Source: Halothiobacillus neapolitanus c2
Lineage (GTDB): Bacteria; Pseudomonadota; Gammaproteobacteria; Halothiobacillales; Halothiobacillaceae
NCBI RefSeq assembly: GCF_000024765.1
Contig: NC_013422.1
Location: 496,001-560,000 of the forward strand
DNA: 64,000 nucleotides
Direction: 5' to 3'
Part shown: positions 1 through 64,000 of the stretch, piece after piece
Numbering within the stretch: the first letter of the stretch is position 1
Layout of the letters: every line of letters begins with the position of its first letter
Notes under the pieces: generated by a model
What the model saw: only the letters and a program-made list of their open reading frames with translations
Database searches by the model: none
What the model was told of the DNA's origin: nothing
Translations under genes and position numbers: made by a program

Positions 1-1
1 C

Positions 2-880
2 CGCGCGTTCAATACCTTTGCCGAGACCGCTCACAAACTGGTTTCCCAGGTTGTGATGACTACCCGCTCCCTGAGTGATTCTGCTGATCGATTGAACGAT
101 TCATCAGCTCGTGCCCAACAGGGCGCAGCCCGACAGGCACGGGATACCGAGGCGCTCGTCACCGGCATGAGCCAAACGCTTGAAGCGGCAGAAGATGTGG
201 CGCGTAGTGCCGAAACCGCCAGTGCGTCGGTACAGGAGGCAAACGACAAGCTGAGTGAAGGCTTGGCTAAGGTAGATGTCAGCACGCACAGTGCCGAACA
301 ACTCGATTCGGTGCTGCTGCGCGCCGAGCAGAAAATCCATGAACTTTCCAACCAGAGCCAGACCATCGGCAAGGTGCTGGATGTCATTCGGGCAATCGCT
401 GACCAAACCAACCTCCTGGCACTGAATGCAGCCATTGAGGCAGCGCGGGCCGGTGAGCACGGACGGGGGTTTGCCGTGGTGGCAGAAGAAGTTCGCTCGC
501 TGGCGACGCGCACTCAGGAATCCACGCGGGAAATCTCTGGCATTATCAGCCAGTTGCAATCGGGCGCGCAGGAGGCCGTTTCCGCGATGGGTGAAGGTCG
601 CGAAGTGAGTCATGAAAGCCTGGATGCCATTACCCAGGCCAACCAGATGCTGATCAATATCGCTCAGGCTTTCGGGCATTTGAGTGATATGAGCGTGCGC
701 ATTGCCGCCGCCGCCGAGGAGCAGACCGCTGTTGCCAGCGGCATGAAGCAGAATATCGAATCCATCAATAGTACGGCTGCCGACGCCGCCAAGCAGGGTG
801 AGGAGATATCCTCTTCCGGAACGGATGTGTCCCAGCAGGCACGTACGCTGGCGGAACTGGTCCGACAGTTCAAGATCTAG
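2..880 (+). CDS. Methyl-accepting chemotaxis protein, C-terminal part (5' end outside window)
   Basis: The frame is open from the window edge, so the start codon and sensor domain lie upstream and only the cytoplasmic signalling domain is visible. The conserved hairpin tip of MCPs, which docks CheA and CheW, is present: a stretch with [20 protein letters not shown] followed by [12 protein letters not shown] at about nt 400-510. The flanking sequence is long heptad-like helix rich in Ala, Glu and Gln, typical of the adaptation-helix bundle. The protein ends in RQFKI without a CheR-tethering pentapeptide. It is not part of the Chp cluster at 50 kb, and which chemosensory pathway it feeds cannot be told from this fragment. 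The next gene starts 8 nt downstream, so the two may share a transcript. Confidence 0.93.
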
Positions 881-888
881 TTTCCTGA

Positions 889-1485
889 TTGGGTAATTTG
901 ATTGTGAGCGCGAAGCCACCTTTGATTGATGAGGTTCGTGCTTGCCGTATCTGCCAAGATAACCTGCCGTTTCCTCCCCGCCCCATTCTTCAGTTCTCGC
1001 CATCGGCGCGTTTGCTGATCGCCGGGCAGGCGCCGGGCAAAAAGGCCCATCAGTCCGGCGTGCCCTTTGATGATGCCAGTGGCGATCGTTTGCGTGGCTG
1101 GCTCGGCTTGAGCCGGGCTCAATTTTATGACGAGCAAACGGTCGCACTCTTGCCCATGGGGTTCTGTTTTCCGGGTACGGGAACATCGGGTGATCTGCCG
1201 CCCCGCCCGGAGTGTGCACCGGCCTGGCGTTCTGCCTTGCTGGACGCCCTGACCCATCTGGAATTTACCATTGTGATTGGCCGGTACGCACAGGCCTATC
1301 ATTTTGGCACGAGGCGCCAAAGCCTGACCGAACAAGTGCAGGCTTGGCGCGAACACTGGCCAGAAAAAGTCTTGCTGCCCCACCCAAGCCCCAGAAATCA
1401 GTTGTGGCTCAAGCGCAACCCCTGGTTTGAGCGCGACCTAGTGCCCGTCCTCCAAGCGCGTGTAGCCGATGTGATCGGGCCCTGA
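889..1485 (+). CDS. Uracil-DNA glycosylase superfamily protein
   Basis: A 198-aa protein read from a TTG codon; alternative in-frame TTG (898) and GTG (904) starts are equally possible because no strong ribosome site separates them. The N-terminal part carries a CxxC pair (ACRIC), then the motif AGQAPGKKAHQSG and PFDDASGDRLRGWLG, matching the nucleotide-binding and active-site region of the UDG-like family. Near the C-terminus LPHPSPRNQLWL corresponds to the HPSPRN motif of this superfamily, which reads or excises damaged bases such as uracil. The length fits the short uracil-DNA glycosylase family proteins found beside unrelated genes in many proteobacteria. Substrate preference is not known from sequence. 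Confidence 0.85.
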   Translation: MGNLIVSAKPPLIDEVRACRICQDNLPFPPRPILQFSPSARLLIAGQAPGKKAHQSGVPFDDASGDRLRGWLGLSRAQFYDEQTVALLPMGFCFPGTGTSGDLPPRPECAPAWRSALLDALTHLEFTIVIGRYAQAYHFGTRRQSLTEQVQAWREHWPEKVLLPHPSPRNQLWLKRNPWFERDLVPVLQARVADVIGP

Positions 1486-1832
1486 ATGCAGTTCGACCGG
1501 TGCTGAGCGGGCAAGCAAAGGCTCAATTTCATCAAGATTCCTCATGGTTTTTTAAGGAAAATATCAGGCGACCGTCGTGAACGGTTAAACTGTTTTCAGG
1601 GGTCTGCTGTGGGCCGCTGGTTCACGGCATTTGGGCCAATTTATTCGGCCTTGATTAATAGAAACAGGATCGGGAAGCTCGAAAAACCCGTCATTCCCGC
1701 GTAGGCGGGAATCCAGCGCCTTGATTTTTCTGGGTTCCCGCTTTCGCGGGAACGACGAATCACGGGTAGTTCGAGGTGCAGGATAATGAGATCAATGAAG
1801 TGTGTTGCCATGGGGATGAATGTGGAGTTGTC
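1486..1832. other. Intergenic region with one dispersed repeat
   Basis: No convincing gene lies here. The right half (1678-1775) is an inverted copy of the 92-bp double-hairpin repeat seen in tandem at 19.5 kb. The left half is AT-richer and shows no strong promoter, RNA or terminator that I can defend. A GTG-initiated extension of the next gene to 1776 is open, but it would begin at the repeat edge and is considered unlikely. Confidence 0.6.
1678..1775 (-). repeat. Solitary copy of the double-hairpin repeat, inverted relative to the 19.5-kb array
   Basis: The segment contains two palindromes, ATTCCCGCGTAGGCGGGAAT and TTCCCGCTTTCGCGGGAA, separated by a spacer, bounded on both sides by CTCGAA-type ends (CTCGAAAA at left, TTCGAG at right). 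Its reverse complement matches the units at 19465-19831 almost base for base. This is a REP-like or dRS3-like non-coding repeat family. Confidence 0.9.
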
Positions 1833-2273
1833 ATGCGTTTATTAGCGTGGGTTCTGGGATTAGGTGGCGTCATTCCTTTCGCGGGTTTGGCCATGGCGGC
1901 GTGGTGGGGCCCCTTGGATTGGCATTCGACCGTGATCCGGGTCTTGTCTGTCTACGCGGCGGTTATCGTATCGTTTCTCGGTGGTGTGCATTGGGGCGCT
2001 GCATTGAATCAGTCCGTTGCGGCGCGCCGTCACCTGTTGTGGGGCGTGAGCCTGTCATTGCTGGCCTGGGTGGCGGCGTTGCTGCCTTGGGGGATTATGC
2101 GTCTGTCCGTCTTTATTTTGTTGCTGTTGACTGCCTTACGTGTGGATCGTGTCTGGTTCGGCGGAATCGGCGCCTCGCTTAATTTCGGGGTGCTGCGCAC
2201 GGTGCTGACCGCGTTGGCATCATTGAGTCTGCTGTTGGCCATTGGCTCTTATGCTCGGGCGGGTTTGATATGA
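1833..2273 (+). CDS. DUF3429 family inner-membrane protein
   Basis: The ATG at 1833 is chosen over an upstream GTG (1776) because GGAG stands 5 nt before it and the hydrophobic sequence starts immediately after; this gives 146 aa. The protein is almost entirely hydrophobic, with about five membrane helices, and contains GGVIPFAGLAMAAWW near the start and SFLGGVHWGAAL in the second helix, the recognisable signature of DUF3429 (a TIGR-style YkvA-unrelated small membrane family of unknown function). Its last codons overlap the start of the following DUF502 gene (ATGA), so the two are translationally coupled. Function is unknown. Confidence 0.85.
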   Translation: MRLLAWVLGLGGVIPFAGLAMAAWWGPLDWHSTVIRVLSVYAAVIVSFLGGVHWGAALNQSVAARRHLLWGVSLSLLAWVAALLPWGIMRLSVFILLLLTALRVDRVWFGGIGASLNFGVLRTVLTALASLSLLLAIGSYARAGLI

Positions 2274-2947
2274 GTGAAGTTGGCAGCAAGGTGTCCACCC
2301 TGCGCAAGTGGTTGGTGGCCGGTATTCTGGTCTGGGCGCCGCTGGCGATTACCTATTGGGTGATCAATGCGGTCATCGGCTTCATGGATAAAACCATTCT
2401 CCTCTTGCCTCCGAGTTACCGGCCCGAGGCGGTATTTGGTTTTAACATCCCGGGCGTGGGAGCGGTTCTGGCGATCATCGTTGTCCTGTTGACCGGTGCA
2501 CTGGTTGCCAATTTCCTGGGTCGTAAGCTCATCGCCATGGGCGAATCGGTTTTGGAGCGGATTCCGCTGGTGCGCAGTGTGTATTCTGCGGTGAAACAGG
2601 TGATCGAAACCTTTGTCTCCCAGGATTCGCGTTCATTCCGCAAAGTGGTTATGGTGGAATATCCGCGCAAAAACTGCTGGTCGCTGGCGTTTCTGGCCGG
2701 TGATCCGGTGGGTGAAGTTCAGGATAAGACCGCACAGAAGGTCATCACAGTTTTTGTGCCGACGGCCCCGAACCCGACCTCCGGCTTTGTGATCATGGTG
2801 CCCGAGGATGAGATCATCGCGCTGGACATGTCCGTCGAGGAAGGCTTCCGTATGGTCATTTCGCTGGGTGTGGTCACACCCAAATCGCAGGCGGCAAAAC
2901 CGGTACTCGCAGTACCCGAACTCGAAAAACCGCCCAGTTCCGGCTAA
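2270..2947 (+). CDS. DUF502 domain-containing membrane protein
   Basis: A 225-aa protein starting at an ATGA overlap with the upstream gene. Two membrane segments are visible: [20 protein letters not shown] (residues about 11-30) and [20 protein letters not shown] (about 62-82). They are followed by the conserved [20 protein letters not shown] region and a soluble domain with [19 protein letters not shown], all characteristic of DUF502. Genes of this family commonly sit directly upstream of aspS in gammaproteobacteria, as here (37-nt gap). The biochemical role is unknown. Confidence 0.92.
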
Positions 2948-2984
2948 TATGCCCGCCTTTACAGAACATGAACGGATCCACCTT

Positions 2985-4775
2985 ATGAGTATGCGTAGCC
3001 ACACGGCCGGCCAAGTTGACTTGGCTGTTTTAGATCAAGAAGTCACCCTCGTCGGTTGGGTCAATCGCCGCCGCGATCACGGTGGGGTGATTTTTGTGGA
3101 TCTGCGCGACCGCGACGGCATGGTGCAGATCGTGTTCGATCCGGATGATTTGGACGTTTTTGCCAAAGCCGAAAGCCTGCGCAGCGAGTTCGTGATTCGC
3201 GTGCGCGGCAAGGTGCGCCGCCGTCCTGCCGGTACCGAGAACCCCAATATCGTCAGTGGCCAGATCGAGGTGCTGGGTCTGGGGCTGGAGATTCTCAACC
3301 GCTCCGAGCCGTTGCCCTTCCAGTTGGATGACGAGCGCGTCAGCGAAGAGCATCGCCTGCGGTACCGCTATCTTGATTTGCGTCGCCCCGAGATGCTGGC
3401 CCGCCTGAAATTGCGTCATCAGGTCACGCGTGCTCTGCGCGAGCATCTGGACAATGCCGGATTCATGGATGTGGAAACACCAGTGCTCACCCGTGCCACA
3501 CCGGAAGGCGCACGTGATTATCTCGTGCCTTCACGCACGCATCCGGGCGAGTTTTTCGCTCTGCCGCAGTCGCCGCAAATCTTCAAGCAGTTGCTCATGG
3601 TGGCGGGCATCGAACGTTACTACCAGATTGTAAAATGCTTCCGCGACGAGGACTTGCGTGCCGATCGCCAGCCGGAATTTACCCAGCTCGATATCGAAAC
3701 CAGCTTCCTTGATGAAGAGGAGGTGATGGCGCTGATCGAAGACATGATGCGTCATTTGTTCGCGCAAACCATCGAGCTGGCCTTACCCAATCCCTTGCCG
3801 CGCCTGACTTGGGCCGAGGCCATGCGTCGATTTGGTTCCGACAAGCCCGATCTGCGCATTCCGCTGGAACTGGTCGATGTGGGTGATCTGCTGGTCGCGG
3901 TGGATTTCAAGGTGTTCTCCGGCCCGGCCAACGATCCGCGCGGTCGCATCGCCGCCTTGCGCGTGCCGAACGGTAATTCGCTCCCGCGTAGCGCGATCGA
4001 CGATTACACCAAGTTCGTTTCCATTTACGGCGCGAAGGGCCTGGCCTATATCAAGGTCAACGATGCCGCCGCGGGTCGCGAAGGCTTGCAATCGCCCATT
4101 CTCAAGTTCCTGACCGACGATGCCATCGACGGCATCATGACGCGCACAGGCGCGCAAACCGGTGACGTGGTGTTCTTCGGTGCAGACAAGGCCAAGATCG
4201 TCAACGAATCGTTGGGTGCGCTGCGGGTCAGGATCGGGCAGGACATGGGGCTGGTCGAGCAAGGTTTCCGCGCCCTGTGGGTCACCGAATTTCCGATGTT
4301 CGAGTACGACGAAAAAGAAGGTCGATATTACGCCCTGCATCACCCCTTCACGGCACCGAATCTGGACGATCTGCACCTGTTGGAAACCGATCCGGAAGCG
4401 GTTCGTTCACGGGCCTACGATTTCGTGTTGAACGGGTTTGAACTCGGCGGTGGATCGGTTCGTATTCACGATCAGACCATGCAGAAACGGGTATTCGAAC
4501 TGCTGGGTATCTCGGCGGAGCAGGCGAGCGAGAAGTTCGGCTTCCTGCTCGACGCGCTCAAATTTGGCGCGCCGCCGATGGCGGGATTGGCGTTTGGTGT
4601 GGATCGAATCGTCATGCTCATGAGCGGCGCGACCTCGATTCGCGAGGTCATCGCCTTTCCGAAAACGCAGTCGGCGGCTTGTCTGCTCACCAACGCGCCG
4701 GGCGAAGTCGATGAAGCGCAACTGCGTGAATTGTCGATCCGCGTGCGCAAGCCGGTGGTCGAGAAAGCCGAATAA
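2985..4775 (+). CDS. aspS: Aspartate--tRNA ligase
   Basis: A class II aminoacyl-tRNA synthetase of 596 aa, matching the usual bacterial length of about 590. The frame is open further upstream, but ATG 2985 gives the family N-terminus ([10 protein letters not shown]). Domain order: N-terminal OB-fold anticodon-binding domain ([22 protein letters not shown]), motif 2 region ([18 protein letters not shown]), the bacterial GAD insertion domain in the middle, and motif 3 near the C-terminus ([13 protein letters not shown]) with the closing [13 protein letters not shown]. It charges tRNA-Asp in the cytoplasm; whether it also mischarges tRNA-Asn cannot be decided by eye. It probably belongs to one operon with the two preceding membrane-protein genes. 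Confidence 0.97.
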
Positions 4776-4780
4776 GTTCA

Positions 4781-4817
4781 GGCGGTTGGTGGTTTTTCGA
4801 TAACCAACCGCCCGTTT
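4781..4817 (+). terminator. Probable Rho-independent terminator after aspS
   Basis: A 10-bp perfect inverted repeat (GGCGGTTGGT at 4781-4790 and ACCAACCGCC at 4803-4812) lies just past the aspS stop and is followed by a short, imperfect T stretch. The stem is strong but the T tract is weak, so termination may be partial. Confidence 0.6.
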
Positions 4818-4851
4818 CTGTTCCGTCGGGCTTCACATACAGGAGGCGATT

Positions 4852-5937
4852 ATGTCTACCACACGCGATGCCGCAACCCAGATTCCTGCCGTCTTGGCCG
4901 CCCGCATTCAGGCGCTGGCCAGCCACAGCGTGCCTGCGCCCAAATTATCCCATGTACAGGAACATGAGCTGATCGAGCGCATCAAAGCCGAACTCGTTCG
5001 CCAGAATGCAGTCATGGTCGTGCATTATTACGTGGACGCCGCGCTGCAAAAGCTCGCGGATGAAACCGGCGGTCGCGTTTCAGACTCACTTGACATGGCC
5101 GCGTTCGGCGCCGCGCATTCCGCCGAGACACTGGTGGTCTGCGGCGTGCGCTTCATGGGCGAGACGGCCAAGATTCTAAGCCCAGAAAAACGTGTGCTGA
5201 TGCCGACACTCAATGCCGAATGCTCGCTTGATTTGGGCTGCCCTGCCGATGAGTTTACCGCCTTCTGTGATGCGCACCCCGATCGCACCGTGGTGGTTTA
5301 TGCCAACACCTCGGCGGCCGTCAAAGCGCGTGCAGACTGGGTCGTTACCAGTTCGAACGCCTTGCAGATCGTCGGCCATCTCAAAGAGCAGGGCGAAAAA
5401 ATCATCTGGGCGCCGGATCGACATCTGGGGCGATACATTCAGGAAAAAACTGGCGCTGACATGCTGCTCTGGCAGGCCGATTGTGTGGTGCACAATGAGT
5501 TTGCGGGCGAGGCGCTCATCGACCTCAAGCGCCAACACCCAGACGCAGCGGTACTGGTGCATCCTGAATCGCCCAAGGCGGTGGTCGATCTGGCTGATGT
5601 GGTCGGCTCGACGAGCCAGCTGATTCGTGCGGCACATGATTTGCCGCAATCCGAAATGATTGTGGCGACGGATAATGGCATCTTCTACAAGATGCAGCAG
5701 GCCGTGCCCAGCAAAACGCTCATTGAGGCACCAACCGGCGATGGCAGCCACTGTGTTTCGTGTGCGCATTGCCCTTGGATGGCCATGAATGGCCTGCAAG
5801 CAGTTTACGACGCGCTTGTCTCACCCGATGGGCATGAGATTTTTGTGCCCGAAGCCGTGCGTGTCAATGCCGTAAAATCGCTTGATCGCATGCTGGCCTT
5901 CTCCAAGGCGCAAGGGCTGGTAACGGCGCGCAAATAA
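4852..5937 (+). CDS. nadA: Quinolinate synthase
   Basis: A 361-aa protein with a strong ribosome site (GGAGG, 6 nt before ATG). It condenses iminoaspartate, made by NadB, with dihydroxyacetone phosphate to quinolinate in de novo NAD synthesis. Family motifs are visible: [38 protein letters not shown], and near the C-terminus [13 protein letters not shown]. The cysteine in the second, a middle one (ADCVVHNEF) and one of the C-terminal group would ligate the [4Fe-4S] cluster. nadB and nadC are not in the window, so this gene stands alone between aspS and an antiporter gene. Confidence 0.97.
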
Positions 5938-6063
5938 TCAGTAGCGGTTCAGCTCAACCCGATTCGAGCCTGTTTGCAGCCAAATGACAATCCACTCGCG
6001 AATCGTCACCAAGCTGCAATCGGGCAAAACTAATCTCTCTTTATATTTCTGGAAGCCCCATAC

Positions 6064-7914
6064 ATGGATCAAACCATCCTGATTACCCTGACGGGCATCA
6101 TCGTGACCGGTATCGGCGCGCAATGGCTTGCCTGGCGGTTGAAAGTGCCCGCGATCTTGTTCTTGCTTGGCATCGGGCTGTTTCTCGGCCCGGTCACCGG
6201 CCTGCTTAATCCGAACGCGCTGCTGGGCGATCTTCTCTTTCCGTTTGTTTCGCTAGCGGTAGCTGTCATCCTGTTCGAAGGCGCCCTGACCCTTCAGTTT
6301 AAGGAGCTCAAAGGCGTCGGCAGCGCGGTATGGTTACTCGTAACCCTGGGTGCCTTTGTAACCTGGGTGATTGCCAGCTACGCCGCGCACTATTTCGTCG
6401 GACTTGAGCCGCTGATGGCGGCGTTATTCGGCGCGATCGTAATCGTGACAGGGCCAACCGTTATTGTGCCGCTATTGAGGATTGTGCGGCCCAACAACAA
6501 GGTGTCCACCATTCTTCGCTGGGAAGGCATCATCATCGACCCGATCGGTGCGGTAGTTGCAGTGCTCGTGTTTGAGTACATTTTGATGAGCGCAACGCCA
6601 GCGCACGCAAACGCCAACCTGACTGCGGTCATCATTCCTTTTCTTGAATTAATCGGCGTCGGCATGGTGCTGGGCCTTGTTGGTGGCTATCTGCTCGGGC
6701 TGATACTCCGACGACATTTACTGCCGGAATACTTGGTCAACGTTGTCGTTCTGGCCACTGTATTGGCGGTATTTACCACATCCAACCTGATGGCTGATGA
6801 GTCAGGGCTCATCGCTGTCACGGTTATGGGTGTTTTATTGGCAAATATGCGTGCGGTGCCCTTGGCGGAGATCCTGCATTTCAAGGAATCGCTGACCATT
6901 TTGTTTATTTCAGGTCTGTTCATCCTTTTGGCCGCCCGGATCGAGCCTGCTATGTTCAGTGCCATCGGATTCAGTGCGCTGTTGGTTTTGTTTACAGTCC
7001 AATTTATCGCGCAGCCGGTCAAAGTCTGGCTAAGCACCATCGGTGCAGGGTTAAGCTGGCGAGAAAAACTCATGATCTCATGGATAGGACCGCGCGGCAT
7101 TGTCGCGGCTGCCATATCCGGTCTCTTTGCATTAAAACTTAATCAACAAGGTATAGCGGGTTCTGACGTCCTTGTGCCACTCACCTTTATCATTATCTTC
7201 GGGACGGTAGTGACCGCATCGCTCACGGCGCGACCGTTGGCGAATTATCTAGGCGTGGCCCAACCCGAAGACAAAGGCGTGCTCATGGTCGGCATCAACG
7301 TGTTTTCCTGCATGCTGGCACATGCCCTCAAAAAACATGGCTATCGCGTCATTCTTACAGACAGTAATTTTGCGGACATCCGCACCGCTCGCATGGAAGG
7401 GCTTGAAACCTTCTACGGCAATGCTGTTTCGCAAGCGGCAGAGCGACGTCTTGATCTGGTGGGTATCGGTCGACTGTTCGCCGTATCCGGCGTGCCCGAA
7501 ATGAACAACCTAGCTGCCATTCGCTATCGTCACGAGTTTGGCGCAGAAAACGTCTACGTACTGCAAACACCGCAGGAAAAATCTGGCTCCGATCAGCAGC
7601 GGCTATCGCATGTGTTCACCGGTCGCAAATTGTTCGGCACCGGTGTCTCGTTGGGCGACCTGATGCTGCTTATCGAGCAAAAGGCAGAAATTAAATCAAC
7701 CCGTCTGACCGAAGAATTTAACTGGGAAAAGTATCAGCAAACCTATGATAAACGAGGCATCCTACTGCTTATGATCTCACCTAAAGGGATTTTGCACGTC
7801 CAAAGCGATGGCCCCATGCCAACGCCCAGCGAAGGCTGGATCATCATTGGCTTATACCGCGCGCAAACGGAAGTTGAGGCAAAACCAGATGCAGTAGAGG
7901 CCAGCGCCGCGTGA
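6064..7914 (+). CDS. CPA1-type cation/proton antiporter with C-terminal TrkA-N (RCK) domain
   Basis: A 616-aa inner-membrane protein. Residues about 5-390 form some twelve hydrophobic helices with NhaP-like sequence (LFEGALTLQFKEL, GAIVIVTGPTVIVPLLR, WIGPRGIVAAAISGLFA), the region expected to hold the transport Asp residues. Residues about 400-520 resemble a Rossmann-like TrkA-N domain (GVLMVGINVFSCMLAHALKK, then ILTDSNFADI), which in related antiporters binds nucleotide and gates transport. A small C-terminal domain follows. The likely role is Na+ or K+ export in exchange for protons, contributing to pH and salt homeostasis; ion specificity cannot be assigned. The preceding 126 nt show no clear regulatory element. 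Confidence 0.9.
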   Translation: MDQTILITLTGIIVTGIGAQWLAWRLKVPAILFLLGIGLFLGPVTGLLNPNALLGDLLFPFVSLAVAVILFEGALTLQFKELKGVGSAVWLLVTLGAFVTWVIASYAAHYFVGLEPLMAALFGAIVIVTGPTVIVPLLRIVRPNNKVSTILRWEGIIIDPIGAVVAVLVFEYILMSATPAHANANLTAVIIPFLELIGVGMVLGLVGGYLLGLILRRHLLPEYLVNVVVLATVLAVFTTSNLMADESGLIAVTVMGVLLANMRAVPLAEILHFKESLTILFISGLFILLAARIEPAMFSAIGFSALLVLFTVQFIAQPVKVWLSTIGAGLSWREKLMISWIGPRGIVAAAISGLFALKLNQQGIAGSDVLVPLTFIIIFGTVVTASLTARPLANYLGVAQPEDKGVLMVGINVFSCMLAHALKKHGYRVILTDSNFADIRTARMEGLETFYGNAVSQAAERRLDLVGIGRLFAVSGVPEMNNLAAIRYRHEFGAENVYVLQTPQEKSGSDQQRLSHVFTGRKLFGTGVSLGDLMLLIEQKAEIKSTRLTEEFNWEKYQQTYDKRGILLLMISPKGILHVQSDGPMPTPSEGWIIIGLYRAQTEVEAKPDAVEASAA

Positions 7915-7922
7915 AAAAAGAC

Positions 7923-7950
7923 TTGCACGCCCGTTTTTGGTTTGTATAAT
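7923..7950 (+). promoter_or_regulatory. Promoter of the tRNA-Gly/Val/Asp operon
   Basis: TTGCAC at 7923-7928 and a consensus TATAAT at 7945-7950 are separated by 16 nt, about 48 nt before tRNA-Gly. The GC-rich GCGCGC immediately after the -10 box resembles the discriminator of stringently controlled stable-RNA promoters. Confidence 0.85.
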
Positions 7951-7997
7951 GCGCGCTCTGTGACAAACAGTAGCCCTCAAAAGCAGCTGGATGATGT

Positions 7998-8073
7998 GCG
8001 GGAATAGCTCAGCTGGTAGAGCGCAACCTTGCCAAGGTTGAGGTCGCGAGTTCGAACCTCGTTTCCCGCTCCA
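7998..8073 (+). tRNA. tRNA-Gly (anticodon GCC)
   Basis: A 76-nt cloverleaf with acceptor arms GCGGGAA and TTCCCGC, D-arm AGCTCAGCTGGTAGAGC, anticodon loop TTGCCAA, T-loop TTCGAAC and encoded CCA. First gene of a three-tRNA operon. Confidence 0.97.
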
Positions 8074-8074
8074 C

Positions 8075-8150
8075 GGGTGATTAGCTCAGTTGGTAGAGCG
8101 GCGCCCTTACAAGGCGTAGGTCGGGAGTTCGAGCCTCTCATCACCCACCA
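8075..8150 (+). tRNA. tRNA-Val (anticodon TAC)
   Basis: A 76-nt cloverleaf with acceptor arms GGGTGAT and ATCACCC, anticodon loop CTTACAA, T-loop TTCGAGC and encoded CCA. Only one nucleotide separates it from tRNA-Gly, so both come from one precursor. Confidence 0.97.
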
Positions 8151-8160
8151 CATCAAATTA

Positions 8161-8237
8161 GCAGCGGTAGTTCAGTTGGTTAGAATACCGGCCTGTCACG
8201 CCGGGGGTCGCGGGTTCGAGTCCCGTCCGCTGCGCCA
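8161..8237 (+). tRNA. tRNA-Asp (anticodon GTC)
   Basis: A 77-nt cloverleaf with acceptor arms GCAGCGG and CCGCTGC, anticodon loop CTGTCAC, T-loop TTCGAGT and encoded CCA. It is the last tRNA of the operon, and the integrated element begins 36 nt past its 3' end, in the operon terminator rather than in the tRNA. Confidence 0.97.
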
Positions 8238-8273
8238 TTCAATGGTTTTACAACGTCCGAAGAAGTTTTAAAA

Positions 8274-8293
8274 CCTTAATCAAACCCGCATCC
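8274..8293. repeat. Left attachment-site direct repeat (candidate att core)
   Basis: CCTTAATCAAACCCGCATCC occurs here and again, exactly, at 15143-15162. The two copies bracket the integrase, the IS, the mobilization genes and the alpA gene, and both lie at the start of terminator hairpins. The tRNA-proximal copy would be the left junction of the element. Confidence 0.72.
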
Positions 8294-8317
8294 CTACTAG
8301 GTTTGCGGGTTTTTTTA
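8282..8317 (+). terminator. Terminator of the tRNA operon (hybrid of chromosome and element)
   Basis: AAACCCGCA (8282-8290) pairs with TGCGGGTTT (8304-8312), followed by a T run. The left arm lies within the candidate att repeat and the right arm within the element, so integration appears to have replaced the original distal arm with an equivalent one. Confidence 0.85.
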
Positions 8318-8360
8318 CGCCTATGGCGTCCTAAAACATCTCTTTACAGCCAGTGGTTCT

Positions 8361-8434
8361 TGACGGTATTTTTGACGGTATGACGGTGTTGATACCGTCA
8401 GCCTGTGAAAAAATACCGTCAAAGGATACCGTCA
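8361..8434. repeat. Cluster of TGACGGTA sites upstream of the integrase gene
   Basis: TGACGGTA occurs at 8361 and 8373, TGACGGTG at 8381, and the inverse TACCGTCA at 8393, 8414 and 8427, the last touching the integrase start codon. The sites at 8381 and 8393 form a perfect 7-bp palindrome with a 6-nt centre. They look like arm-type integrase sites and/or an operator for the integrase promoter. Confidence 0.75.
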
Positions 8435-9717
8435 TGGCACTTACAGATACCGCTATCAAGGCCTTAAAGCCCGAATCTAAGCCGTACAAGGTTACGGATG
8501 AGAAAGGGCTTTATTTATTCGTCACACCAGCCGGGGGCAAGTTGTGGCGGCTTGATTACCGCTTTGAAGGTAAACGAAAGACGCTGGCTCTTGGTGGGTA
8601 TCCCGACGTAAACCTGAAACAGGCCAGGGTATACCGCGACGAAGCCCGCCAACTCATTGCCAACGGCACCGACCCCGCCGAACTGCGGAAGGCGGAAAAA
8701 ACCACCATAACTGAGTCAAGGCGAGAGGAGGCCGAAGCTGTAAAGATCGAAGCCATGATTCAGGCGGGCGAGGCTTTGCCCGGTTCGTTCGAGGAAATTG
8801 GTGATGAGTGGGTGAATATGTACCTTGCCGACAAATCGGAAAAATACCGGAACAAGGTTATCAACCGGCTGAAGGCGGAGGTTTACCCCTACCTTGGCCG
8901 GGCGCCTGTCGCTGATGTGACTGCACCCATGGTATTAAAGGTTTTGCAGCGGATTGAAGCACGCGGAATCATCGAAAGTGCCCACCGGGTAAAGCAAAAC
9001 ATTGGGCAAATTCTGCGTTATGCAATTGCCACAGGTCGCCGGGAACTGTTCGACGTGACAATGGCGCTGAACAAAGCCATTGCCCCCATGCCGAAAGACA
9101 AAAACCATGCGGCACCGACCGAACCCAAGGACATCGCCCCACTGCTGCGCATCATGGCCGGTTATCGTGGATCACCAATTACCCGTGCCGCGCTAACCAT
9201 TGCCCCCTGTGTGTTCGTGCGTATTGGTGAACTCAGGCACATGCAATGGGCAGATATTGATTTTGAAACGTTTGAATGGCGATACACCGCCAGCAAGACA
9301 GGGCAGGAGCATATCGTGCCTCTTGCTCGGCAAGTGGTCGCGGCCCTGATCGAGTTGCAGCCCCTCACAGGCCACTCACGCTACGTTTTCACTGGCGCAC
9401 GGAGTGACACCCGCCCCATGAGTGAAAATACCGTCAACGGGGCGCTGAAGCGCCTAGGCATCGACACACAAACCGAACTGACCGGCCACGGCTTCCGAGC
9501 AATGGCGCGCACGGTATTAGAAGAAGTCCATAACTTCAGGCCCGAAGTCATCGAGCTTCAGCTTGCCCATGCCGTCCGTGATCCACTGGGCAGGGCATAT
9601 AACCGCACCAAGCATTTAGAAACCCGCAGGAAGATGATGCAGGTGTGGGCGGATTATCTGGATGAGCTGCGTGATTCTAAGAATGTGATTCAGGGCAATT
9701 TCGGTATGGTGGGATAG
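8434..9717 (+). CDS. P4-type tyrosine integrase (DUF4102 arm-binding domain)
   Basis: A 427-aa site-specific recombinase. ATG 8434 is chosen because AAAGGA stands 7 nt before it and the protein then begins MALTDTAIKALKP, the standard N-terminus of this family; the frame is open 81 nt further upstream. The N-terminal DUF4102 domain (about 1-100, with YLFVTPAGGKLWRLDYRF and LGGYPDVNLKQAR) binds arm sites, a core-binding domain follows, and the catalytic domain shows RIGEL, HGFRA and LAHAV and the nucleophile in AYNRTKH. The gene would excise and integrate the element. A TACCGTCA site abuts its start codon, suggesting autoregulation or Xis/AlpA control. Confidence 0.95.
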   Translation: MALTDTAIKALKPESKPYKVTDEKGLYLFVTPAGGKLWRLDYRFEGKRKTLALGGYPDVNLKQARVYRDEARQLIANGTDPAELRKAEKTTITESRREEAEAVKIEAMIQAGEALPGSFEEIGDEWVNMYLADKSEKYRNKVINRLKAEVYPYLGRAPVADVTAPMVLKVLQRIEARGIIESAHRVKQNIGQILRYAIATGRRELFDVTMALNKAIAPMPKDKNHAAPTEPKDIAPLLRIMAGYRGSPITRAALTIAPCVFVRIGELRHMQWADIDFETFEWRYTASKTGQEHIVPLARQVVAALIELQPLTGHSRYVFTGARSDTRPMSENTVNGALKRLGIDTQTELTGHGFRAMARTVLEEVHNFRPEVIELQLAHAVRDPLGRAYNRTKHLETRRKMMQVWADYLDELRDSKNVIQGNFGMVG

Positions 9718-9762
9718 CGATGGTATCCCGAATTCCTGTATATCATTGTTAGGGATGCAATG

Positions 9763-11039
9763 GGGCACCTCGAAAAACCTCAGTCATGCAATTTTGGGTA
9801 AAATTCTCCCATGTGATTGTTTGCGGAGCCGACTGGGATGAAAAAGCGTAGTGCCATTAAGACGGACCTGTTTGCTGATACCCATCACCGAGATAAGCTT
9901 GACACGTTGGGCGACCCCTTGGCAGAAATCGAAGCCTGCATCGACTTTGCCGCCCTGGCGGCAGAAGTCGATCGCATTGCGCCGCGGCCCGTCAGTGTTC
10001 AAGGCGGTCGTCCGCCGTACCCGACCGAGACCATGGTGCGCATTCTGGTCTTGAAACGCCTGTACAACCTGTCCGACGAACAGATGGAATACCAACTGCT
10101 TGACCGCATGAGCTACAAGCGCTTCTGTGGTCTGTCCCAGGCAACCAACATCCCTGATCGCACCACCGTGTGGACCTTCGAGAACCGGATCGGCGAAGTC
10201 GGAGCCCAGGTCATCTTTGATGGCGTCACCACACAACTCTTGAAGAAGGGCTTTATCGCCCGTGGTGGCCAGATCATTGATGCTACGCTGGTGCCAGCGC
10301 CGAAGCAGTCTTTTTCCAAGGAAGACAAGGAACAGCTCAAAGCGGATGCGATGCCGGCCGACTGGCAACCGGGCAAGCGCCGTCAAAAAGACCTGGATGC
10401 GACCTGGACCAAAAAGCATGGCAAGAGCCAGCACGGCTACAAGCTTTCAGTGAATGTTGACAAGAAGCACAAGTTCATCCGCAAAATCGTGACGGACACG
10501 GCCAGTACCCACGACAGTCAGCATTTCGATGCAGTGATCGATCCGGCCAATACGAGTCGGGATGTCTACGCTGATCGGGGTTATCCGTCCGAAGAACGCG
10601 AACAATGGCTCAAGGCAAATGGATACCGGAACCGGATTCAGCGTAAGGGCAAACGGAACAAGCCGTTATCCGAAGCTCAACAGGGACGCAACCATCGCAT
10701 CGCCAAAACACGCGCCAGGGTCGAGCATGTGTTCGGTGCCATTGAGCAGATGGGGGGCAAGCTGCTGCGCACCATTGGTCAGGCGCGGGCAAACTTTGCG
10801 ATGACAATGATGGCGGCCTGCTACAACCTGAAGCGGCTGGCGTATTTCCAGCGAGTGGGCATCACGGCTTTCTGACGCCAGAAATGGTTAGAATAGCCGA
10901 TACCCGAGGCGATTCGAGGTAAAAACGGGGCGGCATCGTCGGAAAAGCGGTGTTTTGCCTGAGAGATTGAACAGAATTCGGTCGCTGTCATCATTGCGCG
11001 CCGGGATTCATTGAAAACCTCGGGTTATTCGAGGTGCCC
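9763..11039. mobile_element. IS5-family insertion sequence, complete
   Basis: A 1277-bp unit with one transposase gene. Terminal inverted repeats are GGGCACCTCGAAAAACCTCAG at the left (9763-9783) and, read from the right end inward, GGGCACCTCGAATAACCCGAG (11039-11019), 18 of 21 matching. No convincing target duplication is visible at the flanks. It lies between the integrase and the mobilization genes and disrupts no recognisable gene. About 165 nt of non-coding sequence separate the transposase stop from the right end. Confidence 0.88.
9838..10875 (+). CDS. IS5-family DDE transposase
   Basis: A 345-aa transposase read from ATG 9838; an upstream TTG (9817) would add seven residues. The N-terminal DUF772-type region (GRPPYPTETMVRILVLKRLYNLSDEQMEYQL) and the DDE_Tnp_1 catalytic core are both present. 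The expected triad is visible as D148 (QIIDATLV), D246 (VYADRGY) and E296 (RARVEHVFG), so the enzyme looks intact. It would cut and join the IS ends described for the enclosing element. The frame is unbroken from start to stop, suggesting recent activity. Confidence 0.95.
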   Translation: MKKRSAIKTDLFADTHHRDKLDTLGDPLAEIEACIDFAALAAEVDRIAPRPVSVQGGRPPYPTETMVRILVLKRLYNLSDEQMEYQLLDRMSYKRFCGLSQATNIPDRTTVWTFENRIGEVGAQVIFDGVTTQLLKKGFIARGGQIIDATLVPAPKQSFSKEDKEQLKADAMPADWQPGKRRQKDLDATWTKKHGKSQHGYKLSVNVDKKHKFIRKIVTDTASTHDSQHFDAVIDPANTSRDVYADRGYPSEEREQWLKANGYRNRIQRKGKRNKPLSEAQQGRNHRIAKTRARVEHVFGAIEQMGGKLLRTIGQARANFAMTMMAACYNLKRLAYFQRVGITAF

Positions 11040-11496
11040 TATATTGGCCGAGAAAAAATTAACTTTCTGTCCGGTTTGAGTTGACCACTACAATTCGCCG
11101 GGTGGGATGGTGTGTTTCCGAATGGTTATATCCATGGCTGCACTTTATTGCGGTTGGTTTTGTCATTGTATTTATTCGATAATATCCAGAGTTGTCCAAT
11201 AGCATTTTTCTGATTATATCCATTTTGTTATTAGTGACTTAGCCTGTTTATCCTGATGCCAATCAAGACCAAATTCCTTGGCTTGTGCTGTTATCAGGGT
11301 GAATGCAGATGAACACAATCAGTTGGGTATTTCTTGTCGTTGTTGGTAAGGAGCAAGGTGTAATTCGGCTGGCGCCGAATTCAACCCTTCGGTCGCTAAC
11401 GCTCCCTTCGCCCCCGTTCGCTGACGCTCAGGGGGTTGCTTCGCCCCTTCCGACCACGCCCCCCGGGGCTGTCGGTTTTGGTTTTGGCGGAGGTCT
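11040..11496. other. Non-coding region between the IS and the mob genes
   Basis: The left 260 nt are AT-rich with a repeated TTATATCCAT (11126 and 11214) and no gene. The right part holds the inverted and direct repeats proposed as oriT. A 65-codon frame from 11303 crosses those repeats and is considered fortuitous. Confidence 0.5.
11362..11429. other. Candidate origin of transfer (oriT)
   Basis: A perfect 8-bp inverted repeat AATTCGGC-TGGC-GCCGAATT (11362-11381) is followed by near-identical direct repeats TCGCTAACGCTC (11393) and TCGCTGACGCTC (11418) and a run of CCCTTCGCCCCC. An inverted repeat next to a potential nick region directly upstream of mobC and the relaxase is the usual oriT arrangement. 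The nick site itself cannot be assigned. Confidence 0.4.
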
Positions 11497-11904
11497 ATGA
11501 TGATGACCATTGATCAAACCAAAACCAGTCGTCGCCCACGTCGGGGTCATGTCTTGGCTGAGTCTGACCGTCGCCGCCATAAGGTGATGACACGGGTCAA
11601 TGATGCGGAACTTGCCGAAATCGACGCCCGTCGCGGCCTATATGATCGCGGTGAGTTTTTGCGTATGTCCTTGTTCGGGATGAAACAGGCAAGACCTCGG
11701 CCTACGATTATCATCCCGGCATTGAATCAGACGGCATGGCTTGTGCTGTCCCGATCAGCTTCCAACCTCAATCAGCTCTCCCGTCATCTGAATGAGGCTG
11801 GTCTTCAAGTGGCCGACTTGCCGCAAATCATCATCATGCTGACTCAATACCGTGATGCCTTGATCGGCGCCCGGCTGCCCGAGGATCAAGACGATGAAAG
11901 CTAA
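11497..11904 (+). CDS. MobC-like relaxosome accessory protein
   Basis: A 135-aa basic protein beginning with three consecutive ATG codons behind GGAGG; the second or third ATG has the better spacing. The region RRHKVMTRVNDAELAEIDARRGLYDRGEFLRMSL resembles a ribbon-helix-helix DNA-binding fold, and LSRSASNLNQLSRHLNEAG matches the conserved NLNQ-A-xLN motif of MobC mobilization proteins. Such proteins bind oriT and help the relaxase open the strands. The gene overlaps the relaxase start by 11 nt, so both are translationally coupled. Family assignment rests on motif and context. Confidence 0.78.
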   Translation: MMMTIDQTKTSRRPRRGHVLAESDRRRHKVMTRVNDAELAEIDARRGLYDRGEFLRMSLFGMKQARPRPTIIIPALNQTAWLVLSRSASNLNQLSRHLNEAGLQVADLPQIIIMLTQYRDALIGARLPEDQDDES

Positions 11905-14317
11905 GGTCACTCGTGGCACTGGGTTTCGTGGGGTATTGGACTATGCACTGGATACCGGCAACCAGAAGGGCAAGAACCCGGAGATTGTCGGTGGCACCTT
12001 GACGTCGGGCAGCGCCAGAGCCATGTCAGACCAGTTTGCCGTCACCCGACGCCTGCGACCGGATATCAAGTCTCCGGTATGGCACGCCTCCCTGGCATTA
12101 CCGGAAGGAGAGCGGCTTTCATCCGAACGATGGTCATCTATTGCTGATGACTTCATGCAAGAGATGGGATTTCCATCAGAATCTCTATACACGGTCATTC
12201 GGCACAACGACACCAAGCACGACCACATCCACATCATCGCCAGTCGAGTCAGCCTTTCTGGCGGACTCTGGCATGGGCAATGGGAAGTATATCGAGCGAT
12301 CAGGGCCACCCAAGTTCTGGAGCGCATCCATGGTCTGACCCTGACACCTGGTTTGGGTGAACCAAAAGATGAAAAGACCCTGACCAAAGGTGAAATCGAA
12401 CAAGCACTACGCACTGGGGCAGAAGCCCCACGCCAGCGGCTTCAGCGCCTGGTCAAGGAAGCCGCCCAGGGCAAGCCAACCGCCGTCATGTTTGCCGAAC
12501 GGTTGGAACTGGCTGGAGTGGGCGTGCGTTTCCAGATACAGAAAACCGGCATTACCGGCGTGAACTATGAACTTGATGGTCTTGCGTTCAAGGGGCAATC
12601 CCTAGGCGATTCCTACAAATGGTCGAAATTCTCGAAAAAATATGGAGTCAGTTATGAGCAAGCTAGAGACAGTGAAAGCCTTGAACGATACACAACCGCA
12701 ATTGCAGATCGTACAGGCCGTGATGAACTTGGAAACGCAGGCAGAAGCCTTGAGGTCGATGCTGGGTTCGTTACCCCAAGCAGTAGCAGAGCAGACAGCC
12801 GAAGCACTGGAGCCGTTGGCGAAGCTGAGGGCGGAGGTCATTCAAGTTCTGACCGCTTACGACAAAGTGACCGCAGCACAGCGCCAGACACTGGAGGAAT
12901 TGACTCAGCAGATGAGTACCAGCGCAGCGGCAGCATTCGAGCAGAAGGCCGCGAAGCTGGACAAAACAATCTCCGACCTGTCACGGAGTCTGTCGGGGCT
13001 GAAATCGAGCATCGACACGATGGCGAAGACCGCACAGAACATCGAGACGATCCCGGATCAACTCAAGAAATCAGCGCAAGCCATGACAACCACGGCGAAC
13101 GAACTGAGCGCGGCGGCGAGATCGACACGACCGAAGATTTGGCGTCAGACACTGGGACTGATCTTAGCCAGCGCAATCGGTGGGATTCTGGTGCTCACTG
13201 GGCAAGTCGCTTTAAACAGGCTTCTGCCGCCAAGCGGCGTGCAACAGGCGGCGGACTGGGTAAACGTGCTATTAAGCAAAGCGACGCCAGAAGAACGCGC
13301 GTTACTGAGCAAGATCGTCAATCGGCCCGCGAACTAGACCCGACCGCTTACCTCGGAGCTAACGGTTACGATGTGAAACACGAAGGTCGACATCGGAGCG
13401 TCAGGCTGCATGGTGATGAGGTGTACCGAGTTACCCAGAGGCAGGATGGGCATTGGGTCTGGTGTGATCTGTACGGCAACAACGGTGGCGACAATATCGA
13501 CCTCGTGCGTGAGATCGAGCCAGGCACCGGATTCGCGGAGGCTGTTTTCCGCCTTGCTGGCGCGCCGACTGTCGGGCCAAAGCGCCGTCCGCCTGCCGAA
13601 CCCAAGCGCCCACCACCGCGACTGCCTAAGCAGGAAGTGGCAAGTCGGGCACTAGGGCGAGACTACCTGATTAATGATCGGGGGATTAGCATGGACACCA
13701 TTGAGCATGCCGAGCAATGCGGCATGCTGCGCTATGCCAATGGCGGGGTTTTGTTTGTTGGCTATGATCAGGCAAGTACGCCACAAAACATCACCCGCCG
13801 AGCGATTGAATCTGCCGACCCCATGCAGAAGCGTGATTTGCGCGGCAGTGACAAGCGATATCCGCCGATTCTGCCGGGTGATCCGTCAACAGTCTGGATT
13901 GTCGAGGGCGGCTCTGATGCGCTGGCCCTGCACGATATCGCCAAACGTCAGGGCCGGCCACAACCTACCGTCATTGTCTCAGGCGGAGCGAATGTGCGCA
14001 GCTTTTTGGAGCAGGTAGAAGTACAGGCGATCTTGAAGCAAGCGGAACGCGTGACCATTGCCGGAGAAAATGAAAGGGACGAAGCAACGCAGAAGCGAAC
14101 TGATGAGGCGCATCAGAAACAAGTGCAGCGCGTGAAAGAAATTACAGGACGTGCGGTTAAATCATGGACGCCGAAGCAGTATCTGGGTAAAGATCTTGCG
14201 GAAATGAATTACCGACAACAACCCGAACTGATGCCTGTGCAATTGATAAATCTAGACCAGCGGGCGGAAACAAAGCCATCACAAGTAATAGAAGGTGATT
14301 TGATACTGGGCCAATGA
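11894..14317 (+). CDS. MOBP-like relaxase fused to a TOPRIM domain
   Basis: An 807-aa protein in three parts. Residues about 1-250 form a relaxase domain with candidate catalytic Tyr17 (GVLDYALD) and the metal-binding motif RHNDTKHDHIHIIASRV (His104, His111, His113). Residues about 255-480 are hydrophilic, rich in Arg, Asp, Ser and Gly, and probably disordered; this is exactly where another gene is overprinted in a different frame. Residues about 485-780 contain a DUF3991-like segment (AYLGANGYDV, GHWVWCDLYGNNGGDNIDLV) and a TOPRIM domain (TVWIVEGGSDALALHDIA at about 663-680). The relaxase would nick oriT and stay linked to the transferred strand. TOPRIM may give primase-like activity to the transferred strand, which is an inference. 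Confidence 0.88.
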   Translation: MKAKVTRGTGFRGVLDYALDTGNQKGKNPEIVGGTLTSGSARAMSDQFAVTRRLRPDIKSPVWHASLALPEGERLSSERWSSIADDFMQEMGFPSESLYTVIRHNDTKHDHIHIIASRVSLSGGLWHGQWEVYRAIRATQVLERIHGLTLTPGLGEPKDEKTLTKGEIEQALRTGAEAPRQRLQRLVKEAAQGKPTAVMFAERLELAGVGVRFQIQKTGITGVNYELDGLAFKGQSLGDSYKWSKFSKKYGVSYEQARDSESLERYTTAIADRTGRDELGNAGRSLEVDAGFVTPSSSRADSRSTGAVGEAEGGGHSSSDRLRQSDRSTAPDTGGIDSADEYQRSGSIRAEGREAGQNNLRPVTESVGAEIEHRHDGEDRTEHRDDPGSTQEISASHDNHGERTERGGEIDTTEDLASDTGTDLSQRNRWDSGAHWASRFKQASAAKRRATGGGLGKRAIKQSDARRTRVTEQDRQSARELDPTAYLGANGYDVKHEGRHRSVRLHGDEVYRVTQRQDGHWVWCDLYGNNGGDNIDLVREIEPGTGFAEAVFRLAGAPTVGPKRRPPAEPKRPPPRLPKQEVASRALGRDYLINDRGISMDTIEHAEQCGMLRYANGGVLFVGYDQASTPQNITRRAIESADPMQKRDLRGSDKRYPPILPGDPSTVWIVEGGSDALALHDIAKRQGRPQPTVIVSGGANVRSFLEQVEVQAILKQAERVTIAGENERDEATQKRTDEAHQKQVQRVKEITGRAVKSWTPKQYLGKDLAEMNYRQQPELMPVQLINLDQRAETKPSQVIEGDLILGQ
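12654..13337 (+). CDS. MobB-like membrane-anchored protein overprinted within the relaxase gene
   Basis: A 227-aa frame lying wholly inside the relaxase gene in another reading frame. It is unlikely to be a shadow: GGAG stands 6 nt before ATG 12654, the frame stays open for over 680 nt, and the product has ordered features, namely a long alpha-helical, heptad-rich region (residues about 15-155 with KLDKTISDLSRSLSGLKSSI), then one clear membrane helix (about 165-187, TLGLILASAIGGILVLTGQV) and a short tail. In RSF1010-type and ColE1-type plasmids mobB is likewise embedded in mobA in another frame and encodes a membrane-associated relaxosome partner. By that analogy this protein would link the relaxosome to the coupling protein. 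Confidence 0.75.
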   Translation: MSKLETVKALNDTQPQLQIVQAVMNLETQAEALRSMLGSLPQAVAEQTAEALEPLAKLRAEVIQVLTAYDKVTAAQRQTLEELTQQMSTSAAAAFEQKAAKLDKTISDLSRSLSGLKSSIDTMAKTAQNIETIPDQLKKSAQAMTTTANELSAAARSTRPKIWRQTLGLILASAIGGILVLTGQVALNRLLPPSGVQQAADWVNVLLSKATPEERALLSKIVNRPAN

Positions 14318-14321
14318 GCAA

Positions 14322-14363
14322 AAAGCCCAACATCCACGGTCAACGAGGGCTTTGTTGGGCTTT
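14322..14363 (+). terminator. Hairpin after the relaxase gene
   Basis: AAAGCCCAAC (14322-14331) pairs perfectly with GTTGGGCTTT (14354-14363). It begins 5 nt after the relaxase stop. The T tract is short. Confidence 0.65.
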
Positions 14364-14376
14364 GATGCCTGATTTT

Positions 14377-14404
14377 GCCCAGCATCAGAGATGAGATGCT
14401 GGGC
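14377..14404. terminator. Second hairpin between the convergent relaxase and alpA genes
   Basis: GCCCAGCATC (14377-14386) pairs with GATGCTGGGC (14395-14404), 8-nt loop. On the minus strand it follows the alpA stop and is followed by AAAATC rather than T, while on the plus strand it lacks a T run. It may act bidirectionally with the preceding hairpin. Confidence 0.5.
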
Positions 14405-14413
14405 TTACGGGGC

Positions 14414-14584
14414 TTAACGGCGATCATCCAGCCATTGCTGGACCTCTGATCTTCGCCATCCGACCGCTCGAACGCCGAGTTTCACGGGTTGCGGAAAAAT
14501 CCCAGCACTGACCCACAGATAAATGCTCGATCGGGATGCGCCGGTAATCCGGAGCACATCGTGCAGGCGTAAAATACTATCCAT
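14414..14584 (-). CDS. AlpA-family DNA-binding regulator
   Basis: A small protein of 56 aa when started at the ATG giving MDSILRLHDVLRITG; an in-frame ATG at 14614 would add ten residues. It matches the AlpA/MerR-like winged helix fold: LRLHDVLRITGASRSSIYLWVSAGIFPQPVKLG, then VGWRRSEVQQWLDDR. In P4-like and other integrative elements AlpA activates the integrase or acts as excisionase. It is convergent with the relaxase and transcribed back toward it. The TGACGGTA sites near both ends are possible targets, although nothing in the sequence shows this. Confidence 0.9.
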   Translation of the reverse strand: MDSILRLHDVLRITGASRSSIYLWVSAGIFPQPVKLGVRAVGWRRSEVQQWLDDRR

Positions 14585-14820
14585 TTCTGCCCCAGGGGCA
14601 TATTTCTGACACATGATTGAAAAGTCTCATTTTTAGGGGTTAAAAATGAGGCGGTACCGACCAGAAAACCAGACTCACGCATTTGCATAGCGAACTGCTA
14701 GCGCGTAGAATGTACCCAGAGTGTTGTTAAGACACTTCCGGTGTTGTCTGCCGGTTAAACAAGTGACATTGAGCAGCTAAACTCAAACTCTTTCCGACCG
14801 CCTCTCGCGTGTCTCGGAGC

Positions 14821-14863
14821 AGCCCGTCAGGTACTAGTAATACCGAACGGGCTTTCTTTTTTG
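14821..14863 (+). terminator. Rho-independent terminator without an obvious upstream gene
   Basis: AGCCCGT (14821-14827) pairs with ACGGGCT (14847-14853), followed by TTCTTTTTT. On the plus strand no coding frame precedes it, which suggests a short untranslated transcript from within the element. Confidence 0.6.
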
Positions 14864-15035
14864 GAAAGAACTTTCCGGGACAAGTGTCATTTTAACAGAT
14901 TCACTCATGCCAACTCGTTTTCACGAAAAACGCGCTTTTTTATACAGAACCGTTCACTGCTCGATGAGAAGTGAACGAGTCAAGTTCGGATGACAGGTTT
15001 GGATTGGTCTGGATGCCTCTGTAGCGTCTGTCTGG

Positions 15036-15056
15036 TGACGGTATATTTGACGGTAT
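15036..15056. repeat. Paired TGACGGTA sites near the right end of the element
   Basis: TGACGGTA occurs at 15036 and 15048, with the same 12-nt spacing and nearly the same intervening bases as the pair at 8361 and 8373. Only one base differs across the 21-nt block. The mirrored placement supports arm-type integrase binding sites. Confidence 0.72.
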
Positions 15057-15142
15057 CTTCAGAACATGAACCTGGAGACCCGCATTGATGCTTTGGATGT
15101 GACGCCCGTCAGCGCGCCAATCGATGGTCACACGCGAGTGTG

Positions 15143-15162
15143 CCTTAATCAAACCCGCATCC
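15143..15162. repeat. Right attachment-site direct repeat (candidate att core)
   Basis: Exact second copy of CCTTAATCAAACCCGCATCC. It runs into the chromosomal remainder of the original tRNA-operon terminator, as expected for the right junction. Confidence 0.72.
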
Positions 15163-15188
15163 TTGCATTGGGATGCGGGTTTTTTTTG
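15151..15188 (+). terminator. Probable original distal half of the tRNA-operon terminator
   Basis: AAACCCGCATCC (15151-15162) pairs perfectly with GGATGCGGGTTT (15171-15182), followed by a T run. This stem is longer and cleaner than the one behind tRNA-Asp, consistent with its being the ancestral terminator displaced by integration. Confidence 0.85.
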
Positions 15189-15383
15189 ATTCAAGATAAA
15201 GCGTCGCCGAAAAAAGACGGCGTGTTTCTCGCACCTTTAGATTGCCTGTCTTATTATTGTAAGAGAAATTTTTCCGCGCATTGCTATCGATGCCCTTGCC
15301 CATTCGTCTTTGCCTCACACGGCTGGAAACGGTTTGGGGCTGGCGGCTCTGTGGTTTCTGCTTCAACTAACTGAGGAATTGAT

Positions 15384-16184
15384 ATGTCCCAGCAAAATAC
15401 ATCGACTCAAGGCGTTTCCGAAGATTCATCGCGTTTTTCACGCGTTGCCATCGTAACCGGTGCCACGTCGGGGATCGGTGAAGCAACGGTCAGGAAATTT
15501 GTGCAGAGTGGTTACGGGGTGATTGGTAATGCGCGCAGTGCCGATAAGCTTGAGGCGCTGGCTGTCGAATTGGGCGATGCCTTTTTTGGCGTGGCGGGCG
15601 ATGCGGGAGATGCTTCGGTGATCGATCAGCTTCTGGATGCCGCCCAAGCTTATTTCGCGCGCCCGGCGGATATTGTGGTGGTCAATGCCGGGCGTGGACT
15701 GGGCGGATTGATGACCGAAGTTGATCTGGCGGAGTACGAACAAGTGCTCAAGCTCAATGTGTTGGGGGCTGCGTTGTTGATGCAGAAGGCGGCGCAGGCG
15801 CTGGTTGAGAAACAGGCCGCAGATTTTCCTCGACAGGCGGCTGATATCGTTGTGATCGGCTCGGTCGTTGGGCGCAACATTTCACCGTTCAGTGCCGTCT
15901 ATGGCTCGACCAAGTTCGCCGTGCAGTCGCTGGCCGAAGGATTGCGGCGTGAGGTGGGCAAGAAAGGTGTCCGTGTGACGGTGATTGAGCCGGGCATCGT
16001 TGTGAGTGGATTTCAGGATGCCGCAGGCTACGACGATCATCTGGTGGATAAATTCAATACGGATTTCGGGCCATTGCTGTACGGAGCGGATATCGCCAAT
16101 GCGATTGATTTCGTTGTGGCCCAGCCGTCGCACATCCACATTAACGAGTTGATGATTCGCCCGACACGACAGGATTATCCATAA
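15384..16184 (+). CDS. Short-chain dehydrogenase/reductase (classical SDR)
   Basis: A 266-aa NAD(P)-dependent oxidoreductase. The Rossmann glycine motif TGATSGIG (residues about 26-33), the structural VVNAG motif, the catalytic Ser in IGSVVG and the YGSTK pair (Tyr and Lys) are all present, so the enzyme should be active. The N-terminal 18 residues before VAIVTG are polar and longer than usual. GAGG precedes ATG 15384 at good spacing. The sequence resembles oxidoreductases of the YdfG/serine-dehydrogenase-like group, but the substrate cannot be named. It is the first chromosomal gene beyond the mobile element, and it stands alone. Confidence 0.9.
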   Translation: MSQQNTSTQGVSEDSSRFSRVAIVTGATSGIGEATVRKFVQSGYGVIGNARSADKLEALAVELGDAFFGVAGDAGDASVIDQLLDAAQAYFARPADIVVVNAGRGLGGLMTEVDLAEYEQVLKLNVLGAALLMQKAAQALVEKQAADFPRQAADIVVIGSVVGRNISPFSAVYGSTKFAVQSLAEGLRREVGKKGVRVTVIEPGIVVSGFQDAAGYDDHLVDKFNTDFGPLLYGADIANAIDFVVAQPSHIHINELMIRPTRQDYP

Positions 16185-16389
16185 TTTTGGGTTTGTTTTC
16201 GGCACTGAATTCCCGAGGGTTTTTTGGGGAGAAGAAAGGGCTGGCGCAAATTGAGTGCCTGAGTATGTAAATTGGTTATGATGATGCGATTTAACTGATC
16301 TTCAGGCTTTAGAATGAAGATCACAGAAGACCGATTGTGCCGCGAATTAAGTCGCTCGGCGCATTGATAACAAGGAATCGTCCTGATTC

Positions 16390-19300
16390 ATGACCAGCCC
16401 TGCAGACACTTTTCTCGATCTGTCCACATCCGTTCTGCGGGACCTTGTGGCTGGCCAGTCGCCGAAGGATCTTGCTGCGCGTATTTGTCTTCGGATAGAG
16501 CAGATGCGCCCGGGAAGAATCGCCAGCGTCATGTGGGCGGGCGACGGCGACGAAAGGCTGCACGTGTTTGCCGCACCCAGCGCGCCTCAGGGGCTTATTG
16601 ATCAGCTCGATGGCTTGACGCCCGGTGCGCATGCCGGTTCATGTGGCAGCGCGGCTCATTCCGGAGTACCCGCCTTGGTGTCCGATATCGAAACGGACAG
16701 TCGTTGGGATGATTTGCGCCCGCTGGCGCAGCAATGGCATCTTCGTTCCTGCTGGTCTTTACCTCTGTTCCATAATGATCGGTTGCTGGGCACCTTTGCC
16801 TTGTCCGGGATGGTTTCGGATGTGCCTACGGATGACGATATCCTGCTGCTTCAGTTTGCGGCGACGCTTGTCAGTGCCCTGTTGCATCACGAGTATCAGA
16901 TGATGCAACGCCAGCGGTTGACCGATCAGAAAAGCCGCTTGATCGATTTCAATCACATGTTGGCGAAGGTAAACCAGAAGATCGTTTCGGTCGAGAGTGA
17001 GCGAGAACTGTTGCAACCGCTCTGTGATCTTGCCGTGCGCTACGCCCATCTGAAGCTGGTTTTGCTCGCTCGCCCCGATGAAACCCTCCGATTCCGCTTT
17101 CTGGCCGCCTCAGGGGCGACCGGCTATACCGACGGTTTGTACATTTCAGCCGACCCCGATTTGCCGGAAGGGCAGGGTACGATGGGTCGAACCTGGCGTT
17201 CGGAGCAAGCCTATTTCAATACTTCTTTCGAACATTCCGAGTTTTTGCAGCCGTGGCAATCGAGGGCGCGTCAATTCGGGTTGAAGGCAACCGCCACATT
17301 GCCTGTTTTACGCGGCGGTAAAATGTTCGCCGTGCTGGCCGTTTATCACGCAGAACCCGATGTCTTTGATGGGCCATTGCAGGATGTACTTCGAGAACTG
17401 GCTTTGAGCATATCGCGTGGGCTGGATCGGCTGGATGCCCGGAAGCTGCAAAACGCTCTGTTCAACAACGCGTTTGTTGGTGTATTTCTGGTGCAGGGTC
17501 GAGTGATCAAAAGCTGTAATCCCCAGGCAGCGCACATGTTCGGTTACAGCCTTGACGACATGGTGGGGATGCCGGTTCGGGATTTTTTTGCCAGCGATAT
17601 TGAATATGCCCGTCTAGACAAAGCCTTTTCCAAAATGAGCAAATCGCAGGTCGTGCAACGGCAATCGATGGTTTGTGTGCGTCGGGACAGGAAATTGTTG
17701 CAATGTGATGTCTCGGGTCGAATGTTTATCGATAACGAGGGCGAACATAGCGTTTGGACTGTTCTGGATGCGACCGAGCGTGAGACGCAGGCACAACGTT
17801 TGCACCGTATTGCCGGTTTCCGGGAGCTATTATCAGAGCTCAATCAGTTCAGTGCCGATCCGGCCAACATGCAGCAAGTCAAAGACCATGATTTGTACGA
17901 CTTTGTCTGCCAAGTCCTGAGTCAGAACAATGCGCTGAAACTGGTCTGGATCGGTTCGCCGCTGCCAGGTGGCGGCGGTTTTGATGTTCTTGCATCCTCG
18001 GGCGAGCTGAATTGGCATTCGGATTGTCTCCCCATGCAGAGTGAGCAGCCGTTGTCTTCCGGAAAATTGATGAGAGAGCATACGGCTCAGCGCTGCTGGC
18101 ACGAAAATCAAACCATACTCCTCACATACGAGATCCCTTCGACAGATGGTCGAGGGGGGCAAAGTGTTGCGCGAAGTACCGTTTCCTTGCCGATTCATAT
18201 AGATGGCACACTGACGGCGGTGCTTACGATATGCGGTCACAGTGAAGACATCCTCGATCAGGACGCTATTTCATTTTTTGATAACCTCGTGCTGAATATC
18301 GAGCGTGGTTTGCAGAACATCCGGCAGCGCAACCAGATCATGCGCCTGCAAGGCTTGTATCGTGCGCTCATGCAGCAGGCAGACGTTGTGCTGCGCGCGC
18401 AAACAGTGCCCGATATGCTCTTTGGCACCTGCGAAAAACTGGTACAAGAAACCCCTTTTAATGCCATCTACTTGAGAAAGCCAAATGCCGATGGCGTCAT
18501 GGATGTCCTCGCTTCTACCGGTAGTGGCGCCGCAGCGTTGCAAAATGTCATCTCAGTGGTGGCCGAGGATGCACGAGATCAGCTTATCGTGCGCGCATGG
18601 CTGACCCAGAAAACAGCCATTGAAAATGATTTGTTGGGTAACGCGCGCCTCGCGGAATACCATCCGTTTCTCAGAGCGCATCGGTGGCATTCAGCATTGG
18701 TCACGCCCGTAAGACGCGGCGGAGAGCTATGGTCGGTTATGGGCTTTGTCTGTGAAGATCATGACGTCTTCGATCCTCAAACCGTCGAGCTGTGTGAACG
18801 GGTAGCCGAACTGTTGGGGCGTGGTTTGGATGAATTGGACAACAAACAGCGTCTCGTTTCACTTCAGTCCGAAGAGGCTTATCGCGCCCGACATGATCGC
18901 CTGACCGATCTGCCCAACCGCTTCGCCCTGGAGCAATATTTACCTCAAGCGCTTGCACGGTCTAAAAAGAATGGTCGGATGCTGGCGCTTGGGATGATGG
19001 ATCTGGATGATTTCAAACCAGTCAACGATCAGTTCGGGCATGAAACGGGTGATCGCCTTTTAAGAGAGCTGGCGGGGCGCTTGCGTGCACGTCTGCGCGC
19101 GCAAGATTTCCTGGTGCGTCTGGGTGGGGATGAATTCGTCGTCGTGATCGGCGATATCGATCCGGATCATGCCATAGCCCATCTGCAATTGGCGCTCAGC
19201 CGTCTGCACGAAGCGGTTGAAGAAGGTTTTGAAGAAGGTTTTGAAGTAGCCCCGGATCGGTTCGCAACCGTTGGTTTGTCCGGTGGGTTCGCCCTATACC

Positions 19301-19425
19301 CGAAGGACGGTGAGGATGGCGACACCCTGCTGCGCAAGGCCGACGCCACCATGTATCAGTCTAAAACGCGGAAAAATACCCGAGCGCAGTGGTGGCAGTT
19401 GTTCGATCAGGAAGGCATTGTTTGA
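16390..19425 (+). CDS. Multi-GAF/PAS diguanylate cyclase
   Basis: A 1011-aa cytoplasmic sensor without membrane segments. By sequence it appears to consist of two N-terminal GAF domains (about 10-165 and 185-345), a PAS domain (about 350-470, NAFVGVFLVQGRVIKSCNPQ), two further GAF domains (about 480-640 and 650-820) and a C-terminal GGDEF domain (about 840-1005). The active-site motif GGDEF is intact at 912-916, and RAQD five residues earlier is a complete inhibitory I-site, so product feedback by cyclic di-GMP is expected. No EAL or HD-GYP domain is present. A 12-nt tandem duplication near the end (19219-19242) makes a repeated EEGF peptide. The signal sensed is unknown. Confidence 0.9.
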   Translation: MTSPADTFLDLSTSVLRDLVAGQSPKDLAARICLRIEQMRPGRIASVMWAGDGDERLHVFAAPSAPQGLIDQLDGLTPGAHAGSCGSAAHSGVPALVSDIETDSRWDDLRPLAQQWHLRSCWSLPLFHNDRLLGTFALSGMVSDVPTDDDILLLQFAATLVSALLHHEYQMMQRQRLTDQKSRLIDFNHMLAKVNQKIVSVESERELLQPLCDLAVRYAHLKLVLLARPDETLRFRFLAASGATGYTDGLYISADPDLPEGQGTMGRTWRSEQAYFNTSFEHSEFLQPWQSRARQFGLKATATLPVLRGGKMFAVLAVYHAEPDVFDGPLQDVLRELALSISRGLDRLDARKLQNALFNNAFVGVFLVQGRVIKSCNPQAAHMFGYSLDDMVGMPVRDFFASDIEYARLDKAFSKMSKSQVVQRQSMVCVRRDRKLLQCDVSGRMFIDNEGEHSVWTVLDATERETQAQRLHRIAGFRELLSELNQFSADPANMQQVKDHDLYDFVCQVLSQNNALKLVWIGSPLPGGGGFDVLASSGELNWHSDCLPMQSEQPLSSGKLMREHTAQRCWHENQTILLTYEIPSTDGRGGQSVARSTVSLPIHIDGTLTAVLTICGHSEDILDQDAISFFDNLVLNIERGLQNIRQRNQIMRLQGLYRALMQQADVVLRAQTVPDMLFGTCEKLVQETPFNAIYLRKPNADGVMDVLASTGSGAAALQNVISVVAEDARDQLIVRAWLTQKTAIENDLLGNARLAEYHPFLRAHRWHSALVTPVRRGGELWSVMGFVCEDHDVFDPQTVELCERVAELLGRGLDELDNKQRLVSLQSEEAYRARHDRLTDLPNRFALEQYLPQALARSKKNGRMLALGMMDLDDFKPVNDQFGHETGDRLLRELAGRLRARLRAQDFLVRLGGDEFVVVIGDIDPDHAIAHLQLALSRLHEAVEEGFEEGFEVAPDRFATVGLSGGFALYPKDGEDGDTLLRKADATMYQSKTRKNTRAQWWQLFDQEGIV

Positions 19426-19464
19426 CTCCATTCCTTCTGTTTTGTACAAGGGCATTTCGAAATA

Positions 19465-19831
19465 CCCGTGATTCGTCGTTCCCGCGAAAGCGGGAACCCA
19501 GAAAAATCAAGGCGCCAGATTCCCGCCTACGCGGGAAAGACTGGTTTTTCGAGATACCCGTGATTCGTCGTTCCCGAGAAAGCGGGAACCCAGAAAAAAC
19601 AAGGCGCTGGATTCCCGCCTGCGCGGGAATGACTGGTTTTTCGAAATACCCGTGATTCGTCGTTCCCGCGAAAGCGGGAACCCAGAAAAATCAAGGCGCT
19701 GGATTCCCGCCTACGCGGGAATGACTGGTTTTTCGAGCTACCCGTGATTCGTCGTTCCCGCGAAAGCGGAAACCCAGAAAATCAAGGCGCTGGATTCCCG
19801 CCTACGCAGGAATGACTGGGTTTTCGAGCTT
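19465..19831. repeat. Four tandem 92-bp double-hairpin repeats
   Basis: Units begin at 19465, 19557, 19649 and 19741 with exactly 92-nt period and few mismatches. Each carries two palindromes, TTCCCGCGAAAGCGGGAA and ATTCCCGCCTACGCGGGAAT, joined by a spacer with CCAGAAAAATCAAGGCGCTG. A fifth copy is inverted at 1678-1775. The array fills most of the 491-nt gap between the cyclase and the polysaccharide locus. Short frames within it are products of the repeat, not genes. Confidence 0.95.
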
Positions 19832-19916
19832 CCCCCTGGTATCTGATACTGGTTTTTGGTTTATCACCCCAGATTAAACCGCTATCATGCCGTCTTTCGT
19901 TCAATAAGAATCCCGT

Positions 19917-20708
19917 ATGAATTCCCGTTCCGGTGATACCCGATCCGATATCGTTCGCGCGTTGGCCAACATGCCCGCCGCGTTGTTTCTTTCTTGGAGT
20001 GATACCAAAGCACGCTACAAGCGCAGCATGCTGGGGCCGTTCTGGCTCACACTCGGCACAGCTATTGGTGTCGGGGGTTTGGGCTTCGTTTGGAGCACCC
20101 TGTTCAAGATGGACAAGGCGCAGTTCATTCCGTTGCTCACCGTGGGTTTGATTCTCTGGGGGTTTATTGCCGGAATCATCACCGAAAGCAGTCAGGTATT
20201 TGTGCAGAACGCGCAGCTTATTCGCAATGTGCAATTGCCGATGTTCTTTCATCCGTTGAAACTCATTTTGCGGCACCTGATTAACCTGGCGCATAACGCT
20301 GTCGTGATTGTTATCGTGTTCCTCATTTACCCGCCGGAATGGCACTGGAGTGCGTGGCTGGCGTTGCCTGCCTTTTTGCTGACTGTTCTTAATTTAAGTT
20401 GGATGAGCTTGTTTGTCGGCATGTTCGCCGCTCGATATCGCGATACCGAAACGGCCATCACCAACTTCATGCCGCTACTGTTTTTCATGTCGCCGGTATT
20501 GTTCAAAGCCGAGCAACTGGGCGTGGGTAGCTGGATTGTTTGGCTCAACCCGTTCAGCTATTTCATTTCAACCGTGCGCGATCCGCTGCTGGGGCACCCG
20601 AGCCCGTGGTTCGTCTGGCCGGTGCTTTTGGGTATGACCGTGATCGGCTGGCTCGTGACCCTCTGGCTGTTTCACACCCGCCGCACCCGCATCCCGTATT
20701 GGATTTAA
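19917..20708 (+). CDS. wzm: Polysaccharide ABC exporter permease (Wzm-like)
   Basis: A 263-aa ABC-2-type inner-membrane protein with about six helices. The start region LFLSWSDTKARYKRSMLGPFWLTL is the amphipathic gate-helix region typical of Wzm/RfbA permeases, and the C-terminal half contains FMPLLFFMSPVLFKAEQLG and LNPFSYFISTVRDPLLG. It would form the membrane channel that flips an undecaprenyl-linked polysaccharide, with the ATPase encoded 3 nt downstream. This is the first gene of the polysaccharide locus; the 80 nt before it and after the tandem repeats hold only a weak possible promoter around 19861-19888. Confidence 0.92.
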   Translation: MNSRSGDTRSDIVRALANMPAALFLSWSDTKARYKRSMLGPFWLTLGTAIGVGGLGFVWSTLFKMDKAQFIPLLTVGLILWGFIAGIITESSQVFVQNAQLIRNVQLPMFFHPLKLILRHLINLAHNAVVIVIVFLIYPPEWHWSAWLALPAFLLTVLNLSWMSLFVGMFAARYRDTETAITNFMPLLFFMSPVLFKAEQLGVGSWIVWLNPFSYFISTVRDPLLGHPSPWFVWPVLLGMTVIGWLVTLWLFHTRRTRIPYWI

Positions 20709-20711
20709 CCC

Positions 20712-21440
20712 ATGGCGCATCTAATTTTCGAGCATGTATCGATCCGATACCCCATCTATAACGCGCGCGCGCAATCGCTGCGGCATCAATTCATGCGGAT
20801 CGCCACCGGTGGGAAAATCGCCGCAGAAGCAGGGCAAACTGTCGCGGTCACCGCACTGGATGATGTCAGCTTCGAGTTGAAAAGTGGCGATTCGATCGGC
20901 TTGATCGGCCATAACGGTGCCGGTAAAAGCACGTTACTGCGCACCATGGCAGGCATTTACACACCGGATAGCGGGCGAGTAATCCGCGAAGGCCGCACGG
21001 CAACAGTGCTGGAAATCGGTTCGGGCATGGACCCCGAGTTGTCCGGTTATGAGAATATCCTGCGTATGGGCATGCTCATGGGTATTCCACTCAAGGAAAT
21101 GCGCACGAAAATACCGGATATCGAGGAATTTACCGAATTGGGTGATTTTCTCAGCCTGCCCGTGCGTACCTATTCGTCCGGCATGACCATGCGGCTCATG
21201 TTCGCCGTTGCTACCAGTGGCCAGCCGGAAATCCTGCTGGTCGATGAAATGTTCGGCACGGGCGATGCCGGGTTTCAGGAAAAAGCCAAAGCCCGCATGC
21301 GTGATCTGATCGCGAATGCCGAAATTTTCGTGTTCGCCTCGCACGATCACAAACTTCTGGGGGAATTGTGTGATCGGGTATTCGAGTTGAGCCATGGCAA
21401 AGTAATCGTGGCTACAGATTTTAATAAAAAAGAGAATTGA
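20712..21440 (+). CDS. wzt: Polysaccharide ABC exporter ATPase (Wzt-like, no carbohydrate-binding domain)
   Basis: A 242-aa nucleotide-binding protein. Walker A is GHNGAGKST, the signature region is RTYSSGMTMRLMFAVATS, Walker B is ILLVDEMFGTGD, and the H-loop is in FASHDHK. The sequence ends soon after the ATPase domain, whereas Wzt proteins that read chain-end modifications (E. coli O9a, O8) carry a further 170 or so residues of beta-sandwich. It therefore resembles KpsT or the Klebsiella O2a type, in which export does not depend on a terminal cap. It pairs with the preceding permease. Confidence 0.92.
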   Translation: MAHLIFEHVSIRYPIYNARAQSLRHQFMRIATGGKIAAEAGQTVAVTALDDVSFELKSGDSIGLIGHNGAGKSTLLRTMAGIYTPDSGRVIREGRTATVLEIGSGMDPELSGYENILRMGMLMGIPLKEMRTKIPDIEEFTELGDFLSLPVRTYSSGMTMRLMFAVATSGQPEILLVDEMFGTGDAGFQEKAKARMRDLIANAEIFVFASHDHKLLGELCDRVFELSHGKVIVATDFNKKEN

Positions 21441-21444
21441 TCCG

Positions 21445-22881
21445 ATGATCTATCCATTCATATTAAGTGGCGGCGCAGGCACCCGTTTGTGGCCCGCTTC
21501 ACGCAAGGCATTCCCCAAACCGTTTATGCCCTTGGTCGATGGGCAGACCCTGTTTGATAAAACGATTGAACGGATCAAACAGCTTCCCTCTGCCGGGCCG
21601 TTGACCGTAATCACTAATGAATCGCTCCGTTTCCTCACGGCGGATGCTCTGCGTGGCTCTGTAGCCAAACAGCCACGTTTATTGCTGGAACCAACCGGGA
21701 AAAATACGGCAGCAGCAATTGCTTTGGCCGCACTGGATTTGCAAATTCGTGCAGGCTCTGACGCATTGATGCTCATCTTGCCAGCAGATCATCTGATCGC
21801 GGAAGTTGGCGCATTTTCCGAGGCCGTTCAAGTGGCGGAAAACGTCGCTAATCAAGATTGGTTGGTCACCTTTGGGATCACTCCGCAATCACCGGAAACC
21901 GGCTTCGGTTATATAGAGCGTGATGCGCAACCACTCGCTCTTGAAGAAGGTGTCGCTTATCGCGTTCGCAAGTTTGTTGAAAAACCGGATCGTGAGACGG
22001 CTCAAGCGTATATCGACTCAGGTCGCTACTCCTGGAATGGCGGCATGTTCTGCTTCAAGGTCAGCACGATCCTCGCCGAGTTCGAACGCCATGCGCCCGA
22101 GTTGCTCGCGGCTTGCCAGGTCGCGGTTGAGCATGCCAATCAGATACACGTGGCCGGAATGGACATGGTTGAATTCAAGGCAGATGATTTTGAACGAATG
22201 GCGGATATCTCAATTGATTACGCCATCATGGAGCGCTCCGAGCGCGTTGCCGTTGTTGCCGCCGATATGGGTTGGTCCGACATCGGTTCCTGGACAGCTT
22301 TTGCCGATGCGTCCCCTTCTAATGCCGAGGGTAATGTATTTGATGGGGAAGTGATCGCTATCAACACAAATAACTGTCTTGTTCGTAGTCCGCATCGCCT
22401 CGTGGCGACCGTGGGTGTCGAAAATCTAATTGTGGTTGATACGCCCGACGCATTGTTAATCGCCCACAAAGATCACGCTCAAGACGTGCGCGACGTGGTA
22501 GCCGAACTCAAGGCGCGCGGTCATGAAAGCCATCTTCTTCACCAAACCGTACACCGCCCTTGGGGCACCTATACCGTGCTTGAAGAAGGCGAGCGTTTCA
22601 AAATGAAGCGCATCGAAGTCAAACCCGGCGCAACGCTCTCCTTGCAGATGCACCATCATCGCAGTGAGCACTGGATTGTCGTTAACGGCATGGCGCGCGT
22701 CACCAATGGCGACAAGGTGTTTTTATTGAATACCAATGAATCTACATTCATTCCCGCAGGGCATATGCACCGATTGGAAAACCCCGGTGTGATCAATCTG
22801 GTGATGATCGAAGTGCAAAGCGGCGATTACTTGGGTGAAGACGACATTGTCCGCGCGCAAGACAACTATGGGCGCTCTTGA
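21445..22881 (+). CDS. manC: Mannose-1-phosphate guanylyltransferase / mannose-6-phosphate isomerase
   Basis: A bifunctional 478-aa enzyme of the type II ManC/AlgA/WbpW family. The N-terminal nucleotidyltransferase domain begins with [21 protein letters not shown] and includes FVEKPD and NGGMFCFK. The C-terminal cupin domain (about 370-470) carries [12 protein letters not shown], the metal-binding [15 protein letters not shown] and [15 protein letters not shown], which belong to the isomerase. It converts fructose-6-phosphate to mannose-6-phosphate and mannose-1-phosphate to GDP-mannose, with the phosphomannomutase encoded directly downstream supplying the middle step. The start overlaps nothing, 4 nt after wzt. 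Confidence 0.95.
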
Positions 22882-22882
22882 T

Positions 22883-24364
22883 ATGGACTTGACTTGCTTC
22901 AAAGCCTACGACATTCGCGGCCAAGTGCCCGCGCAACTCGATGCCGAACTCGCCTACCGTATCGGGCGCGCGTTTGTTGATGAAATCAATCCCGGCACCG
23001 TCGTGGTCGGATACGATGTGCGCCTCGAAAGCCCCATGCTGGCCGAAGCCTTGATGCGCGGCATCACCGAGGCGGGCGCTGATGTCATCGACATCGGCCT
23101 GTGCGGCACCGAAGAAGTCTATTTCCAGACCTTTCACCGCGAAGCGCAAGGCGTAGGCGGCGGCATCATGGTTACCGCCAGCCACAATCCCAAGGGCTAC
23201 AACGGCATGAAGCTCGTGCGCGAAGGCGCGCGCCCCGTTAGTGGCGACACCGGCCTGTTCGCCATCCGCGACAGCATCGCAAATCCCCCCTCTTCCCTCG
23301 CGGGAGAGGGGGGGCTTCGCCAGCTTCGCGTTGGGGGTGATGAGTGGCGTCATGATGCTCGTGCGGATTCAACCCCCTCTCCCCTAGTGGGAGAGGGATG
23401 GGGTGAGGGGGAAAACACACCAAAGCCACACGGCAAAATCACCACCGACACCAATAAAGCCGCCTACATCCAACATCTGCTCGGCTACATAGACCACCGC
23501 GCCCTCAAACCGCTCAAAATCGTGGCCGACCCCGGCAATGGCGGTGCCGGCCCAGTCATGAGGCTGTTGGAAAAGCATCTGCCGTTCGATATTCACTACA
23601 TTCACGAACAGCCGGACGGCAACTTCCCAAACGGCGTCCCCAACCCGCTCTTGCCCGAAATGCGCGACGCGACCTCACAGGCTGTTATCGAACAAGGCGC
23701 TGATCTCGGTATCGCTTGGGATGGCGACTTTGATCGTTGCTTTTTGTTTGATGCCAAAGGCCGTTTCATCGAAGGTTATTATCTGGTTGGCTTGCTGGCC
23801 GAAACCCTGCTTGCCAAGCATCCCGGTGGAAAAATCATTCACGACCCGCGCCTGACTTGGAACACCATCGAGCAAGTAGAACAGGCGGGCGGCATCCCCA
23901 TCCAGTCCAAAACCGGCCACGCCTTCATCAAGCAGATCATGCGCGAGCAAGATGCCATTTACGGCGGCGAGATGAGCGCGCATCACTACTTCCGTGATTT
24001 CGGCTACTGCGATTCAGGCATGATCCCATGGCTACTTATCACCGAGCTCATGAGCAAAACCGGCAAAACGCTCGCCGAATTAGTGGATGAACGCATGGCG
24101 GCTTACCCCTGCAGCGGTGAAATCAATTATCGCATCGACGATGTACAGGGCACCATTGACCGCGTATTGGCTCACTTCTCCCCCATGAACCCCAAAATTG
24201 ATCGTACAGATGGCGTTAGCGTGGAGTTCGACGATTGGCGATTTAACTTAAGAGGTTCAAATACCGAGCCGCTGCTGCGACTGAATGTTGAGACTCGTAG
24301 TGATTCCTTGCTTTTGGAAAGGCAGATTTCAGTAGTCGAAAATTTAATTGGGAAGGATTTTTAA
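22883..24364 (+). CDS. manB: Phosphomannomutase with an in-frame repeat insertion
   Basis: A 493-aa alpha-D-phosphohexomutase of the ManB/CpsG type, about 40 residues longer than usual. ATG 22883 stands one base after the manC stop. Key elements are the phosphoserine loop (VTASHNP, Ser100), the metal-binding DGDFDR and the C-terminal phosphate loop [14 protein letters not shown]. Residues about 134-184 (DNA 23283-23415 for the core) do not belong to the family: they are translated from a GC-rich palindromic repeat (SSLAGEGG and [12 protein letters not shown]) and fall between domain 1 strands after [12 protein letters not shown]. The frame is maintained, so the enzyme may tolerate it as a surface loop. 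Function is the interconversion of mannose-6-phosphate and mannose-1-phosphate. Confidence 0.93.
23283..23415. repeat. Palindromic repeat element inserted in frame within manB
   Basis: Two imperfect palindromes, CCCCCTCTTCCCTCGCGGGA with its complementary G-rich arm (23286-23314) and CCCCCTCTCCCCTAGTGGGA with GAGAGGG (23372-23397), flank a central segment. This CTCTCCC...GGGAGAGG type of repeat occurs widely in proteobacterial intergenic DNA; here it is read through as coding sequence. Confidence 0.82.
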
Positions 24365-25584
24365 TGCAAGAAAGTCAGGAGCCAATCTTCATCCATTCCC
24401 TATTTCGTTCTGGAAGTACTTGGATTTTTGATCGATTTCGGCGTGCCGGCACGAATTATTGGTGTTATCAGGAGCCATTTAATGAAATTCTCTCTCAGTT
24501 AAAAGATAGTCCTGAAACTGTTCTTGAAATTCATGAGAGTACAAGTTCTGTTTTACGGCACACGAAACTCGATAAACCTTATTTCTACGAATTTCATGCA
24601 ATTCGTGAACACATTGGCGATAGCTTTCAGAAATGCATCAGTTATGACAGCTTTTTCGATACTACAATATGCTCACAATTTGACGAATACACAGATATCC
24701 TGATTTGTCATGCGAAGGGGCGGCCAGTGCTCCAATGCTGCCGATCATTCGGTCGTTTACCACACTTGAAACGAAAATTTGGCGGGGTACATATTTACCT
24801 ATGGCGCAATCCATGGGATCAATGGTGGTCTTACCAGGTCAATGGTTATTTCGATACCGTGAATCTCGCCATTATAAATGCCATCAATCCACCGCCAATT
24901 ATCGCCCTCTTGCGTTCAGAGTTGTGCTTAGAAGAGGTTAGGAATAGTCGATTTGATCAAGAGTTTCAATGTTTTCAGCAGGTTGCCCTAGATGCCAAGA
25001 GTCGGTATTTGATCTTTTATGTTCTTTGGTTCTATAGCCTCATCGAGAACAAACAACTTTCTGATTTTGATATCAATATAGATCGACTCAGTGTTGATCC
25101 TGATTATCTGCAATCGATCTCTGACGTTCTTCTGGGTTTTGGCATACACGGGGTTGATCTTTCTGATTGTCATATCCCAATGGCCGTTTACACGGAAGAA
25201 GATCGCGCATTTTTCGAACCAATCGAGGATCTTGCCCATCAACTATTTGCGCGCGTGTATGACTCGGGCACTTTGTCTCAGGCGCTGCATTGGCAGCATG
25301 AATATCGGCCGAAAGGTATTGTTGAAGAGGGAAAATTGATTCGAGACGCTTCGAAGGCTCGTATGGTGGCACTTCGCTTTGCCGATACTGCATCTCAAGT
25401 GAATAAGCGCGCTAATCATCAGGAGGCCGGGGCTGTATACAACTTAACTAGTTGCCGGGAAGCTCTATTACGCGCTGAACAAGTAAGTAGTTTCGCCGTG
25501 GATTGTAATGATGAGTTGTATCGAGTTTACCAAAGCAATTCGTGGAAAATTACAAAGCCATTGCGTTGGATTAACAGGAAGTAG
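24364..25584 (+). CDS. Sulfotransferase-like protein in the polysaccharide locus
   Basis: A 406-aa protein whose ATG overlaps the manB stop (TAATG). The beginning FIHSLFRSGSTWIFDRFR fits the 5'-phosphosulfate loop of PAPS-dependent sulfotransferases, and YLWRNPWDQWWSYQVNGY at about 147 fits the second nucleotide-binding segment, but the rest is divergent. It has no membrane segment. The C-terminal tail (SNSWKITKPLRW) resembles a motif often found at the ends of glycosyltransferases in O-antigen loci. By eye it is more AT-rich than the flanking sugar-nucleotide genes, hinting at separate origin. A role in decorating the polysaccharide is possible; activity on PAPS is not shown. Confidence 0.65.
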   Translation: MQESQEPIFIHSLFRSGSTWIFDRFRRAGTNYWCYQEPFNEILSQLKDSPETVLEIHESTSSVLRHTKLDKPYFYEFHAIREHIGDSFQKCISYDSFFDTTICSQFDEYTDILICHAKGRPVLQCCRSFGRLPHLKRKFGGVHIYLWRNPWDQWWSYQVNGYFDTVNLAIINAINPPPIIALLRSELCLEEVRNSRFDQEFQCFQQVALDAKSRYLIFYVLWFYSLIENKQLSDFDINIDRLSVDPDYLQSISDVLLGFGIHGVDLSDCHIPMAVYTEEDRAFFEPIEDLAHQLFARVYDSGTLSQALHWQHEYRPKGIVEEGKLIRDASKARMVALRFADTASQVNKRANHQEAGAVYNLTSCREALLRAEQVSSFAVDCNDELYRVYQSNSWKITKPLRWINRK

Positions 25585-25677
25585 CGCGGACTTGGCCGTT
25601 GAGACGTTCTTTTTCAACATGGCTTGCCATACTTCGCGCCCCTTTTAAATTTTAGAAATAGTGAATAGGTGATCTAA

Positions 25678-28281
25678 ATGACCACTACTGCCATCTTCAC
25701 GGTTGTTAGTAATAATTATCTGCATTTTGCAAGAACCTTGCTGAAAAGTGTTGCGGAGCAACACCCAGAGGCGAAGCGTTATTGCGTCATCGTCGATCGA
25801 GATTTGAGCCATGCTCATGAATTGAGCGATGAGTTCGAAACGATTCCGATGAGTGCGATCAACCTACCTGATGGCGACAGTTTTTTTTATCAGTACACCG
25901 TTCTGGAGTTGAATACGGCAGTAAAGCCATGGGCGATGCAGCATCTTCTAAAAGCTGGTCACGACGAGGTAATCTACATTGACCCGGATATCCGTCTATA
26001 TCGCCCACTAAATGAAGTGACCGGGTTGTTGCGAAGTGGCAGTGATATTGTTTTAACGCCTCACCTGCTCGAACCTATTCAGGATGATTTTCGCCCAACT
26101 GAGCTCGATATTCGCCGTGCAGGCACATATAACCTTGGCTTCTGTGCTGTTCGCAATAGTGGTAACACCCACCGTATGCTTGAGTGGTGGCAGGGTAAGT
26201 TGCATCACGACTGTGTCGTAGATGTCGACAAGGGCATTTTCGTTGATCAGAGTTGGATGGACTTGGTGCCAGGTATGTTTGACAACGTGGCCATACTCCG
26301 TCACCAAGGTTACAACGTGGCCTATTGGAATGTTGGGGAACGTATATTGAGTGGCGAGGGCGATTCGATTTCGGCAAATGGGGACCCCTTGGTTTTCTTC
26401 CACTTTAGTGGCCTTAACCCCGAAAATACGCACTCGGTTTCAAAGCATCAGAATCGCTTTACTTTTAAAAACCTGAATACGGTTGCGCGCTTCTTATTTG
26501 AGAATTACGCGAAAGACGTTATCGCCAATGGTATAGGTCATTATAAGGGACTGCCTTACGGCTTTGCTTGCTATGACGATGGTACGGCTATTGAAGGAAG
26601 AGAACGTGCTCGCTTCCGAAAAGACCCTGAACTGCAAGCGGAATGTGATGGAAAACCGTTTGCTCACCCAGAGCTACTTAGTTTTGAGTTGTTGCCTGAA
26701 CTCAATGCTGCTGGAATGATGGGCATCGTTGACCCGGCTTACGAGCATCGAGTGCAGACGTTGTACGAGAGTCTTTTAGGCCGTGCGGCCGATCCTGCTG
26801 GGGTGGCTTACTTTGGGCCCCGTATGGGCAGTAAATTTGGTATGGCGCGCTCGGTGTTGGCGGTCGGTATTTCTTCTGAAGCCCGACGCATGCCCGGTTG
26901 GCCGGCCCGACTCTTGCGTTTTGCTAACGAAGTGCAATACACCCCTCGTCGCGTCAGGACACTGGCGACGGAACCATTGTCGCGACTATTCGATAAGCTT
27001 GGTCGTCATTGGTCCTTCTTTGCCTATCGCCCCCCGCATGCTGTTTCGCAGCGTCGCGCCAAAGGTGCCGCTTCCCAACGCAATGACGATGACGACTCTG
27101 GCCCCGTAGTTTCTCGACGAGTGACGGACCAGCCTCTCTTCACTATCAGGAAGTTACCGTGCCCGACTGGTATGAATCTGGTGGGCTATGTAAAGGCAGA
27201 ATCGGGCGTAGGAGAAGCGGTTCGCTCGTTGGCGCGTGCATGCGAGGCTAGCAGCATCAACTTCTCTCTCTTTGATGTTGGTTATCAGAATTCTAACCGC
27301 CAAAGTGATAGTAGCGTTGAAAATAAAGCGGCAAGTCGTCACTTCAAGATAGACATGCTGTATGTCAATGCTGATCAAACCGCCGCGACGGCTCGCCATC
27401 TCAAGTCCGCTCGAAGAGAGCGGGCCGACTACACCATCGGTTTCTGGCATTGGGAGCAGCCTGAGTTGCCCATCCGTTACATGAGTGCGTTTGCCCATGT
27501 AGATGAGGTATGGGCTCCAACTTCCTTTGTGCAGGATGCGTTGGCATCGGTCTCGCCGGTGCCGGTGTACAAGGTGCCGCACTCTTTGCAGTTGCAGGTT
27601 TCTGCTGGTGTAAGGCGTAGCGATTTTGGGTTGCCGGATGACCGGCAGCTTGCGCTGGTCATGTACGATTTCCACTCCTACCAGTACCGAAAGAACCCGC
27701 AGGCTGCGGTTGAAGCATTCCGTATCGCGGCGAAGCAGAACCCGAACCTGGGATTGGTGCTCAAGACCATCAATAGTGAACACCACAAGGAGGCCTATGC
27801 CGAACTCAAGGAGAGCGTGGCCGACCTGCCCCATGTCTACTTCATTGATGAGTTCTTTTCGCGTCAGAAAACATGGGATCTGCAATCTTGCTGCGATATT
27901 CTGCTGTCCTTGCATCGGGCCGAAGGATTTGGACTGGCGCCGGCGGAGATGATGTATCTCGGCAAGCCGGTAATCGCGACGGGCTGGTCCGGCAATATGG
28001 ACTTCATGACCCATGAAAACTCGATGCCGGTCAAGTATGAGCTCAAGCCGCTTGACGTCGATCTGGGTGCATATCCGGCCGGGCCGTTGTGGGCTGAAGC
28101 GGATGTCGAGCACGCGGCGTGGTGTCTGAGCCAGCTAGTTACTCAGCCTGATCTGATGGAACAGATGGGGCGCCGTGCTGCAAAGGATATACAGGCACAA
28201 CTTAGCCCGACCGCTGTAGGTGAACTCGTCCGTCATCGCTTGCAGGTTCTGGGGCATTGGTACCCGAACCTGCTCGATTGA
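25678..28281 (+). CDS. Three-part glycosyltransferase (GT-A-like domain, DUF4214-like linker, GT4 domain)
   Basis: An 867-aa protein. Residues about 1-300 resemble a GT-A nucleotide-sugar transferase with a DxD-type motif (EVIYIDPDIRLYRPL) and GTYNLGFCAVRNS. Residues about 355-405 (RVQTLYESLLGRAADPAGVAYF) match DUF4214, a short domain linked to glycosyl transfer enzymes. Residues about 495-860 form a GT-B fold of family GT4: GVGEAVRSLARA near the start of this part, FWHWEQPELP, and the EX7E region HRAEGFGLAPAEMMYLGKPVIAT. Two catalytic domains suggest it adds two different sugars or alternating linkages, in the manner of WbpX-type chain enzymes. A good AGGTGA ribosome site precedes ATG 25678. 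Confidence 0.85.
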   Translation: MTTTAIFTVVSNNYLHFARTLLKSVAEQHPEAKRYCVIVDRDLSHAHELSDEFETIPMSAINLPDGDSFFYQYTVLELNTAVKPWAMQHLLKAGHDEVIYIDPDIRLYRPLNEVTGLLRSGSDIVLTPHLLEPIQDDFRPTELDIRRAGTYNLGFCAVRNSGNTHRMLEWWQGKLHHDCVVDVDKGIFVDQSWMDLVPGMFDNVAILRHQGYNVAYWNVGERILSGEGDSISANGDPLVFFHFSGLNPENTHSVSKHQNRFTFKNLNTVARFLFENYAKDVIANGIGHYKGLPYGFACYDDGTAIEGRERARFRKDPELQAECDGKPFAHPELLSFELLPELNAAGMMGIVDPAYEHRVQTLYESLLGRAADPAGVAYFGPRMGSKFGMARSVLAVGISSEARRMPGWPARLLRFANEVQYTPRRVRTLATEPLSRLFDKLGRHWSFFAYRPPHAVSQRRAKGAASQRNDDDDSGPVVSRRVTDQPLFTIRKLPCPTGMNLVGYVKAESGVGEAVRSLARACEASSINFSLFDVGYQNSNRQSDSSVENKAASRHFKIDMLYVNADQTAATARHLKSARRERADYTIGFWHWEQPELPIRYMSAFAHVDEVWAPTSFVQDALASVSPVPVYKVPHSLQLQVSAGVRRSDFGLPDDRQLALVMYDFHSYQYRKNPQAAVEAFRIAAKQNPNLGLVLKTINSEHHKEAYAELKESVADLPHVYFIDEFFSRQKTWDLQSCCDILLSLHRAEGFGLAPAEMMYLGKPVIATGWSGNMDFMTHENSMPVKYELKPLDVDLGAYPAGPLWAEADVEHAAWCLSQLVTQPDLMEQMGRRAAKDIQAQLSPTAVGELVRHRLQVLGHWYPNLLD

Positions 28282-28351
28282 TGGTGCATGTGACAGTTAA
28301 ATGATTATTAGGGGCAGTTGTGAGGACCTTTGGTTGGCAGCATGACTTTGA

Positions 28352-29443
<1,092 letters not shown>

Positions 29444-29493
29444 TCACTCTCGGAGAGGTCTTGTCGGACCTCTTCTAATCTGAGTTTTGTCAT

Positions 29494-30405
29494 ATGAATA
29501 ATGCCTTGGTGACTGGTGCCTCAGGATTCACCGGACGATACATGGTTTCCGCGTTGAAGACGCGCGGCTATCGTGTGGTGGGGTTGGGTAATCCGGACTG
29601 CGGGGCGGATTCATGTATTCCCGTAGATTTGACCGATGCTGAAGCGGTTCGGATTGCTATACACCAAGTTCAGCCCACGCATGTCGTTCACTTGGCGGGG
29701 ATCGCTTTTGTGGGGCATGGCAAGCCAGATGATTTTTATCAAGTAAACCTGTTTGGCACCCTCAACCTTTTGTCGGCACTCGTGGAACTGCCACAACCAC
29801 CTCGTGTGTTGATCGCCAGTTCAGCCAACATTTATGGCACGCCGAATATCGAAGTCATTGACGAGTCAGTGTGTCCGGCACCCGTAAACCACTACGCAAC
29901 CAGCAAGTTGGCGATGGAGCACATGGTGCACACCTATTTCGATCGGTGTTCGATTGTGATTGCTCGACCATTCAACTATACGGGCGTCGGGCAGACCGAA
30001 CAGTTTCTAATCCCGAAAATTGTCGGGCATTTCAAACGCAAGGCGCCAGTGATCGAATTGGGGAACTTGGACGTGAGCCGGGATTTTTCAGATGTTCGAG
30101 ATACGGTTGATGCCTACGTGGCACTTTTGGAGTCTGATGCGCATTCGCTGGCAGTGAATGTCTGCAGCAGCCGGGCTATCGCTTTGCGTACTGTACTGAG
30201 TGAGGTGGGGCGTTTGGCTGGATATGAAATTGAAGTGCGGGTGAACCCCGCCTTTGTCCGTGCGAATGAAATTCCTGTATTGCGTGGAAGCCGTGCGCGT
30301 TTGGAGTCGTTGGTGGGACATAGTGTGCCAAGACCATTAGAGGTGACCTTGCAATGGATGTTTATCGAAAGTAGTGATTCCCCTGGTAGTGGATCTGCTT
30401 TATGA
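29494..30405 (+). CDS. rmd: GDP-6-deoxy-D-mannose reductase (GDP-D-rhamnose synthesis)
   Basis: A 303-aa extended SDR enzyme with GASGFTGRYM at the N-terminus, SSANIYG and YATSKLAMEHMV (Tyr and Lys of the active site) and RPFNYTGVGQTEQFLIPKIV. The combination with gmd and the similarity to Rmd rather than to WcaG/Fcl point to reduction of the 4-keto intermediate to GDP-D-rhamnose instead of GDP-L-fucose; this choice is a judgement from motif resemblance. It overlaps the next glycosyltransferase gene by 4 nt (ATGA). Confidence 0.85.
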   Translation: MNNALVTGASGFTGRYMVSALKTRGYRVVGLGNPDCGADSCIPVDLTDAEAVRIAIHQVQPTHVVHLAGIAFVGHGKPDDFYQVNLFGTLNLLSALVELPQPPRVLIASSANIYGTPNIEVIDESVCPAPVNHYATSKLAMEHMVHTYFDRCSIVIARPFNYTGVGQTEQFLIPKIVGHFKRKAPVIELGNLDVSRDFSDVRDTVDAYVALLESDAHSLAVNVCSSRAIALRTVLSEVGRLAGYEIEVRVNPAFVRANEIPVLRGSRARLESLVGHSVPRPLEVTLQWMFIESSDSPGSGSAL

Positions 30406-31598
30406 AGATCCTTTTGAATCTCCATCCACTTGCTCGGGCTGGGGCCGGAATTGCTGTATACACACAGAGACTCCTCATGGAGTTGGTTCACTTCCGTGAT
30501 TTGGATGAAGTCGCCGGGTTCCTTGGAACGAGGGTTCTTTCCGGTGACGAGTTACGTCTTTGGTTAAGTGGCTTTGATAATCAAACAGAAAAACGAGTAA
30601 AGGAAGGCGTGAAATCTTCACCGCTAATGATCGACGCCGTACGCCGCGCCGCACGATCAATTCCAGGTATGTATGAACTCAGGTACCAATTGAGGAATAT
30701 CGCCAGTCAATTTGCTTTAAACAAGTTCGCCCAAGCGGGTTTTATTTATCATGAGCCGAATTACATACCCACTAGATATTCGGGTAAGCAGGTAATAGCC
30801 GTTCATGATTTGTCCCATATTCGATATCCAGATTTCCATCCGGCGGAACGTGTGGCATTTCTCAATCGTCATCTCAAACGGGCGATTGGTTTAGCAGATT
30901 TTGTCCTGACTGACTCGGTGTTTGTGAAGGATGAGATTCTTGATGTATTTCCTGTGTCCGGTGAAAAAATTGTTGTCACCCACCTTGGGGTTGATGAGGC
31001 TTTTCATCCTCGACCGGAAGTAGAAACTCTGAATACCTTGCGTCAATTTAATTTGAGCTATCGTGGTTTTGTCCTGTCGGTTGGGACTTTGGAGCCACGA
31101 AAAAACCTGGAAAGGTTGTTGAACGCCTACGGTGCGTTGCCCGAAGGCGTTCGCCGCGATTACCCCTTGGTCTTGGCTGGCGGCGGTGGTTGGAATGATT
31201 CTGACTTGCAACGTCAGATTCAACAGATGGAGCGACGCGGGGAGGTGATCCGGACGGGGTATTTGCCCCGTTCCCAACTTCTGGATTTGTATGCCTCGGC
31301 TGCTGTGTTTGCATACCCTTCCATATACGAAGGGTTTGGTCTGCCTGTTCTGGAAGGGTTCGCCAGTGGAACGCCAGTCTTGACGTCGAATGTGACTTCC
31401 ATGCCAGAGGTCTCCGGGGGGGCGGCTCTGGAGGTGAATCCGCTTTCAGTGGATGAAATTCGCCATGGGCTATTCAGTCTTTTGGATGATTCCTCCTTGA
31501 GGTCTCGATATATGCAACTTGGTTTGGAGCGTGTCCAAGCGTTTACTTGGGCTAAATGCGCCGAGCAGACAATGGCCGTTTACAAACAGCTTGGCTAA
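30402..31598 (+). CDS. GT4 family glycosyltransferase
   Basis: A 398-aa GT-B fold enzyme. The C-terminal half is typical of family GT4: SVGTLEPRKNLERLLNAY, then VLAGGGGWN, RTGYLPRSQLLDLYASAAVFAYPS and the donor-binding EGFGLPVLEGFASGTPVLTSNVTSMPEV. The N-terminal half binds acceptor and includes EPNYIPTRYSGKQVIAVHDLSHI. This arrangement occurs in mannosyl- and rhamnosyltransferases such as WbpY and WbdB. Placement next to rmd suggests a D-rhamnosyl or mannosyl transfer, but the linkage cannot be inferred. Coupled to rmd by overlap. Confidence 0.9.
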   Translation: MKILLNLHPLARAGAGIAVYTQRLLMELVHFRDLDEVAGFLGTRVLSGDELRLWLSGFDNQTEKRVKEGVKSSPLMIDAVRRAARSIPGMYELRYQLRNIASQFALNKFAQAGFIYHEPNYIPTRYSGKQVIAVHDLSHIRYPDFHPAERVAFLNRHLKRAIGLADFVLTDSVFVKDEILDVFPVSGEKIVVTHLGVDEAFHPRPEVETLNTLRQFNLSYRGFVLSVGTLEPRKNLERLLNAYGALPEGVRRDYPLVLAGGGGWNDSDLQRQIQQMERRGEVIRTGYLPRSQLLDLYASAAVFAYPSIYEGFGLPVLEGFASGTPVLTSNVTSMPEVSGGAALEVNPLSVDEIRHGLFSLLDDSSLRSRYMQLGLERVQAFTWAKCAEQTMAVYKQLG

Positions 31599-31607
31599 GG
31601 TGAATAC

Positions 31608-32759
31608 GTGACTATTCGTGTTCTTCACTTCGGTAAATTCGCATTCGAACGCGCGGGTGGCATAGAGCGGCATGTTGAAGTTTTGGCGCGTGCGCAAGCC
31701 GCGCAGGGTGCTGATGTCATCGTTCTGGCCTATACCCTGGATGCGGACGCAAACTCTCGTCGAGTTGATGGGGTTCAAATTGAGCCAGTTTTTGTGCGCG
31801 CCCGTTTTTCCAGCCAACCGCTTGCGCTGGGATTGATTCTACGTGCCCGGCAGTTAGCCAGAGAAAAACCTTTCGATATCGTGCATCAGCATTGGCCGGA
31901 CCCTTTTGCGCATCTCGTAGCCAGCCTGATTCCCGGCAGCCCCGCATGGGTGGTGAGCTGGCATAGCGATATTGTGAAACAACGTTTCCTCGGGCCGATA
32001 TATCGGGCGTTGGCCCCCATATTCTTTTGTAAACCTGATGCGGTGATCGGCGCTACAAAGACGCATATGGCCTCCGCGCAAATTGATATCTTTGCCGATA
32101 CTGCGCATCGTCATGTGATTCCATATGGAATCGATCCTGCGCCATTCGAACTGGCACCGAGCGTCAGCAACTCAGTTGCGGCGCTTCGTACCCGCTATGC
32201 AGGACGCCCCATTGTGTTCGCCTTGGGGCGACATGTTTATTACAAGGGCTTTGATGTGCTGATCCGAGCCATGAGTCGAGTGCCTGCCGTCCTGCTACTT
32301 GGCGGTGGCGGGCCGTTGACGCCGGAGCTGACGCAATTGGCCGAACGCCTTTCGACCGAATCTGCGGGGCAGGTGGTATTCGTCGGTTCGATACCAGATG
32401 CAGAGCTACCGGTTTACTACCATGCCTGCGATATATTCTGTTTGCCTTCGGTGGCAACGACAGAGGCATTTGGTATTGTTCAGACCGAAGCGATGCTGTG
32501 TGGGAAGCCAATCGTGAATACGAATTTGGGTACCGGGGTGAATGAGGTGGCGCCTCAAGGTGTGTGTGCACTGACTGTGCAACCGGAAGATGACGAAGCC
32601 TTGGCGCAAGCTTTGAATTTGCTTATCGAGTCGCCAGAGTATGCACAGGCGCTGGGCGATGTTGGTCGAGAACGTGCCCTGGACCATTACAACGTTGAAC
32701 GGATGGCCGTGGATACTCTAGCTCTGTATGCTTCATTGACGGGCAATCGTGACCATTAA
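31608..32759 (+). CDS. GT4 family glycosyltransferase (WbpZ-like)
   Basis: A 383-aa GT-B enzyme with a GTG start 9 nt after the previous gene. VLHFGKFAFERAGGIERHVEVLARA at the N-terminus is characteristic of the WbpZ/WbaZ group, and the C-terminal part has FALGRHVYYKGFDVLIRAM, LLLGGGGPL and the EX7E region TTEAFGIVQTEAMLCGKPIVNTNLG. In the A-band locus of Pseudomonas the comparable enzyme adds the first D-rhamnose on the lipid-linked primer; a similar adaptor role here would be an inference from gene order. No membrane segment. Confidence 0.9.
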   Translation: MTIRVLHFGKFAFERAGGIERHVEVLARAQAAQGADVIVLAYTLDADANSRRVDGVQIEPVFVRARFSSQPLALGLILRARQLAREKPFDIVHQHWPDPFAHLVASLIPGSPAWVVSWHSDIVKQRFLGPIYRALAPIFFCKPDAVIGATKTHMASAQIDIFADTAHRHVIPYGIDPAPFELAPSVSNSVAALRTRYAGRPIVFALGRHVYYKGFDVLIRAMSRVPAVLLLGGGGPLTPELTQLAERLSTESAGQVVFVGSIPDAELPVYYHACDIFCLPSVATTEAFGIVQTEAMLCGKPIVNTNLGTGVNEVAPQGVCALTVQPEDDEALAQALNLLIESPEYAQALGDVGRERALDHYNVERMAVDTLALYASLTGNRDH

Positions 32760-32848
32760 GGTTAGAAACCGCTCTCGATGGTGCTTTCCTTGCGTGGTTA
32801 AGTGTTTATATTGGGTAATTGCTTAAACTGTTAGGTTCTCTTCAATTT

Positions 32849-34252
32849 ATGTCCACCGCGCTTTTACGCTCACGTTCGGCTTTGATCTCGGCGGTCACGC
32901 GCACTTTGGATGTGCTGTTGGTCGGATTGGGGGGCTTGTTCGCGTTTTGGCTGCGTTTTGGTGGAGAAGTTTCCCATCTGCCTGCCACCTATGGCACCTT
33001 GATGGTGATCGGCGGCCTGCTCGTGGCTTTGGTATTCCCATTGCTGGGTGTGTACGACTCGTGGCGCGCAAGAGGCTTGGCTTCTCCCGCCCTACGTGTG
33101 GTGGGCGTTTGGTCGTTGGTGTTGATGATCCTGATGATTTCACTGGTTTTGGTGAAGGAAGCGGAGACCTTCTCACGGCTCTGGTTAGCCCAATGGTGGC
33201 TAGTCAGCGGCTTGGCATTGGCTATCGAACGGGTGGCGGTCTACTTCGTTTTACGCGGGCTACGCCAGCGAGGGTTGAACCATCGTAAAGCGGTGGTTGT
33301 GGGCTGCGGCCCTCAGGCGTTGAATTTGATCAACCGCGCAGAAAAGGAAGGCTGGGCAGGTTTTGACGTGGTGCGTGTTTTTGGCGAACGCCCTGATGAT
33401 ACCGGTATCGCCGGGCATGAGATTCATCCGCTGAACGAGTTGTTCGATTACGTATCCTCGCATCAGATCGATGAGGTGTGGATCGCGGTTCCGCTGGATC
33501 AAAGTCAGCAGCTCAAAAGCGTGCTGGAGAACTTGCGATTCTCAACCGCCAATGTGCGTTTTGTGCCGGATTTGTTCGGCCTGTTTTTAATCAATCATGG
33601 CGTGTCTGAGATTATGGATGTGCCGATGATCGATTTATCGGCTTCACCTATGACCGGGGCGAATCGATTAGTGAAAGGCGTTGAAGATCGAGTATTTTCC
33701 TTATTGATTTTGCTGCTCATCAGCCCGTTGTTTTTGGTGATTGCCTTGGGGGTAAAGCTCAGTTCCAAGGGGCCAGTGTTATACAAACAGAAACGCCACG
33801 GTTGGGATGGACAACCCTTCAATATTTATAAATTCCGTAGCATGAAAGATGGCGCGGACGAGGAAGGGGATGTTCCCCAGGCTGTGAAGGGCGATGGTCG
33901 AGTAACCCGCTTCGGTGCCTTTTTGCGAAGGACGAGTCTGGATGAGCTGCCGCAATTCATTAATGTGCTGCAAGGGCGGATGTCCATTGTTGGCCCGCGT
34001 CCGCATGCCGTTGAGCACAACGAGCTGTATAAATCGCAAATTGCCGGGTACATGCTTCGCCACAAGGTGAAGCCGGGCATCACGGGCTGGGCGCAGGTCA
34101 ATGGTTGGCGGGGCGAAACGGACACCCTGGATAAAATGCAAAAGCGCATTGAGTATGACCTGTATTATATCGAGCACTGGTCATTGGCATTTGATTTGAA
34201 AATCATATTTCTGACGGTGTTTCGTGGGTTTGTTCACAAAAACGCGTATTAG
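32849..34252 (+). CDS. Undecaprenyl-phosphate sugar phosphotransferase (WcaJ/WbaP type)
   Basis: A 467-aa polyprenyl-phosphate hexose-1-phosphate transferase. ATG 32849 is preferred; an in-frame TTG at 32819 would add ten residues. Four or five N-terminal membrane helices (about 15-135) are followed by a CoA-binding-like Rossmann domain (RKAVVVGCGPQALNLINRA), a further hydrophobic helix (VFSLLILLLISPLFLVIALGV) and the catalytic domain with KFRSMKDGADEEGD, TSLDELPQFINVLQGRMSIVGPRPH and KPGITGWAQVNGWRGET. It transfers a sugar phosphate, often glucose-1-phosphate, to undecaprenyl phosphate to start the repeat. ABC-dependent O chains usually begin with WecA instead, so this makes the locus unusual. 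It is followed by convergent murU. Confidence 0.93.
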   Translation: MSTALLRSRSALISAVTRTLDVLLVGLGGLFAFWLRFGGEVSHLPATYGTLMVIGGLLVALVFPLLGVYDSWRARGLASPALRVVGVWSLVLMILMISLVLVKEAETFSRLWLAQWWLVSGLALAIERVAVYFVLRGLRQRGLNHRKAVVVGCGPQALNLINRAEKEGWAGFDVVRVFGERPDDTGIAGHEIHPLNELFDYVSSHQIDEVWIAVPLDQSQQLKSVLENLRFSTANVRFVPDLFGLFLINHGVSEIMDVPMIDLSASPMTGANRLVKGVEDRVFSLLILLLISPLFLVIALGVKLSSKGPVLYKQKRHGWDGQPFNIYKFRSMKDGADEEGDVPQAVKGDGRVTRFGAFLRRTSLDELPQFINVLQGRMSIVGPRPHAVEHNELYKSQIAGYMLRHKVKPGITGWAQVNGWRGETDTLDKMQKRIEYDLYYIEHWSLAFDLKIIFLTVFRGFVHKNAY

Positions 34253-34295
34253 CGTTTGAGCTATCCCACTTATCTGGTCTTCATCTGAGATTTGA

Positions 34296-34994
34296 TTACT
34301 CGGCCTGTTGCAGCCTCTCCAGAGTGCCGACATCAATCCACGCCCCCGTAAAGAGCAGGCCCTGACCACGCCGAGCTGCGATTTTTTCCTTTAGCAGCGT
34401 GCCGAGCGCACGCCGTCCTTCCGGCAATCCGGAAAACATCGATTTTTTATAGAGGCCAATGCCTGCATAGGTTAGGCACTCACCCGTCTCTGTCGTGTGC
34501 GCTTCACATAATTCCAGTCGTTGTTGATTAAGCGCAAAATCGCCCTTGGGGTGATGTTCGGGATTGGTGACCATCAACAGTCGAAAATCGATTTCAGGGC
34601 TGAGCGTGTGATTGAGCAATTCTTCAAATGGAAAGTCGGTGAAGATGTCGCCATTGACGAGGATAAATGTGTCACTGAGCAAGGGTAGGGCATGGCGAAT
34701 GCCGCCGGCGGTTTCCAGATTCTCGCTCAGGTGGTTTTCCCATGAGAAGTGTAGGCGAACGTTCCAGCGGTCTCCGTCACCCAATGCGGCAGGAATTTGC
34801 TCGGCCAGATGATTGAGGTTGATGACGATGTCGGTGATCCCCGCCGCCACCAGCCGTTCTATGTGATGAACGATGAGCGGTTTGCCTTGCACGGGGATCA
34901 GCGGCTTGGGGGTGTGGTCGGTGAGCGGCCGGAGGCGTTCACCCCGCCCAGCGGCAAGGATCATGGCGCGAACGGGATGAGTGGCGGCGGGCAT
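34296..34994 (-). CDS. murU: N-acetylmuramate alpha-1-phosphate uridylyltransferase-like nucleotidyltransferase
   Basis: A 232-aa member of the sugar-nucleotidyltransferase superfamily. The start MILAAGRGERLRPLTDHTPKPLIPVQGKPLI is the nucleotide-binding signature, the Mg-binding Asp lies in ILVNGDIFTDFPF, and the substrate side has ENLETAGGIRHALPLL. Length and motif layout fit MurU of the Pseudomonas cell-wall recycling route, which makes UDP-MurNAc from MurNAc-1-phosphate; mannose-1-phosphate guanylyltransferase-like relatives are the alternative. Its usual partner, the kinase amgK, is not in the window. Lies at the end of a minus-strand run with tolC and pcm. Confidence 0.85.
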   Translation of the reverse strand: MPAATHPVRAMILAAGRGERLRPLTDHTPKPLIPVQGKPLIVHHIERLVAAGITDIVINLNHLAEQIPAALGDGDRWNVRLHFSWENHLSENLETAGGIRHALPLLSDTFILVNGDIFTDFPFEELLNHTLSPEIDFRLLMVTNPEHHPKGDFALNQQRLELCEAHTTETGECLTYAGIGLYKKSMFSGLPEGRRALGTLLKEKIAARRGQGLLFTGAWIDVGTLERLQQAE

Positions 34995-35016
34995 GGGTGT
35001 TCGGATAACTCAGATT

Positions 35017-36501
35017 TTAGTGTTGATCTGCCGCTTTGGACTCGACCGTTTTCGCCGCACGTTGGATGACGCGCTCGATCATTTGCTGTTGCGATTTTGA
35101 GCTTTCGTTCCCGCTGTTCATTAGTGGTGCAATTAAGGCGTTGATTTTGCCCGGCACAAGCTGGGCATTGACGGCTTTGATGTCATCGAGTGAAAGCTGA
35201 CCGGTATCGCCTTTGAGTTTCAGGTAGTTCGTGAGGTAGCTGTAGCGGGCGTTCAGGAAGTTTGCCATGGCACTGAACACTTGAATCTGCGCATTGAGCA
35301 CATCAACGATGGTGCGGGTTCCAACCTGATAACCGGCTTCAGTCGCCGCCAAGCTGGTGCGGGCAGACTCGACCGATTGTCCGTACGCGGTGATTTCGCT
35401 GATGCTGGTGATTACGCCGCGATAATCGTTGGCCGTGCCCTGTTGCACGGTACGGCGCAGGTTTTCGATCTCGTTCTGGGCCTGCTGATATTGGTAGGCA
35501 GCCTGGCGTGACTTGGCATTGATCCGACCGCCGTTATAGAGCGGCACGGAGACCTGCAACCCAATGCTGGCAGCAACGTTGCTGGATTCACTGCCATTGA
35601 ACTGGCTGGGTGTGCTGTTGTAGCCGTATTGCCCGGTCAGATCGACCGTGGGCATGCGTGCTGCGCGGTTGATGGCGATATTTTCCTGGCTGATCTGGCC
35701 ACCGATTTGGGCGCTTTGGAGCGAAATGTTCTGCTTGGCTGCCAGCGTGACCCAATCATTGGAATTCGCCGGATCCGGGCGAGGCGTCGAAAGGTTTGTC
35801 CGCACATCGTCGAGCTCGGTGGGCTCTTTGCCGGTGATGGTCGCCAAGGCGGATTGAGCATTCTCAAGCGCATTTCGAGCGGTGATGATGTCGGCATTGG
35901 CCTTGTCGTAATTGGCTTGCGCATTGGCGACATCGGTTACGGCGACCAAACCGACTTCGTAGCGTTTTTGCGCTTGAGCCAATTGGTTTTTGAATGCTGT
36001 TTGACTGGCAATAGCCAGTTGTAGGCTGGCATTGGCTTGCAGCACGGCGAAGTAGGCCGTGCTGGCACGCAAAAGCAGATCTTGCTGGGCGGCTGCAAAG
36101 TCGAGATCGGCTTGCTTGGCCTGAAGATCGGCAATGCCGAGATTGAGGTTATCGATCCGGTTGTAAATGACCTGGTTCAGGCTTAATCCCAAGGTGCGGC
36201 CACTGCCTTCAATCACGGTAGGTGCATTGGGAATGCCGTTTGATTTGATCTCGGTTCGTTTGTAATCCAAACCCGCACTGGCGCCAATTTGCGGAAGCAG
36301 GTTTGATCGTGCAATGGGGGTGTTTTCCTGAATGGACAACCGTTTCTGCTGGGCGGCAAGCAGCGTTTGATCGTTCTGTTCCGCGAGTGTCACGATTTCC
36401 ATCAGGTTGGCTGAAAGAGCGGGCGTGCCGTACGCACCGACGACCATAAGCATTGCCAGTACGGTTTGTTTCAACCGCTGGGATTGAGGGTGACTCTTCA
36501 T
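35017..36501 (-). CDS. tolC: TolC family outer-membrane channel protein
   Basis: A 494-aa protein with an N-terminal signal peptide (LKQTVLAMLMVVGAYGTPALSA, cleavage near residue 30). Two structural repeats of the outer-membrane efflux protein domain are visible, each with the alternating Gln- and Ala-rich helices (SLNQVIYNRIDNLNLG, LLASTAYFAVLQANASLQLA, and in the second half VSVPLYNGGRINAKSRQAAYQYQQAQNEI, VGTRTIVDVLNAQIQVFSAM). It would form the trimeric channel for type I secretion or tripartite drug efflux. A poorly conserved C-terminal tail of about 50 residues follows. Placement immediately downstream of pcm is common in proteobacteria. No efflux pump gene is nearby. Confidence 0.94.
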   Translation of the reverse strand: MKSHPQSQRLKQTVLAMLMVVGAYGTPALSANLMEIVTLAEQNDQTLLAAQQKRLSIQENTPIARSNLLPQIGASAGLDYKRTEIKSNGIPNAPTVIEGSGRTLGLSLNQVIYNRIDNLNLGIADLQAKQADLDFAAAQQDLLLRASTAYFAVLQANASLQLAIASQTAFKNQLAQAQKRYEVGLVAVTDVANAQANYDKANADIITARNALENAQSALATITGKEPTELDDVRTNLSTPRPDPANSNDWVTLAAKQNISLQSAQIGGQISQENIAINRAARMPTVDLTGQYGYNSTPSQFNGSESSNVAASIGLQVSVPLYNGGRINAKSRQAAYQYQQAQNEIENLRRTVQQGTANDYRGVITSISEITAYGQSVESARTSLAATEAGYQVGTRTIVDVLNAQIQVFSAMANFLNARYSYLTNYLKLKGDTGQLSLDDIKAVNAQLVPGKINALIAPLMNSGNESSKSQQQMIERVIQRAAKTVESKAADQH

Positions 36502-36629
36502 GATTAATTCCTCGTCATATTATTAGCCAGCTATCAGTACACTAGCTCAAAGAGCGCCCAAATGGGTAGGTATTCTCTGTGCGAATGCAGAAATCCATCA
36601 TGCTTCAGGTGTGACCCGGTAAATTCCAC

Positions 36630-36722
36630 AATACCCCCCTTTTTTTCAAAGGGAGTAGATCAACCCAGTTTCAAGCATAGACACATCCTCTTTGTAAGAG
36701 GGGGAACGAGGGGGATTTTGCA
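36630..36722. repeat. Palindromic C-rich/G-rich repeat between tolC and pcm
   Basis: A C-rich arm with TACCCCCCTTTTTTTCAAAG and a G-rich arm with AAGAGGGGGAACGAGGGGGA enclose a unique centre. Such elements occur widely in proteobacterial intergenic DNA. They may fold when transcribed but carry no protein. Confidence 0.6.
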
Positions 36723-36761
36723 TGGTTCCCATTGATAAGTGATGCCGAATCCGGTTTGAAC

Positions 36762-37427
36762 TCACGCAAACGAGAACTGCGGTTTGGGTTCGGCACCCTT
36801 GAGATAGCGTGTGTGTGTTTCAAACAGGTTTTGTGTATCGAATTGATCGTTCGCTTGGCGCGTTATCATGATGCCGGACATGTTCTGTTCCGAGCCGACG
36901 ATGGCAAACAACCGGCCACCGACATTGAGCTGTTGCCGATAGGATTCGGGAATGCGTTGTACGGCTCCGGTCAGAACGATCACGTCAAAGCGTTCGTTGC
37001 TGGCCCAGCCGTTGACGGCATCACCGGTCTCGAGCACCACCCGATCAATATTCAGCTCGGCGAGTTTTTCTGCGGCCGATTGGGTGAAGTCGGGGTGAAT
37101 ATCCACGCTGTGAACGCTTTGTCCCAAATGAGCCAGGCAGGCGGTGAAAAATCCGCTACCTGTGCCGATTTCCAGAACGCGTTCGTTGGGTGCTACGGCC
37201 AACGATTGCAGGATTCGGCCTTCGACGACCGGTGGCAACATGGTTTCACCGTGGCCGATCGGCAGCGCTGTGTCTGAGAAGGCGAATTGACGCTGTTCAG
37301 CAGGCACAAACTGTTCGCGAGGGATCTTGAACAGAGTGTCGAGTACCCGTTTGTCCAGTACATCCCAGGGGCGAATTTGTTGCTCAACCATATTGAAGCG
37401 GGCGCGTTCAGTATCAAAAGCCATCAT
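36762..37427 (-). CDS. pcm: Protein-L-isoaspartate O-methyltransferase family protein
   Basis: A 221-aa SAM-dependent methyltransferase. ATG 37427 (MMAFDTERARFNMVEQQIRP) is favoured by AGGA 9 nt upstream over a TTG at 37445. The sequence has the SAM-binding VLEIGTGSGFFTACLAHLG and the lid region IGHGETMLPPVVEGRILQSL near residue 70; the usual GYGQTISQP is thus altered to IGHGETMLPP. Members lacking the strict motif exist and may have other substrates, so repair of isoaspartate is likely but not certain. It is the first gene of a minus-strand run with tolC and murU and is divergent from thiC. Confidence 0.85.
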   Translation of the reverse strand: MMAFDTERARFNMVEQQIRPWDVLDKRVLDTLFKIPREQFVPAEQRQFAFSDTALPIGHGETMLPPVVEGRILQSLAVAPNERVLEIGTGSGFFTACLAHLGQSVHSVDIHPDFTQSAAEKLAELNIDRVVLETGDAVNGWASNERFDVIVLTGAVQRIPESYRQQLNVGGRLFAIVGSEQNMSGIMITRQANDQFDTQNLFETHTRYLKGAEPKPQFSFA

Positions 37428-37681
37428 GCGGGAAAATCCTGTCAATTATTGCCTGTCGAATAATGCTTGGGTTCAATACCGTAGGAAACCCTTCGGATCG
37501 AATGATCAATCAGCCCGCCAATATACCGAATGCGGACGGCTATGACCATGATTATGGCCGGGTGAATTGGGTGCGCATGCTGATTGGCGACTGTACCGGA
37601 TTCTGCGTGCTTCCCTGTAGGCGCTACGTGACTCATCGATCACGATATTCCGTCGCACGGGCAAATACCCTGCTAATCAAG
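37428..37681. other. Divergent intergenic region between pcm and the thiC leader
   Basis: Only a 99-codon frame without ribosome site or homology runs through this sequence; it crosses the TPP riboswitch and is rejected. The pcm promoter must lie here, but no clear box was identified. The thiC promoter and riboswitch follow on the right and are described separately. Confidence 0.5.
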
Positions 37682-37709
37682 TTGGACTTTTGGCCTCGCC
37701 TGATATACG
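37682..37709 (+). promoter_or_regulatory. Probable thiC promoter
   Basis: TTGGAC (37682-37687) and TATACG (37704-37709) with 16-nt spacing lie just before the riboswitch, putting transcription start near 37716. Confidence 0.6.
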
Positions 37710-37720
37710 TTCTCTTCCAT

Positions 37721-39760
<2,040 letters not shown>

Positions 39761-39784
39761 TCGCATGCTGTGAAATGTGCTTAT

Positions 39785-39815
39785 ACCCGCATTCAATCGG
39801 ATGCGGGTTTTTTCT
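39785..39815 (+). terminator. Rho-independent terminator after thiC
   Basis: ACCCGCAT (39785-39792) pairs with ATGCGGGT (39801-39808), followed by six T. It lies 25 nt past the thiC stop. Confidence 0.9.
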
Positions 39816-39845
39816 GTAAAAGCGAAATGTAAGGGAGATTGAGCC

Positions 39846-40322
39846 ATGATTGAAGTGGGACAAAAACTGCCGGAAGCGACCTTGTATCATCGCGGTGAAC
39901 AGGGGTTGAACGGTTGTTCCGTAACGGAAATGACGGCTGCACAACGTATTGTACTGTTTGCCGTGCCGGGGGCTTTTACCCCCACCTGTTCGGACGCGCA
40001 TGTACCGGGCTTTATGGTGCTCAATGACGCGATACGGGCTAAGGGCATCGATAATATTTTTTGCGTTGCGGTCAATGATCCTTTCGTCATGAAATTCTGG
40101 GGTGAACACCTGAACGTGGGTGACGCGATTCGCATGATTTCTGACGGTAATGGTATGTTCACGCGCGCCTTGGGTATGGAACGTGACATGAGCAATGGTG
40201 CCATGGGCATACGCTCCAAGCGCTACGCGATGATCCTGAACAATGGCGTTGTCGAATGGCTTGGCGTAGACGAATCAGGACTTGCCAATTCATCCGCCGA
40301 GGCGGTTTTGGGCGCGCTGTAA
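39846..40322 (+). CDS. Peroxiredoxin (Prx5/glutaredoxin-type)
   Basis: A 158-aa cytoplasmic thiol peroxidase with a good ribosome site (GGGAG). The active-site motif PGAFTPTCS holds the peroxidatic Cys48, preceded by the conserved Thr and Pro; FWGEHLNVGDAIRMISDGNG and MGIRSKRYAMI are also family segments. Other cysteines are at positions 24 and 73, so a resolving role for one of them is possible, but many relatives use glutaredoxin or glutathione. The glutathione synthesis genes gshA and gshB lie 8 kb away. It reduces hydrogen peroxide and organic hydroperoxides. Confidence 0.92.
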   Translation: MIEVGQKLPEATLYHRGEQGLNGCSVTEMTAAQRIVLFAVPGAFTPTCSDAHVPGFMVLNDAIRAKGIDNIFCVAVNDPFVMKFWGEHLNVGDAIRMISDGNGMFTRALGMERDMSNGAMGIRSKRYAMILNNGVVEWLGVDESGLANSSAEAVLGAL

Positions 40323-40332
40323 GCCTATTTGT

Positions 40333-41109
40333 TCAGCCGAGCTGTTTTCGTGGCAGGGCTTCCAGCCAGCCAATTGCCTCGCGCAGGGTTTCTTGCACGG
40401 GGCTTGAAAAATGCGTGATCCGGCGATGCGCTTGCAGTATGTCGTGGGGTTGCCATGGTTCGGCGCGATAGCACAAAACGCTGTTGTACCGTTCCGGCAC
40501 GCGCAACACCAGCGGGTCGGGATCAAAAAAGCGCTCGAGCGCGCGGGTTAAATCGCCAAGTGATCTGAGGTCGTTACGCCAGACATTGATGCAAAGTACC
40601 CCGATTTGACCGAGTTGGCGGGCCATTTGGGCCAAGCTGCGTGTCGGGATCGGCACCATGCCCTGCTCATCGAAAATATCGACCCAGATGATATCCGCGG
40701 CTGGAACGTCTGCCAGTTCATCGCTCGCGCAGATGTCGCCAAATTGCAGCTGCAAGCGGGGATGCTCAAGATCAAGCCCGAAGTATTGCTGGGCGATGGG
40801 CGCCAGTGAGGGGCGAAGATCGTGCGCATGAACAGAAATATCGGTATATTCTAGTAAATATCGCGCTAGCGCACCGCCACCTAGGCCGTACAAATTCAGG
40901 CGGCGTGGGTCGGGGTGTAGAACCAGTCCCATTAGTAAGGCGCGGTAGTAACCGAAGGCGAGTTTGGCCGGTTGAGCGGGATGCCAGCCGGATTGCGCGG
41001 TGTGGTTGCCGAAGTGAAGCGTAATCTCTCCCTCACTTTCGATAACCTCGATCAGTCCCCAGGCATCGCGCACCGATAATTTTCTCAAGGATAAATTCTT
41101 CTGGGCCAT
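40333..41109 (-). CDS. Spermidine synthase-like methyltransferase-fold protein
   Basis: A 258-aa protein of the spermidine/putrescine aminopropyltransferase fold. GLGGGALARYLLEY and VHAHDLRPSLAPIAQQYFGL correspond to the nucleotide-binding loops, ADIIWVDIFDEQGM to the acidic region; however the family's catalytic DG-acidic pair is not clearly recognisable, so a strict spermidine synthase assignment is unsafe. It is convergent with the peroxiredoxin gene, 10 nt apart, and divergent from the exported protein downstream. Such orphans occur widely in proteobacteria and their substrates are unknown. Confidence 0.75.
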   Translation of the reverse strand: MAQKNLSLRKLSVRDAWGLIEVIESEGEITLHFGNHTAQSGWHPAQPAKLAFGYYRALLMGLVLHPDPRRLNLYGLGGGALARYLLEYTDISVHAHDLRPSLAPIAQQYFGLDLEHPRLQLQFGDICASDELADVPAADIIWVDIFDEQGMVPIPTRSLAQMARQLGQIGVLCINVWRNDLRSLGDLTRALERFFDPDPLVLRVPERYNSVLCYRAEPWQPHDILQAHRRITHFSSPVQETLREAIGWLEALPRKQLG

Positions 41110-41147
41110 CTGCTATAACCAATGCAAGTTAAGATTAAGAGCGTCAT

Positions 41148-42068
41148 ATGAGAAATTCACGATTCATTCCCTTTGTTGTCGGCATCTGTTTATCGCTGAT
41201 GACCGTTGGTACTTCTTTCGCGGCCAGCTTCAAGGTAGGCGACCGGGTGTTCATTCCACTTTATTCCGAGAACCTGCTGGATGACGGCTACGCTGATGGC
41301 ATTATCCAGCGCATCAACGCCGATGGCACCGTGAATATCAAACTGTCTGATGTCGTGAATGGCGAAGACAAGACCATGTATGGTACGTGCAGCCCATCGG
41401 GCGCTTCCGAACAAATCATGACGGCACCGACGGCCCGCGCGAAGGAGGTCGTCAACGACGTGCCCACCGACAAGATTTTACCTTGGACGATCGGACAGTT
41501 TCAGTACGTCGAGAGGGAAAACCTCTCAACCACGCTGCAACGCTGGTTGGGCAGCGGGATGGCGATCACGCCCAACTCATTGGATATCGCGGATCGTCGG
41601 GCGCGTGAACTGGATTTGCCCCGATTGCGTGTCGTCGTCGCCATGGCCAAAGCACAAGTGGAATCCACCGGCGGCAATGGTTTCCCGGTGCCGGCCAGCC
41701 GCGCTTTGCATGGGGCGGCAAAAATGCTCGATGACGTTGCCGCGTTGGTTCAATCGCACCCGAATGCGGTGTCGGATGCGGCCGCCATCCTGGCCAAAAC
41801 AGCTCCACCACACAGCAAGGATCTTTTAGTTGAGGCCATCGTGCACATCGCGGAATTGACCCAAAAGCAATTGGCTCAACTGGCCGGTGACAATCCCGAT
41901 CCCACGAAGGTCGATGGATACACGCCCGCCCAACTGATTGCCATCTACACGGGCTATTACCGCATGATGACTGCAAACGATACCCAGCCCTATGAGAATG
42001 CCAAGGTCGCTTACTTTAGCGACAAGGTGGCGCAGGCGATCCTCGGTGGGCATTGGCCGGAATTATAG
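41148..42068 (+). CDS. Exported protein of unknown function
   Basis: A 306-aa protein with a clean signal peptide (RFIPFVVGICLSLMTVGTSFA, cleavage near residue 26). The first 70 mature residues contain FKVGDRVFIPLYSENLLDDGYADGIIQRINADGTVNIKLSD, reminiscent of a small beta-barrel (Tudor/SH3-like) fold but not assignable to a named family. The rest is mostly helical with LKALIVEAIVHIAEL-like hydrophobic heptads and two conspicuous Tyr/Trp patches (IYTGYYRMMTA and GGHWPEL at the end). I do not recognise the family. It is likely periplasmic and is divergent from the preceding gene. Confidence 0.75.
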   Translation: MRNSRFIPFVVGICLSLMTVGTSFAASFKVGDRVFIPLYSENLLDDGYADGIIQRINADGTVNIKLSDVVNGEDKTMYGTCSPSGASEQIMTAPTARAKEVVNDVPTDKILPWTIGQFQYVERENLSTTLQRWLGSGMAITPNSLDIADRRARELDLPRLRVVVAMAKAQVESTGGNGFPVPASRALHGAAKMLDDVAALVQSHPNAVSDAAAILAKTAPPHSKDLLVEAIVHIAELTQKQLAQLAGDNPDPTKVDGYTPAQLIAIYTGYYRMMTANDTQPYENAKVAYFSDKVAQAILGGHWPEL

Positions 42069-42078
42069 GTCAGGTTAT

Positions 42079-42684
42079 TTACGGTTGTAGTTGCCGTGTT
42101 TCAGCGTGTTCCCGTCGGGCTGCCTGATAGACCTCACGGGCTGCGTCCAAATTCATCAGGAAAATCCCCAAGCCCACGATCAGATCGGGCAAAGCCGAAT
42201 GCCATAAGAGGGTAATCAGGCCCGCCGCAATGATGGCGACGTTGGCTAGTGCATCGTTCCGGGCGAAAAGAAAAGCTGCGCGTGTCAGACTACCCTGGTG
42301 ATGTCTGAACCGGACAAGCAAAAAGGCACAGGCCAGATTGACGAATAACGCCCCAAGCCCGGTCAGGCTTAAATCGAAAGCATCGGGCGGTGCCTGACTC
42401 ATGACCTTGTTCCAGGCCATCCATAGGGTGGCAATTCCTGGAATGAGCAGGACGCCTGCCAAGAGCATGCCCAGTCGGGCACGGTAAACAAGGCTGAGTC
42501 CGATGCCGATGAGTATCAACAGGTTGATTGCGGTGTCTTCGAGAAAATCGATGGAGTCCGCAAACAGGGAAACCGAGCCTATCGATTGGGCAACAGTGAA
42601 TTCGACCCAGAAATAACCAAAGTTAAGTAACGCCACCCACAGGACGGCTCGACGCAATGGGCCGTGCCCATCAAGCTCAGTCAT
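42079..42684 (-). CDS. Small CDF-family cation transporter
   Basis: A 201-aa inner-membrane protein started at the ATG that overlaps the DUF1244 stop; a longer frame exists but its N-terminus is shadow sequence of DUF1244. It has about five or six helices. The expected acidic metal site of cation diffusion facilitators is seen as SLFADSIDFLEDTAIN, and the second as RNDALANVAII, in which Asn replaces the usual His. The cytoplasmic C-terminal domain of full-length CDF proteins is missing, so the protein is about 90 residues shorter than typical. Zinc, cobalt or iron export are possible. Probably co-transcribed with the DUF1244 gene. Confidence 0.8.
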   Translation of the reverse strand: MTELDGHGPLRRAVLWVALLNFGYFWVEFTVAQSIGSVSLFADSIDFLEDTAINLLILIGIGLSLVYRARLGMLLAGVLLIPGIATLWMAWNKVMSQAPPDAFDLSLTGLGALFVNLACAFLLVRFRHHQGSLTRAAFLFARNDALANVAIIAAGLITLLWHSALPDLIVGLGIFLMNLDAAREVYQAARREHAETRQLQP

Positions 42685-43000
42685 GCTGTTTGATGGCTGT
42701 TTTGAATTGTTCTTGTTGCGTCGGGGTGGCTTCACTTTGGTGGCGCTTTTTCCACTCGTCGTAGGGCATGCCGTAAATCGCCACGCGTGCATCGTGGTCG
42801 CTCAGCTTGGTACCCCGTTCCTCGGCGGCTTCGCGATACCAGCGGGATAGGCAGTTACGGCAAAATCCGGTCAGGTTCATCATGTCGATGTTCTGTACGT
42901 CGGTTCGTTCTTGCAGATGTGCGACCAGACGGCGGAAGGCAGCGGCTTCCCACTCGGTTTTGTCTTTTGCATCCGTGGTCGGGTTGATGTGTTCGTTCAT
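42677..43000 (-). CDS. DUF1244 domain-containing protein
   Basis: A 107-aa soluble protein with the family signature NLTGFCRNCLSRWYREAAEERG followed by MPYDEWKKRHQ. Two cysteines in CxxC spacing suggest a small metal or redox site. Found in many proteobacteria; function is unknown. Its stop codon overlaps the start of the CDF transporter gene. Confidence 0.93.
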   Translation of the reverse strand: MNEHINPTTDAKDKTEWEAAAFRRLVAHLQERTDVQNIDMMNLTGFCRNCLSRWYREAAEERGTKLSDHDARVAIYGMPYDEWKKRHQSEATPTQQEQFKTAIKQHD

Positions 43001-43040
43001 CGGGTTTGCTTCCAGATGTGGTTAGGGTGTCGAAAAAGAG

Positions 43041-43262
43041 TCAGGCAGGCGTCCGGGTGACCAGCGTCACGGCGTGAAGTGCGCCGGAAGCCAAGGATGG
43101 CGCCAGTATCTTGTTCACGCGCTGGTGCTGTTGCAGCATCGTTTTGCCCGCAAATTCAGAACTGAGTACCGTGATCTTGAAGTTGCAGCCTTCTCCTTCG
43201 GGGTGAACCTCGGCATCGGGGATTTCATTTTGAATCATCGAAACGATTTCGGCGGAATTCAT
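43041..43262 (-). CDS. BolA family protein
   Basis: A 73-aa protein of the BolA/IbaG fold: a helix (NSAEIVSMIQNEIPDAEVHPEG), then CNFKITVLSSEFAGKTMLQQHQRVNKIL and the final HAVTLVTRT. Members work with monothiol glutaredoxins in iron-sulfur cluster handling or act in acid and envelope stress; the short form is closer to IbaG than to BolA proper. The neighbouring genes do not clarify the role. Confidence 0.88.
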   Translation of the reverse strand: MNSAEIVSMIQNEIPDAEVHPEGEGCNFKITVLSSEFAGKTMLQQHQRVNKILAPSLASGALHAVTLVTRTPA

Positions 43263-43349
43263 GGCATAACCTCTGTCTGTGGCACAAATGGCGTGCCTGA
43301 TTTTCTTACTTCGTTTGAATCCATCCTGATGGATGACTCAAAGTTTTTA

Positions 43350-44474
43350 CTAATCGAGTAGTGATTTTAGCGGCAAACCGATCACGTCGCAGCGCCAACC
43401 GGTTGTGAGTTTGTTCAAGGCATCGGGTGCGCGTATCAAGCGGAGCATATCGTCGGTGGTGGCGAGTAGCGATGGACTGATTTCCATTAGTTTGCTGCGT
43501 TCCTGCACCAAAGCCTGCATGCGGTTCAGAATGGCGTTCGTTTCGGGGTCGGTGCGTTGGTATGCCTGCCATTGGGGGAACGCTTCCGGCGGCAACTGTT
43601 TGGCACGCTCGATGGTGGCGCGTAATTCATCCACCTGCTCGACACTCAGGTGATGCCGTGCATTTTTAGGGTTCAACAGGTTGGGCCTGAATTGACGTGA
43701 ACCGGCCAGTTCCAGCGCCTGCTCGTCACTTAAGACCCAGCGCCGAGGCAGGTTCAGCTCGCGAGCCCATGCTTCCCGCCAGGTCGTGATTGCATCGAGT
43801 ACGGCTCGTTGTGCAGCGCGCAATGCCTGTTGACCGCGAACCTTGCGCCAGAGACCGGTCATCTGGGGCTGGAAGCGTTGGGGGTCGCTGAGTGCGGCGC
43901 ATTCCTCGTCGAACCATGCCAGTCTGTTTTTGGTGGCCAACTGCTCGCGAAGCAGGGGGTACATGCTGCGTAAAAAGCGCACGTCATCAGCCGCGTAGTG
44001 TTGCTGTTCTGCTGTGAGTGGGCGCTGAGCCCAATTCGTTCGGCTTTGCGATTTGTCGAGTTCCACATGCAGCAGGCGGTTAACAAGGTTTGCGTAACCG
44101 ATTTGCTCGCCAAGCCCTAAAAAGGCCGCGGCGATCTGGCTGTCTCGTAAGGTTTGCGGCAGCGCGCCGGAATCGAGATAGATCAGTTCCAGATCCTGCT
44201 CTGCGGCATGGAAGACCAGTGGGGAAGACGTTCGATTCAGTTCATGCCATAAAGGTGCCAACGGCACGGCCAGTGGATCGATCAGCCAGATGGCGTCTGG
44301 GGTGGCGATCTGCACCAAGCATAATTGCGGGAAATAGGTGGATTCCCGCATGAACTCCGTGTCGATTGTGGCCCAGGTTGATTCGGCAATCTGGTCACAA
44401 ACGTCATGCAGTGCCGAGGTGGATTGAATTAATCGGGGCTGTTGCGCAAGCCCGAACCCGTCCGTGATGGTCAC
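43350..44474 (-). CDS. rnd: Ribonuclease D
   Basis: A 374-aa 3'-5' exoribonuclease of the DEDDy class, started at a GTG codon 4 nt after the upstream gene stops. The catalytic residues are Asp38 and Glu40 (TIDTEFMRE), Asp94 (AAEQDLEL) and Tyr160 with Asp164 (HYAADDVRFL). A C-terminal HRDC domain (about 210-290) contains WREAWARELNLPRRWVLSDEQAL. It trims tRNA precursors and other stable RNAs. It forms a probable minus-strand operon with the peptidylprolyl isomerase and dksA genes. Confidence 0.96.
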   Translation of the reverse strand: MTITDGFGLAQQPRLIQSTSALHDVCDQIAESTWATIDTEFMRESTYFPQLCLVQIATPDAIWLIDPLAVPLAPLWHELNRTSSPLVFHAAEQDLELIYLDSGALPQTLRDSQIAAAFLGLGEQIGYANLVNRLLHVELDKSQSRTNWAQRPLTAEQQHYAADDVRFLRSMYPLLREQLATKNRLAWFDEECAALSDPQRFQPQMTGLWRKVRGQQALRAAQRAVLDAITTWREAWARELNLPRRWVLSDEQALELAGSRQFRPNLLNPKNARHHLSVEQVDELRATIERAKQLPPEAFPQWQAYQRTDPETNAILNRMQALVQERSKLMEISPSLLATTDDMLRLIRAPDALNKLTTGWRCDVIGLPLKSLLD

Positions 44475-44478
44475 AAGC

Positions 44479-45078
44479 TCAGGGTAGAACCTTGATGGAT
44501 TCGATCAGGACGGTTTTTTTCGGCACATCCTGAGGGAAGGGACCCGCTGCACCAGTCGGCGTGCTGACGATTTTATCAACTACATCCATGCCAGAGGTCA
44601 CATGGCCGAATACGGCATACCCTGCACCCCGCATGGATGGGCCGCTGTAATCCAGGAATTTGTTATCGGCCACGTTGATGAAAAACTGGGCAGTAGCAGA
44701 ATTCGGATCACTGGTGCGTGCCATGGCGATGGTGCCGCGCCGGTTGCTCAAGCCGTTATTGGCCTCGTTGGCGATGGGCGCTTGGGTGGGTTTCTGGCGG
44801 AAATCAGGGGTAAAACCACCGCCCTGAATCATGAAACCAGGAATCACACGATGAAAAATCGTGTCGTTGTAGAACCCCGATTTCACGTAGCTTAGGAAGT
44901 TTTCGACCGTTTTGGGCGCTTTGTCAGCGTCCATCTCAACCGTAATCGCCCCCATGTTGGTGACGATTTTGACCAATACAGGTTTGGCCTTAGGCGCTTC
45001 GGTTGCAAAAACGGATGAAGTTGAGCCAATAAGGCAGGCGACGGCGATGGCCGAAAACAGGCGACGGGCTTTATTCAT
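44479..45078 (-). CDS. Cyclophilin-type peptidylprolyl isomerase, exported
   Basis: A 199-aa protein started at ATG 45078, which overlaps the last codons of dksA; a longer frame upstream only shadows dksA. An N-terminal signal peptide ([21 protein letters not shown]) precedes the cyclophilin domain: [41 protein letters not shown], and [17 protein letters not shown]. It resembles PpiA, the periplasmic isomerase that accelerates Xaa-Pro folding. Confidence 0.93.
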
Positions 45079-45487
45079 CACGTTGGACTCGCTCAAGTCG
45101 CTCGTGCCGTTCCTGAGCCTCAATGGTCAGGGTGGCGATCGGGCGGGCCTCCAGGCGACGAATGCCGATCTCATCGCCCGTTTCTTCGCAGAAACCATAG
45201 TTGCCATCGGCAATTTGCCTTAAGGCTTTGTCGATCTTGTTGATCAGCTTGCGATAGCGATCGCGGGTACGCAGTTCAAGTGCGGCGTCCGATTCGAGCG
45301 ATGCGCGGTCGTTGATGTCCGGTTCCTGCCAGTTTTCTTCACGCAGGTGATTGACGGTGGTTTCGGATTCTTCAAGCAGTTCGTCGCGCCAAGTCAGCAG
45401 CTTCTGCTTGAAGTATTCGAGCTGCATGGGGTTCATGTATTCTTCGGATTCCGAAGGCTTGTAACCAGGTGGGAGCGTGACTGCCAT
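45071..45487 (-). CDS. dksA: DksA-type RNA polymerase-binding regulator, zinc-free variant
   Basis: A 138-aa protein started at ATG 45487 (GAGG 9 nt upstream). The coiled coil and acidic tip with DxxDxA (Asp57, Asp60, Ala62) that insert into the RNA polymerase secondary channel are intact. The zinc finger is degenerate: the four canonical cysteines read Cys100, Thr103, Thr121 and Ala124 in [30 protein letters not shown]. Related single-Cys or no-Cys DksA proteins fold and function without zinc. It would mediate the ppGpp stringent response and may respond less to metal loss than the E. coli protein. It precedes ppi and rnd. Confidence 0.93.
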
Positions 45488-45661
45488 GTACCAAAACCTC
45501 ATTCCGGCTTGCGTTGAGCGCACCGTTGTCTAAAAATCAAACGCGCTGCAACGTGCAAAAACACACTGCGGCCGCGCAAACAGCTCGTGAGTATAGGTTT
45601 AGCGCCCCGCCTGCGCAATCCTTGAGTGATGCCCGTTGCCAATAAGCTTGGGTTGCGCTGT

Positions 45662-46414
45662 TCAGCGCGTAGTCAACCCGTGTCCGCTGGAAAATTGCCA
45701 AGTGCGCGTGATGACGATTTGATCGAAGCGGGCAGCGAGCGCGGGCGGAAAAGGCGGGTAGGGAGATGCCAACTGGACCAGACGCCGCGCGGCCGTGTCG
45801 ATTTTCGGATTGCCTGATGAGTGCTGGATGGCGATATCCATGACGTGTCCTTCCTTGTCGATGGTCACGGCAAGAATCAACTGCCCGGAAATTTTTTGGG
45901 AAATCAGGTCTTCGGGGTAGTGGTCGTTTCCATAGGCTTCGACCTGTCGCTTCCACCGCGACAAGTAGTCTCCGGCCGGGCCATTGACTGTTTTGCTGGT
46001 CAGGAAACCGGTTTTCAGAGAGCGGCTCACGGCCTCATTCAGGCGGTTGAAGGCATCCGGTGCGGCATTCGTCGTGGGGGTGTCGGTGATGCCGTTATTA
46101 CCTGTTGTGGTGATGCCTTTGCCGGATTTTGGTTTTTGCAGGGTGTTGGTCTGTTCGCCCGCAGCGCTGGCAAGGGCTTGGGTTGTTACTTTGTCGTTGA
46201 TTTTATCGGACGGCGTGGGACTGGCATCGTTGGTCTTTGCCGCAAGAGGGGCATCCAACGTCAGTTCGATCGGTCGCGGTGGCGGTGGACTGGGCTTATC
46301 GCCAGTGAAATAGATGGCGAAAAACAAGGCGTGAACGACCAATGCGACGAGCAACGCGGCGCCGAAGCGCTTGTCGCTATCAATGAAGTTTTGATCGAGT
46401 GCCCAATGATCCAT
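45662..46414 (-). CDS. TonB-like energy transducer family protein
   Basis: A 250-aa protein with an N-terminal signal anchor (FGAALLVALVVHALFFAIYF at about 17-36), a Pro-rich stretch (KPSPPPPRPIELTLD), a long disordered Thr-, Asn- and Lys-rich region, and a C-terminal TonB fold (about 160-240, SGQLILAVTIDKEGHVMDIAIQHSSGNPKIDTAARRLV). It would couple proton motive force to outer-membrane receptors. exbB and exbD are not in the window. BtuB lies 16 kb away and is one possible client. The 175 nt after its stop carry no gene. Confidence 0.9.
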   Translation of the reverse strand: MDHWALDQNFIDSDKRFGAALLVALVVHALFFAIYFTGDKPSPPPPRPIELTLDAPLAAKTNDASPTPSDKINDKVTTQALASAAGEQTNTLQKPKSGKGITTTGNNGITDTPTTNAAPDAFNRLNEAVSRSLKTGFLTSKTVNGPAGDYLSRWKRQVEAYGNDHYPEDLISQKISGQLILAVTIDKEGHVMDIAIQHSSGNPKIDTAARRLVQLASPYPPFPPALAARFDQIVITRTWQFSSGHGLTTR

Positions 46415-46469
46415 CGTTCTTCCTTGTGGTTGCAGCGCGTCTTGCTCTTAGGTGATCCCAGCGCTGGCT

Positions 46470-47570
46470 TTACTCCGTGATGAGGTGAGTGGCGGTCAGA
46501 CCGGCGACAGGTTCGACGAGGCGCAACTTGTCCTGCATACGTTGATTCATCCAGAGTTGGCCGGTTTCTTCCATGAACAGCACGCCGTCAAGCTTGAGTT
46601 TGCGCACCATGTCGGGCACCTGTTCCGGTTCCAGCATCATGGCACCCTTGGTCGCGCCATCGCTAATCGCATAATGATTTGCCCATACCGTGCTGCCCGC
46701 AATACGGCGAACGGGGCGCGCGGTTTTCGGGTTGATGATATGCGAATACGCTTCGCCTTTGTAGATAAAACGATGTTCGTAGTTACCCGAACTGTTGAGG
46801 GACTGGTGGCCGTTGGGTGCCGTATGCCCTGAAAGATCAATACTGGCGAGTACGCCCCGCTTCAAGGGGTTTTCGATGGCCAAGTGCCAGGGCTTGTCGC
46901 CTGCCTGCCCGATCATGAACAGATCGCCGCCCGTGTCGAACAGGCAGTTCGTGATGCCTGCTTTTTCGGCTGCCTGGATCACGAGGTGTCCGGCGTAGCC
47001 TTCCGCGCAACCGTTGAAATCGAATTGAACCCGTCGGTTGGTGACGCTTACTTCCAATCCGTCGACATGCACGTCGTTCATAGTGGGGCGATGTTCCAGC
47101 CAGGCATCGAGGAACGCTTCGGTCGGCAGCGGATGCGATTCGGTGACGTGGCTGTTGTGAAACCCCCAGGCGGCAATCAGCGCACCAATGGTGGGGTCGA
47201 ACGCGCCATCGGTGCCTTCAAACAGCGTTCGGGATATGTTGATCAGGTCGATGATCTCGGGCGTTGTCGTCGCCTTGCCATGGGTGGCCAGTTGGGCGTT
47301 CAGCCGGGTGAGGTCACTCGGTTTCCAGGGGTGAATGCGTCGGTACAGTGGCTCGACGATGCCCGCAGCGGCATTCACCGTCTGTGTGATGGCTTTGGGC
47401 GACTCATTGGCGAATCGCAGCGTCATCGGCATATTGAAGACAGTGAACCCTTCTTCAACAATCTGCGTTTGATGCGTGCTGCATCCCGAAAGCAACAGGG
47501 GGCTGACAGTTAAGCCCGCCACGGTGGTCAGGAATTGGCGGCGGGTTGGCATTGACATTCCCATGGGCAT
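46470..47570 (-). CDS. apbE: FAD:protein FMN transferase, lipoprotein
   Basis: A 366-aa ApbE-family protein. The N-terminus has a twin-arginine-like TRRQFL and lipobox LLSGC with Cys30 as lipidation site, so it is anchored to a periplasmic membrane face; several ATG codons before MPTRR leave the exact start open. Body motifs are GAFDPTIGALIAAWGF, VQFDFNGCAEGYAGHLV, CLFDTGGDLFMIG, and the C-terminal HIINPKTARPV with WANHYAISDGATKGAMML. It attaches FMN to threonines of extracytoplasmic flavoproteins such as NqrC and RnfG. No such target is in the window. Confidence 0.94.
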   Translation of the reverse strand: MPMGMSMPTRRQFLTTVAGLTVSPLLLSGCSTHQTQIVEEGFTVFNMPMTLRFANESPKAITQTVNAAAGIVEPLYRRIHPWKPSDLTRLNAQLATHGKATTTPEIIDLINISRTLFEGTDGAFDPTIGALIAAWGFHNSHVTESHPLPTEAFLDAWLEHRPTMNDVHVDGLEVSVTNRRVQFDFNGCAEGYAGHLVIQAAEKAGITNCLFDTGGDLFMIGQAGDKPWHLAIENPLKRGVLASIDLSGHTAPNGHQSLNSSGNYEHRFIYKGEAYSHIINPKTARPVRRIAGSTVWANHYAISDGATKGAMMLEPEQVPDMVRKLKLDGVLFMEETGQLWMNQRMQDKLRLVEPVAGLTATHLITE

Positions 47571-47608
47571 GAGCGTGGTTCGGGCGTGGGTGGAACAGGG
47601 TTCGAGGG

Positions 47609-48574
47609 TTACATTGAACGATTGTTCAGTTTTTTTGCGGCAGCGCGTTCGGACGCCAGAAAATCGAGTAATTGACCAGCCGGATCATTATGGCAAACCG
47701 CGTCGATTTCCCGTGCGCAGGTAGGGCTGGTGACGTTGACTTCCGTCAAGTAATCGCCAATTACATCCAGACCGACAAACCAGAACCCCGCAGCGGCCAT
47801 GTCCGGGCCAACCCTTGCGGCAATTTCTCGATCCCGCGCCCTGAGCGGCACGACCTGCCCGCGCCCACCCGCGGCAAGGTTCGCCCGGAACTCATCTGCC
47901 TGAGGCACGCGCAGTAGGGCATGATCGACGGGTTCGCCGTTGATCAACAGAATGCGGCGGTCACCCTCGCGCACGGCGGGCAGGAATTTCTGCGCCATGA
48001 TCAAACCATGCGCAAGCATGGTTTCGATGATGACGGCGGTATTGAGATCTCCGGCTTGAATCTGAAAAATGGAACTGCCGCCCATCGCATCCAGAGGTTT
48101 GAGCACGATGTGCCCGTGCAGACTCAAAAAGTCGCGAAGTTGGGCTGGGTCGCGCGTCACCAGTGTGGGCGGGCACAAGTCTGGATAGTGCTGGGCCAGC
48201 AGTTTTTCATTCGCAGCACGCAACGCGTTGGGGCGGTTGGCAACGAGAACCCCTTCACTTTCAGCCAGCGCTAACAGTGCGGTGACGTAGTGATAGTTCA
48301 GGGTTACGGGCGGATCCTGACGCTGAATGATGATGTCGAGTTCGTTCAGATCGAACGTTTGTGCCGGGCCGAGTTCGAACCAATCCGTGTTGCGATCGAA
48401 TACGGTGATGGCATGCATCCGCGAGCGCGGACGGCCTTGCTCGGCATAGAGCCAGTCCGGTTCCAGATAGAAGACGGACCAACCTCGGCTTTGGGCGGCC
48501 AGCAATAGCGCAAACGAGGTGTCCTTGTAGGGTTTGATCCCGGCAATGGGATCCATCAGGATGCCGATCTTCAT
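47609..48574 (-). CDS. gshB: Glutathione synthetase
   Basis: A 321-aa ATP-grasp enzyme that joins gamma-glutamylcysteine and glycine. MKIGILMDPIAGIKPYKDTSFALLLAA is the standard N-terminus. Other motifs are RQDPPVTLNYHYVTALLAL, IVLKPLDAMGGSSIF, AANLAAGGRGQVVPL-like ARGG glycine loop and LDVIGDYLTEVNVTSPTC near the end. It overlaps the gshA stop by 4 nt (ATGA), which couples the two steps of glutathione synthesis. Confidence 0.97.
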   Translation of the reverse strand: MKIGILMDPIAGIKPYKDTSFALLLAAQSRGWSVFYLEPDWLYAEQGRPRSRMHAITVFDRNTDWFELGPAQTFDLNELDIIIQRQDPPVTLNYHYVTALLALAESEGVLVANRPNALRAANEKLLAQHYPDLCPPTLVTRDPAQLRDFLSLHGHIVLKPLDAMGGSSIFQIQAGDLNTAVIIETMLAHGLIMAQKFLPAVREGDRRILLINGEPVDHALLRVPQADEFRANLAAGGRGQVVPLRARDREIAARVGPDMAAAGFWFVGLDVIGDYLTEVNVTSPTCAREIDAVCHNDPAGQLLDFLASERAAAKKLNNRSM

Positions 48575-49920
48575 GCCACATCGCCCGCCATTTGTTCGGT
48601 GGCGGCATCCGCTTCACGGATCATCTGATATTCGTAAGCCGCTGCGAGCAGTGCGAGCCGCGCAACCACACCGTACACGTAGAGTCGATTGCGCTCGCTG
48701 TCCGGGGAGCTGTCCGGTGAAGGCAGGCTGCACGCCTCGTTGAACGGTAAGGGCACAAAAGCTGCGCCTGGAGAGTTCAAGCTTTCATTGACTCCCTTTT
48801 CCGTGTGCACACGGTAGAAACCGCCTACTACAAAGTGATCAACCATGTAGATGACCGGTTCGGCCACATAGCGGTCATCGTCTTGATGAATGGATACTTT
48901 CTCGAAGCTGTGAACGCCTTCCTGTATCAGCACACGATCAATGCCCAAGCCTTCCTTGCTTGCGCTCATGCGGGTGCGCTGCTTGCGGTTGAGTTGCGTG
49001 ACGTCGTCGGCGGATTGTGCGGTCATCACGCCCATGCCATACGTACCCGCATCGGCCTTGATGACGACGAACGGCTTTTCCTTGATCTGATGCTCGTCAT
49101 ATTTGGCCTGAATCTCGGCCAGCAATTCCTGAACCTGGGATTGCAGGCAGGTCTCGCCCTCGCGTTTGAGGAAGTCGATATGCCCGCAGTCGCGCATCAG
49201 CGGCGATAAATACCAGGGATCGAGATCAATGGTCGCGCACAGTTCACGGGTCAGATCCTGATAGATCGAGAAATGCTCGAATTTCGAGCGTTTCCACCAG
49301 CCCAGTTCAATCGGGGGAATTACGGTTTGTTCGAGATCATCCAGAATTTCCAGTCGCCCGCCTGAAAGATCGTTGTTCAGCAGAATGGTGCAAGGGGAAA
49401 ATCCATCTACTTCGATGCGTTTGCCAACGCGGCAAATCGGATGCTGAGTCAGTGTGCGGCCGGATGGTAGATCGAAATTAACGGGCTCCGTGATCGGTTC
49501 CAGTGAGCCGATCCGCACCCCGAAACCGGCCATTTCAACGAATGCAACCAATGCGGCCAGCGATTCGAGGTAAAAAAGATTGCGCGTGTGTCGCTCGGGA
49601 ATGATCAGGATGTCTTTTGCTTCCGGGCAGGAATGTTCAACCGCAGCTTGAATGGCCTGCACCATTACAGGATCGAAAATATGATTGAGGTTGTTGAAAC
49701 CAGCCGGGAAAAGGTTGGTATCCACCGGCGCGAGCTTGAAGCCGGCGTTGCGCAGGTCGACGGATGCGTAAAATGGCGCGGGGTGCTTGAGCCATTGCGC
49801 GCGGAACCAGGCTTCGATTTGCCGGTGACAGCGGATGATGTGCGACTCAATGCGCAATAATGGGCCGCAGTAGTGAGCATCCAATTCTGGGTGGGCGGTG
49901 CGCAGGGCTTCGGAAGGCAT
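48571..49920 (-). CDS. gshA: Glutamate--cysteine ligase, proteobacterial type
   Basis: A 449-aa protein of the short GshA type found in Nitrosomonas, Thiobacillus and relatives (different from E. coli GshA and plant-type GshA). Features are YASVDLRNAGFKLAPVDTNLFPAGFNNL near residue 50, ILIIPERHTRNLFYLESL, and a C-terminal ATP-grasp-like part with VVIKADAGTYGMGVM. It forms gamma-glutamylcysteine, the first step in glutathione synthesis, with gshB overlapping downstream. The upstream sequence is AT-rich with only a weak ribosome site. Confidence 0.94.
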   Translation of the reverse strand: MPSEALRTAHPELDAHYCGPLLRIESHIIRCHRQIEAWFRAQWLKHPAPFYASVDLRNAGFKLAPVDTNLFPAGFNNLNHIFDPVMVQAIQAAVEHSCPEAKDILIIPERHTRNLFYLESLAALVAFVEMAGFGVRIGSLEPITEPVNFDLPSGRTLTQHPICRVGKRIEVDGFSPCTILLNNDLSGGRLEILDDLEQTVIPPIELGWWKRSKFEHFSIYQDLTRELCATIDLDPWYLSPLMRDCGHIDFLKREGETCLQSQVQELLAEIQAKYDEHQIKEKPFVVIKADAGTYGMGVMTAQSADDVTQLNRKQRTRMSASKEGLGIDRVLIQEGVHSFEKVSIHQDDDRYVAEPVIYMVDHFVVGGFYRVHTEKGVNESLNSPGAAFVPLPFNEACSLPSPDSSPDSERNRLYVYGVVARLALLAAAYEYQMIREADAATEQMAGDVA

Positions 49921-50234
49921 TTTTATTTTTCTCTATTATTAATCAATAGGTTGAATGTTGTTTTTCTACCGGTTAATCCCCGGTTGTCGGAATATGATGT
50001 GGCAGCATACCCGTTATCGGTTTGCCCGTGGCAATCGCCCCGGCAGCAAGTTCACCCTAGAAAATACACCAAGATGAACTGTTTCGTTGCAATGAGAAGC
50101 GTAAGCACACATCCGTAAACTCCGCCGGTGAGCGAATTAATTGCCAAAGTAGCTTGCCTTGGGTACATTCGCTCAATTGGATTTTGCGAATCGCCTGTTT
50201 TGCAGGCTTCTCACTAACTACTGGGTATCACACC
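49921..50234. other. Divergent promoter region between gshA and pilG
   Basis: No gene seen. A 9-bp inverted repeat TGAGCGAAT (50129-50137) and ATTCGCTCA (50167-50175) lies about 60 nt before pilG and may be an operator or a hairpin. A small stem GCCTG-TTTTG-CAGGC follows near 50198. No strong promoter boxes were recognised. Confidence 0.5.
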
Positions 50235-50670
50235 ATGGATCAATCGAACGAAACGACAGCGGGCGCCCTTGCGTTCCCGGGGCTCAAAGTCCTGATAGTC
50301 GATGACAGTAAAACCATTCGCCGTACCGCGGATAGCCTGCTTTCCAAAGCGGGATGCGTGATCGAAAGTGCGGTTGACGGATTTGATGCGCTGGCAAAAA
50401 TCGGTGATTTTTCGCCCGACATCGTCATCATCGACATTCTGATGCCGCGGCTTGATGGCTATCAAACGACGGCAATTATCAAACATAACGCGCGGTTTTC
50501 CCGCACCGGTCATCCTGCTGTCGAGTAAAGACAGCATCTTCGACAAGGCACGGGGCAACATTGTCGGTGCGTCTGATTATCTGACCAAACCATTTACCAG
50601 TGAAGAGCTCTTCGGCGCGATTAGTCGGTTTGCTACCGAAGGTGCGAACGCGTCTTCCAGCGCAGCTTGA
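50235..50670 (+). pseudogene. pilG: PilG-like response regulator, frameshifted in a TTTT run
   Basis: Two frames together encode one REC domain. Frame 1 from ATG 50235 has VLIVDDSKTIRR, phospho-acceptor Asp67 (PDIVIIDILMPRLDG) and continues to NARF, then runs out of frame and stops at 50528. Frame 2 resumes with PAPVILLSSKDSIFDKARGNIVGASDYLTKPF to a stop at 50670. Removing one T from TTTT at 50496-50499 restores a normal PilG of about 144 aa (NARFPAPVILL). PilG is the response regulator that drives type IV pilus extension. The shift may be a true mutation, a sequencing error, or a site of +1 ribosomal slippage; sequence alone cannot decide. Confidence 0.85.
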
Positions 50671-50744
50671 CGCTAAATGATTTGTCGAGTGGATTGGTTC
50701 TGACGATTTTTGGATGAATTGAAAACTTGTAAGGGAAGGTTACT

Positions 50745-51107
50745 GTGGCACATATCGTTGTTATCGATGATTCACCAACCGAGGTTTATGTTCTGCAAAC
50801 GATGCTTGAGCGTAATGGGCATCAGGTTTCGGTGGCGAAGAATGCTGAAGAGGGTATTGCCCTGGTCAAGCAGGCTCAGCCAAATGCGGTTTTGATGGAT
50901 GTGGTCATGCCTGGCATGAACGGATTCCAAGCGACACGAGAACTGAACAAGAATCCGGAAACATCACACATCCCCGTCATCATTGTGACGACGAAAGATC
51001 AACAAACCGACAAAATATGGGGCATGCGACAAGGTGCCAAAGATTACCTGGTCAAGCCGGTTAAAGAGGCGGATTTGATGGGCATCCTTGGTACCGTTCT
51101 CAATTGA
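50745..51107 (+). CDS. pilH: PilH-like response regulator
   Basis: A 120-aa single REC-domain protein with a GTG start and a GGAAGG ribosome site. Asp8-Asp9 in VVIDDSPTEV, phospho-acceptor Asp52 (AVLMDVVMPGMNGF) and Lys in YLVKPVKEADL are all present, so it should be phosphorylated. In the Chp system PilH opposes PilG, promoting pilus retraction or draining phosphate. It lies 75 nt after the pilG frame ends. Confidence 0.93.
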   Translation: MAHIVVIDDSPTEVYVLQTMLERNGHQVSVAKNAEEGIALVKQAQPNAVLMDVVMPGMNGFQATRELNKNPETSHIPVIIVTTKDQQTDKIWGMRQGAKDYLVKPVKEADLMGILGTVLN

Positions 51108-51126
51108 CTAAAGTCGGGGGTGACTT

Positions 51127-51642
51127 GTGAATCTATTTGAGTACCTGTGCTGGGTTGAAACCGAGGCCACCGCTCATGCGGTTGGTATGCCTAAGACCGA
51201 TAAGGTTGAGTCAACCTGGCAGGCGGTGTTGTTCCGCGCAGGGGGCAGAAGAATGCTGGTGCCTTTAGTTCAAGTTCGAGCCATTTTGCCGCCGCCTCGC
51301 CAAGTGCACATCCCCGGCGCAAAGCCTTGGGTTGTCGGCTTGGCCAACATGCGCGGCGAGTTGACCGGGGTTTACGATCTTGCGCGCTTGTTCTTTGATC
51401 TTCCATCGGAGCCAGGTCGACATTCAGTCGTCTTGCTTGCCAAAACGCACCGGTTCAGTGCCGCTTTCATTGTTGACCGTTCCTACGGTATTCGCCAGAT
51501 TCCGTTCAGTGCCGAGCGCGCAGTGAAAGAACCTCACCTGCAAGGCGTTCTAAGAGAAGTCCGCATGGACAATGACTGGTTGCCGATCTTGAATCTGGAA
51601 ACACTGGTGGAAAGTGATCAATTCATGAATGCGGTCGCTTGA
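51127..51642 (+). CDS. pilI: PilI-like CheW adaptor protein
   Basis: A 171-aa CheW-domain protein with a GTG start 19 nt after pilH. Residues about 35-165 form the adaptor fold: RMLVPLVQVRAILPPPRQVHIPGAKPWVVGLANMRGELTGVYDLARLF, the conserved core of CheW. It would bridge the PilJ receptor and the ChpA kinase. No membrane segment. Confidence 0.9.
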   Translation: MNLFEYLCWVETEATAHAVGMPKTDKVESTWQAVLFRAGGRRMLVPLVQVRAILPPPRQVHIPGAKPWVVGLANMRGELTGVYDLARLFFDLPSEPGRHSVVLLAKTHRFSAAFIVDRSYGIRQIPFSAERAVKEPHLQGVLREVRMDNDWLPILNLETLVESDQFMNAVA

Positions 51643-51721
51643 ATACGTTTAAAAGATGGTACATCGATCGATTTCACAACAGGGATTTGGCCTGTTATAC
51701 AGCTAGGAGTGGGCAGTAGCT

Positions 51722-53737
51722 ATGAGTCTTGGAGTTAAGTTGGGCGGCCTGAGCCGTCAGGTCATCGTGCTGGTCGTGGTCGCGGCTATAACCTTGTTGG
51801 TTACCGTCGCGATTTTTATTCTCTCCGCCAAGAACGACCAGACCCTGTTGGAGCGTCGTCTCGTGGCTTCCCAGCTTGAACGCTCGTCACAGGAGATGAC
51901 GATTGAAACTCTGCGCGCCGTTCGCGGTAACAAGGCTTCTTTCGATACTGTACTCGCCCTGCGCGCCCAGTTTGTCTCCGATCTGAGTGCACTCAGTGGC
52001 AAAGACCCGAAGCGTCCAGAAGCTGGGGTTTCTAATGAGCGTAAGGCCGAGCTTGCCAAGGTTCAGAAGAGTTGGGATGAATACAACGTTGCCTTGGCCA
52101 AGGTGCTTGAAGGACAAAAAGCGATCTTGGGCGTAGGCGATCTGGCATCTCAAATCAACCAGCTGCTGCCGGATCTGCTGTCGAGTTCCGACGAGGTTGT
52201 ACAAACCCTTATTGCAGCACAAGCCAGCCCTCAGGTGGTCTATTTGGCTACTCGGCAACTCATGTTGGTTGAGCGCATCGGTTTGACCATCGGTGAAATC
52301 ACATCGGGCGGACAGAATGCTGCCAATGCCTCAGACCGCTTCGGCCGTGATGTGGCCTTGTTCGGTGGTGTGTTGAACGGCTTCCTGAATGGAAATCGGA
52401 TGGCGCCTCAAATCAACGATGCCGCAGCACGTGCGAAATTGCGCGATGTGGCCGTGTTGTTCGCCACCATCAACCAAGGCGGTTCCGATTTGCTCTCCGA
52501 GGCACCCACTTTGCTGGCAGCTAACCAAGCCGCAATCAAGATCGACAAGATTGCCGGGGCATTTACGGGGGATGTATCCAAACTTTCTTCTTCCTTGGCG
52601 CAAGATCAGGTTAATTCGGGGCGACTGGCTTACATCGGGTACATGACCGGTTTGATCACGTTGCTGCTTTTGGCATGGCTTGGCTACGCGCTGGTACGTG
52701 ATTCCAAGCGAGATCAAAAGGCAACTGAGTCTCAAAATCAGCGGAACCAGCAAGCCATTTTGCGTCTGCTCGATGAAATGATGACCCTGGCGGACGGGGA
52801 CTTGTCCTCGCATACCACGGTGACAGAAGAGATTACCGGTGCGATTGCCGACTCGGTCAACTACTCCATCGATGCGCTACGTGACCTGGTCGGAACGATC
52901 AACGACACCTCCGTGCGGGTGGCAAGTGCTGTACAGCGTTCGCAAGCAAATTCGCGCGCGTTGGCTGAAACATCACGTGCACAAGCGGAAAAGATCAGTT
53001 CGGTATCCGATGCCATCGCGCAAATGTCCGATCAGATCGAAGCGGTATCCTTTAACGCGCAACAGTCTGCAACCATCGCGCAGTCTTCGGTTGACGTGGC
53101 GCACCGTGGTGGTGACGCCGTGCGTGAAACGATTGCCGGCATGGTCAACATTCGTGAACAGATTCAGGAAACGGCCAAACGGATCAAGCGTCTGGGAGAG
53201 TCCTCTCAGGAAATTGGCGACATCGTTGGCTTGATTACCGACATTGCCGACCAAACAAACATCCTGGCCTTGAATGCTGCGATTCAGGCGGCTATGGCCG
53301 GCGAGGCAGGGCGCGGTTTTGCGGTGGTTGCCGATGAGGTTCAACGTCTTGCGGAACGCGTCGGTAAGGCGACACGACAGATCGAATTGCTGGTTAACAC
53401 GATTCAAACCGACACCTCGGAAGCCATGTTGGCGATGGAACAAACCACGACCAACGTAGTCAGCGGTGCCACCTTGGCTGAAAACGCAGGTAAGGCACTC
53501 CGTGAAATTGAGACTGTTTCACTGAACCTTTCCGAGCAGATCAGTGAGATTGCGAAGGTCACCGAACAAGAAGCACTGGTGGCTACAAACCTTCGAGAAA
53601 CAGTGAATAACATTCGAACTGAAACCCAGGAAACAACAGACAAGGCGACGCGTGCAGCGGATGAAATCGGTGCGCTTGGATCTCTGTCCAAAGAGCTTAA
53701 TAACTCGGTGGCGGGCTTCAAGATGCCGGATCGGTAG
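51722..53737 (+). CDS. pilJ: PilJ-like methyl-accepting chemoreceptor
   Basis: A 671-aa transmembrane receptor. TM1 spans residues about 11-32 ([22 protein letters not shown]) and TM2 about 299-320 ([20 protein letters not shown]), enclosing a periplasmic PilJ-type sensor with two helical repeats. A HAMP region and a long cytoplasmic domain follow, with the MCP tip [20 protein letters not shown] and [17 protein letters not shown]. No C-terminal CheR-binding pentapeptide is seen. It senses surface contact, pilin or other cues for twitching motility. Confidence 0.95.
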
Positions 53738-53923
53738 TATGCGAGCGTTATTTTCCCTTATAACGTGAGGGCGTTTTTTCGATTCGTGACGAAGGTTGTT
53801 CTGCGTAGTCACGGATTGAACTCGAATTCTTAACGAATGATCGTTCTCTCAGTCGTTCAATCGGCTGTAGTAACGACGGATTCGGTGGTCAAAGGACTGT
53901 CGATCACATCCTAGGAGCGGTTT

Positions 53924-56900
53924 GTGGCTATGCGCACAGAATCAAAGGTGGACTCAATTGTTCTCGATCGGCTCAAGGAAGGGCTCAATGAGAAAATCGA
54001 TCAGTTACTGCGTGCACTTGAAGATTTGAGCAGCGGTGCGGGCGGTAATGAACTCGTTTTCGAGTCCTTGGATGCCGTCAAAGCAATCGACGCTGTTCTG
54101 GCTGTCTCCGATTACCAACTTTTGCGCGTCATGCTCAAAGAGCAGATGTCCGCACTCACTCAGCTCGAAACCAATCCGGAAAAAGCAGCTGTGCTTGTCA
54201 CCACAGTGACCGAAGCGGCATGGATGCTGCGTGCTTTGCTGGATCGATTGAGTGTTGGTGCGACAGTAAACGCCATGAGTTTGCTCCCGATGATCAATCG
54301 ATTGAGACAATCTCAAGGGCTCTCGGAAGTCGATACGGAAAATGTGTTGGCGCGTTCGACCGTTCTCTGGTCGGAGAGTCGAGTCTTCGTCAATCCCTAT
54401 GTCGGGCAGATTGCCGCCAAATCGGAAGAGAAGACCAAGTCGAATCAATTGCTTGCTTCCATGGAGCAACAAATTCTTCTGCTGATGCGTGGCGATGTAA
54501 CCGCGATCCCTGGATTGATCGAAACGTTTGATCGGATTATCGAGCGGGAAGTTAATAGAGCGGTGGTTGTGGCTACGCGTTCCTTTGAAGAATTGCTGGG
54601 CGCAGTTCACCAAGATCAGGAACGTTATTTGCCTTTGGCCAAGCGCATGATCGGGCGAGTACTCCGATTGTTCCGAATGGAAATCCAGGGGCGTGACTCT
54701 CTGCATATTCGTTTCGAAGCAATTGAATTTGCCACAGATATGCTCCTTGAGTTGGTTCGTGTGTTGCCGGACGACAGCGAGTTATGTGGTGAGCGCGTCA
54801 GTAACTGGCACGAGCTACTTTCTACCGATGGTGAGCGTGTCCGCTTCCTCGGGTTAGAAACCTCCGCTTTGACACAGGTTGCACAAGTGCTCTCAGAAGA
54901 GCTGAACGCGGCTCAAGATGTGCTTGATTTGTTTGTCCGAGGCGCCAAGAGTGATCTTGAGCCGTTGGTCCGTATTCAACCAAGACTCGAGCAAATTGTC
55001 GGTGTGCTCGCTGCATTGAATTACGAGCATGAGTCCGGATTGATTCAAGGTGCATTGGAACAGCTGATTCAGGTGACGCGCGGAAGCGTTCTGTTCGATG
55101 ATGATTTCCTGATGCAACTGGCCGTGGCGATCATGACGACAGAACAAGTTGTGTCGCAAATCGGGCACTTGATCGTGGATGACAGCAAGTCATTAACATC
55201 GGTCGATCGCGTTGTTTCCGAAGCACTTATCCCGCTTGCCACCGCATGTTATGAGGATGTCATCGCCTCCAAGGAAGCGGTGAATATGGCATTGAGGCCA
55301 ACCGGTCAACCGGTGGCTCCAGATACACTTACAAATGCAGCTCGTTTGATTGCTGGCGTGCGTAATGTGCTGGAAATGGCAGAGCTGCGAGCCGCGATGC
55401 CTTTGATCAATGGCTTGCACCGTTGGCTTTTTCTGCATGTCAATAATCTGCAACTCGTGCGATCTGAGACTATTTCAGCGCTTGCCGAAGTGTCGGCGGC
55501 CGTTGAGTTCTATCTCGAAAATTTGCGGGACCATCAGAAAGAGATGGTGCAGTTTTTGGACGGTGCCTTGCAGATGTTGCCTGTCTTGAACGGGGGCACA
55601 GAAGCGCACGAAGGCGAGCAGCCAAGAGAAACCCTCGAACCGCAAAATCACAATCTTGACGTACAAACGTCGATTGACGAAGAGCCCCAGCAGCCAGTGG
55701 ATGAGTCCTTGGCCAGCATGGATGAGCTTATTGCACAATTATCCATGCCGAACTCAGACGAGTTTGTTGAAGAGGCGGAAGTTGCCACAGCCCTTCATGG
55801 TGAAGAAACGGCCGTTGATGCGATGCCGTTAGAAACACTCGACCCGCCTGAAGATTCAGACACGGCGCCAATTGAAGCCGGTGAGCTCCAGGCGCCAGAA
55901 CTCGTGCTGGATGAGAATTTTGTGCTCGATGTTTCTGAAGAAACTCATTCTGGTGAAGATGCAGATGTGCTCTCTCAATCAGCGCGCGAGCCGGAAACTG
56001 CATTTCTGGCACCCGACACCATCGAGGCAATACCGGCAGAAGAGCCATCGACCGAGCCGATGGTTGAGTCTGTCGAGGACAACGCGCATCTTGGGAACTT
56101 TGATCTGATAGAGCATCAGCACGAAGCAGCGTCGGGCGAGGAACCGGCTGGTGAAGCGTCGCAAGTTAAAGCAGATGCTGAATTCGATCTGCCTGCGGCG
56201 TGGGCAGCGGAGCTGTCACTCGATCTGGAGCAAGATGAACCTGTTTTTGAACAGAAATCTGCCGAGACACCGGTAGCGGAAGACGAGCCGCTGCCAGACT
56301 TTGAGACACTCGATCTGTCTTTGCCTCCATCTGAGAAGGAACCCGTTGAATCAACAACTGAATGGTCCTTCCTGCAGAATGCTTCCGATTCAGACATTGA
56401 TTTGACATTGCCGCCGAGTGACCCACAGTCACCTGAGCATCCCTCCTTTCTGGAAGAGCCCTTCAATTCTGATCTGTCACTTGACGCACTCTCATTGCCG
56501 GATATTGAACAAGCACCTGGTCGTGCGCCGGAATCAGAGACTGGAATGGTATCTGATGCTGAGGTGGGAGAATCCAGTGCCCCTTCGGCAACCCCAGAGT
56601 TTGAAGAAACGCTGGATGAACTAGCGATCGAGATGCGGGAAGTTTTTGCAGAAGAGATGCAAGAAGAGTTGCCCGCGTTGCTGGAAGCGGCCCGAACTTG
56701 GTCCAACCAGGGTGGTCGAGATCATCTGGTTACGCTCCGTCGTGGTTTTCACACCATAAAGGGTAGTAGCCGGATGGTTGGTTTGACTGCCATCGGTGAT
56801 TGGGGGTGGTCATACGAGCATCTGCTGAATCAAGTGCTGGACGACCGAGTAACCAGCACGCCTGCGTTGCGTGCCGATGTGCTCTCGGCCGTCTCGCTCA

Positions 56901-59900
56901 TGAACGAGGCATTGCCTGTCCTATCTCAGGGACAATGCCCGCCCGTGTCGTATTGGCAGGAATCTTTGGGGTGGGCTGAGGCTTGGAGCAATGATCAGTC
57001 GAAGGATGGGGCCGCCTCCGAATCCGCCATTACGGAATCCGCTCCTGAAGCTGAAACCCTGGTTGCAGAAGCAGATGTGCCGACGGTTGAGTCGCACGAA
57101 TGGGTTCAAGATGCACCCTCTGAGGTTGACGAAAACATCCTTGAAAAGTTCGCGCCTTCAGAAGAAATACTTCAGGAGTCTGAAGCGTCTGTGACTGAAA
57201 CTTCTTACGAACAAGAAGTTTCGTCTGACACGGATGCAGATGGCGAAGTTTGGCACGTTGAAATGTCATCGATGGATGACGACACGGATACTGAGCATCC
57301 AGATCGTTCACCGACCGTGGTTGACGAGACAACGGTTTTGCCTGCTACAGAACCAGTGTCGGAACCAGAGGAAGCCACGGCGCAGGAACTGACACCTGAA
57401 CCCGCACCGGTTATTGAAGATCCGGTATTGCGTGAAATCTTCGATCAGGAATCCTCGGGTTATATCCATCAGTTGCGCCAACAGGTCGATCACGCTTTGA
57501 TTAACTGGGTTTCTTTGCCCTGTGACAAGGAATTGGTTCGACTGGTCCATACGCTCTTGGGCTCTGCCAGAACCGCGGGTGTTCAGCCGATCGCGCGCAT
57601 ATCCAACCGGCTTGAAGAATGGATTCGCCTGCTTGAAGAGCACAACCATTCGCTGGAACACGAAGACCTGGCGGTATTCCAGCGTTCGTTGTTGATGATG
57701 GACCGTTTACGTCAATGGGCGATTGAGCCGGCCTTCGATCAACCGGACGAAGAACCGATTGAAGTTGAAATTGCAGCGCGCATCGATCAGTTGTTGGTCG
57801 AGATTCTTTCCGCCGAACCCGAAACGGAAGAATCAGTGGATGAATACGCTGAATTTGCTTTGCCAGAAGTGGTTGATTCCGCAGAAGAAGAAACGTCAGA
57901 AACTATTCAGGCGGTACCTGAGGCTTCAACGCCCTTGTTCGAGCGAAGCGCTGACATTGGTATGTCCGTTCGTCCCGACGATATGCCGGGGGATCAAGAC
58001 CCGGATATTCTGCAGATCTTCCTTGAGGAAGCGGAAGAGTTGCTGGAAAAGGCGGATGGTTACATCGCCCACTGGCGTCAGCACCCGCACGATCTCGATT
58101 CCATTCGATTGTTGCATCGCAACCTGCACACCCTCAAGGGTGGCGCGCGTATGGCGGGCCTGCTGAATCTCGCCGATGTTACCCATTTGCTGGAGGATCG
58201 ACTGGATCGTGCCAGAGATCGTGGGGGTGAGCAGGCCGATGTCCTGATTGCTCTGGTTCAGCACACCTATGATGCATTGGGCAAGATGCTGGATCTGGTT
58301 CGCCGTCAGGCGCCAATTCCCGCCCAAATCAATTTGTTGGCCCAGATTGCGAACGAAGGTTCCGCTCATGCCATCGAAGCCCTTGTTTCGGATGATGAGG
58401 CATTGCGTGAACCCGTAACCGCTCAGATCGAAGAACCTTTCGCTGAAAGTGTATTCGAGCAGTCGGTCGAGGCACCTGCTGATGGGTCGGCAGTTACCGG
58501 GTCGGTCGAAATGACCGAGTCCGCCGAGTCCACTGCGCCCCATGCCGCAGCAGTCGCGAACGAAGTGCGAAGAGAACAGATTCGTGTTGATGCAGACCGG
58601 ATTGATGACCTGGTCAATCAGGTTGGCGAAAACGTGCTTTTGCAAGCGCGTGTGGATCGACAGGTCAATGGTTTTGAACGGCAGTTATTTGAGTTGCAGC
58701 AGACTTTGACTCGCTTGCGCGGTCAGTTACGGCGCTTGGAAATTCAAACCGAGTCGCAGATGAAAGCCGAGTTGATGGCTGAAACGGGCTTGAGTGCAGA
58801 GGAGTTCGATCCACTCGAATTCGACCGGTTTACGCAGGTTCAGGAATTGAGCCGCGGCATCATGGAAAGCTTGGGTGATATTTCGAGCATCGAAGAAGCC
58901 ATGAGCGATATCACCGAGCAATCTCAGCTGCTCTTGCTGCAACAATCCCGTTTGGGGCGCAAACTGCAGGATGGCATGCTGGCTCTGCGTATGGTCCGCT
59001 TCAACGACGTCGTTGGGCGTTTGCGCCGGATTGTCCGTCAGGTGGGCGATGAAATGGGGCGCAATGCCGAACTGATCATCCACAATGGCGAGACCGAACT
59101 TGACCGGGTCACGATCGTTGGCTTGTTGCCTTCGCTGGAGCACATGATCCGCAACAGTCTGGCCCACGGTATCGAGTCGCCGGACGAACGGCGTGTTCTG
59201 GGTAAACCGGAAGTAGGGCAAATCGAAATCACCATTGAAAGTGCGGGCGGTAACGTCACGCTGGAGATGAAAGACGATGGCCGCGGGCTTGATCTTGATG
59301 CCATTCGTCGCAAGGCGGTTGAGCGCAAGCTGATTCCTGCCGATATCGATCTTTCCGATGATGAAGCACGCGCCCTGATTTTCCTGCCGGGTTTCTCGAC
59401 CGCAGGCAACGTATCTCAGGTGGCCGGCCGCGGCGTTGGCATGGATGTGGTCGCAGGTTCTGTCCGGGAGATGGGCGGTTTTGTGGACTTGCAGTCCGAG
59501 TTTGGCAAGTTCACTCGAATTCAGCTCAACCTGCCGCTTACTCAGGCCATGACGCGCGGCATCCTGATTTCGGTTGGCGATAATCAATTTGCCATCCCGT
59601 ACAAGGGCGTCGTGTCTGTAACGCGAATGACCTCTATTCAGCTGGCAGAGCAATATGCCAGTCCGAAGCCGGCTGTGACGCTCAATGGCGAGCAATATCC
59701 CCTGTTCTATCTGGGCGAATTGCTTCGTCATGAACCGTTCAATGCCAATGCTCAGGAAGTGGGTGTACGTGCTGTCTTCCTGTTCAAGTTGGGTGAACGG
59801 CGTTTCGCCGTGCAGGTCGATCACCAACTGGGTGGTATTCAGCTATTTGTGAAGTCCTTGGGACCACAACTCGGTCGGATTCCGGGCTTGTCCGGTGCCA

Positions 59901-60457
59901 CGATTTCCGATGAGGGCAATGTGATCCTGGTGCTTGAGCTTTTCGAACTGGTTCGTCAGTTCCAGCGGCGCGATGATCGTCATCTTGATCTCACGGCTCA
60001 GGTGAGTGTGCGTCGTCGTCCTGTCGTGCTCGTGGTCGATGATTCTCTGACTGTACGTAAGGTCACCGCGCGCACGTTGGAGCGGAATAATCTGGATGTG
60101 ATCCTTGCGCGAGATGGCGTCGAGGCACTCGGCTTCCTGCATGAGCAAAAACCGGATGTGGTTCTGACCGATATCGAAATGCCGCGGATGGATGGGTTCG
60201 AACTGTTGGGCGCCATCCGGAATGACGAGCAGACGCGTAATGTGCCCGTCATCATGATTTCATCGCGAACCGGTCAGAAACATCGTAGCCGTGCGGAAGC
60301 GTTGGGCGTGAGTGCCTATTTGGGCAAGCCTTATGCTGAAGCGGATCTGATCGGACGAATCGAAAGTTTCATTACAGACGTTCGTGATCGGACGAGGGGA
60401 AGTGGCTCTGCCCTGGAAGAGGGGCGCAGTATCCAGAACAATGAGGAGCAGGGATGA
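53924..60457 (+). CDS. chpA: ChpA (PilL)-like hybrid histidine kinase with several Hpt domains
   Basis: A 2177-aa kinase read from GTG 53924 with GGAG upstream (ATG 53930 is the alternative). Residues 1-560 are a helical region without a recognisable phospho-site. Acidic Glu/Pro-rich linkers separate Hpt domains with canonical His943 (FHTIKGSSRMVG), His1209 (LVHTLLGSARTAG) and His1402 (LHTLKGGARMAG). Dimerisation and ATPase domains follow (HMIRNSLAHGIESP, MKDDGRGLD and GRGVGMDVV), then a CheW-like domain (about 1870-2000) and a C-terminal receiver with Asp2083 (VVLTDIEMPRMDGF). Pseudomonas ChpA has more Hpt-like domains (six Hpt, one Spt, one Tpt); this one is about 300 residues shorter. It would phosphorylate PilG and PilH. 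Confidence 0.95.
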   Translation: MAMRTESKVDSIVLDRLKEGLNEKIDQLLRALEDLSSGAGGNELVFESLDAVKAIDAVLAVSDYQLLRVMLKEQMSALTQLETNPEKAAVLVTTVTEAAWMLRALLDRLSVGATVNAMSLLPMINRLRQSQGLSEVDTENVLARSTVLWSESRVFVNPYVGQIAAKSEEKTKSNQLLASMEQQILLLMRGDVTAIPGLIETFDRIIEREVNRAVVVATRSFEELLGAVHQDQERYLPLAKRMIGRVLRLFRMEIQGRDSLHIRFEAIEFATDMLLELVRVLPDDSELCGERVSNWHELLSTDGERVRFLGLETSALTQVAQVLSEELNAAQDVLDLFVRGAKSDLEPLVRIQPRLEQIVGVLAALNYEHESGLIQGALEQLIQVTRGSVLFDDDFLMQLAVAIMTTEQVVSQIGHLIVDDSKSLTSVDRVVSEALIPLATACYEDVIASKEAVNMALRPTGQPVAPDTLTNAARLIAGVRNVLEMAELRAAMPLINGLHRWLFLHVNNLQLVRSETISALAEVSAAVEFYLENLRDHQKEMVQFLDGALQMLPVLNGGTEAHEGEQPRETLEPQNHNLDVQTSIDEEPQQPVDESLASMDELIAQLSMPNSDEFVEEAEVATALHGEETAVDAMPLETLDPPEDSDTAPIEAGELQAPELVLDENFVLDVSEETHSGEDADVLSQSAREPETAFLAPDTIEAIPAEEPSTEPMVESVEDNAHLGNFDLIEHQHEAASGEEPAGEASQVKADAEFDLPAAWAAELSLDLEQDEPVFEQKSAETPVAEDEPLPDFETLDLSLPPSEKEPVESTTEWSFLQNASDSDIDLTLPPSDPQSPEHPSFLEEPFNSDLSLDALSLPDIEQAPGRAPESETGMVSDAEVGESSAPSATPEFEETLDELAIEMREVFAEEMQEELPALLEAARTWSNQGGRDHLVTLRRGFHTIKGSSRMVGLTAIGDWGWSYEHLLNQVLDDRVTSTPALRADVLSAVSLMNEALPVLSQGQCPPVSYWQESLGWAEAWSNDQSKDGAASESAITESAPEAETLVAEADVPTVESHEWVQDAPSEVDENILEKFAPSEEILQESEASVTETSYEQEVSSDTDADGEVWHVEMSSMDDDTDTEHPDRSPTVVDETTVLPATEPVSEPEEATAQELTPEPAPVIEDPVLREIFDQESSGYIHQLRQQVDHALINWVSLPCDKELVRLVHTLLGSARTAGVQPIARISNRLEEWIRLLEEHNHSLEHEDLAVFQRSLLMMDRLRQWAIEPAFDQPDEEPIEVEIAARIDQLLVEILSAEPETEESVDEYAEFALPEVVDSAEEETSETIQAVPEASTPLFERSADIGMSVRPDDMPGDQDPDILQIFLEEAEELLEKADGYIAHWRQHPHDLDSIRLLHRNLHTLKGGARMAGLLNLADVTHLLEDRLDRARDRGGEQADVLIALVQHTYDALGKMLDLVRRQAPIPAQINLLAQIANEGSAHAIEALVSDDEALREPVTAQIEEPFAESVFEQSVEAPADGSAVTGSVEMTESAESTAPHAAAVANEVRREQIRVDADRIDDLVNQVGENVLLQARVDRQVNGFERQLFELQQTLTRLRGQLRRLEIQTESQMKAELMAETGLSAEEFDPLEFDRFTQVQELSRGIMESLGDISSIEEAMSDITEQSQLLLLQQSRLGRKLQDGMLALRMVRFNDVVGRLRRIVRQVGDEMGRNAELIIHNGETELDRVTIVGLLPSLEHMIRNSLAHGIESPDERRVLGKPEVGQIEITIESAGGNVTLEMKDDGRGLDLDAIRRKAVERKLIPADIDLSDDEARALIFLPGFSTAGNVSQVAGRGVGMDVVAGSVREMGGFVDLQSEFGKFTRIQLNLPLTQAMTRGILISVGDNQFAIPYKGVVSVTRMTSIQLAEQYASPKPAVTLNGEQYPLFYLGELLRHEPFNANAQEVGVRAVFLFKLGERRFAVQVDHQLGGIQLFVKSLGPQLGRIPGLSGATISDEGNVILVLELFELVRQFQRRDDRHLDLTAQVSVRRRPVVLVVDDSLTVRKVTARTLERNNLDVILARDGVEALGFLHEQKPDVVLTDIEMPRMDGFELLGAIRNDEQTRNVPVIMISSRTGQKHRSRAEALGVSAYLGKPYAEADLIGRIESFITDVRDRTRGSGSALEEGRSIQNNEEQG

Positions 60458-61026
60458 GTAATTCGAACGAATCTACTTTCCTCGCTGGGGCTGCGGGCAC
60501 CCACGAGGTTGGTGTGGGCCCAGGGCCTGCCGAAACAAAAAAGGTGCGGATCGTGCGCTTGCCGACACAGGTTAGCGATATGGAAGTCATTGTGCCCTAC
60601 GCCATGGTGGCCGAGATCACCGAGGTCATGCTGCCAGAAGGTGGCACGCACCTGAGTCGACTGGATGCAGCCATGGTTGATTGGCGTGCGCAGCGCATAC
60701 CACTGGTCAGTCTGGAAGCTATGCTGAACGAACCGCTACCGACGATTGGTCAGCGTGTGCGTTGTGCCGTCATGTATGGCTCGAATCCCGACATTGCCTT
60801 GCCTTACTACGCCGTGCTCCTTTCCGGTGTCCCGCGTTCGGAGGAAGTAAATATGCATAGCTTTTCTGAAGAAGCCTCCAGCGAGGGCGGGTTCTGGCGC
60901 TTGAGTGCGGAAATGGGCGGGCGGCGTGTCGGGGTGCCCGACATTCGCTGGCTTGAATCGCAGATTGACGAGATGCGTATGCGGTTTGATCGAGACTCGA
61001 CTACTGCCTTAAACGAAACACTTTAA
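60454..61026 (+). CDS. chpC: ChpC-like CheW-domain protein
   Basis: A 190-aa protein whose ATGA overlaps the chpA stop. The second half carries a CheW-like fold (VIVPYAMVAEITEVMLPEGG, RRIPLVSLEAMLNE), but the sequence is diverged from PilI. In Pseudomonas ChpC is an accessory CheW that may link additional receptors to ChpA. It is the last gene of the cluster, followed by a terminator. Confidence 0.85.
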   Translation: MSNSNESTFLAGAAGTHEVGVGPGPAETKKVRIVRLPTQVSDMEVIVPYAMVAEITEVMLPEGGTHLSRLDAAMVDWRAQRIPLVSLEAMLNEPLPTIGQRVRCAVMYGSNPDIALPYYAVLLSGVPRSEEVNMHSFSEEASSEGGFWRLSAEMGGRRVGVPDIRWLESQIDEMRMRFDRDSTTALNETL

Positions 61027-61049
61027 TCAATCCTAGCGACAGATGAGCA

Positions 61050-61078
61050 AAGCCCCCATTTACGGGGGCTTTTTTTTG
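61050..61078 (+). terminator. Rho-independent terminator after chpC
   Basis: AAGCCCCC (61050-61057) pairs with GGGGGCTT (61064-61071), followed by a T run. It marks the end of the chemosensory operon. Confidence 0.95.
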
Positions 61079-61125
61079 CGCTCATTCTGTCTGGCGCATT
61101 GCTTTGCGAGGCAAGCGGTTTTCAA

Positions 61126-61770
61126 TCAATGGGCCGCTTTGGGATTGCTCAACCTGATTGTTAGGGTTTGAGCAACAATCATCACGCCCAGACCCAAGCC
61201 GACGTAGAGATTGGTGGATGCCATGTAGCGCCCCAGATAGCCCATTACTCGTTGAAGATAATCACCCAGAGTTAAATCGACGAAATGCCCGGACCAAGCC
61301 CAGAAACTGAGATTGGAAAGGGCGAAAGCGGCGATAACGCCCAAGGCCAACCACCCGATGACAGCCAAGATCGTCGCAAGAGCAGGTTCATCCTCGCGCA
61401 TTGAATGCCGGCTCAGTCGCCCGGCACCCCACAGGGCGCCATACGCCAGCAGCAACCCCGGATAAGCGGGCGAGAAGCAACCGGTCATGCCCAGACCGTC
61501 TGTCCACACGGCTGCAAGATCAATGACGACGGCCAACCCCATCAACGCAACAAACATCCAGCGCGCACGCAGGTACAGACCAGCGAGAAAAAAGGCCGCC
61601 CACGAAGTGTCGGCGATATGCAGCACCGCGCTGAAGTGGTGGTAGCGCGTTGCAGCCATCGATAAAACCAAGACGGCGAACAGCAACAACTGGGCGCTGG
61701 GTGTCGGTTTATCCAAAAAAGTGGCGTGCGACGATGTCTTGAGTTCGCTGTGATCGGCAATGGTTTTCAT
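61126..61770 (-). CDS. BtuM-like small membrane protein (putative vitamin B12 transporter)
   Basis: A 214-aa protein with six predicted helices (about 25-41, 47-66, 70-88, 100-117, 130-150 and 185-206), the size and topology of ECF-type S components. It is encoded right after btuB in the same direction. A single conspicuous cysteine, Cys98 in GMTGCFSPAYPGLLLAY, sits at the mouth of the fourth helix; BtuM proteins are known for one invariant Cys that binds the cobalt of cobalamin. Identification rests on topology, this Cys and context, so it stays tentative. It would carry cobalamin across the inner membrane. It is separated from btuB by a probable terminator. Ribosome site AGGA, 6 nt before ATG. 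Confidence 0.6.
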   Translation of the reverse strand: MKTIADHSELKTSSHATFLDKPTPSAQLLLFAVLVLSMAATRYHHFSAVLHIADTSWAAFFLAGLYLRARWMFVALMGLAVVIDLAAVWTDGLGMTGCFSPAYPGLLLAYGALWGAGRLSRHSMREDEPALATILAVIGWLALGVIAAFALSNLSFWAWSGHFVDLTLGDYLQRVMGYLGRYMASTNLYVGLGLGVMIVAQTLTIRLSNPKAAH

Positions 61771-61885
61771 AATTAATCCTGAACGAAATAGCGCAAGGTC
61801 TAAGACCTGATCTGTGACGGGTTTTTGGGCAGCTTGATTGAAATGCTCGCCTCGTTGTTAATTATCGCAGTAAATGCACCACATG

Positions 61886-61933
61886 GAAAAACGGATTCAT
61901 CCTTTCCGGTTTAATGGAATGGATGAATCCGTT
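61886..61933 (-). terminator. Probable terminator between btuB and the downstream gene
   Basis: A 13-bp stem AACGGATTCATCC / GGATGAATCCGTT (61933-61921 with 61902-61890) is followed on the minus strand by TTTCC after the arm. It lies 34 nt after the btuB stop. Confidence 0.75.
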
Positions 61934-61966
61934 TCGACGAGGCCCCGTGATGATGGGGGCTTGAAA

Positions 61967-63820
61967 TTACAACCCGTAGCGCAGCGTAAATAACACGGTG
62001 CGTCCGGCCTGATGGTAGTCGTAGGCAGTTTGGTATTGTTTGTCCAGAACGTTGCTCAGTTTCGCCTCAATGTGCCAGTTTTGACTATAGGCGTAGCTCA
62101 GTCGCAGATCTGCTGTGGCGAAGCCGTTATTGATTTGGCTAAACGTGGATTCATGTGTTGCCGTCTGCCCTCGAACGGTCACCCCCATGCGCCAAGCGCC
62201 GAGCTTTCGATCCACATCAACCCGACCGCTCCATTTTGGTTGACGAGGAATACTGACACCGGTTTCCCGATCGACGGCTGATATCCAAGTGGCGCTGCTA
62301 TTCAAGGCCCAATCGGCATTGTGCCATCCCAGTTGCCATTCCGCGCCGATCGATTGCGCCTGATTGATGTTGTAAGGCACAAAGTTCGTGCTTGCGCTGG
62401 ATGCAATCAGGTCGCGGGTTCGGGTACGGAATGCCGTCAGGCTGGATGTCCAGCCGTTGTTGTTCTGCCAGTTGAAGCCCAGTCGGGCGGTACGCGAGTG
62501 TTCTGGTCTAAGATCCGGGTTGGCATAGCCGCCCGGATAGTAAAGAAAGTTGAAACTCGGCACATGAAAGCCGGTGCCATAACCACCGGTCAACGCCAAA
62601 GATGGATTGAGTTGCCAGCTTAAATCGACCGAGCCGGTATTGGCCGAGCCAAACTGACTGTTGCTGTCATGCCTAAGCGCCGTCTGGATGGATAAATCGG
62701 CTATCTGCGTCGCGTATTGGGCAAAAACGCCATTGTTATGACGGCTGGTCACATCATAATTCACGCTGCTGGATACGTGATCGTTCAGGCGGTCCGCACC
62801 CAGTGTCAATAAACCCTGGCCGATACTAAAATCGTTGGCGAGGCTGAACGAATCTTGCCGACTGTTATATTCGGAAACGTATTTACCGTCATAGTATTGG
62901 GTCTGGCGTTCGATATTGCGCCCAGCACTGGCCCGCAGCTGCCAGATGCCGATTTTCATCAATGCGCCATCCAGCCCGAAATTCTGCTGCCGGGATCGTT
63001 GCTGATTACCTGCAAAGCTGCTGCCGTCATAATCGGTGAATGCGTTTGTACCGAGCCAGTGAACACCGAGGCGTGCGCCGTTGTCTCCGGTGTAGTTGAG
63101 GCGACCGCTGGCTGAATTATTGCGATAACCGTCGTTATCCGGTTGATTGACCGCGAAGGGTGAGCCGGTGGTATCGGTGTAGGCGTTGAACCCGCCAGTT
63201 CCTTGGTGCGATGCACCGATCGAGTAATCGAACGGGCCATTACCGCCGCTGACATTGGCCGAGGTCTCGAAAGTTTTGTTGCTGCCACCGGCGATGCTAA
63301 ATGAAGGTTGAATACCTTTTTTGCCCTTGCGCGTAAAAATCTGGATCACGCCACCCATGGCATCCGCGCCGTATTGCCCCGAACGCGGTCCCTTGATGAT
63401 GTCGATATGATCGATCAGGGCGACTGGCAGATTTTCAAGATACGCCGCGCCCGCCGTAAGCGAACCTATCCGCACGCCATCGATGAGCACAAGTGTTTGA
63501 CTGCCGCTCATGCCCCAGATCGATGCGGTCGTTATCTTGCCTGGCCCGCCTTGGTTGACCATGTTGATCCCCGCCCGGTTTTCAAGCAAAGACAAAACCG
63601 AAGTGGCTTGCAACCGCTCAATTTCTGCACGAGTGATGACCGTTTCGGGTACACCCGCAAACGCGACCGGTGCACCGTGACTGGCGGTGATATTTAGATC
63701 CGGTAGGGTAGAGGGCGAACCGGCCAGTGCTGACAAGGGAAAGGAACAAGCGGTCAGGTATGCGCAGGCCAGTGTGGTGCGGCCTGTACGGTGACGACCG
63801 GACATGGGGAATTTGTACAT
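61967..63820 (-). CDS. btuB: TonB-dependent vitamin B12 receptor
   Basis: A 617-aa outer-membrane receptor with an N-terminal signal peptide (TTLACAYLTACSFPLSALA). The first 130 mature residues form the plug domain (VITRAEIERLQATSVLSLLENRAGINMV, LVLIDGVRIGSLTAGAAYLENLPVALIDHIDIIKGPRSGQYGADAMGG), followed by the 22-strand barrel ending in the aromatic terminus FTLRYGL. The TonB box is probably DLNITAS. Assignment as BtuB rests on plug sequence, size close to E. coli BtuB (614 aa) and the cobalamin riboswitch directly upstream. The start at 63820 or at 63805 (MSGRHR) is open. Confidence 0.93.
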   Translation of the reverse strand: MYKFPMSGRHRTGRTTLACAYLTACSFPLSALAGSPSTLPDLNITASHGAPVAFAGVPETVITRAEIERLQATSVLSLLENRAGINMVNQGGPGKITTASIWGMSGSQTLVLIDGVRIGSLTAGAAYLENLPVALIDHIDIIKGPRSGQYGADAMGGVIQIFTRKGKKGIQPSFSIAGGSNKTFETSANVSGGNGPFDYSIGASHQGTGGFNAYTDTTGSPFAVNQPDNDGYRNNSASGRLNYTGDNGARLGVHWLGTNAFTDYDGSSFAGNQQRSRQQNFGLDGALMKIGIWQLRASAGRNIERQTQYYDGKYVSEYNSRQDSFSLANDFSIGQGLLTLGADRLNDHVSSSVNYDVTSRHNNGVFAQYATQIADLSIQTALRHDSNSQFGSANTGSVDLSWQLNPSLALTGGYGTGFHVPSFNFLYYPGGYANPDLRPEHSRTARLGFNWQNNNGWTSSLTAFRTRTRDLIASSASTNFVPYNINQAQSIGAEWQLGWHNADWALNSSATWISAVDRETGVSIPRQPKWSGRVDVDRKLGAWRMGVTVRGQTATHESTFSQINNGFATADLRLSYAYSQNWHIEAKLSNVLDKQYQTAYDYHQAGRTVLFTLRYGL

Positions 63821-63875
63821 GATGAAAACTCACGATCTGGGCGTGCCCACCGCACGCCGATGTGGAAAAAGCTTG

Positions 63876-63995
63876 AGGCCGGTCTCCGGGCTTGTGCTCC
63901 ATCAAGATGAAAGCACCTACCGTTGCGGGGGCAGCGCAGGAATAACCTGCTTCCCAGTTTCACCCGATGCCACCATAAAGGGGGCCGGGCACCTC
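63876..63995 (-). promoter_or_regulatory. Cobalamin (AdoCbl) riboswitch upstream of btuB
   Basis: On the minus strand the sequence runs from GAGGTGCC (P1) through GGGTGAAACTGGGAAGC, GCTGCCCCCGCAACGGTA and the B12 box GCCCGGAGACCGGCC, closing with CCTC. Together they are the defining conserved blocks. A further stem GGCGTGC/GCACGCC precedes the btuB start and may be the expression platform. The promoter lies beyond the window end. Confidence 0.95.
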
Positions 63996-64000
63996 GCGCA

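Follow-up and report, generated by a model that had tools for sequence, protein, structure and literature searches.

The window analysed here is a 64,000-nt stretch of Halothiobacillus neapolitanus c2 (NC_013422.1, positions 496,001-560,000, forward strand), and all coordinates are positions within it. A tRNA operon is followed here by genes for a tyrosine integrase, an IS5-family transposase, a MobA-type relaxase and AlpA, in agreement with the earlier note, which had described a mobilizable integrated element at this place. The features of the locus are:

7998-8073, +: tRNA-Gly(GCC), first gene of the target operon (7998..8237)
8075-8150, +: tRNA-Val(TAC), target operon
8161-8237, +: tRNA-Asp(GTC), target operon, integration site of the element
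8222..8237, +: attL core, the tRNA-Asp 3' end CCCGTCCGCTGCGCCA; chromosome/element boundary at the CCA, on the basis of the relatives G005 and G006
8245..8274, +: block I, three 10-bp direct repeats GTTTTACAAC/GTCCGAAGAA/GTTTTAAAAC, predicted AlpA (excisionase) sites
8282..8316, +: intrinsic terminator carried by the element (stem 8282-8290/8304-8312; T tract 8310-8316)
8317..8349, +: block II, GCC/TCC/TCT repeats in phase, with TCC at 8329; predicted excisionase sites
8362..8381, +: left arm-type sites, GACGGTAT twice, predicted from repeats
8392-8399, 8413-8420, 8426-8433: inverted ATACCGTC, just ahead of the int start
8434..9717, +: int, tyrosine integrase with arm-binding domain (PF13356, PF22022, PF00589)
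9762..11040, +: IS5-family insertion sequence within the element (transposase 9838-10875)
11497..11904, +: small ORF ahead of mobA, with which it overlaps; MobC-like in position alone
11894..14317, +: mobA, MobA-type relaxase with a long C-terminal part (PF03432)
12642..13337, +: ORF nested within mobA in another frame, MobB-like by position
14414..14614, -: AlpA-family excisionase (PF05930, 7.7e-21)
15037..15056, +: right arm-type sites, GACGGTAT twice, predicted from repeats
15105..15119, +: attR, where the tRNA-Asp 3' end recurs (CCCGTCAGC-GCGCCA) without the T at position -7
15120..15187, +: probable remnant of the left end of a related, older element, with a terminator at 15151-15187 behind an altered block I at 15120-15150

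With its integrase and AlpA, 8238-15119 is very probably a small element of the P4/CP4-57 type, integrative and mobilizable, inserted at what is the sole tRNA-Asp gene found in the genome. Its integrase matches PF13356 at 3.4e-27 in a profile search, the best NCBIfam model, PRK09692.1, scoring under that model's cut-off, and the predicted arm-type repeats at the two ends match each other, with a 12-bp step in both. The insertion sequence has a second identical copy elsewhere in the genome. The mobA region is 71% identical at the DNA level over 1.57 kb to small Aeromonas/Klebsiella plasmids; the small ORF ahead of it had no match in the family search, and next to the PF03432 relaxase no T4SS family was detected among the other ORFs scanned, a gene content that points to mobilization of the element. 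An integrase that is 100% identical, with the left end too, occurs in another genus (G015/L004), which suggests recent transfer. An Rfam scan matched only the tRNAs, and no int promoter was clearly identified.

Terminators and phased sites between tRNA and integrase genes

The exact 20-bp repeat CCTTAATCAAACCCGCATCC that had been noted as bracketing the int, IS, mob and alpA genes is indeed present at 8274-8293 and 15143-15162; these are its only two copies in the 2.58-Mb genome, with a chance expectation of 0 in 100 shuffles. Each copy takes part in a terminator fold: on the left the stem AAACCCGCA (8282-8290)/TGCGGGTTT (8304-8312) and on the right the stem AAACCCGCATCC/GGATGCGGGTTT are followed by T tracts, and no shuffled sequence folds as well as either of them (z -5.0 on the left and -4.1 on the right), in keeping with the earlier claim that a terminator is kept at both ends. 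A simple terminator scan of the stretch reported none, probably owing to its loop limit of 8.

Most of the related integrases tested show the same arrangement. A co-directional tRNA or tmRNA gene lies upstream of int in 200 of 230 relatives, and, at a cut-off of dG<=-9, an intrinsic terminator lies between the two in 93 of 139 non-redundant integrases (34-100% identity), against 13.5 expected from shuffles. The T tract starts 51-55 or 60-64 nt past the tRNA end in 71/83. Phased sites flank the terminator on both sides: TCC pairs 10 bp apart number 142 against 8 expected, and the distances that span it fall into clusters at 43/53/63/73 bp. The terminator is surrounded by a GTCC array with 10-bp phasing that resembles the mapped excisionase sites of KplE1; AlpA may bind to this array. 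The block I repeats of the window are degenerate, with GTTTT twice and the full GTCC (as GTCCG) once. Block I can also be folded as a hairpin; a covarying RNA hairpin was considered, but in a naive alignment its covariation was not above shuffles, and the proposal was dropped in favor of the three 10-bp direct repeats, which fit the segment better. The tRNA-int spacing was likewise tried as a periodic signal; it clusters near 164/177/188 but fits 10.5 bp weakly, and hence only the terminator and TCC positions were used for phasing. No terminator was detected in about one third of the relatives, among which a Leu(CAG) clade of Sphingomonadales stands out; a terminator is therefore not obligatory, and these relatives still keep the phased array.

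It is conceivable, if rather unlikely, that the terminator is a partial attenuator that would allow low-level int transcription from the tRNA promoter, as reported for ICEKp1, where the tRNA-asn terminator is displaced and the 5'-UTR of int contains stem-loops that lower the level of tRNA-int transcripts (PMC13023037). The gene order is the same here; however, the stem in the window belongs to a strong terminator of canonical form, with seven consecutive T, and arm-like repeats separate it from int. We regard as improbable a dyad that serves mainly as a protein-binding inverted repeat or as a DNA bend for the recombination complex, with termination incidental: its position is quantised in ~10-bp steps within the recombination region, as this would predict, but the T tract is one-sided, about a third of the elements have the array and no dyad, and the stem sequence turns over while pairing is kept (95/96 cells of 12 aligned stems, against a shuffled maximum of 86).

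The element boundary at the tRNA 3' end

The earlier note had taken the 20-bp repeat as the att core, with the element recombining inside a terminator stem that is then rebuilt. The uniqueness of the repeat to this pair and the terminators on both sides would accord with this, but related genomes (all of them assemblies, and several of them MAGs) make it very improbable. In the MAG G005, whose integrase is 100% the same, the repeat is ~75 bp long and starts in the tRNA-Asp 3' end; in the right copy of the window the middle has been replaced (CACACGCGAGTGTG) and the distal 20 bp alone is still identical. The 20-bp repeat is the tail of a larger left-end module of these elements, consisting of three 10-bp repeats and a terminator. 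In G006 a 99% identical integrase has tRNA-Asp on one side and, on the other, the displaced native terminator, which is not related to the 20-bp repeat: the G006 attR reads ...GCGCGCCA|AATCCTCAAAAGCC..GGCTTTTTTC and is followed by a wzm-like gene, the one directly 3' of tRNA-Asp in the element-free G001, where the terminator of tRNA-Asp is again unrelated to the repeat. Because the G005 repeat reaches the tRNA and the native terminator of G006 lies beyond attR, the comparison places the element-chromosome junction at the tRNA-Asp 3' end (CCA), not inside the terminator stem. Indeed, the window has a different att pair at the tRNA 3' end (GCTGCGCCA at 8229-8237 and GCGCGCCA at 15112-15119), a finding named beforehand as speaking against the stem, and the empty site that had been predicted (tRNA-Asp, one 20-mer, then TTGCATTGGGATGCGGG) occurs in 0/9 other Halothiobacillus genomes.

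The module is also found behind other RNA genes, which speaks against integration into the stem. Where ARAGORN calls the tRNA, it begins a few nt after the CCA of tRNA-Asp, Ala, Leu(CAA/UAA/CAG), Val, Met and Phe, and in Halothiobacillaceae also behind tmRNA 3' ends. It was found in 12/27 Halothiobacillaceae genomes and, in the class sample, in one genome besides that of the window; intact copies have an intact int 88-105 nt on, and most other copies are scars, such as the one in G007. A further comparison, of an empty ssrA in E. coli CPF6 with the CP4-57-filled ssrA of MG1655, likewise puts the junction at the CCA: the native ssrA downstream sequence and terminator reappear exactly after attR, 22 kb away, and attL has a new terminator with its T tract at 73 nt from the ssrA end (the distance is 62 in E. 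coli for two further integrases linked to ssrA). In E. coli K-12 the terminator that ssrA transcription meets first would accordingly be prophage DNA. Terminator-like hairpins also come next after attR in L015 and L062, as in G006; a search for attR in 40 further 20-kb stretches gave three candidates only, most elements being probably longer.

A reading in which the left terminator belongs to the tRNA operon itself, with the element wholly downstream, is equally hard to credit: tRNA genes normally have terminators nearby, but the native ones lie after attR in G006, L015 and CP4-57, and in unrelated hosts phased sites, starting 8 nt past the CCA, flank the terminator on both sides. The element does supply the left terminator, as the earlier note had it, albeit as a whole and not as a right arm alone. 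The right-hand terminator very probably marks the left end of another element of this kind that is older and has decayed, with counterparts in a fuller form with an int start (G004 L180) and in a scar (G007 L182).

Probable terminator replacement and the attR deletion

Bacterial islands very commonly integrate at tRNA and tmRNA 3' ends, for which restoration of the RNA sequence is usually taken as the whole explanation. In the present case the transcript end would be restored too. We are rather confident that the element replaces the displaced tRNA terminator with its own, phased between excisionase sites, and thereby insulates int. The boundaries, the displacement of the native terminator, and the position, phasing and generality of the new one are observations; efficient termination, AlpA binding to the array and mobilization are inferred. 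The integrase would recombine the element with the tRNA-Asp 3' end, severing the operon from its own trailer and terminator, both of which would end up on the far side of the element. With the native terminator displaced and int downstream and co-directional, the element would for this reason carry a new trailer in its left end, ordered as three phased excisionase sites, a strong intrinsic terminator, further phased excisionase sites, arm-type sites and int. This terminator would end the tRNA transcript and keep tRNA transcription out of int, which supports the protection of both that had been proposed earlier. Its size changes by about one DNA turn per step, so that the flanking recombination sites remain in phase. 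A conserved phased terminator would explain how islands keep transcription from running on into int and also leave an essential RNA gene unharmed, and the recognisable scar (tRNA CCA, phased GTCC, terminator) can reveal past insertions.

One nucleotide at tRNA -7/-6 is missing from 7 of the 10 attR examined (tRNA-Asp, four tRNA-Leu, tRNA-Thr and ssrA). According to the published passages on the excision scar, CP4-57 and CP4So excision leaves the attR deletion in the chromosome and inactivates ssrA (PMC10107115, PMC5148205), and the ssrA scar described there, dT357, places the excisive exchange 5' of position -7. The attR sequences here suggest an exchange at or 3' of -7; as the two disagree, the crossover is not fixed to the base. 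We tentatively raise the possibility, somewhat against the odds, that these elements hold tRNA genes hostage: excision would leave the -7 deletion, destroy the sole tRNA-Asp and be lethal. If so, this would explain why so much of the family persists as nothing more than left-end scars, with the tRNA ahead of them intact, and the element terminator would make the tRNA gene depend on element DNA for its 3' end. The recurrent deletion makes such a tRNA-gene-based addiction mechanism directly testable.

Comparison with known systems

On island-borne tRNA terminators, the literature found comprised only the works on fis PICI, Tn916, ICEKp1-type elements, ICEMlSymR7A, KplE1 and CP4-57/CP4So. In the fis PICI of Enterobacteria the identity block can reach into a rho-independent terminator, but the target is a protein gene and the integrase is of another clade (PMC10111431). 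The terminator T1 of Tn916 also lies near one end and insulates the element against host transcription; however, Tn916 is not tRNA-targeted and T1 replaces no host RNA gene terminator (PMC11658703). ICEKp1, ICEclc and ICEEc1 share an int downstream of and co-directional with the tRNA, stem-loops between the two and the native terminator at the far end, but what is described for them is attenuation of tRNA-driven int and no canonical fixed-phase terminator between excisionase blocks (PMC13023037). The arm-type consensus of ICEMlSymR7A attP, TGKTGGTATC, resembles TTGACGGTAT of the window, and its proposed excisionase filament, with one subunit per turn, is a further likeness; it differs in being a large conjugative element at phe-tRNA, for which a terminator is not discussed (PMC11963761). 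KplE1, with integrase autoregulation, has two blocks of excisionase sites between tRNA and integrase genes, as predicted for the present element, its attL carrying TorI sites GTTCG/GATCG/GTCCG between argW and intS (PMC2951348); in the K-12 argW-intS region we found no terminator between the TorI blocks. CP4-57 (E. coli K-12) and CP4So (Shewanella) share with the present element the integrase type, AlpA, RNA 3'-end integration and the attR deletion at -7; their passages on the excision scar do not discuss a prophage-borne ssrA terminator (PMC10107115, PMC5148205). CP4-57 has phased sites and a terminator too, but the target of both prophages is a tmRNA gene (ssrA), whereas that of the window element is an essential single-copy tRNA.

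The junctions of the element with the chromosome

The exact 20-bp repeat at 8274 and 15143, on which the earlier note had centered its reading of a mobile element, is unique in the genome (a single contig of 2,582,886 bp), would not be expected by chance, and on folding each of its copies forms the left arm of a good intrinsic terminator. The gene content ascribed to the intervening DNA also stands: we find genes for a tyrosine integrase, a MobA-type relaxase and AlpA, together with an IS5-family element and small ORFs that overlap the relaxase gene or are nested in it. The features in and beyond the element (8238-15119) are:

9762-11040: IS5-family element within the mobile element, with 100% identity to the sole other genomic copy (G000:C1:2077791)
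11894-14317: MobA-type relaxase region, its DNA 71% identical to small mobilizable plasmids of Aeromonas, Klebsiella and Salmonella
15384-16184: SDR gene, between an older scar and wzm
16390-19425: GGDEF gene, between the same scar and wzm
19938: wzm-like gene, beyond the SDR and GGDEF genes

The identity of the two IS5-family copies suggests that this element moved recently; the MAG contigs of loci L003 and L004 terminate close to its insertion point. The relaxase region contains an ORF nested in another frame, and one plasmid matching it is annotated as a relaxase/primase fusion.

In the related genome G005, whose integrase is identical to that of the window, the right junction reads CGCCCGTCCGCGCGCCAATCGATGGTTTTACAACATCCGAAGAAGTTTTAAAACCTTAATCAAACCCGCATCC; hence, the repeat is about 75 bp long and begins in the tRNA-Asp 3′ end, while the right copy of the window has lost the middle part, so that only 20 bp remain. 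In G006, where the integrase is 99% identical, the element lies between tRNA-Asp and ...GCGCGCCA abutting AATCCTCAAAAGCCATATCGAAAGATACGGCTTTTTTC, followed by a wzm-like gene, whereas G001 has no element: its tRNA-Asp carries a native terminator similar to the displaced one of G006, and the wzm-like gene is the next gene downstream of tRNA-Asp. This comparison places the junction at the CCA of tRNA-Asp, with the native terminator displaced to the far end; the integration into a terminator stem that had been proposed is wrong. The left terminator noticed in the earlier note is nevertheless real, being borne by the element as part of a conserved layout, and the element itself belongs to an already known kind. 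In another genus (L004/G015), the element matches that of the window at 100% identity in its left end and integrase; the tRNA spacers differ, and the differences persist in the tRNA-Asp anticodon stem. In the G006 element (L179), no mob genes were seen; its reverse complement coordinates 3498-6295 instead hold two ORFs, 641 and 263 codons long and running against int, which are possibly cargo; the 641-codon ORF contains a P-loop-like GSGKTW motif.

The right-hand terminator is likewise not native to the tRNA operon; it belongs to a second element, of which it marks the left end. This left end is more complete in G004, where it is joined to the same right end of the first element and still has repeats, a terminator, an arm site and the opening codons of an integrase; in G007, a similar one lies behind tRNA-Asp as an integrase-less scar, and the window and G005 retain the shortest remnant. 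Thus, the locus is an accretion, in which the present element came in next to tRNA-Asp and separated it from an older scar. Within the remnant, 15120-15150 holds CACACGCGAGTGTG, a different perfect hairpin, in place of the repeats GTTTTACAAC..GTTTTAAAAC. An array of an approximately 80-bp repeat (ATTCCCGCCTACGCGGGAATGAC type) occupies 19460-19850, between the GGDEF and wzm-like genes.

The element-borne terminator between phased repeats

The left end of the element is a module of three 10-bp repeats, an intrinsic terminator and further phased repeats. In Halothiobacillaceae, the segment 8238-8345 recurs right after the CCA of tRNA-Asp, Ala, Leu (CAA, UAA, CAG), Val, Met and Phe, and of tmRNA. 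Copies with an intact integrase (48-100% identity) have the int start at a near-constant distance; the others have integrase fragments or none. A covariance model detected the module in 12 of the 27 family genomes and, in a 369-genome sample of the class, nowhere but in the window's own genome and one other. Three further copies in the window's genome (G000:C1:596108, 1044392 and 1319280), outside the window, lie behind tRNA-Ala(GGC), a tRNA-Leu-like 3′ end and tRNA-Leu(CAG); none has an integrase in its vicinity, and all three are scars of former elements. Adjoining intact related integrases, we also observed a tRNA-Leu in which the 19 nt at the 3′ end are duplicated (L133/L209, G004:C79) and a tRNA-Val whose T loop contains a 7-bp duplication, TGGTTCG (L141/L210, G005:C10).

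We collected 230 related-integrase loci, of which 200 have a co-directional tRNA or tmRNA gene just upstream of int; redundancy removal at 80% left 139. An intrinsic terminator (dG<=-9) separates the RNA gene from int in 93 of the 139 non-redundant loci, against 13.5 in dinucleotide shuffles. For terminators within 30-100 nt, the T tract starts 51-55 nt (36/83) or 60-64 nt (35/83) from the RNA 3′ end; the stem sequences vary among loci with pairing kept. A TCC/GTCC array flanks the terminator on both sides (8, 18, 28, then 71, 81, 91, 101 nt), with 142 TCC pairs 10 bp apart versus 8 expected, and the TCC-to-TCC distances over the terminator group at 43, 53, 63 and 73 bp. The sequence comparisons show the displacement of native terminators and the placement, phasing and recurrence of the element-borne one. 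On the integrase tree, the terminator label changes 33 times versus 43.6 with shuffled labels; hence, its presence is only moderately clade-bound. In the large clade of Sphingomonadales and relatives at tRNA-Leu(CAG) (L035-L079), no terminator was found in a spacer of near-constant length (165-166 nt). We found no description of this layout, an element-borne terminator between phased sites, in the literature searched.

The KplE1 excisionase TorI recognizes GTTCG/GATCG/GTCCG sites that form two blocks within attL (PMC2951348), and for RdfS binding of one subunit per DNA turn was proposed (PMC11963761); by this precedent, we infer that the phased array comprises excisionase (AlpA) sites, in the window as well. 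Integration at the CCA takes the trailer and terminator away from the tRNA operon and, as int is co-directional with it, a naked junction would allow transcription into int and a foreign 3′ extension on the tRNA precursor; we propose that the element's own terminator prevents both. Its setting between the predicted excisionase blocks, sized in DNA turns, would keep the recombination complex in phase. The efficiency of termination we likewise infer; there might be no read-through at all or, as in ICEKp1 (PMC13023037), a regulated trickle.

A recurrent attR deletion and counterparts in other bacteria

The window's attR (15105-15119) lacks the T at -7 of tRNA-Asp (CCCGTCAGC-GCGCCA), and a 1-nt deletion at -7/-6 is seen in 7 of the 10 attR examined (window, L012, L016, L062, L355, L381, L395). 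Its position matches that of a known excision scar, ssrA dT357, which is published as inactivating tmRNA in E. coli and Shewanella, with a scar of this type also listed for Vibrio and Salmonella P4-type elements (PMC10107115 Table 1, PMC5148205). Because tRNA-Asp is single copy in the window's genome, excision of the element would be lethal if it works as at ssrA. If so, this would fit the many decayed scars, which ordinary decay by internal deletion fits too. The -7 scar is at odds with strand exchange 3′ of this position, unless the overlap between the exchanged strands includes -7.

Beyond the array come paired repeats with 12-bp spacing, present at both element ends (TTGACGGTAT in the window, GGGGGCAT and TTGGTAAC in others), which resemble the IntS arm consensus TGKTGGTATC. 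Among the E. coli integrases, the argW-intS locus has the array with no terminator between its blocks, leuX-intB has a terminator at 30, and the ssrA-linked integrases of ST1193 and KO11FL have one with a T tract at 62. In strain CPF6, ssrA is directly followed by ATCATGATTGGACGG..., a terminator with a T tract from 146, and then ypjA; in MG1655, CP4-57 separates ssrA from precisely this downstream sequence, which resumes behind attR at a distance of 22 kb. At the left junction of MG1655, phased TCC at 29 and 39 precede a terminator (dG -24.5, T tract at 73), and further TCC follow at 93, 103 and 123, ahead of intA.

Follow-up and report, generated by a model that had tools for sequence, protein, structure and literature searches.

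The window (the whole stretch of 64,000 nucleotides of the Halothiobacillus neapolitanus c2 genome analysed here) contains, next to a tRNA cluster, an element whose features are collected in Table 1. Judged by its gene content (an integrase, flanking repeats, a relaxase and an oriT, without secretion machinery of its own), it is an integrative mobilizable element, in agreement with an earlier note on this DNA that spoke of an integrated element: the integrase, the 20-bp direct repeat and the oriT core of IncQ-3 plasmids are all present. Neither repA nor repC was found between the repeats, where the ORFs inspected are those for the integrase, a transposase, MobC, MobA and AlpA, and the element has a mobilization module of IncQ-3 type with no IncQ replication genes seen. 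The sole VirB4 and the sole VirD4 genes found in this genome lie outside the element, at 1.76-1.78 Mb, and that locus is a possible helper for it.

Table 1. Coordinates (window positions) of the integrated element and of the nested gene
Feature	Position	Strand	Basis
Left 20-bp direct repeat, candidate attL	8274..8293	+	37 bases after tRNA-Asp gene
Tyrosine integrase	8353..9717	+	PF00589, PF13356, PF22022
oriT core TTACACCTTGCT	11352..11363	-	Exact match to published IncQ-3 motif; none expected by chance
mobC, relaxosome accessory protein, overlaps mobA start	11497..11904	+	PF05713 17.6 bits (below cut-off 23.2); position; IncQ-3 mobC homology
mobA, MOBP-type relaxase: nuclease domain, hydrophilic linker, C-terminal DUF3991/TOPRIM-like part	11894..14317	+	
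Putative mobB ribosome site GGAG	12644..12647	+	Sequence; ATG 6 bases downstream
Double-coding mobA stretch, reads as hydrophilic linker (residues 254-481)	12653..13336	+	Composition, identities
Nested mobB-like gene, 227 aa	12654..13337	+	ORF, homologues, substitution phase switch, hydrophobic segment
AlpA-type regulator	14414..14614	-	PF05930, 74 bits
Right 20-bp direct repeat, candidate attR	15143..15162	+	Two near-identical copies elsewhere lose similarity nearby (15119-15128)

Near-identical copies of the element (99.1-99.95% at the DNA level) occur in three other assemblies, which are metagenome-assembled genomes labelled Halothiobacillus and a gammaproteobacterium (L009, L010 and L011), a near-identity pointing to recent transfer. 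Two of these copies lose similarity at 15119-15128, which is consistent with this being the end of the element, and the third continues to 15443. A DDE transposase gene (an IS, 9817-10875) lies between the integrase and the mob module, and contigs of three other assemblies begin only beyond it (10942-10944), which looks like breakage of these assemblies by the IS. The genome also carries a second copy of the element, beside which (370.3-373.8 kb) we noticed an identical 300-bp repeat (L046:10325-10624 and 13540-13839), located within two ORFs that resemble C-terminal regions of filamentous haemagglutinins/contact-dependent toxins and that have a partly duplicated segment.

A gene nested within the relaxase gene

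The nested ORF (frame +3) is enclosed entirely by the relaxase ORF of 807 codons and is shifted from it by one base (+1), so that position 1 of its codons is position 2 of those of the relaxase; frame, coordinates and length are as the earlier note had given them, and the ribosome site that it had proposed can be recognised as a putative GGAG. A second in-frame ATG is located at 12642; the start kept in homologues is the ATG at 12654, which is preceded by a purine-rich run in most of them (weaker in homologue L002).

The nuclease domain of MobA is clear (PF03432, E 3.6e-25 in a Pfam scan), and the protein scores 55 bits against the TraI/MobA(P) model, under the cut-off of this model. The TOPRIM domain described previously stands as a likeness to Toprim_3 and DUF3991, and falls short as an assignment, both matches being below the Pfam cut-offs (12.9 bits against 27.2, and 18.7 against 24.5, respectively). 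TOPRIM domains usually have a D-x-D motif; between 13900 and 14160 the VEGG-DAL motif is kept and an E-x-E apparently (by eye) occupies the D-x-D place, which makes the activity of the domain uncertain. The stretch read in two frames is hydrophilic, as the earlier note had described it: the residues V/I/L/M/F/W/Y/C make up 13% of it, whereas they account for 29% and 27% of the two flanking parts.

The results also fit the helices and the single membrane segment attributed to the inner protein. Hydropathy (the only criterion used here) gives one segment, at residues 169-187, with a score of 2.11 (next best 0.67), and an AlphaFold2 model, of low confidence (mean pLDDT 48), is all-helical. Each of the ten nested proteins tested likewise has a single hydrophobic segment near its C-terminus. 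Scans of the inner protein against Pfam, NCBIfam and PHROG gave nothing beyond weak coiled-coil matches.

Conservation and constraint in the inner frame

One could argue that this frame is open by chance, as a by-product of the codon usage of the relaxase, and is never translated. When the synonymous codons of the window relaxase are permuted, the inner frame indeed stays open 224 times in 3000 (7.5%), and it does so more often for the relaxases of Aeromonas sobria plasmid pTM18-1 (L031) and of RSF1010 (represented by the RSF1010-like plasmid pSRC15), so that openness is weak evidence when taken alone. However, the ORF is kept even where permutation rarely leaves it open (19 trials in 3000 for the enterobacterial plasmid L019). 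In the reverse experiment, with the MobB protein fixed, the relaxase frame was open in 41 of 3000 trials; it is nonetheless open in all homologues examined.

The chance reading is further contradicted by conservation of the protein encoded in the inner frame and of its ATG. A search of plasmids returned 51 records matching the inner protein, 49 of them over at least 80% of its length; nearly all are 60-63% identical, and each lies inside an IncQ-3-like relaxase gene. The overlap is thus common to IncQ-3 plasmids and is not peculiar to the integrated element. Including the second chromosomal copy in the same genome (G000:C1:367987-368664, 57% identical), the full-length homologues are 57-63% identical and occupy the same frame inside relaxase-TOPRIM genes. 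The earlier note had proposed to look in homologous relaxases for stop codons in this frame or for a lack of constraint on it: there is no stop in any of the homologues aligned, and constraint is present. When the window is compared with L002 and L003, the inner proteins are 57% and 62% identical, against 44% and 44% for the relaxase linkers read from the same DNA; outside the overlap, the relaxases are 54-86% identical before it and 62-68% after it.

The codon-position analysis suggested in the same note pointed the same way. In the mobA flanks, substitutions concentrate at codon position 3, an excess that is usual for any gene. Within the overlap, they shift to relaxase position 1, which is the third codon position for the inner gene, and about the least variable site is then relaxase position 3 (the second position for the inner gene). 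Substitutions at relaxase positions 1/2/3 number 97/61/49 in the overlap and 158/141/338 in the flanks for the window against L003, and 99/60/57 and 99/100/275 against L002, with chi-square p values (which assume independent sites) of 2e-13 and 5e-15, respectively; two comparisons within unrelated Klebsiella-type plasmids show the same phase shift, with p values, obtained under the same assumption, of 4e-9 and 1e-5. In a sliding window, the phase switches at about 12650 and returns at about 13320, matching the borders of the inner gene. This pattern implies that the inner frame is more constrained than the relaxase frame. These comparisons show that the inner ORF is a real, conserved gene, constrained at the protein level in the inner frame, and fortuitous openness is scarcely credible.

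The inner frame might also be reached by ribosomal frameshifting from mobA, giving a relaxase-MobB fusion, since the frames overlap and the inner one is open for some codons upstream of its ATG. We consider this very improbable, because the lineages compared share an ATG at one place, mostly preceded by the purine-rich run, and no shared slippery site was noticed in an incidental (not systematic) look.

Relatives of the nested gene and a probable link to RSF1010 MobB

The same nested +1 ORF, with a conserved start, is present in five further lineages of the MOBP relaxase family to which MobA belongs. The 501-aa relaxase of A. sobria pTM18-1, which has no recognised primase, contains an inner protein that is clearly homologous to that of the window (hhalign E 1e-16). 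The ORF is also found in 4.4-4.9 kb plasmids of Citrobacter, Enterobacter, Klebsiella, Escherichia and Serratia (27 plasmid records, L019 among them), and it is present but unannotated in Marinobacter p36788 (L049:3749-4426, 225 aa) and Pseudomonas juntendi pHNGDW697-2 (L050:3764-4204, 146 aa), each time with a C-terminal membrane segment. Finally, two trfA/IncP-typed plasmids (L051 and L052) have a relaxase that ends in a RepB primase and a nested +1 MobB of 166-167 aa. The small enterobacterial plasmids are called "non-mobilizable" by MOB-suite despite having mobC, a relaxase and the nested MobB-like gene (166 aa in L019:2427-2927 and L020:3267-3767).

The ORF is absent from the related relaxases of cyanobacterial plasmids (L021, L022, L054) and of enterobacterial chromosomes (L039-L041). 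The overlap is therefore not forced by the relaxase, and the family can dispense with mobB. In searches of 369 and of 398 genomes drawn from the class and the phylum, the two copies of the H. neapolitanus genome were the only convincing matches, and a search of IMG/VR gave no relative of the inner protein. Two other matches (L017 and L018, E about 5e-4) are located in unrelated genes and were judged to be coiled-coil chance.

The earlier note had compared the arrangement with mobB inside mobA-repB of RSF1010. RSF1010 mobB overlaps mobA in a different frame (PMC2200642), and a further report describes RSF1010 MobB as having a C-terminal membrane domain and an N-terminal domain that acts on MobA, and as boosting transfer (PMC4655240). 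The analogy holds in the +1 offset (the same in RSF1010-type MobB, L025-L030), in the position at about codon 250, in the single C-terminal hydrophobic segment and, probably, in a remote homology. It has to be qualified for the part in which TOPRIM takes the place of RepB: a TOPRIM-like part (below cut-offs) is there, but it is not special to the overlap, because sister relaxases with RepB, or without a recognised primase, carry the overlap too.

The nested gene could be real and yet unrelated to RSF1010 MobB, a membrane coiled-coil protein having arisen convergently in a free linker, perhaps to do a MobB-like job. This would agree with the lack of a PF17511 match to the inner protein (none at the locus up to E 10, and none among the best 25 Pfam matches), and with a direct profile comparison in which RSF1010 MobB and the window family are related with a probability of 22%. 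Moreover, in ColE1-type plasmids both mobB and mobD lie wholly inside mobA (PMC8953408), suggesting that such overlaps may arise repeatedly. MbeB_N, the family of ColE1 MbeB (PF04837), had no match in the H. neapolitanus genome, nor in the control genomes.

We nevertheless regard convergence as unlikely, since the frame offset and the start region are the same, and the window family and MobB have in common an MSK-E-type N-terminus and an EPL motif. There is also a bridge: the nested protein of L051/L052 is a member of PF17511 (E 4e-13; hhalign E 1.6e-15 against RSF1010 MobB), and the relaxase that contains it is of the same family as MobA. When RSF1010, L051/L052 and the Citrobacter group are combined in one profile, its alignment with the window family is colinear and spans 130 columns (probability 93%, E 3e-7), with a score at z 8.3 relative to column-shuffled controls (0 of 40 shuffles as high), which control in part for the inflation that coiled-coil and membrane composition may produce. 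This inflation, together with the fact that the first dozen residues of the inner protein are partly dictated by the conserved Y-x-x-x-RD codons of the relaxase, is why we speak of a probable remote homology to RSF1010 MobB via L051/L052, and not of proof.

In a tree of the nuclease domain, lineages with and without mobB are interleaved, with supported forks, which requires at least two changes of mobB state. It is tempting to see the nested mobB as an old, frame-locked module common to MOBP and MOBQ relaxases, whose downstream part was exchanged (TOPRIM, RepB or none) and which was lost several times. We offer this tentatively, as somewhat less than an even bet; recombination could equally have carried mobB along with the nuclease domain.

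Probable function and comparison with known systems

The reading that we favour, with a probability of about 0.83, is that the ORF is a functional mobB, internally initiated in the +1 frame from the mobC-mobA message, and that its product is a helical membrane anchor that aids uptake by a helper secretion system. Translation would begin at 12654, and the protein would consist of a helical domain in the cytoplasm (about 160 residues), a net positive stretch, the membrane span (169-187) and a short 40-residue tail outside. By analogy with MobB of RSF1010/R1162, it would bind the relaxase and tether the relaxosome to the membrane, from where a helper type IV secretion system could, through its coupling protein, take up the element more efficiently. 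The relaxase would pay for this with a linker of which no more is asked than to remain open and hydrophilic. We infer in this way that the protein is expressed, enters the membrane, binds the relaxase and is needed in transfer; its most likely identity is a MobB that helps a secretion system of a helper to receive the relaxosome.

Other roles can be imagined: the product might regulate mobA/TOPRIM synthesis, serve in entry exclusion or be active on membranes, the last recalling weak PHROG "hemolysin" (holin-like) matches, which reflect the coiled coil and the membrane segment. We find such roles rather improbable, given the homology link to MobB and the fact that the inner gene is constantly accompanied by a relaxase and mobC across different plasmid backbones.

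Overlapping mobA/mobB genes are classical in IncQ-1 and ColE1-type plasmids, and this kind of arrangement was therefore already known. Three points appear to be new: a partner of MOBP-TOPRIM type, the integration of the element, and a mobB in IncQ-3 plasmids, which is missing from a survey of these plasmids that gave the published oriT motif and described the module as mobA and mobC alone (PMC7557826). We found no description of mobB in IncQ-3 relaxase-TOPRIM genes in the accessible literature (an earlier one may exist, for example in IncQ reviews). The pGNB2 record has the relaxase fusion annotated and no inner ORF. In the automatically (RefSeq-)annotated IncQ-3 records (L004, L005, L023, L024, L032, L033) the intact relaxase is missing, and hypothetical proteins are listed for the nested ORF, for a fragment of TOPRIM and for an ORF in antisense, which makes the MOBP relaxases of IncQ-3 resistance plasmids invisible to gene-name searches. 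The resistance genes borne by IncQ-3 plasmids include qnrS2 and GES. Should these plasmids possess a third mobilization gene, then mobB has been overlooked in work on their mobility and in mobA knock-outs, and any alteration in the overlapped part of mobA would affect two proteins. Sister relaxases, some with mobB and some lacking it, and with varied C-terminal modules, also offer a way of testing how a long-lived double-coding stretch originated.

Among known systems, the closest is the IncQ-3 module of pGNB2, pQ7 and pWES-1, in which mobC is followed by a relaxase-TOPRIM gene (55-57% identical to MobA over 97% of the relaxase) with a nested ORF 61-63% identical, and the oriT core is the same 12 bp; these are plasmids with repA/repC, whereas the element of the window is integrated and carries genes for an integrase and for AlpA as well as an IS. 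The L051/L052 plasmids are alike in relaxase family and nested +1 gene, and differ in the RepB C-terminus and in a shorter, PF17511-type MobB. RSF1010/R1162 (IncQ-1) is alike in that mobB begins in the +1 frame about 250 codons into the relaxase, after the nuclease domain, and encodes a coiled region followed by one membrane segment, but its relaxase is of MOBQ type with a RepB primase, and its MobB has 137 aa against 227 in the window. The ColE1-type plasmids also have accessory mob genes (mobB and mobD) within the relaxase gene, but differ in gene order and families.
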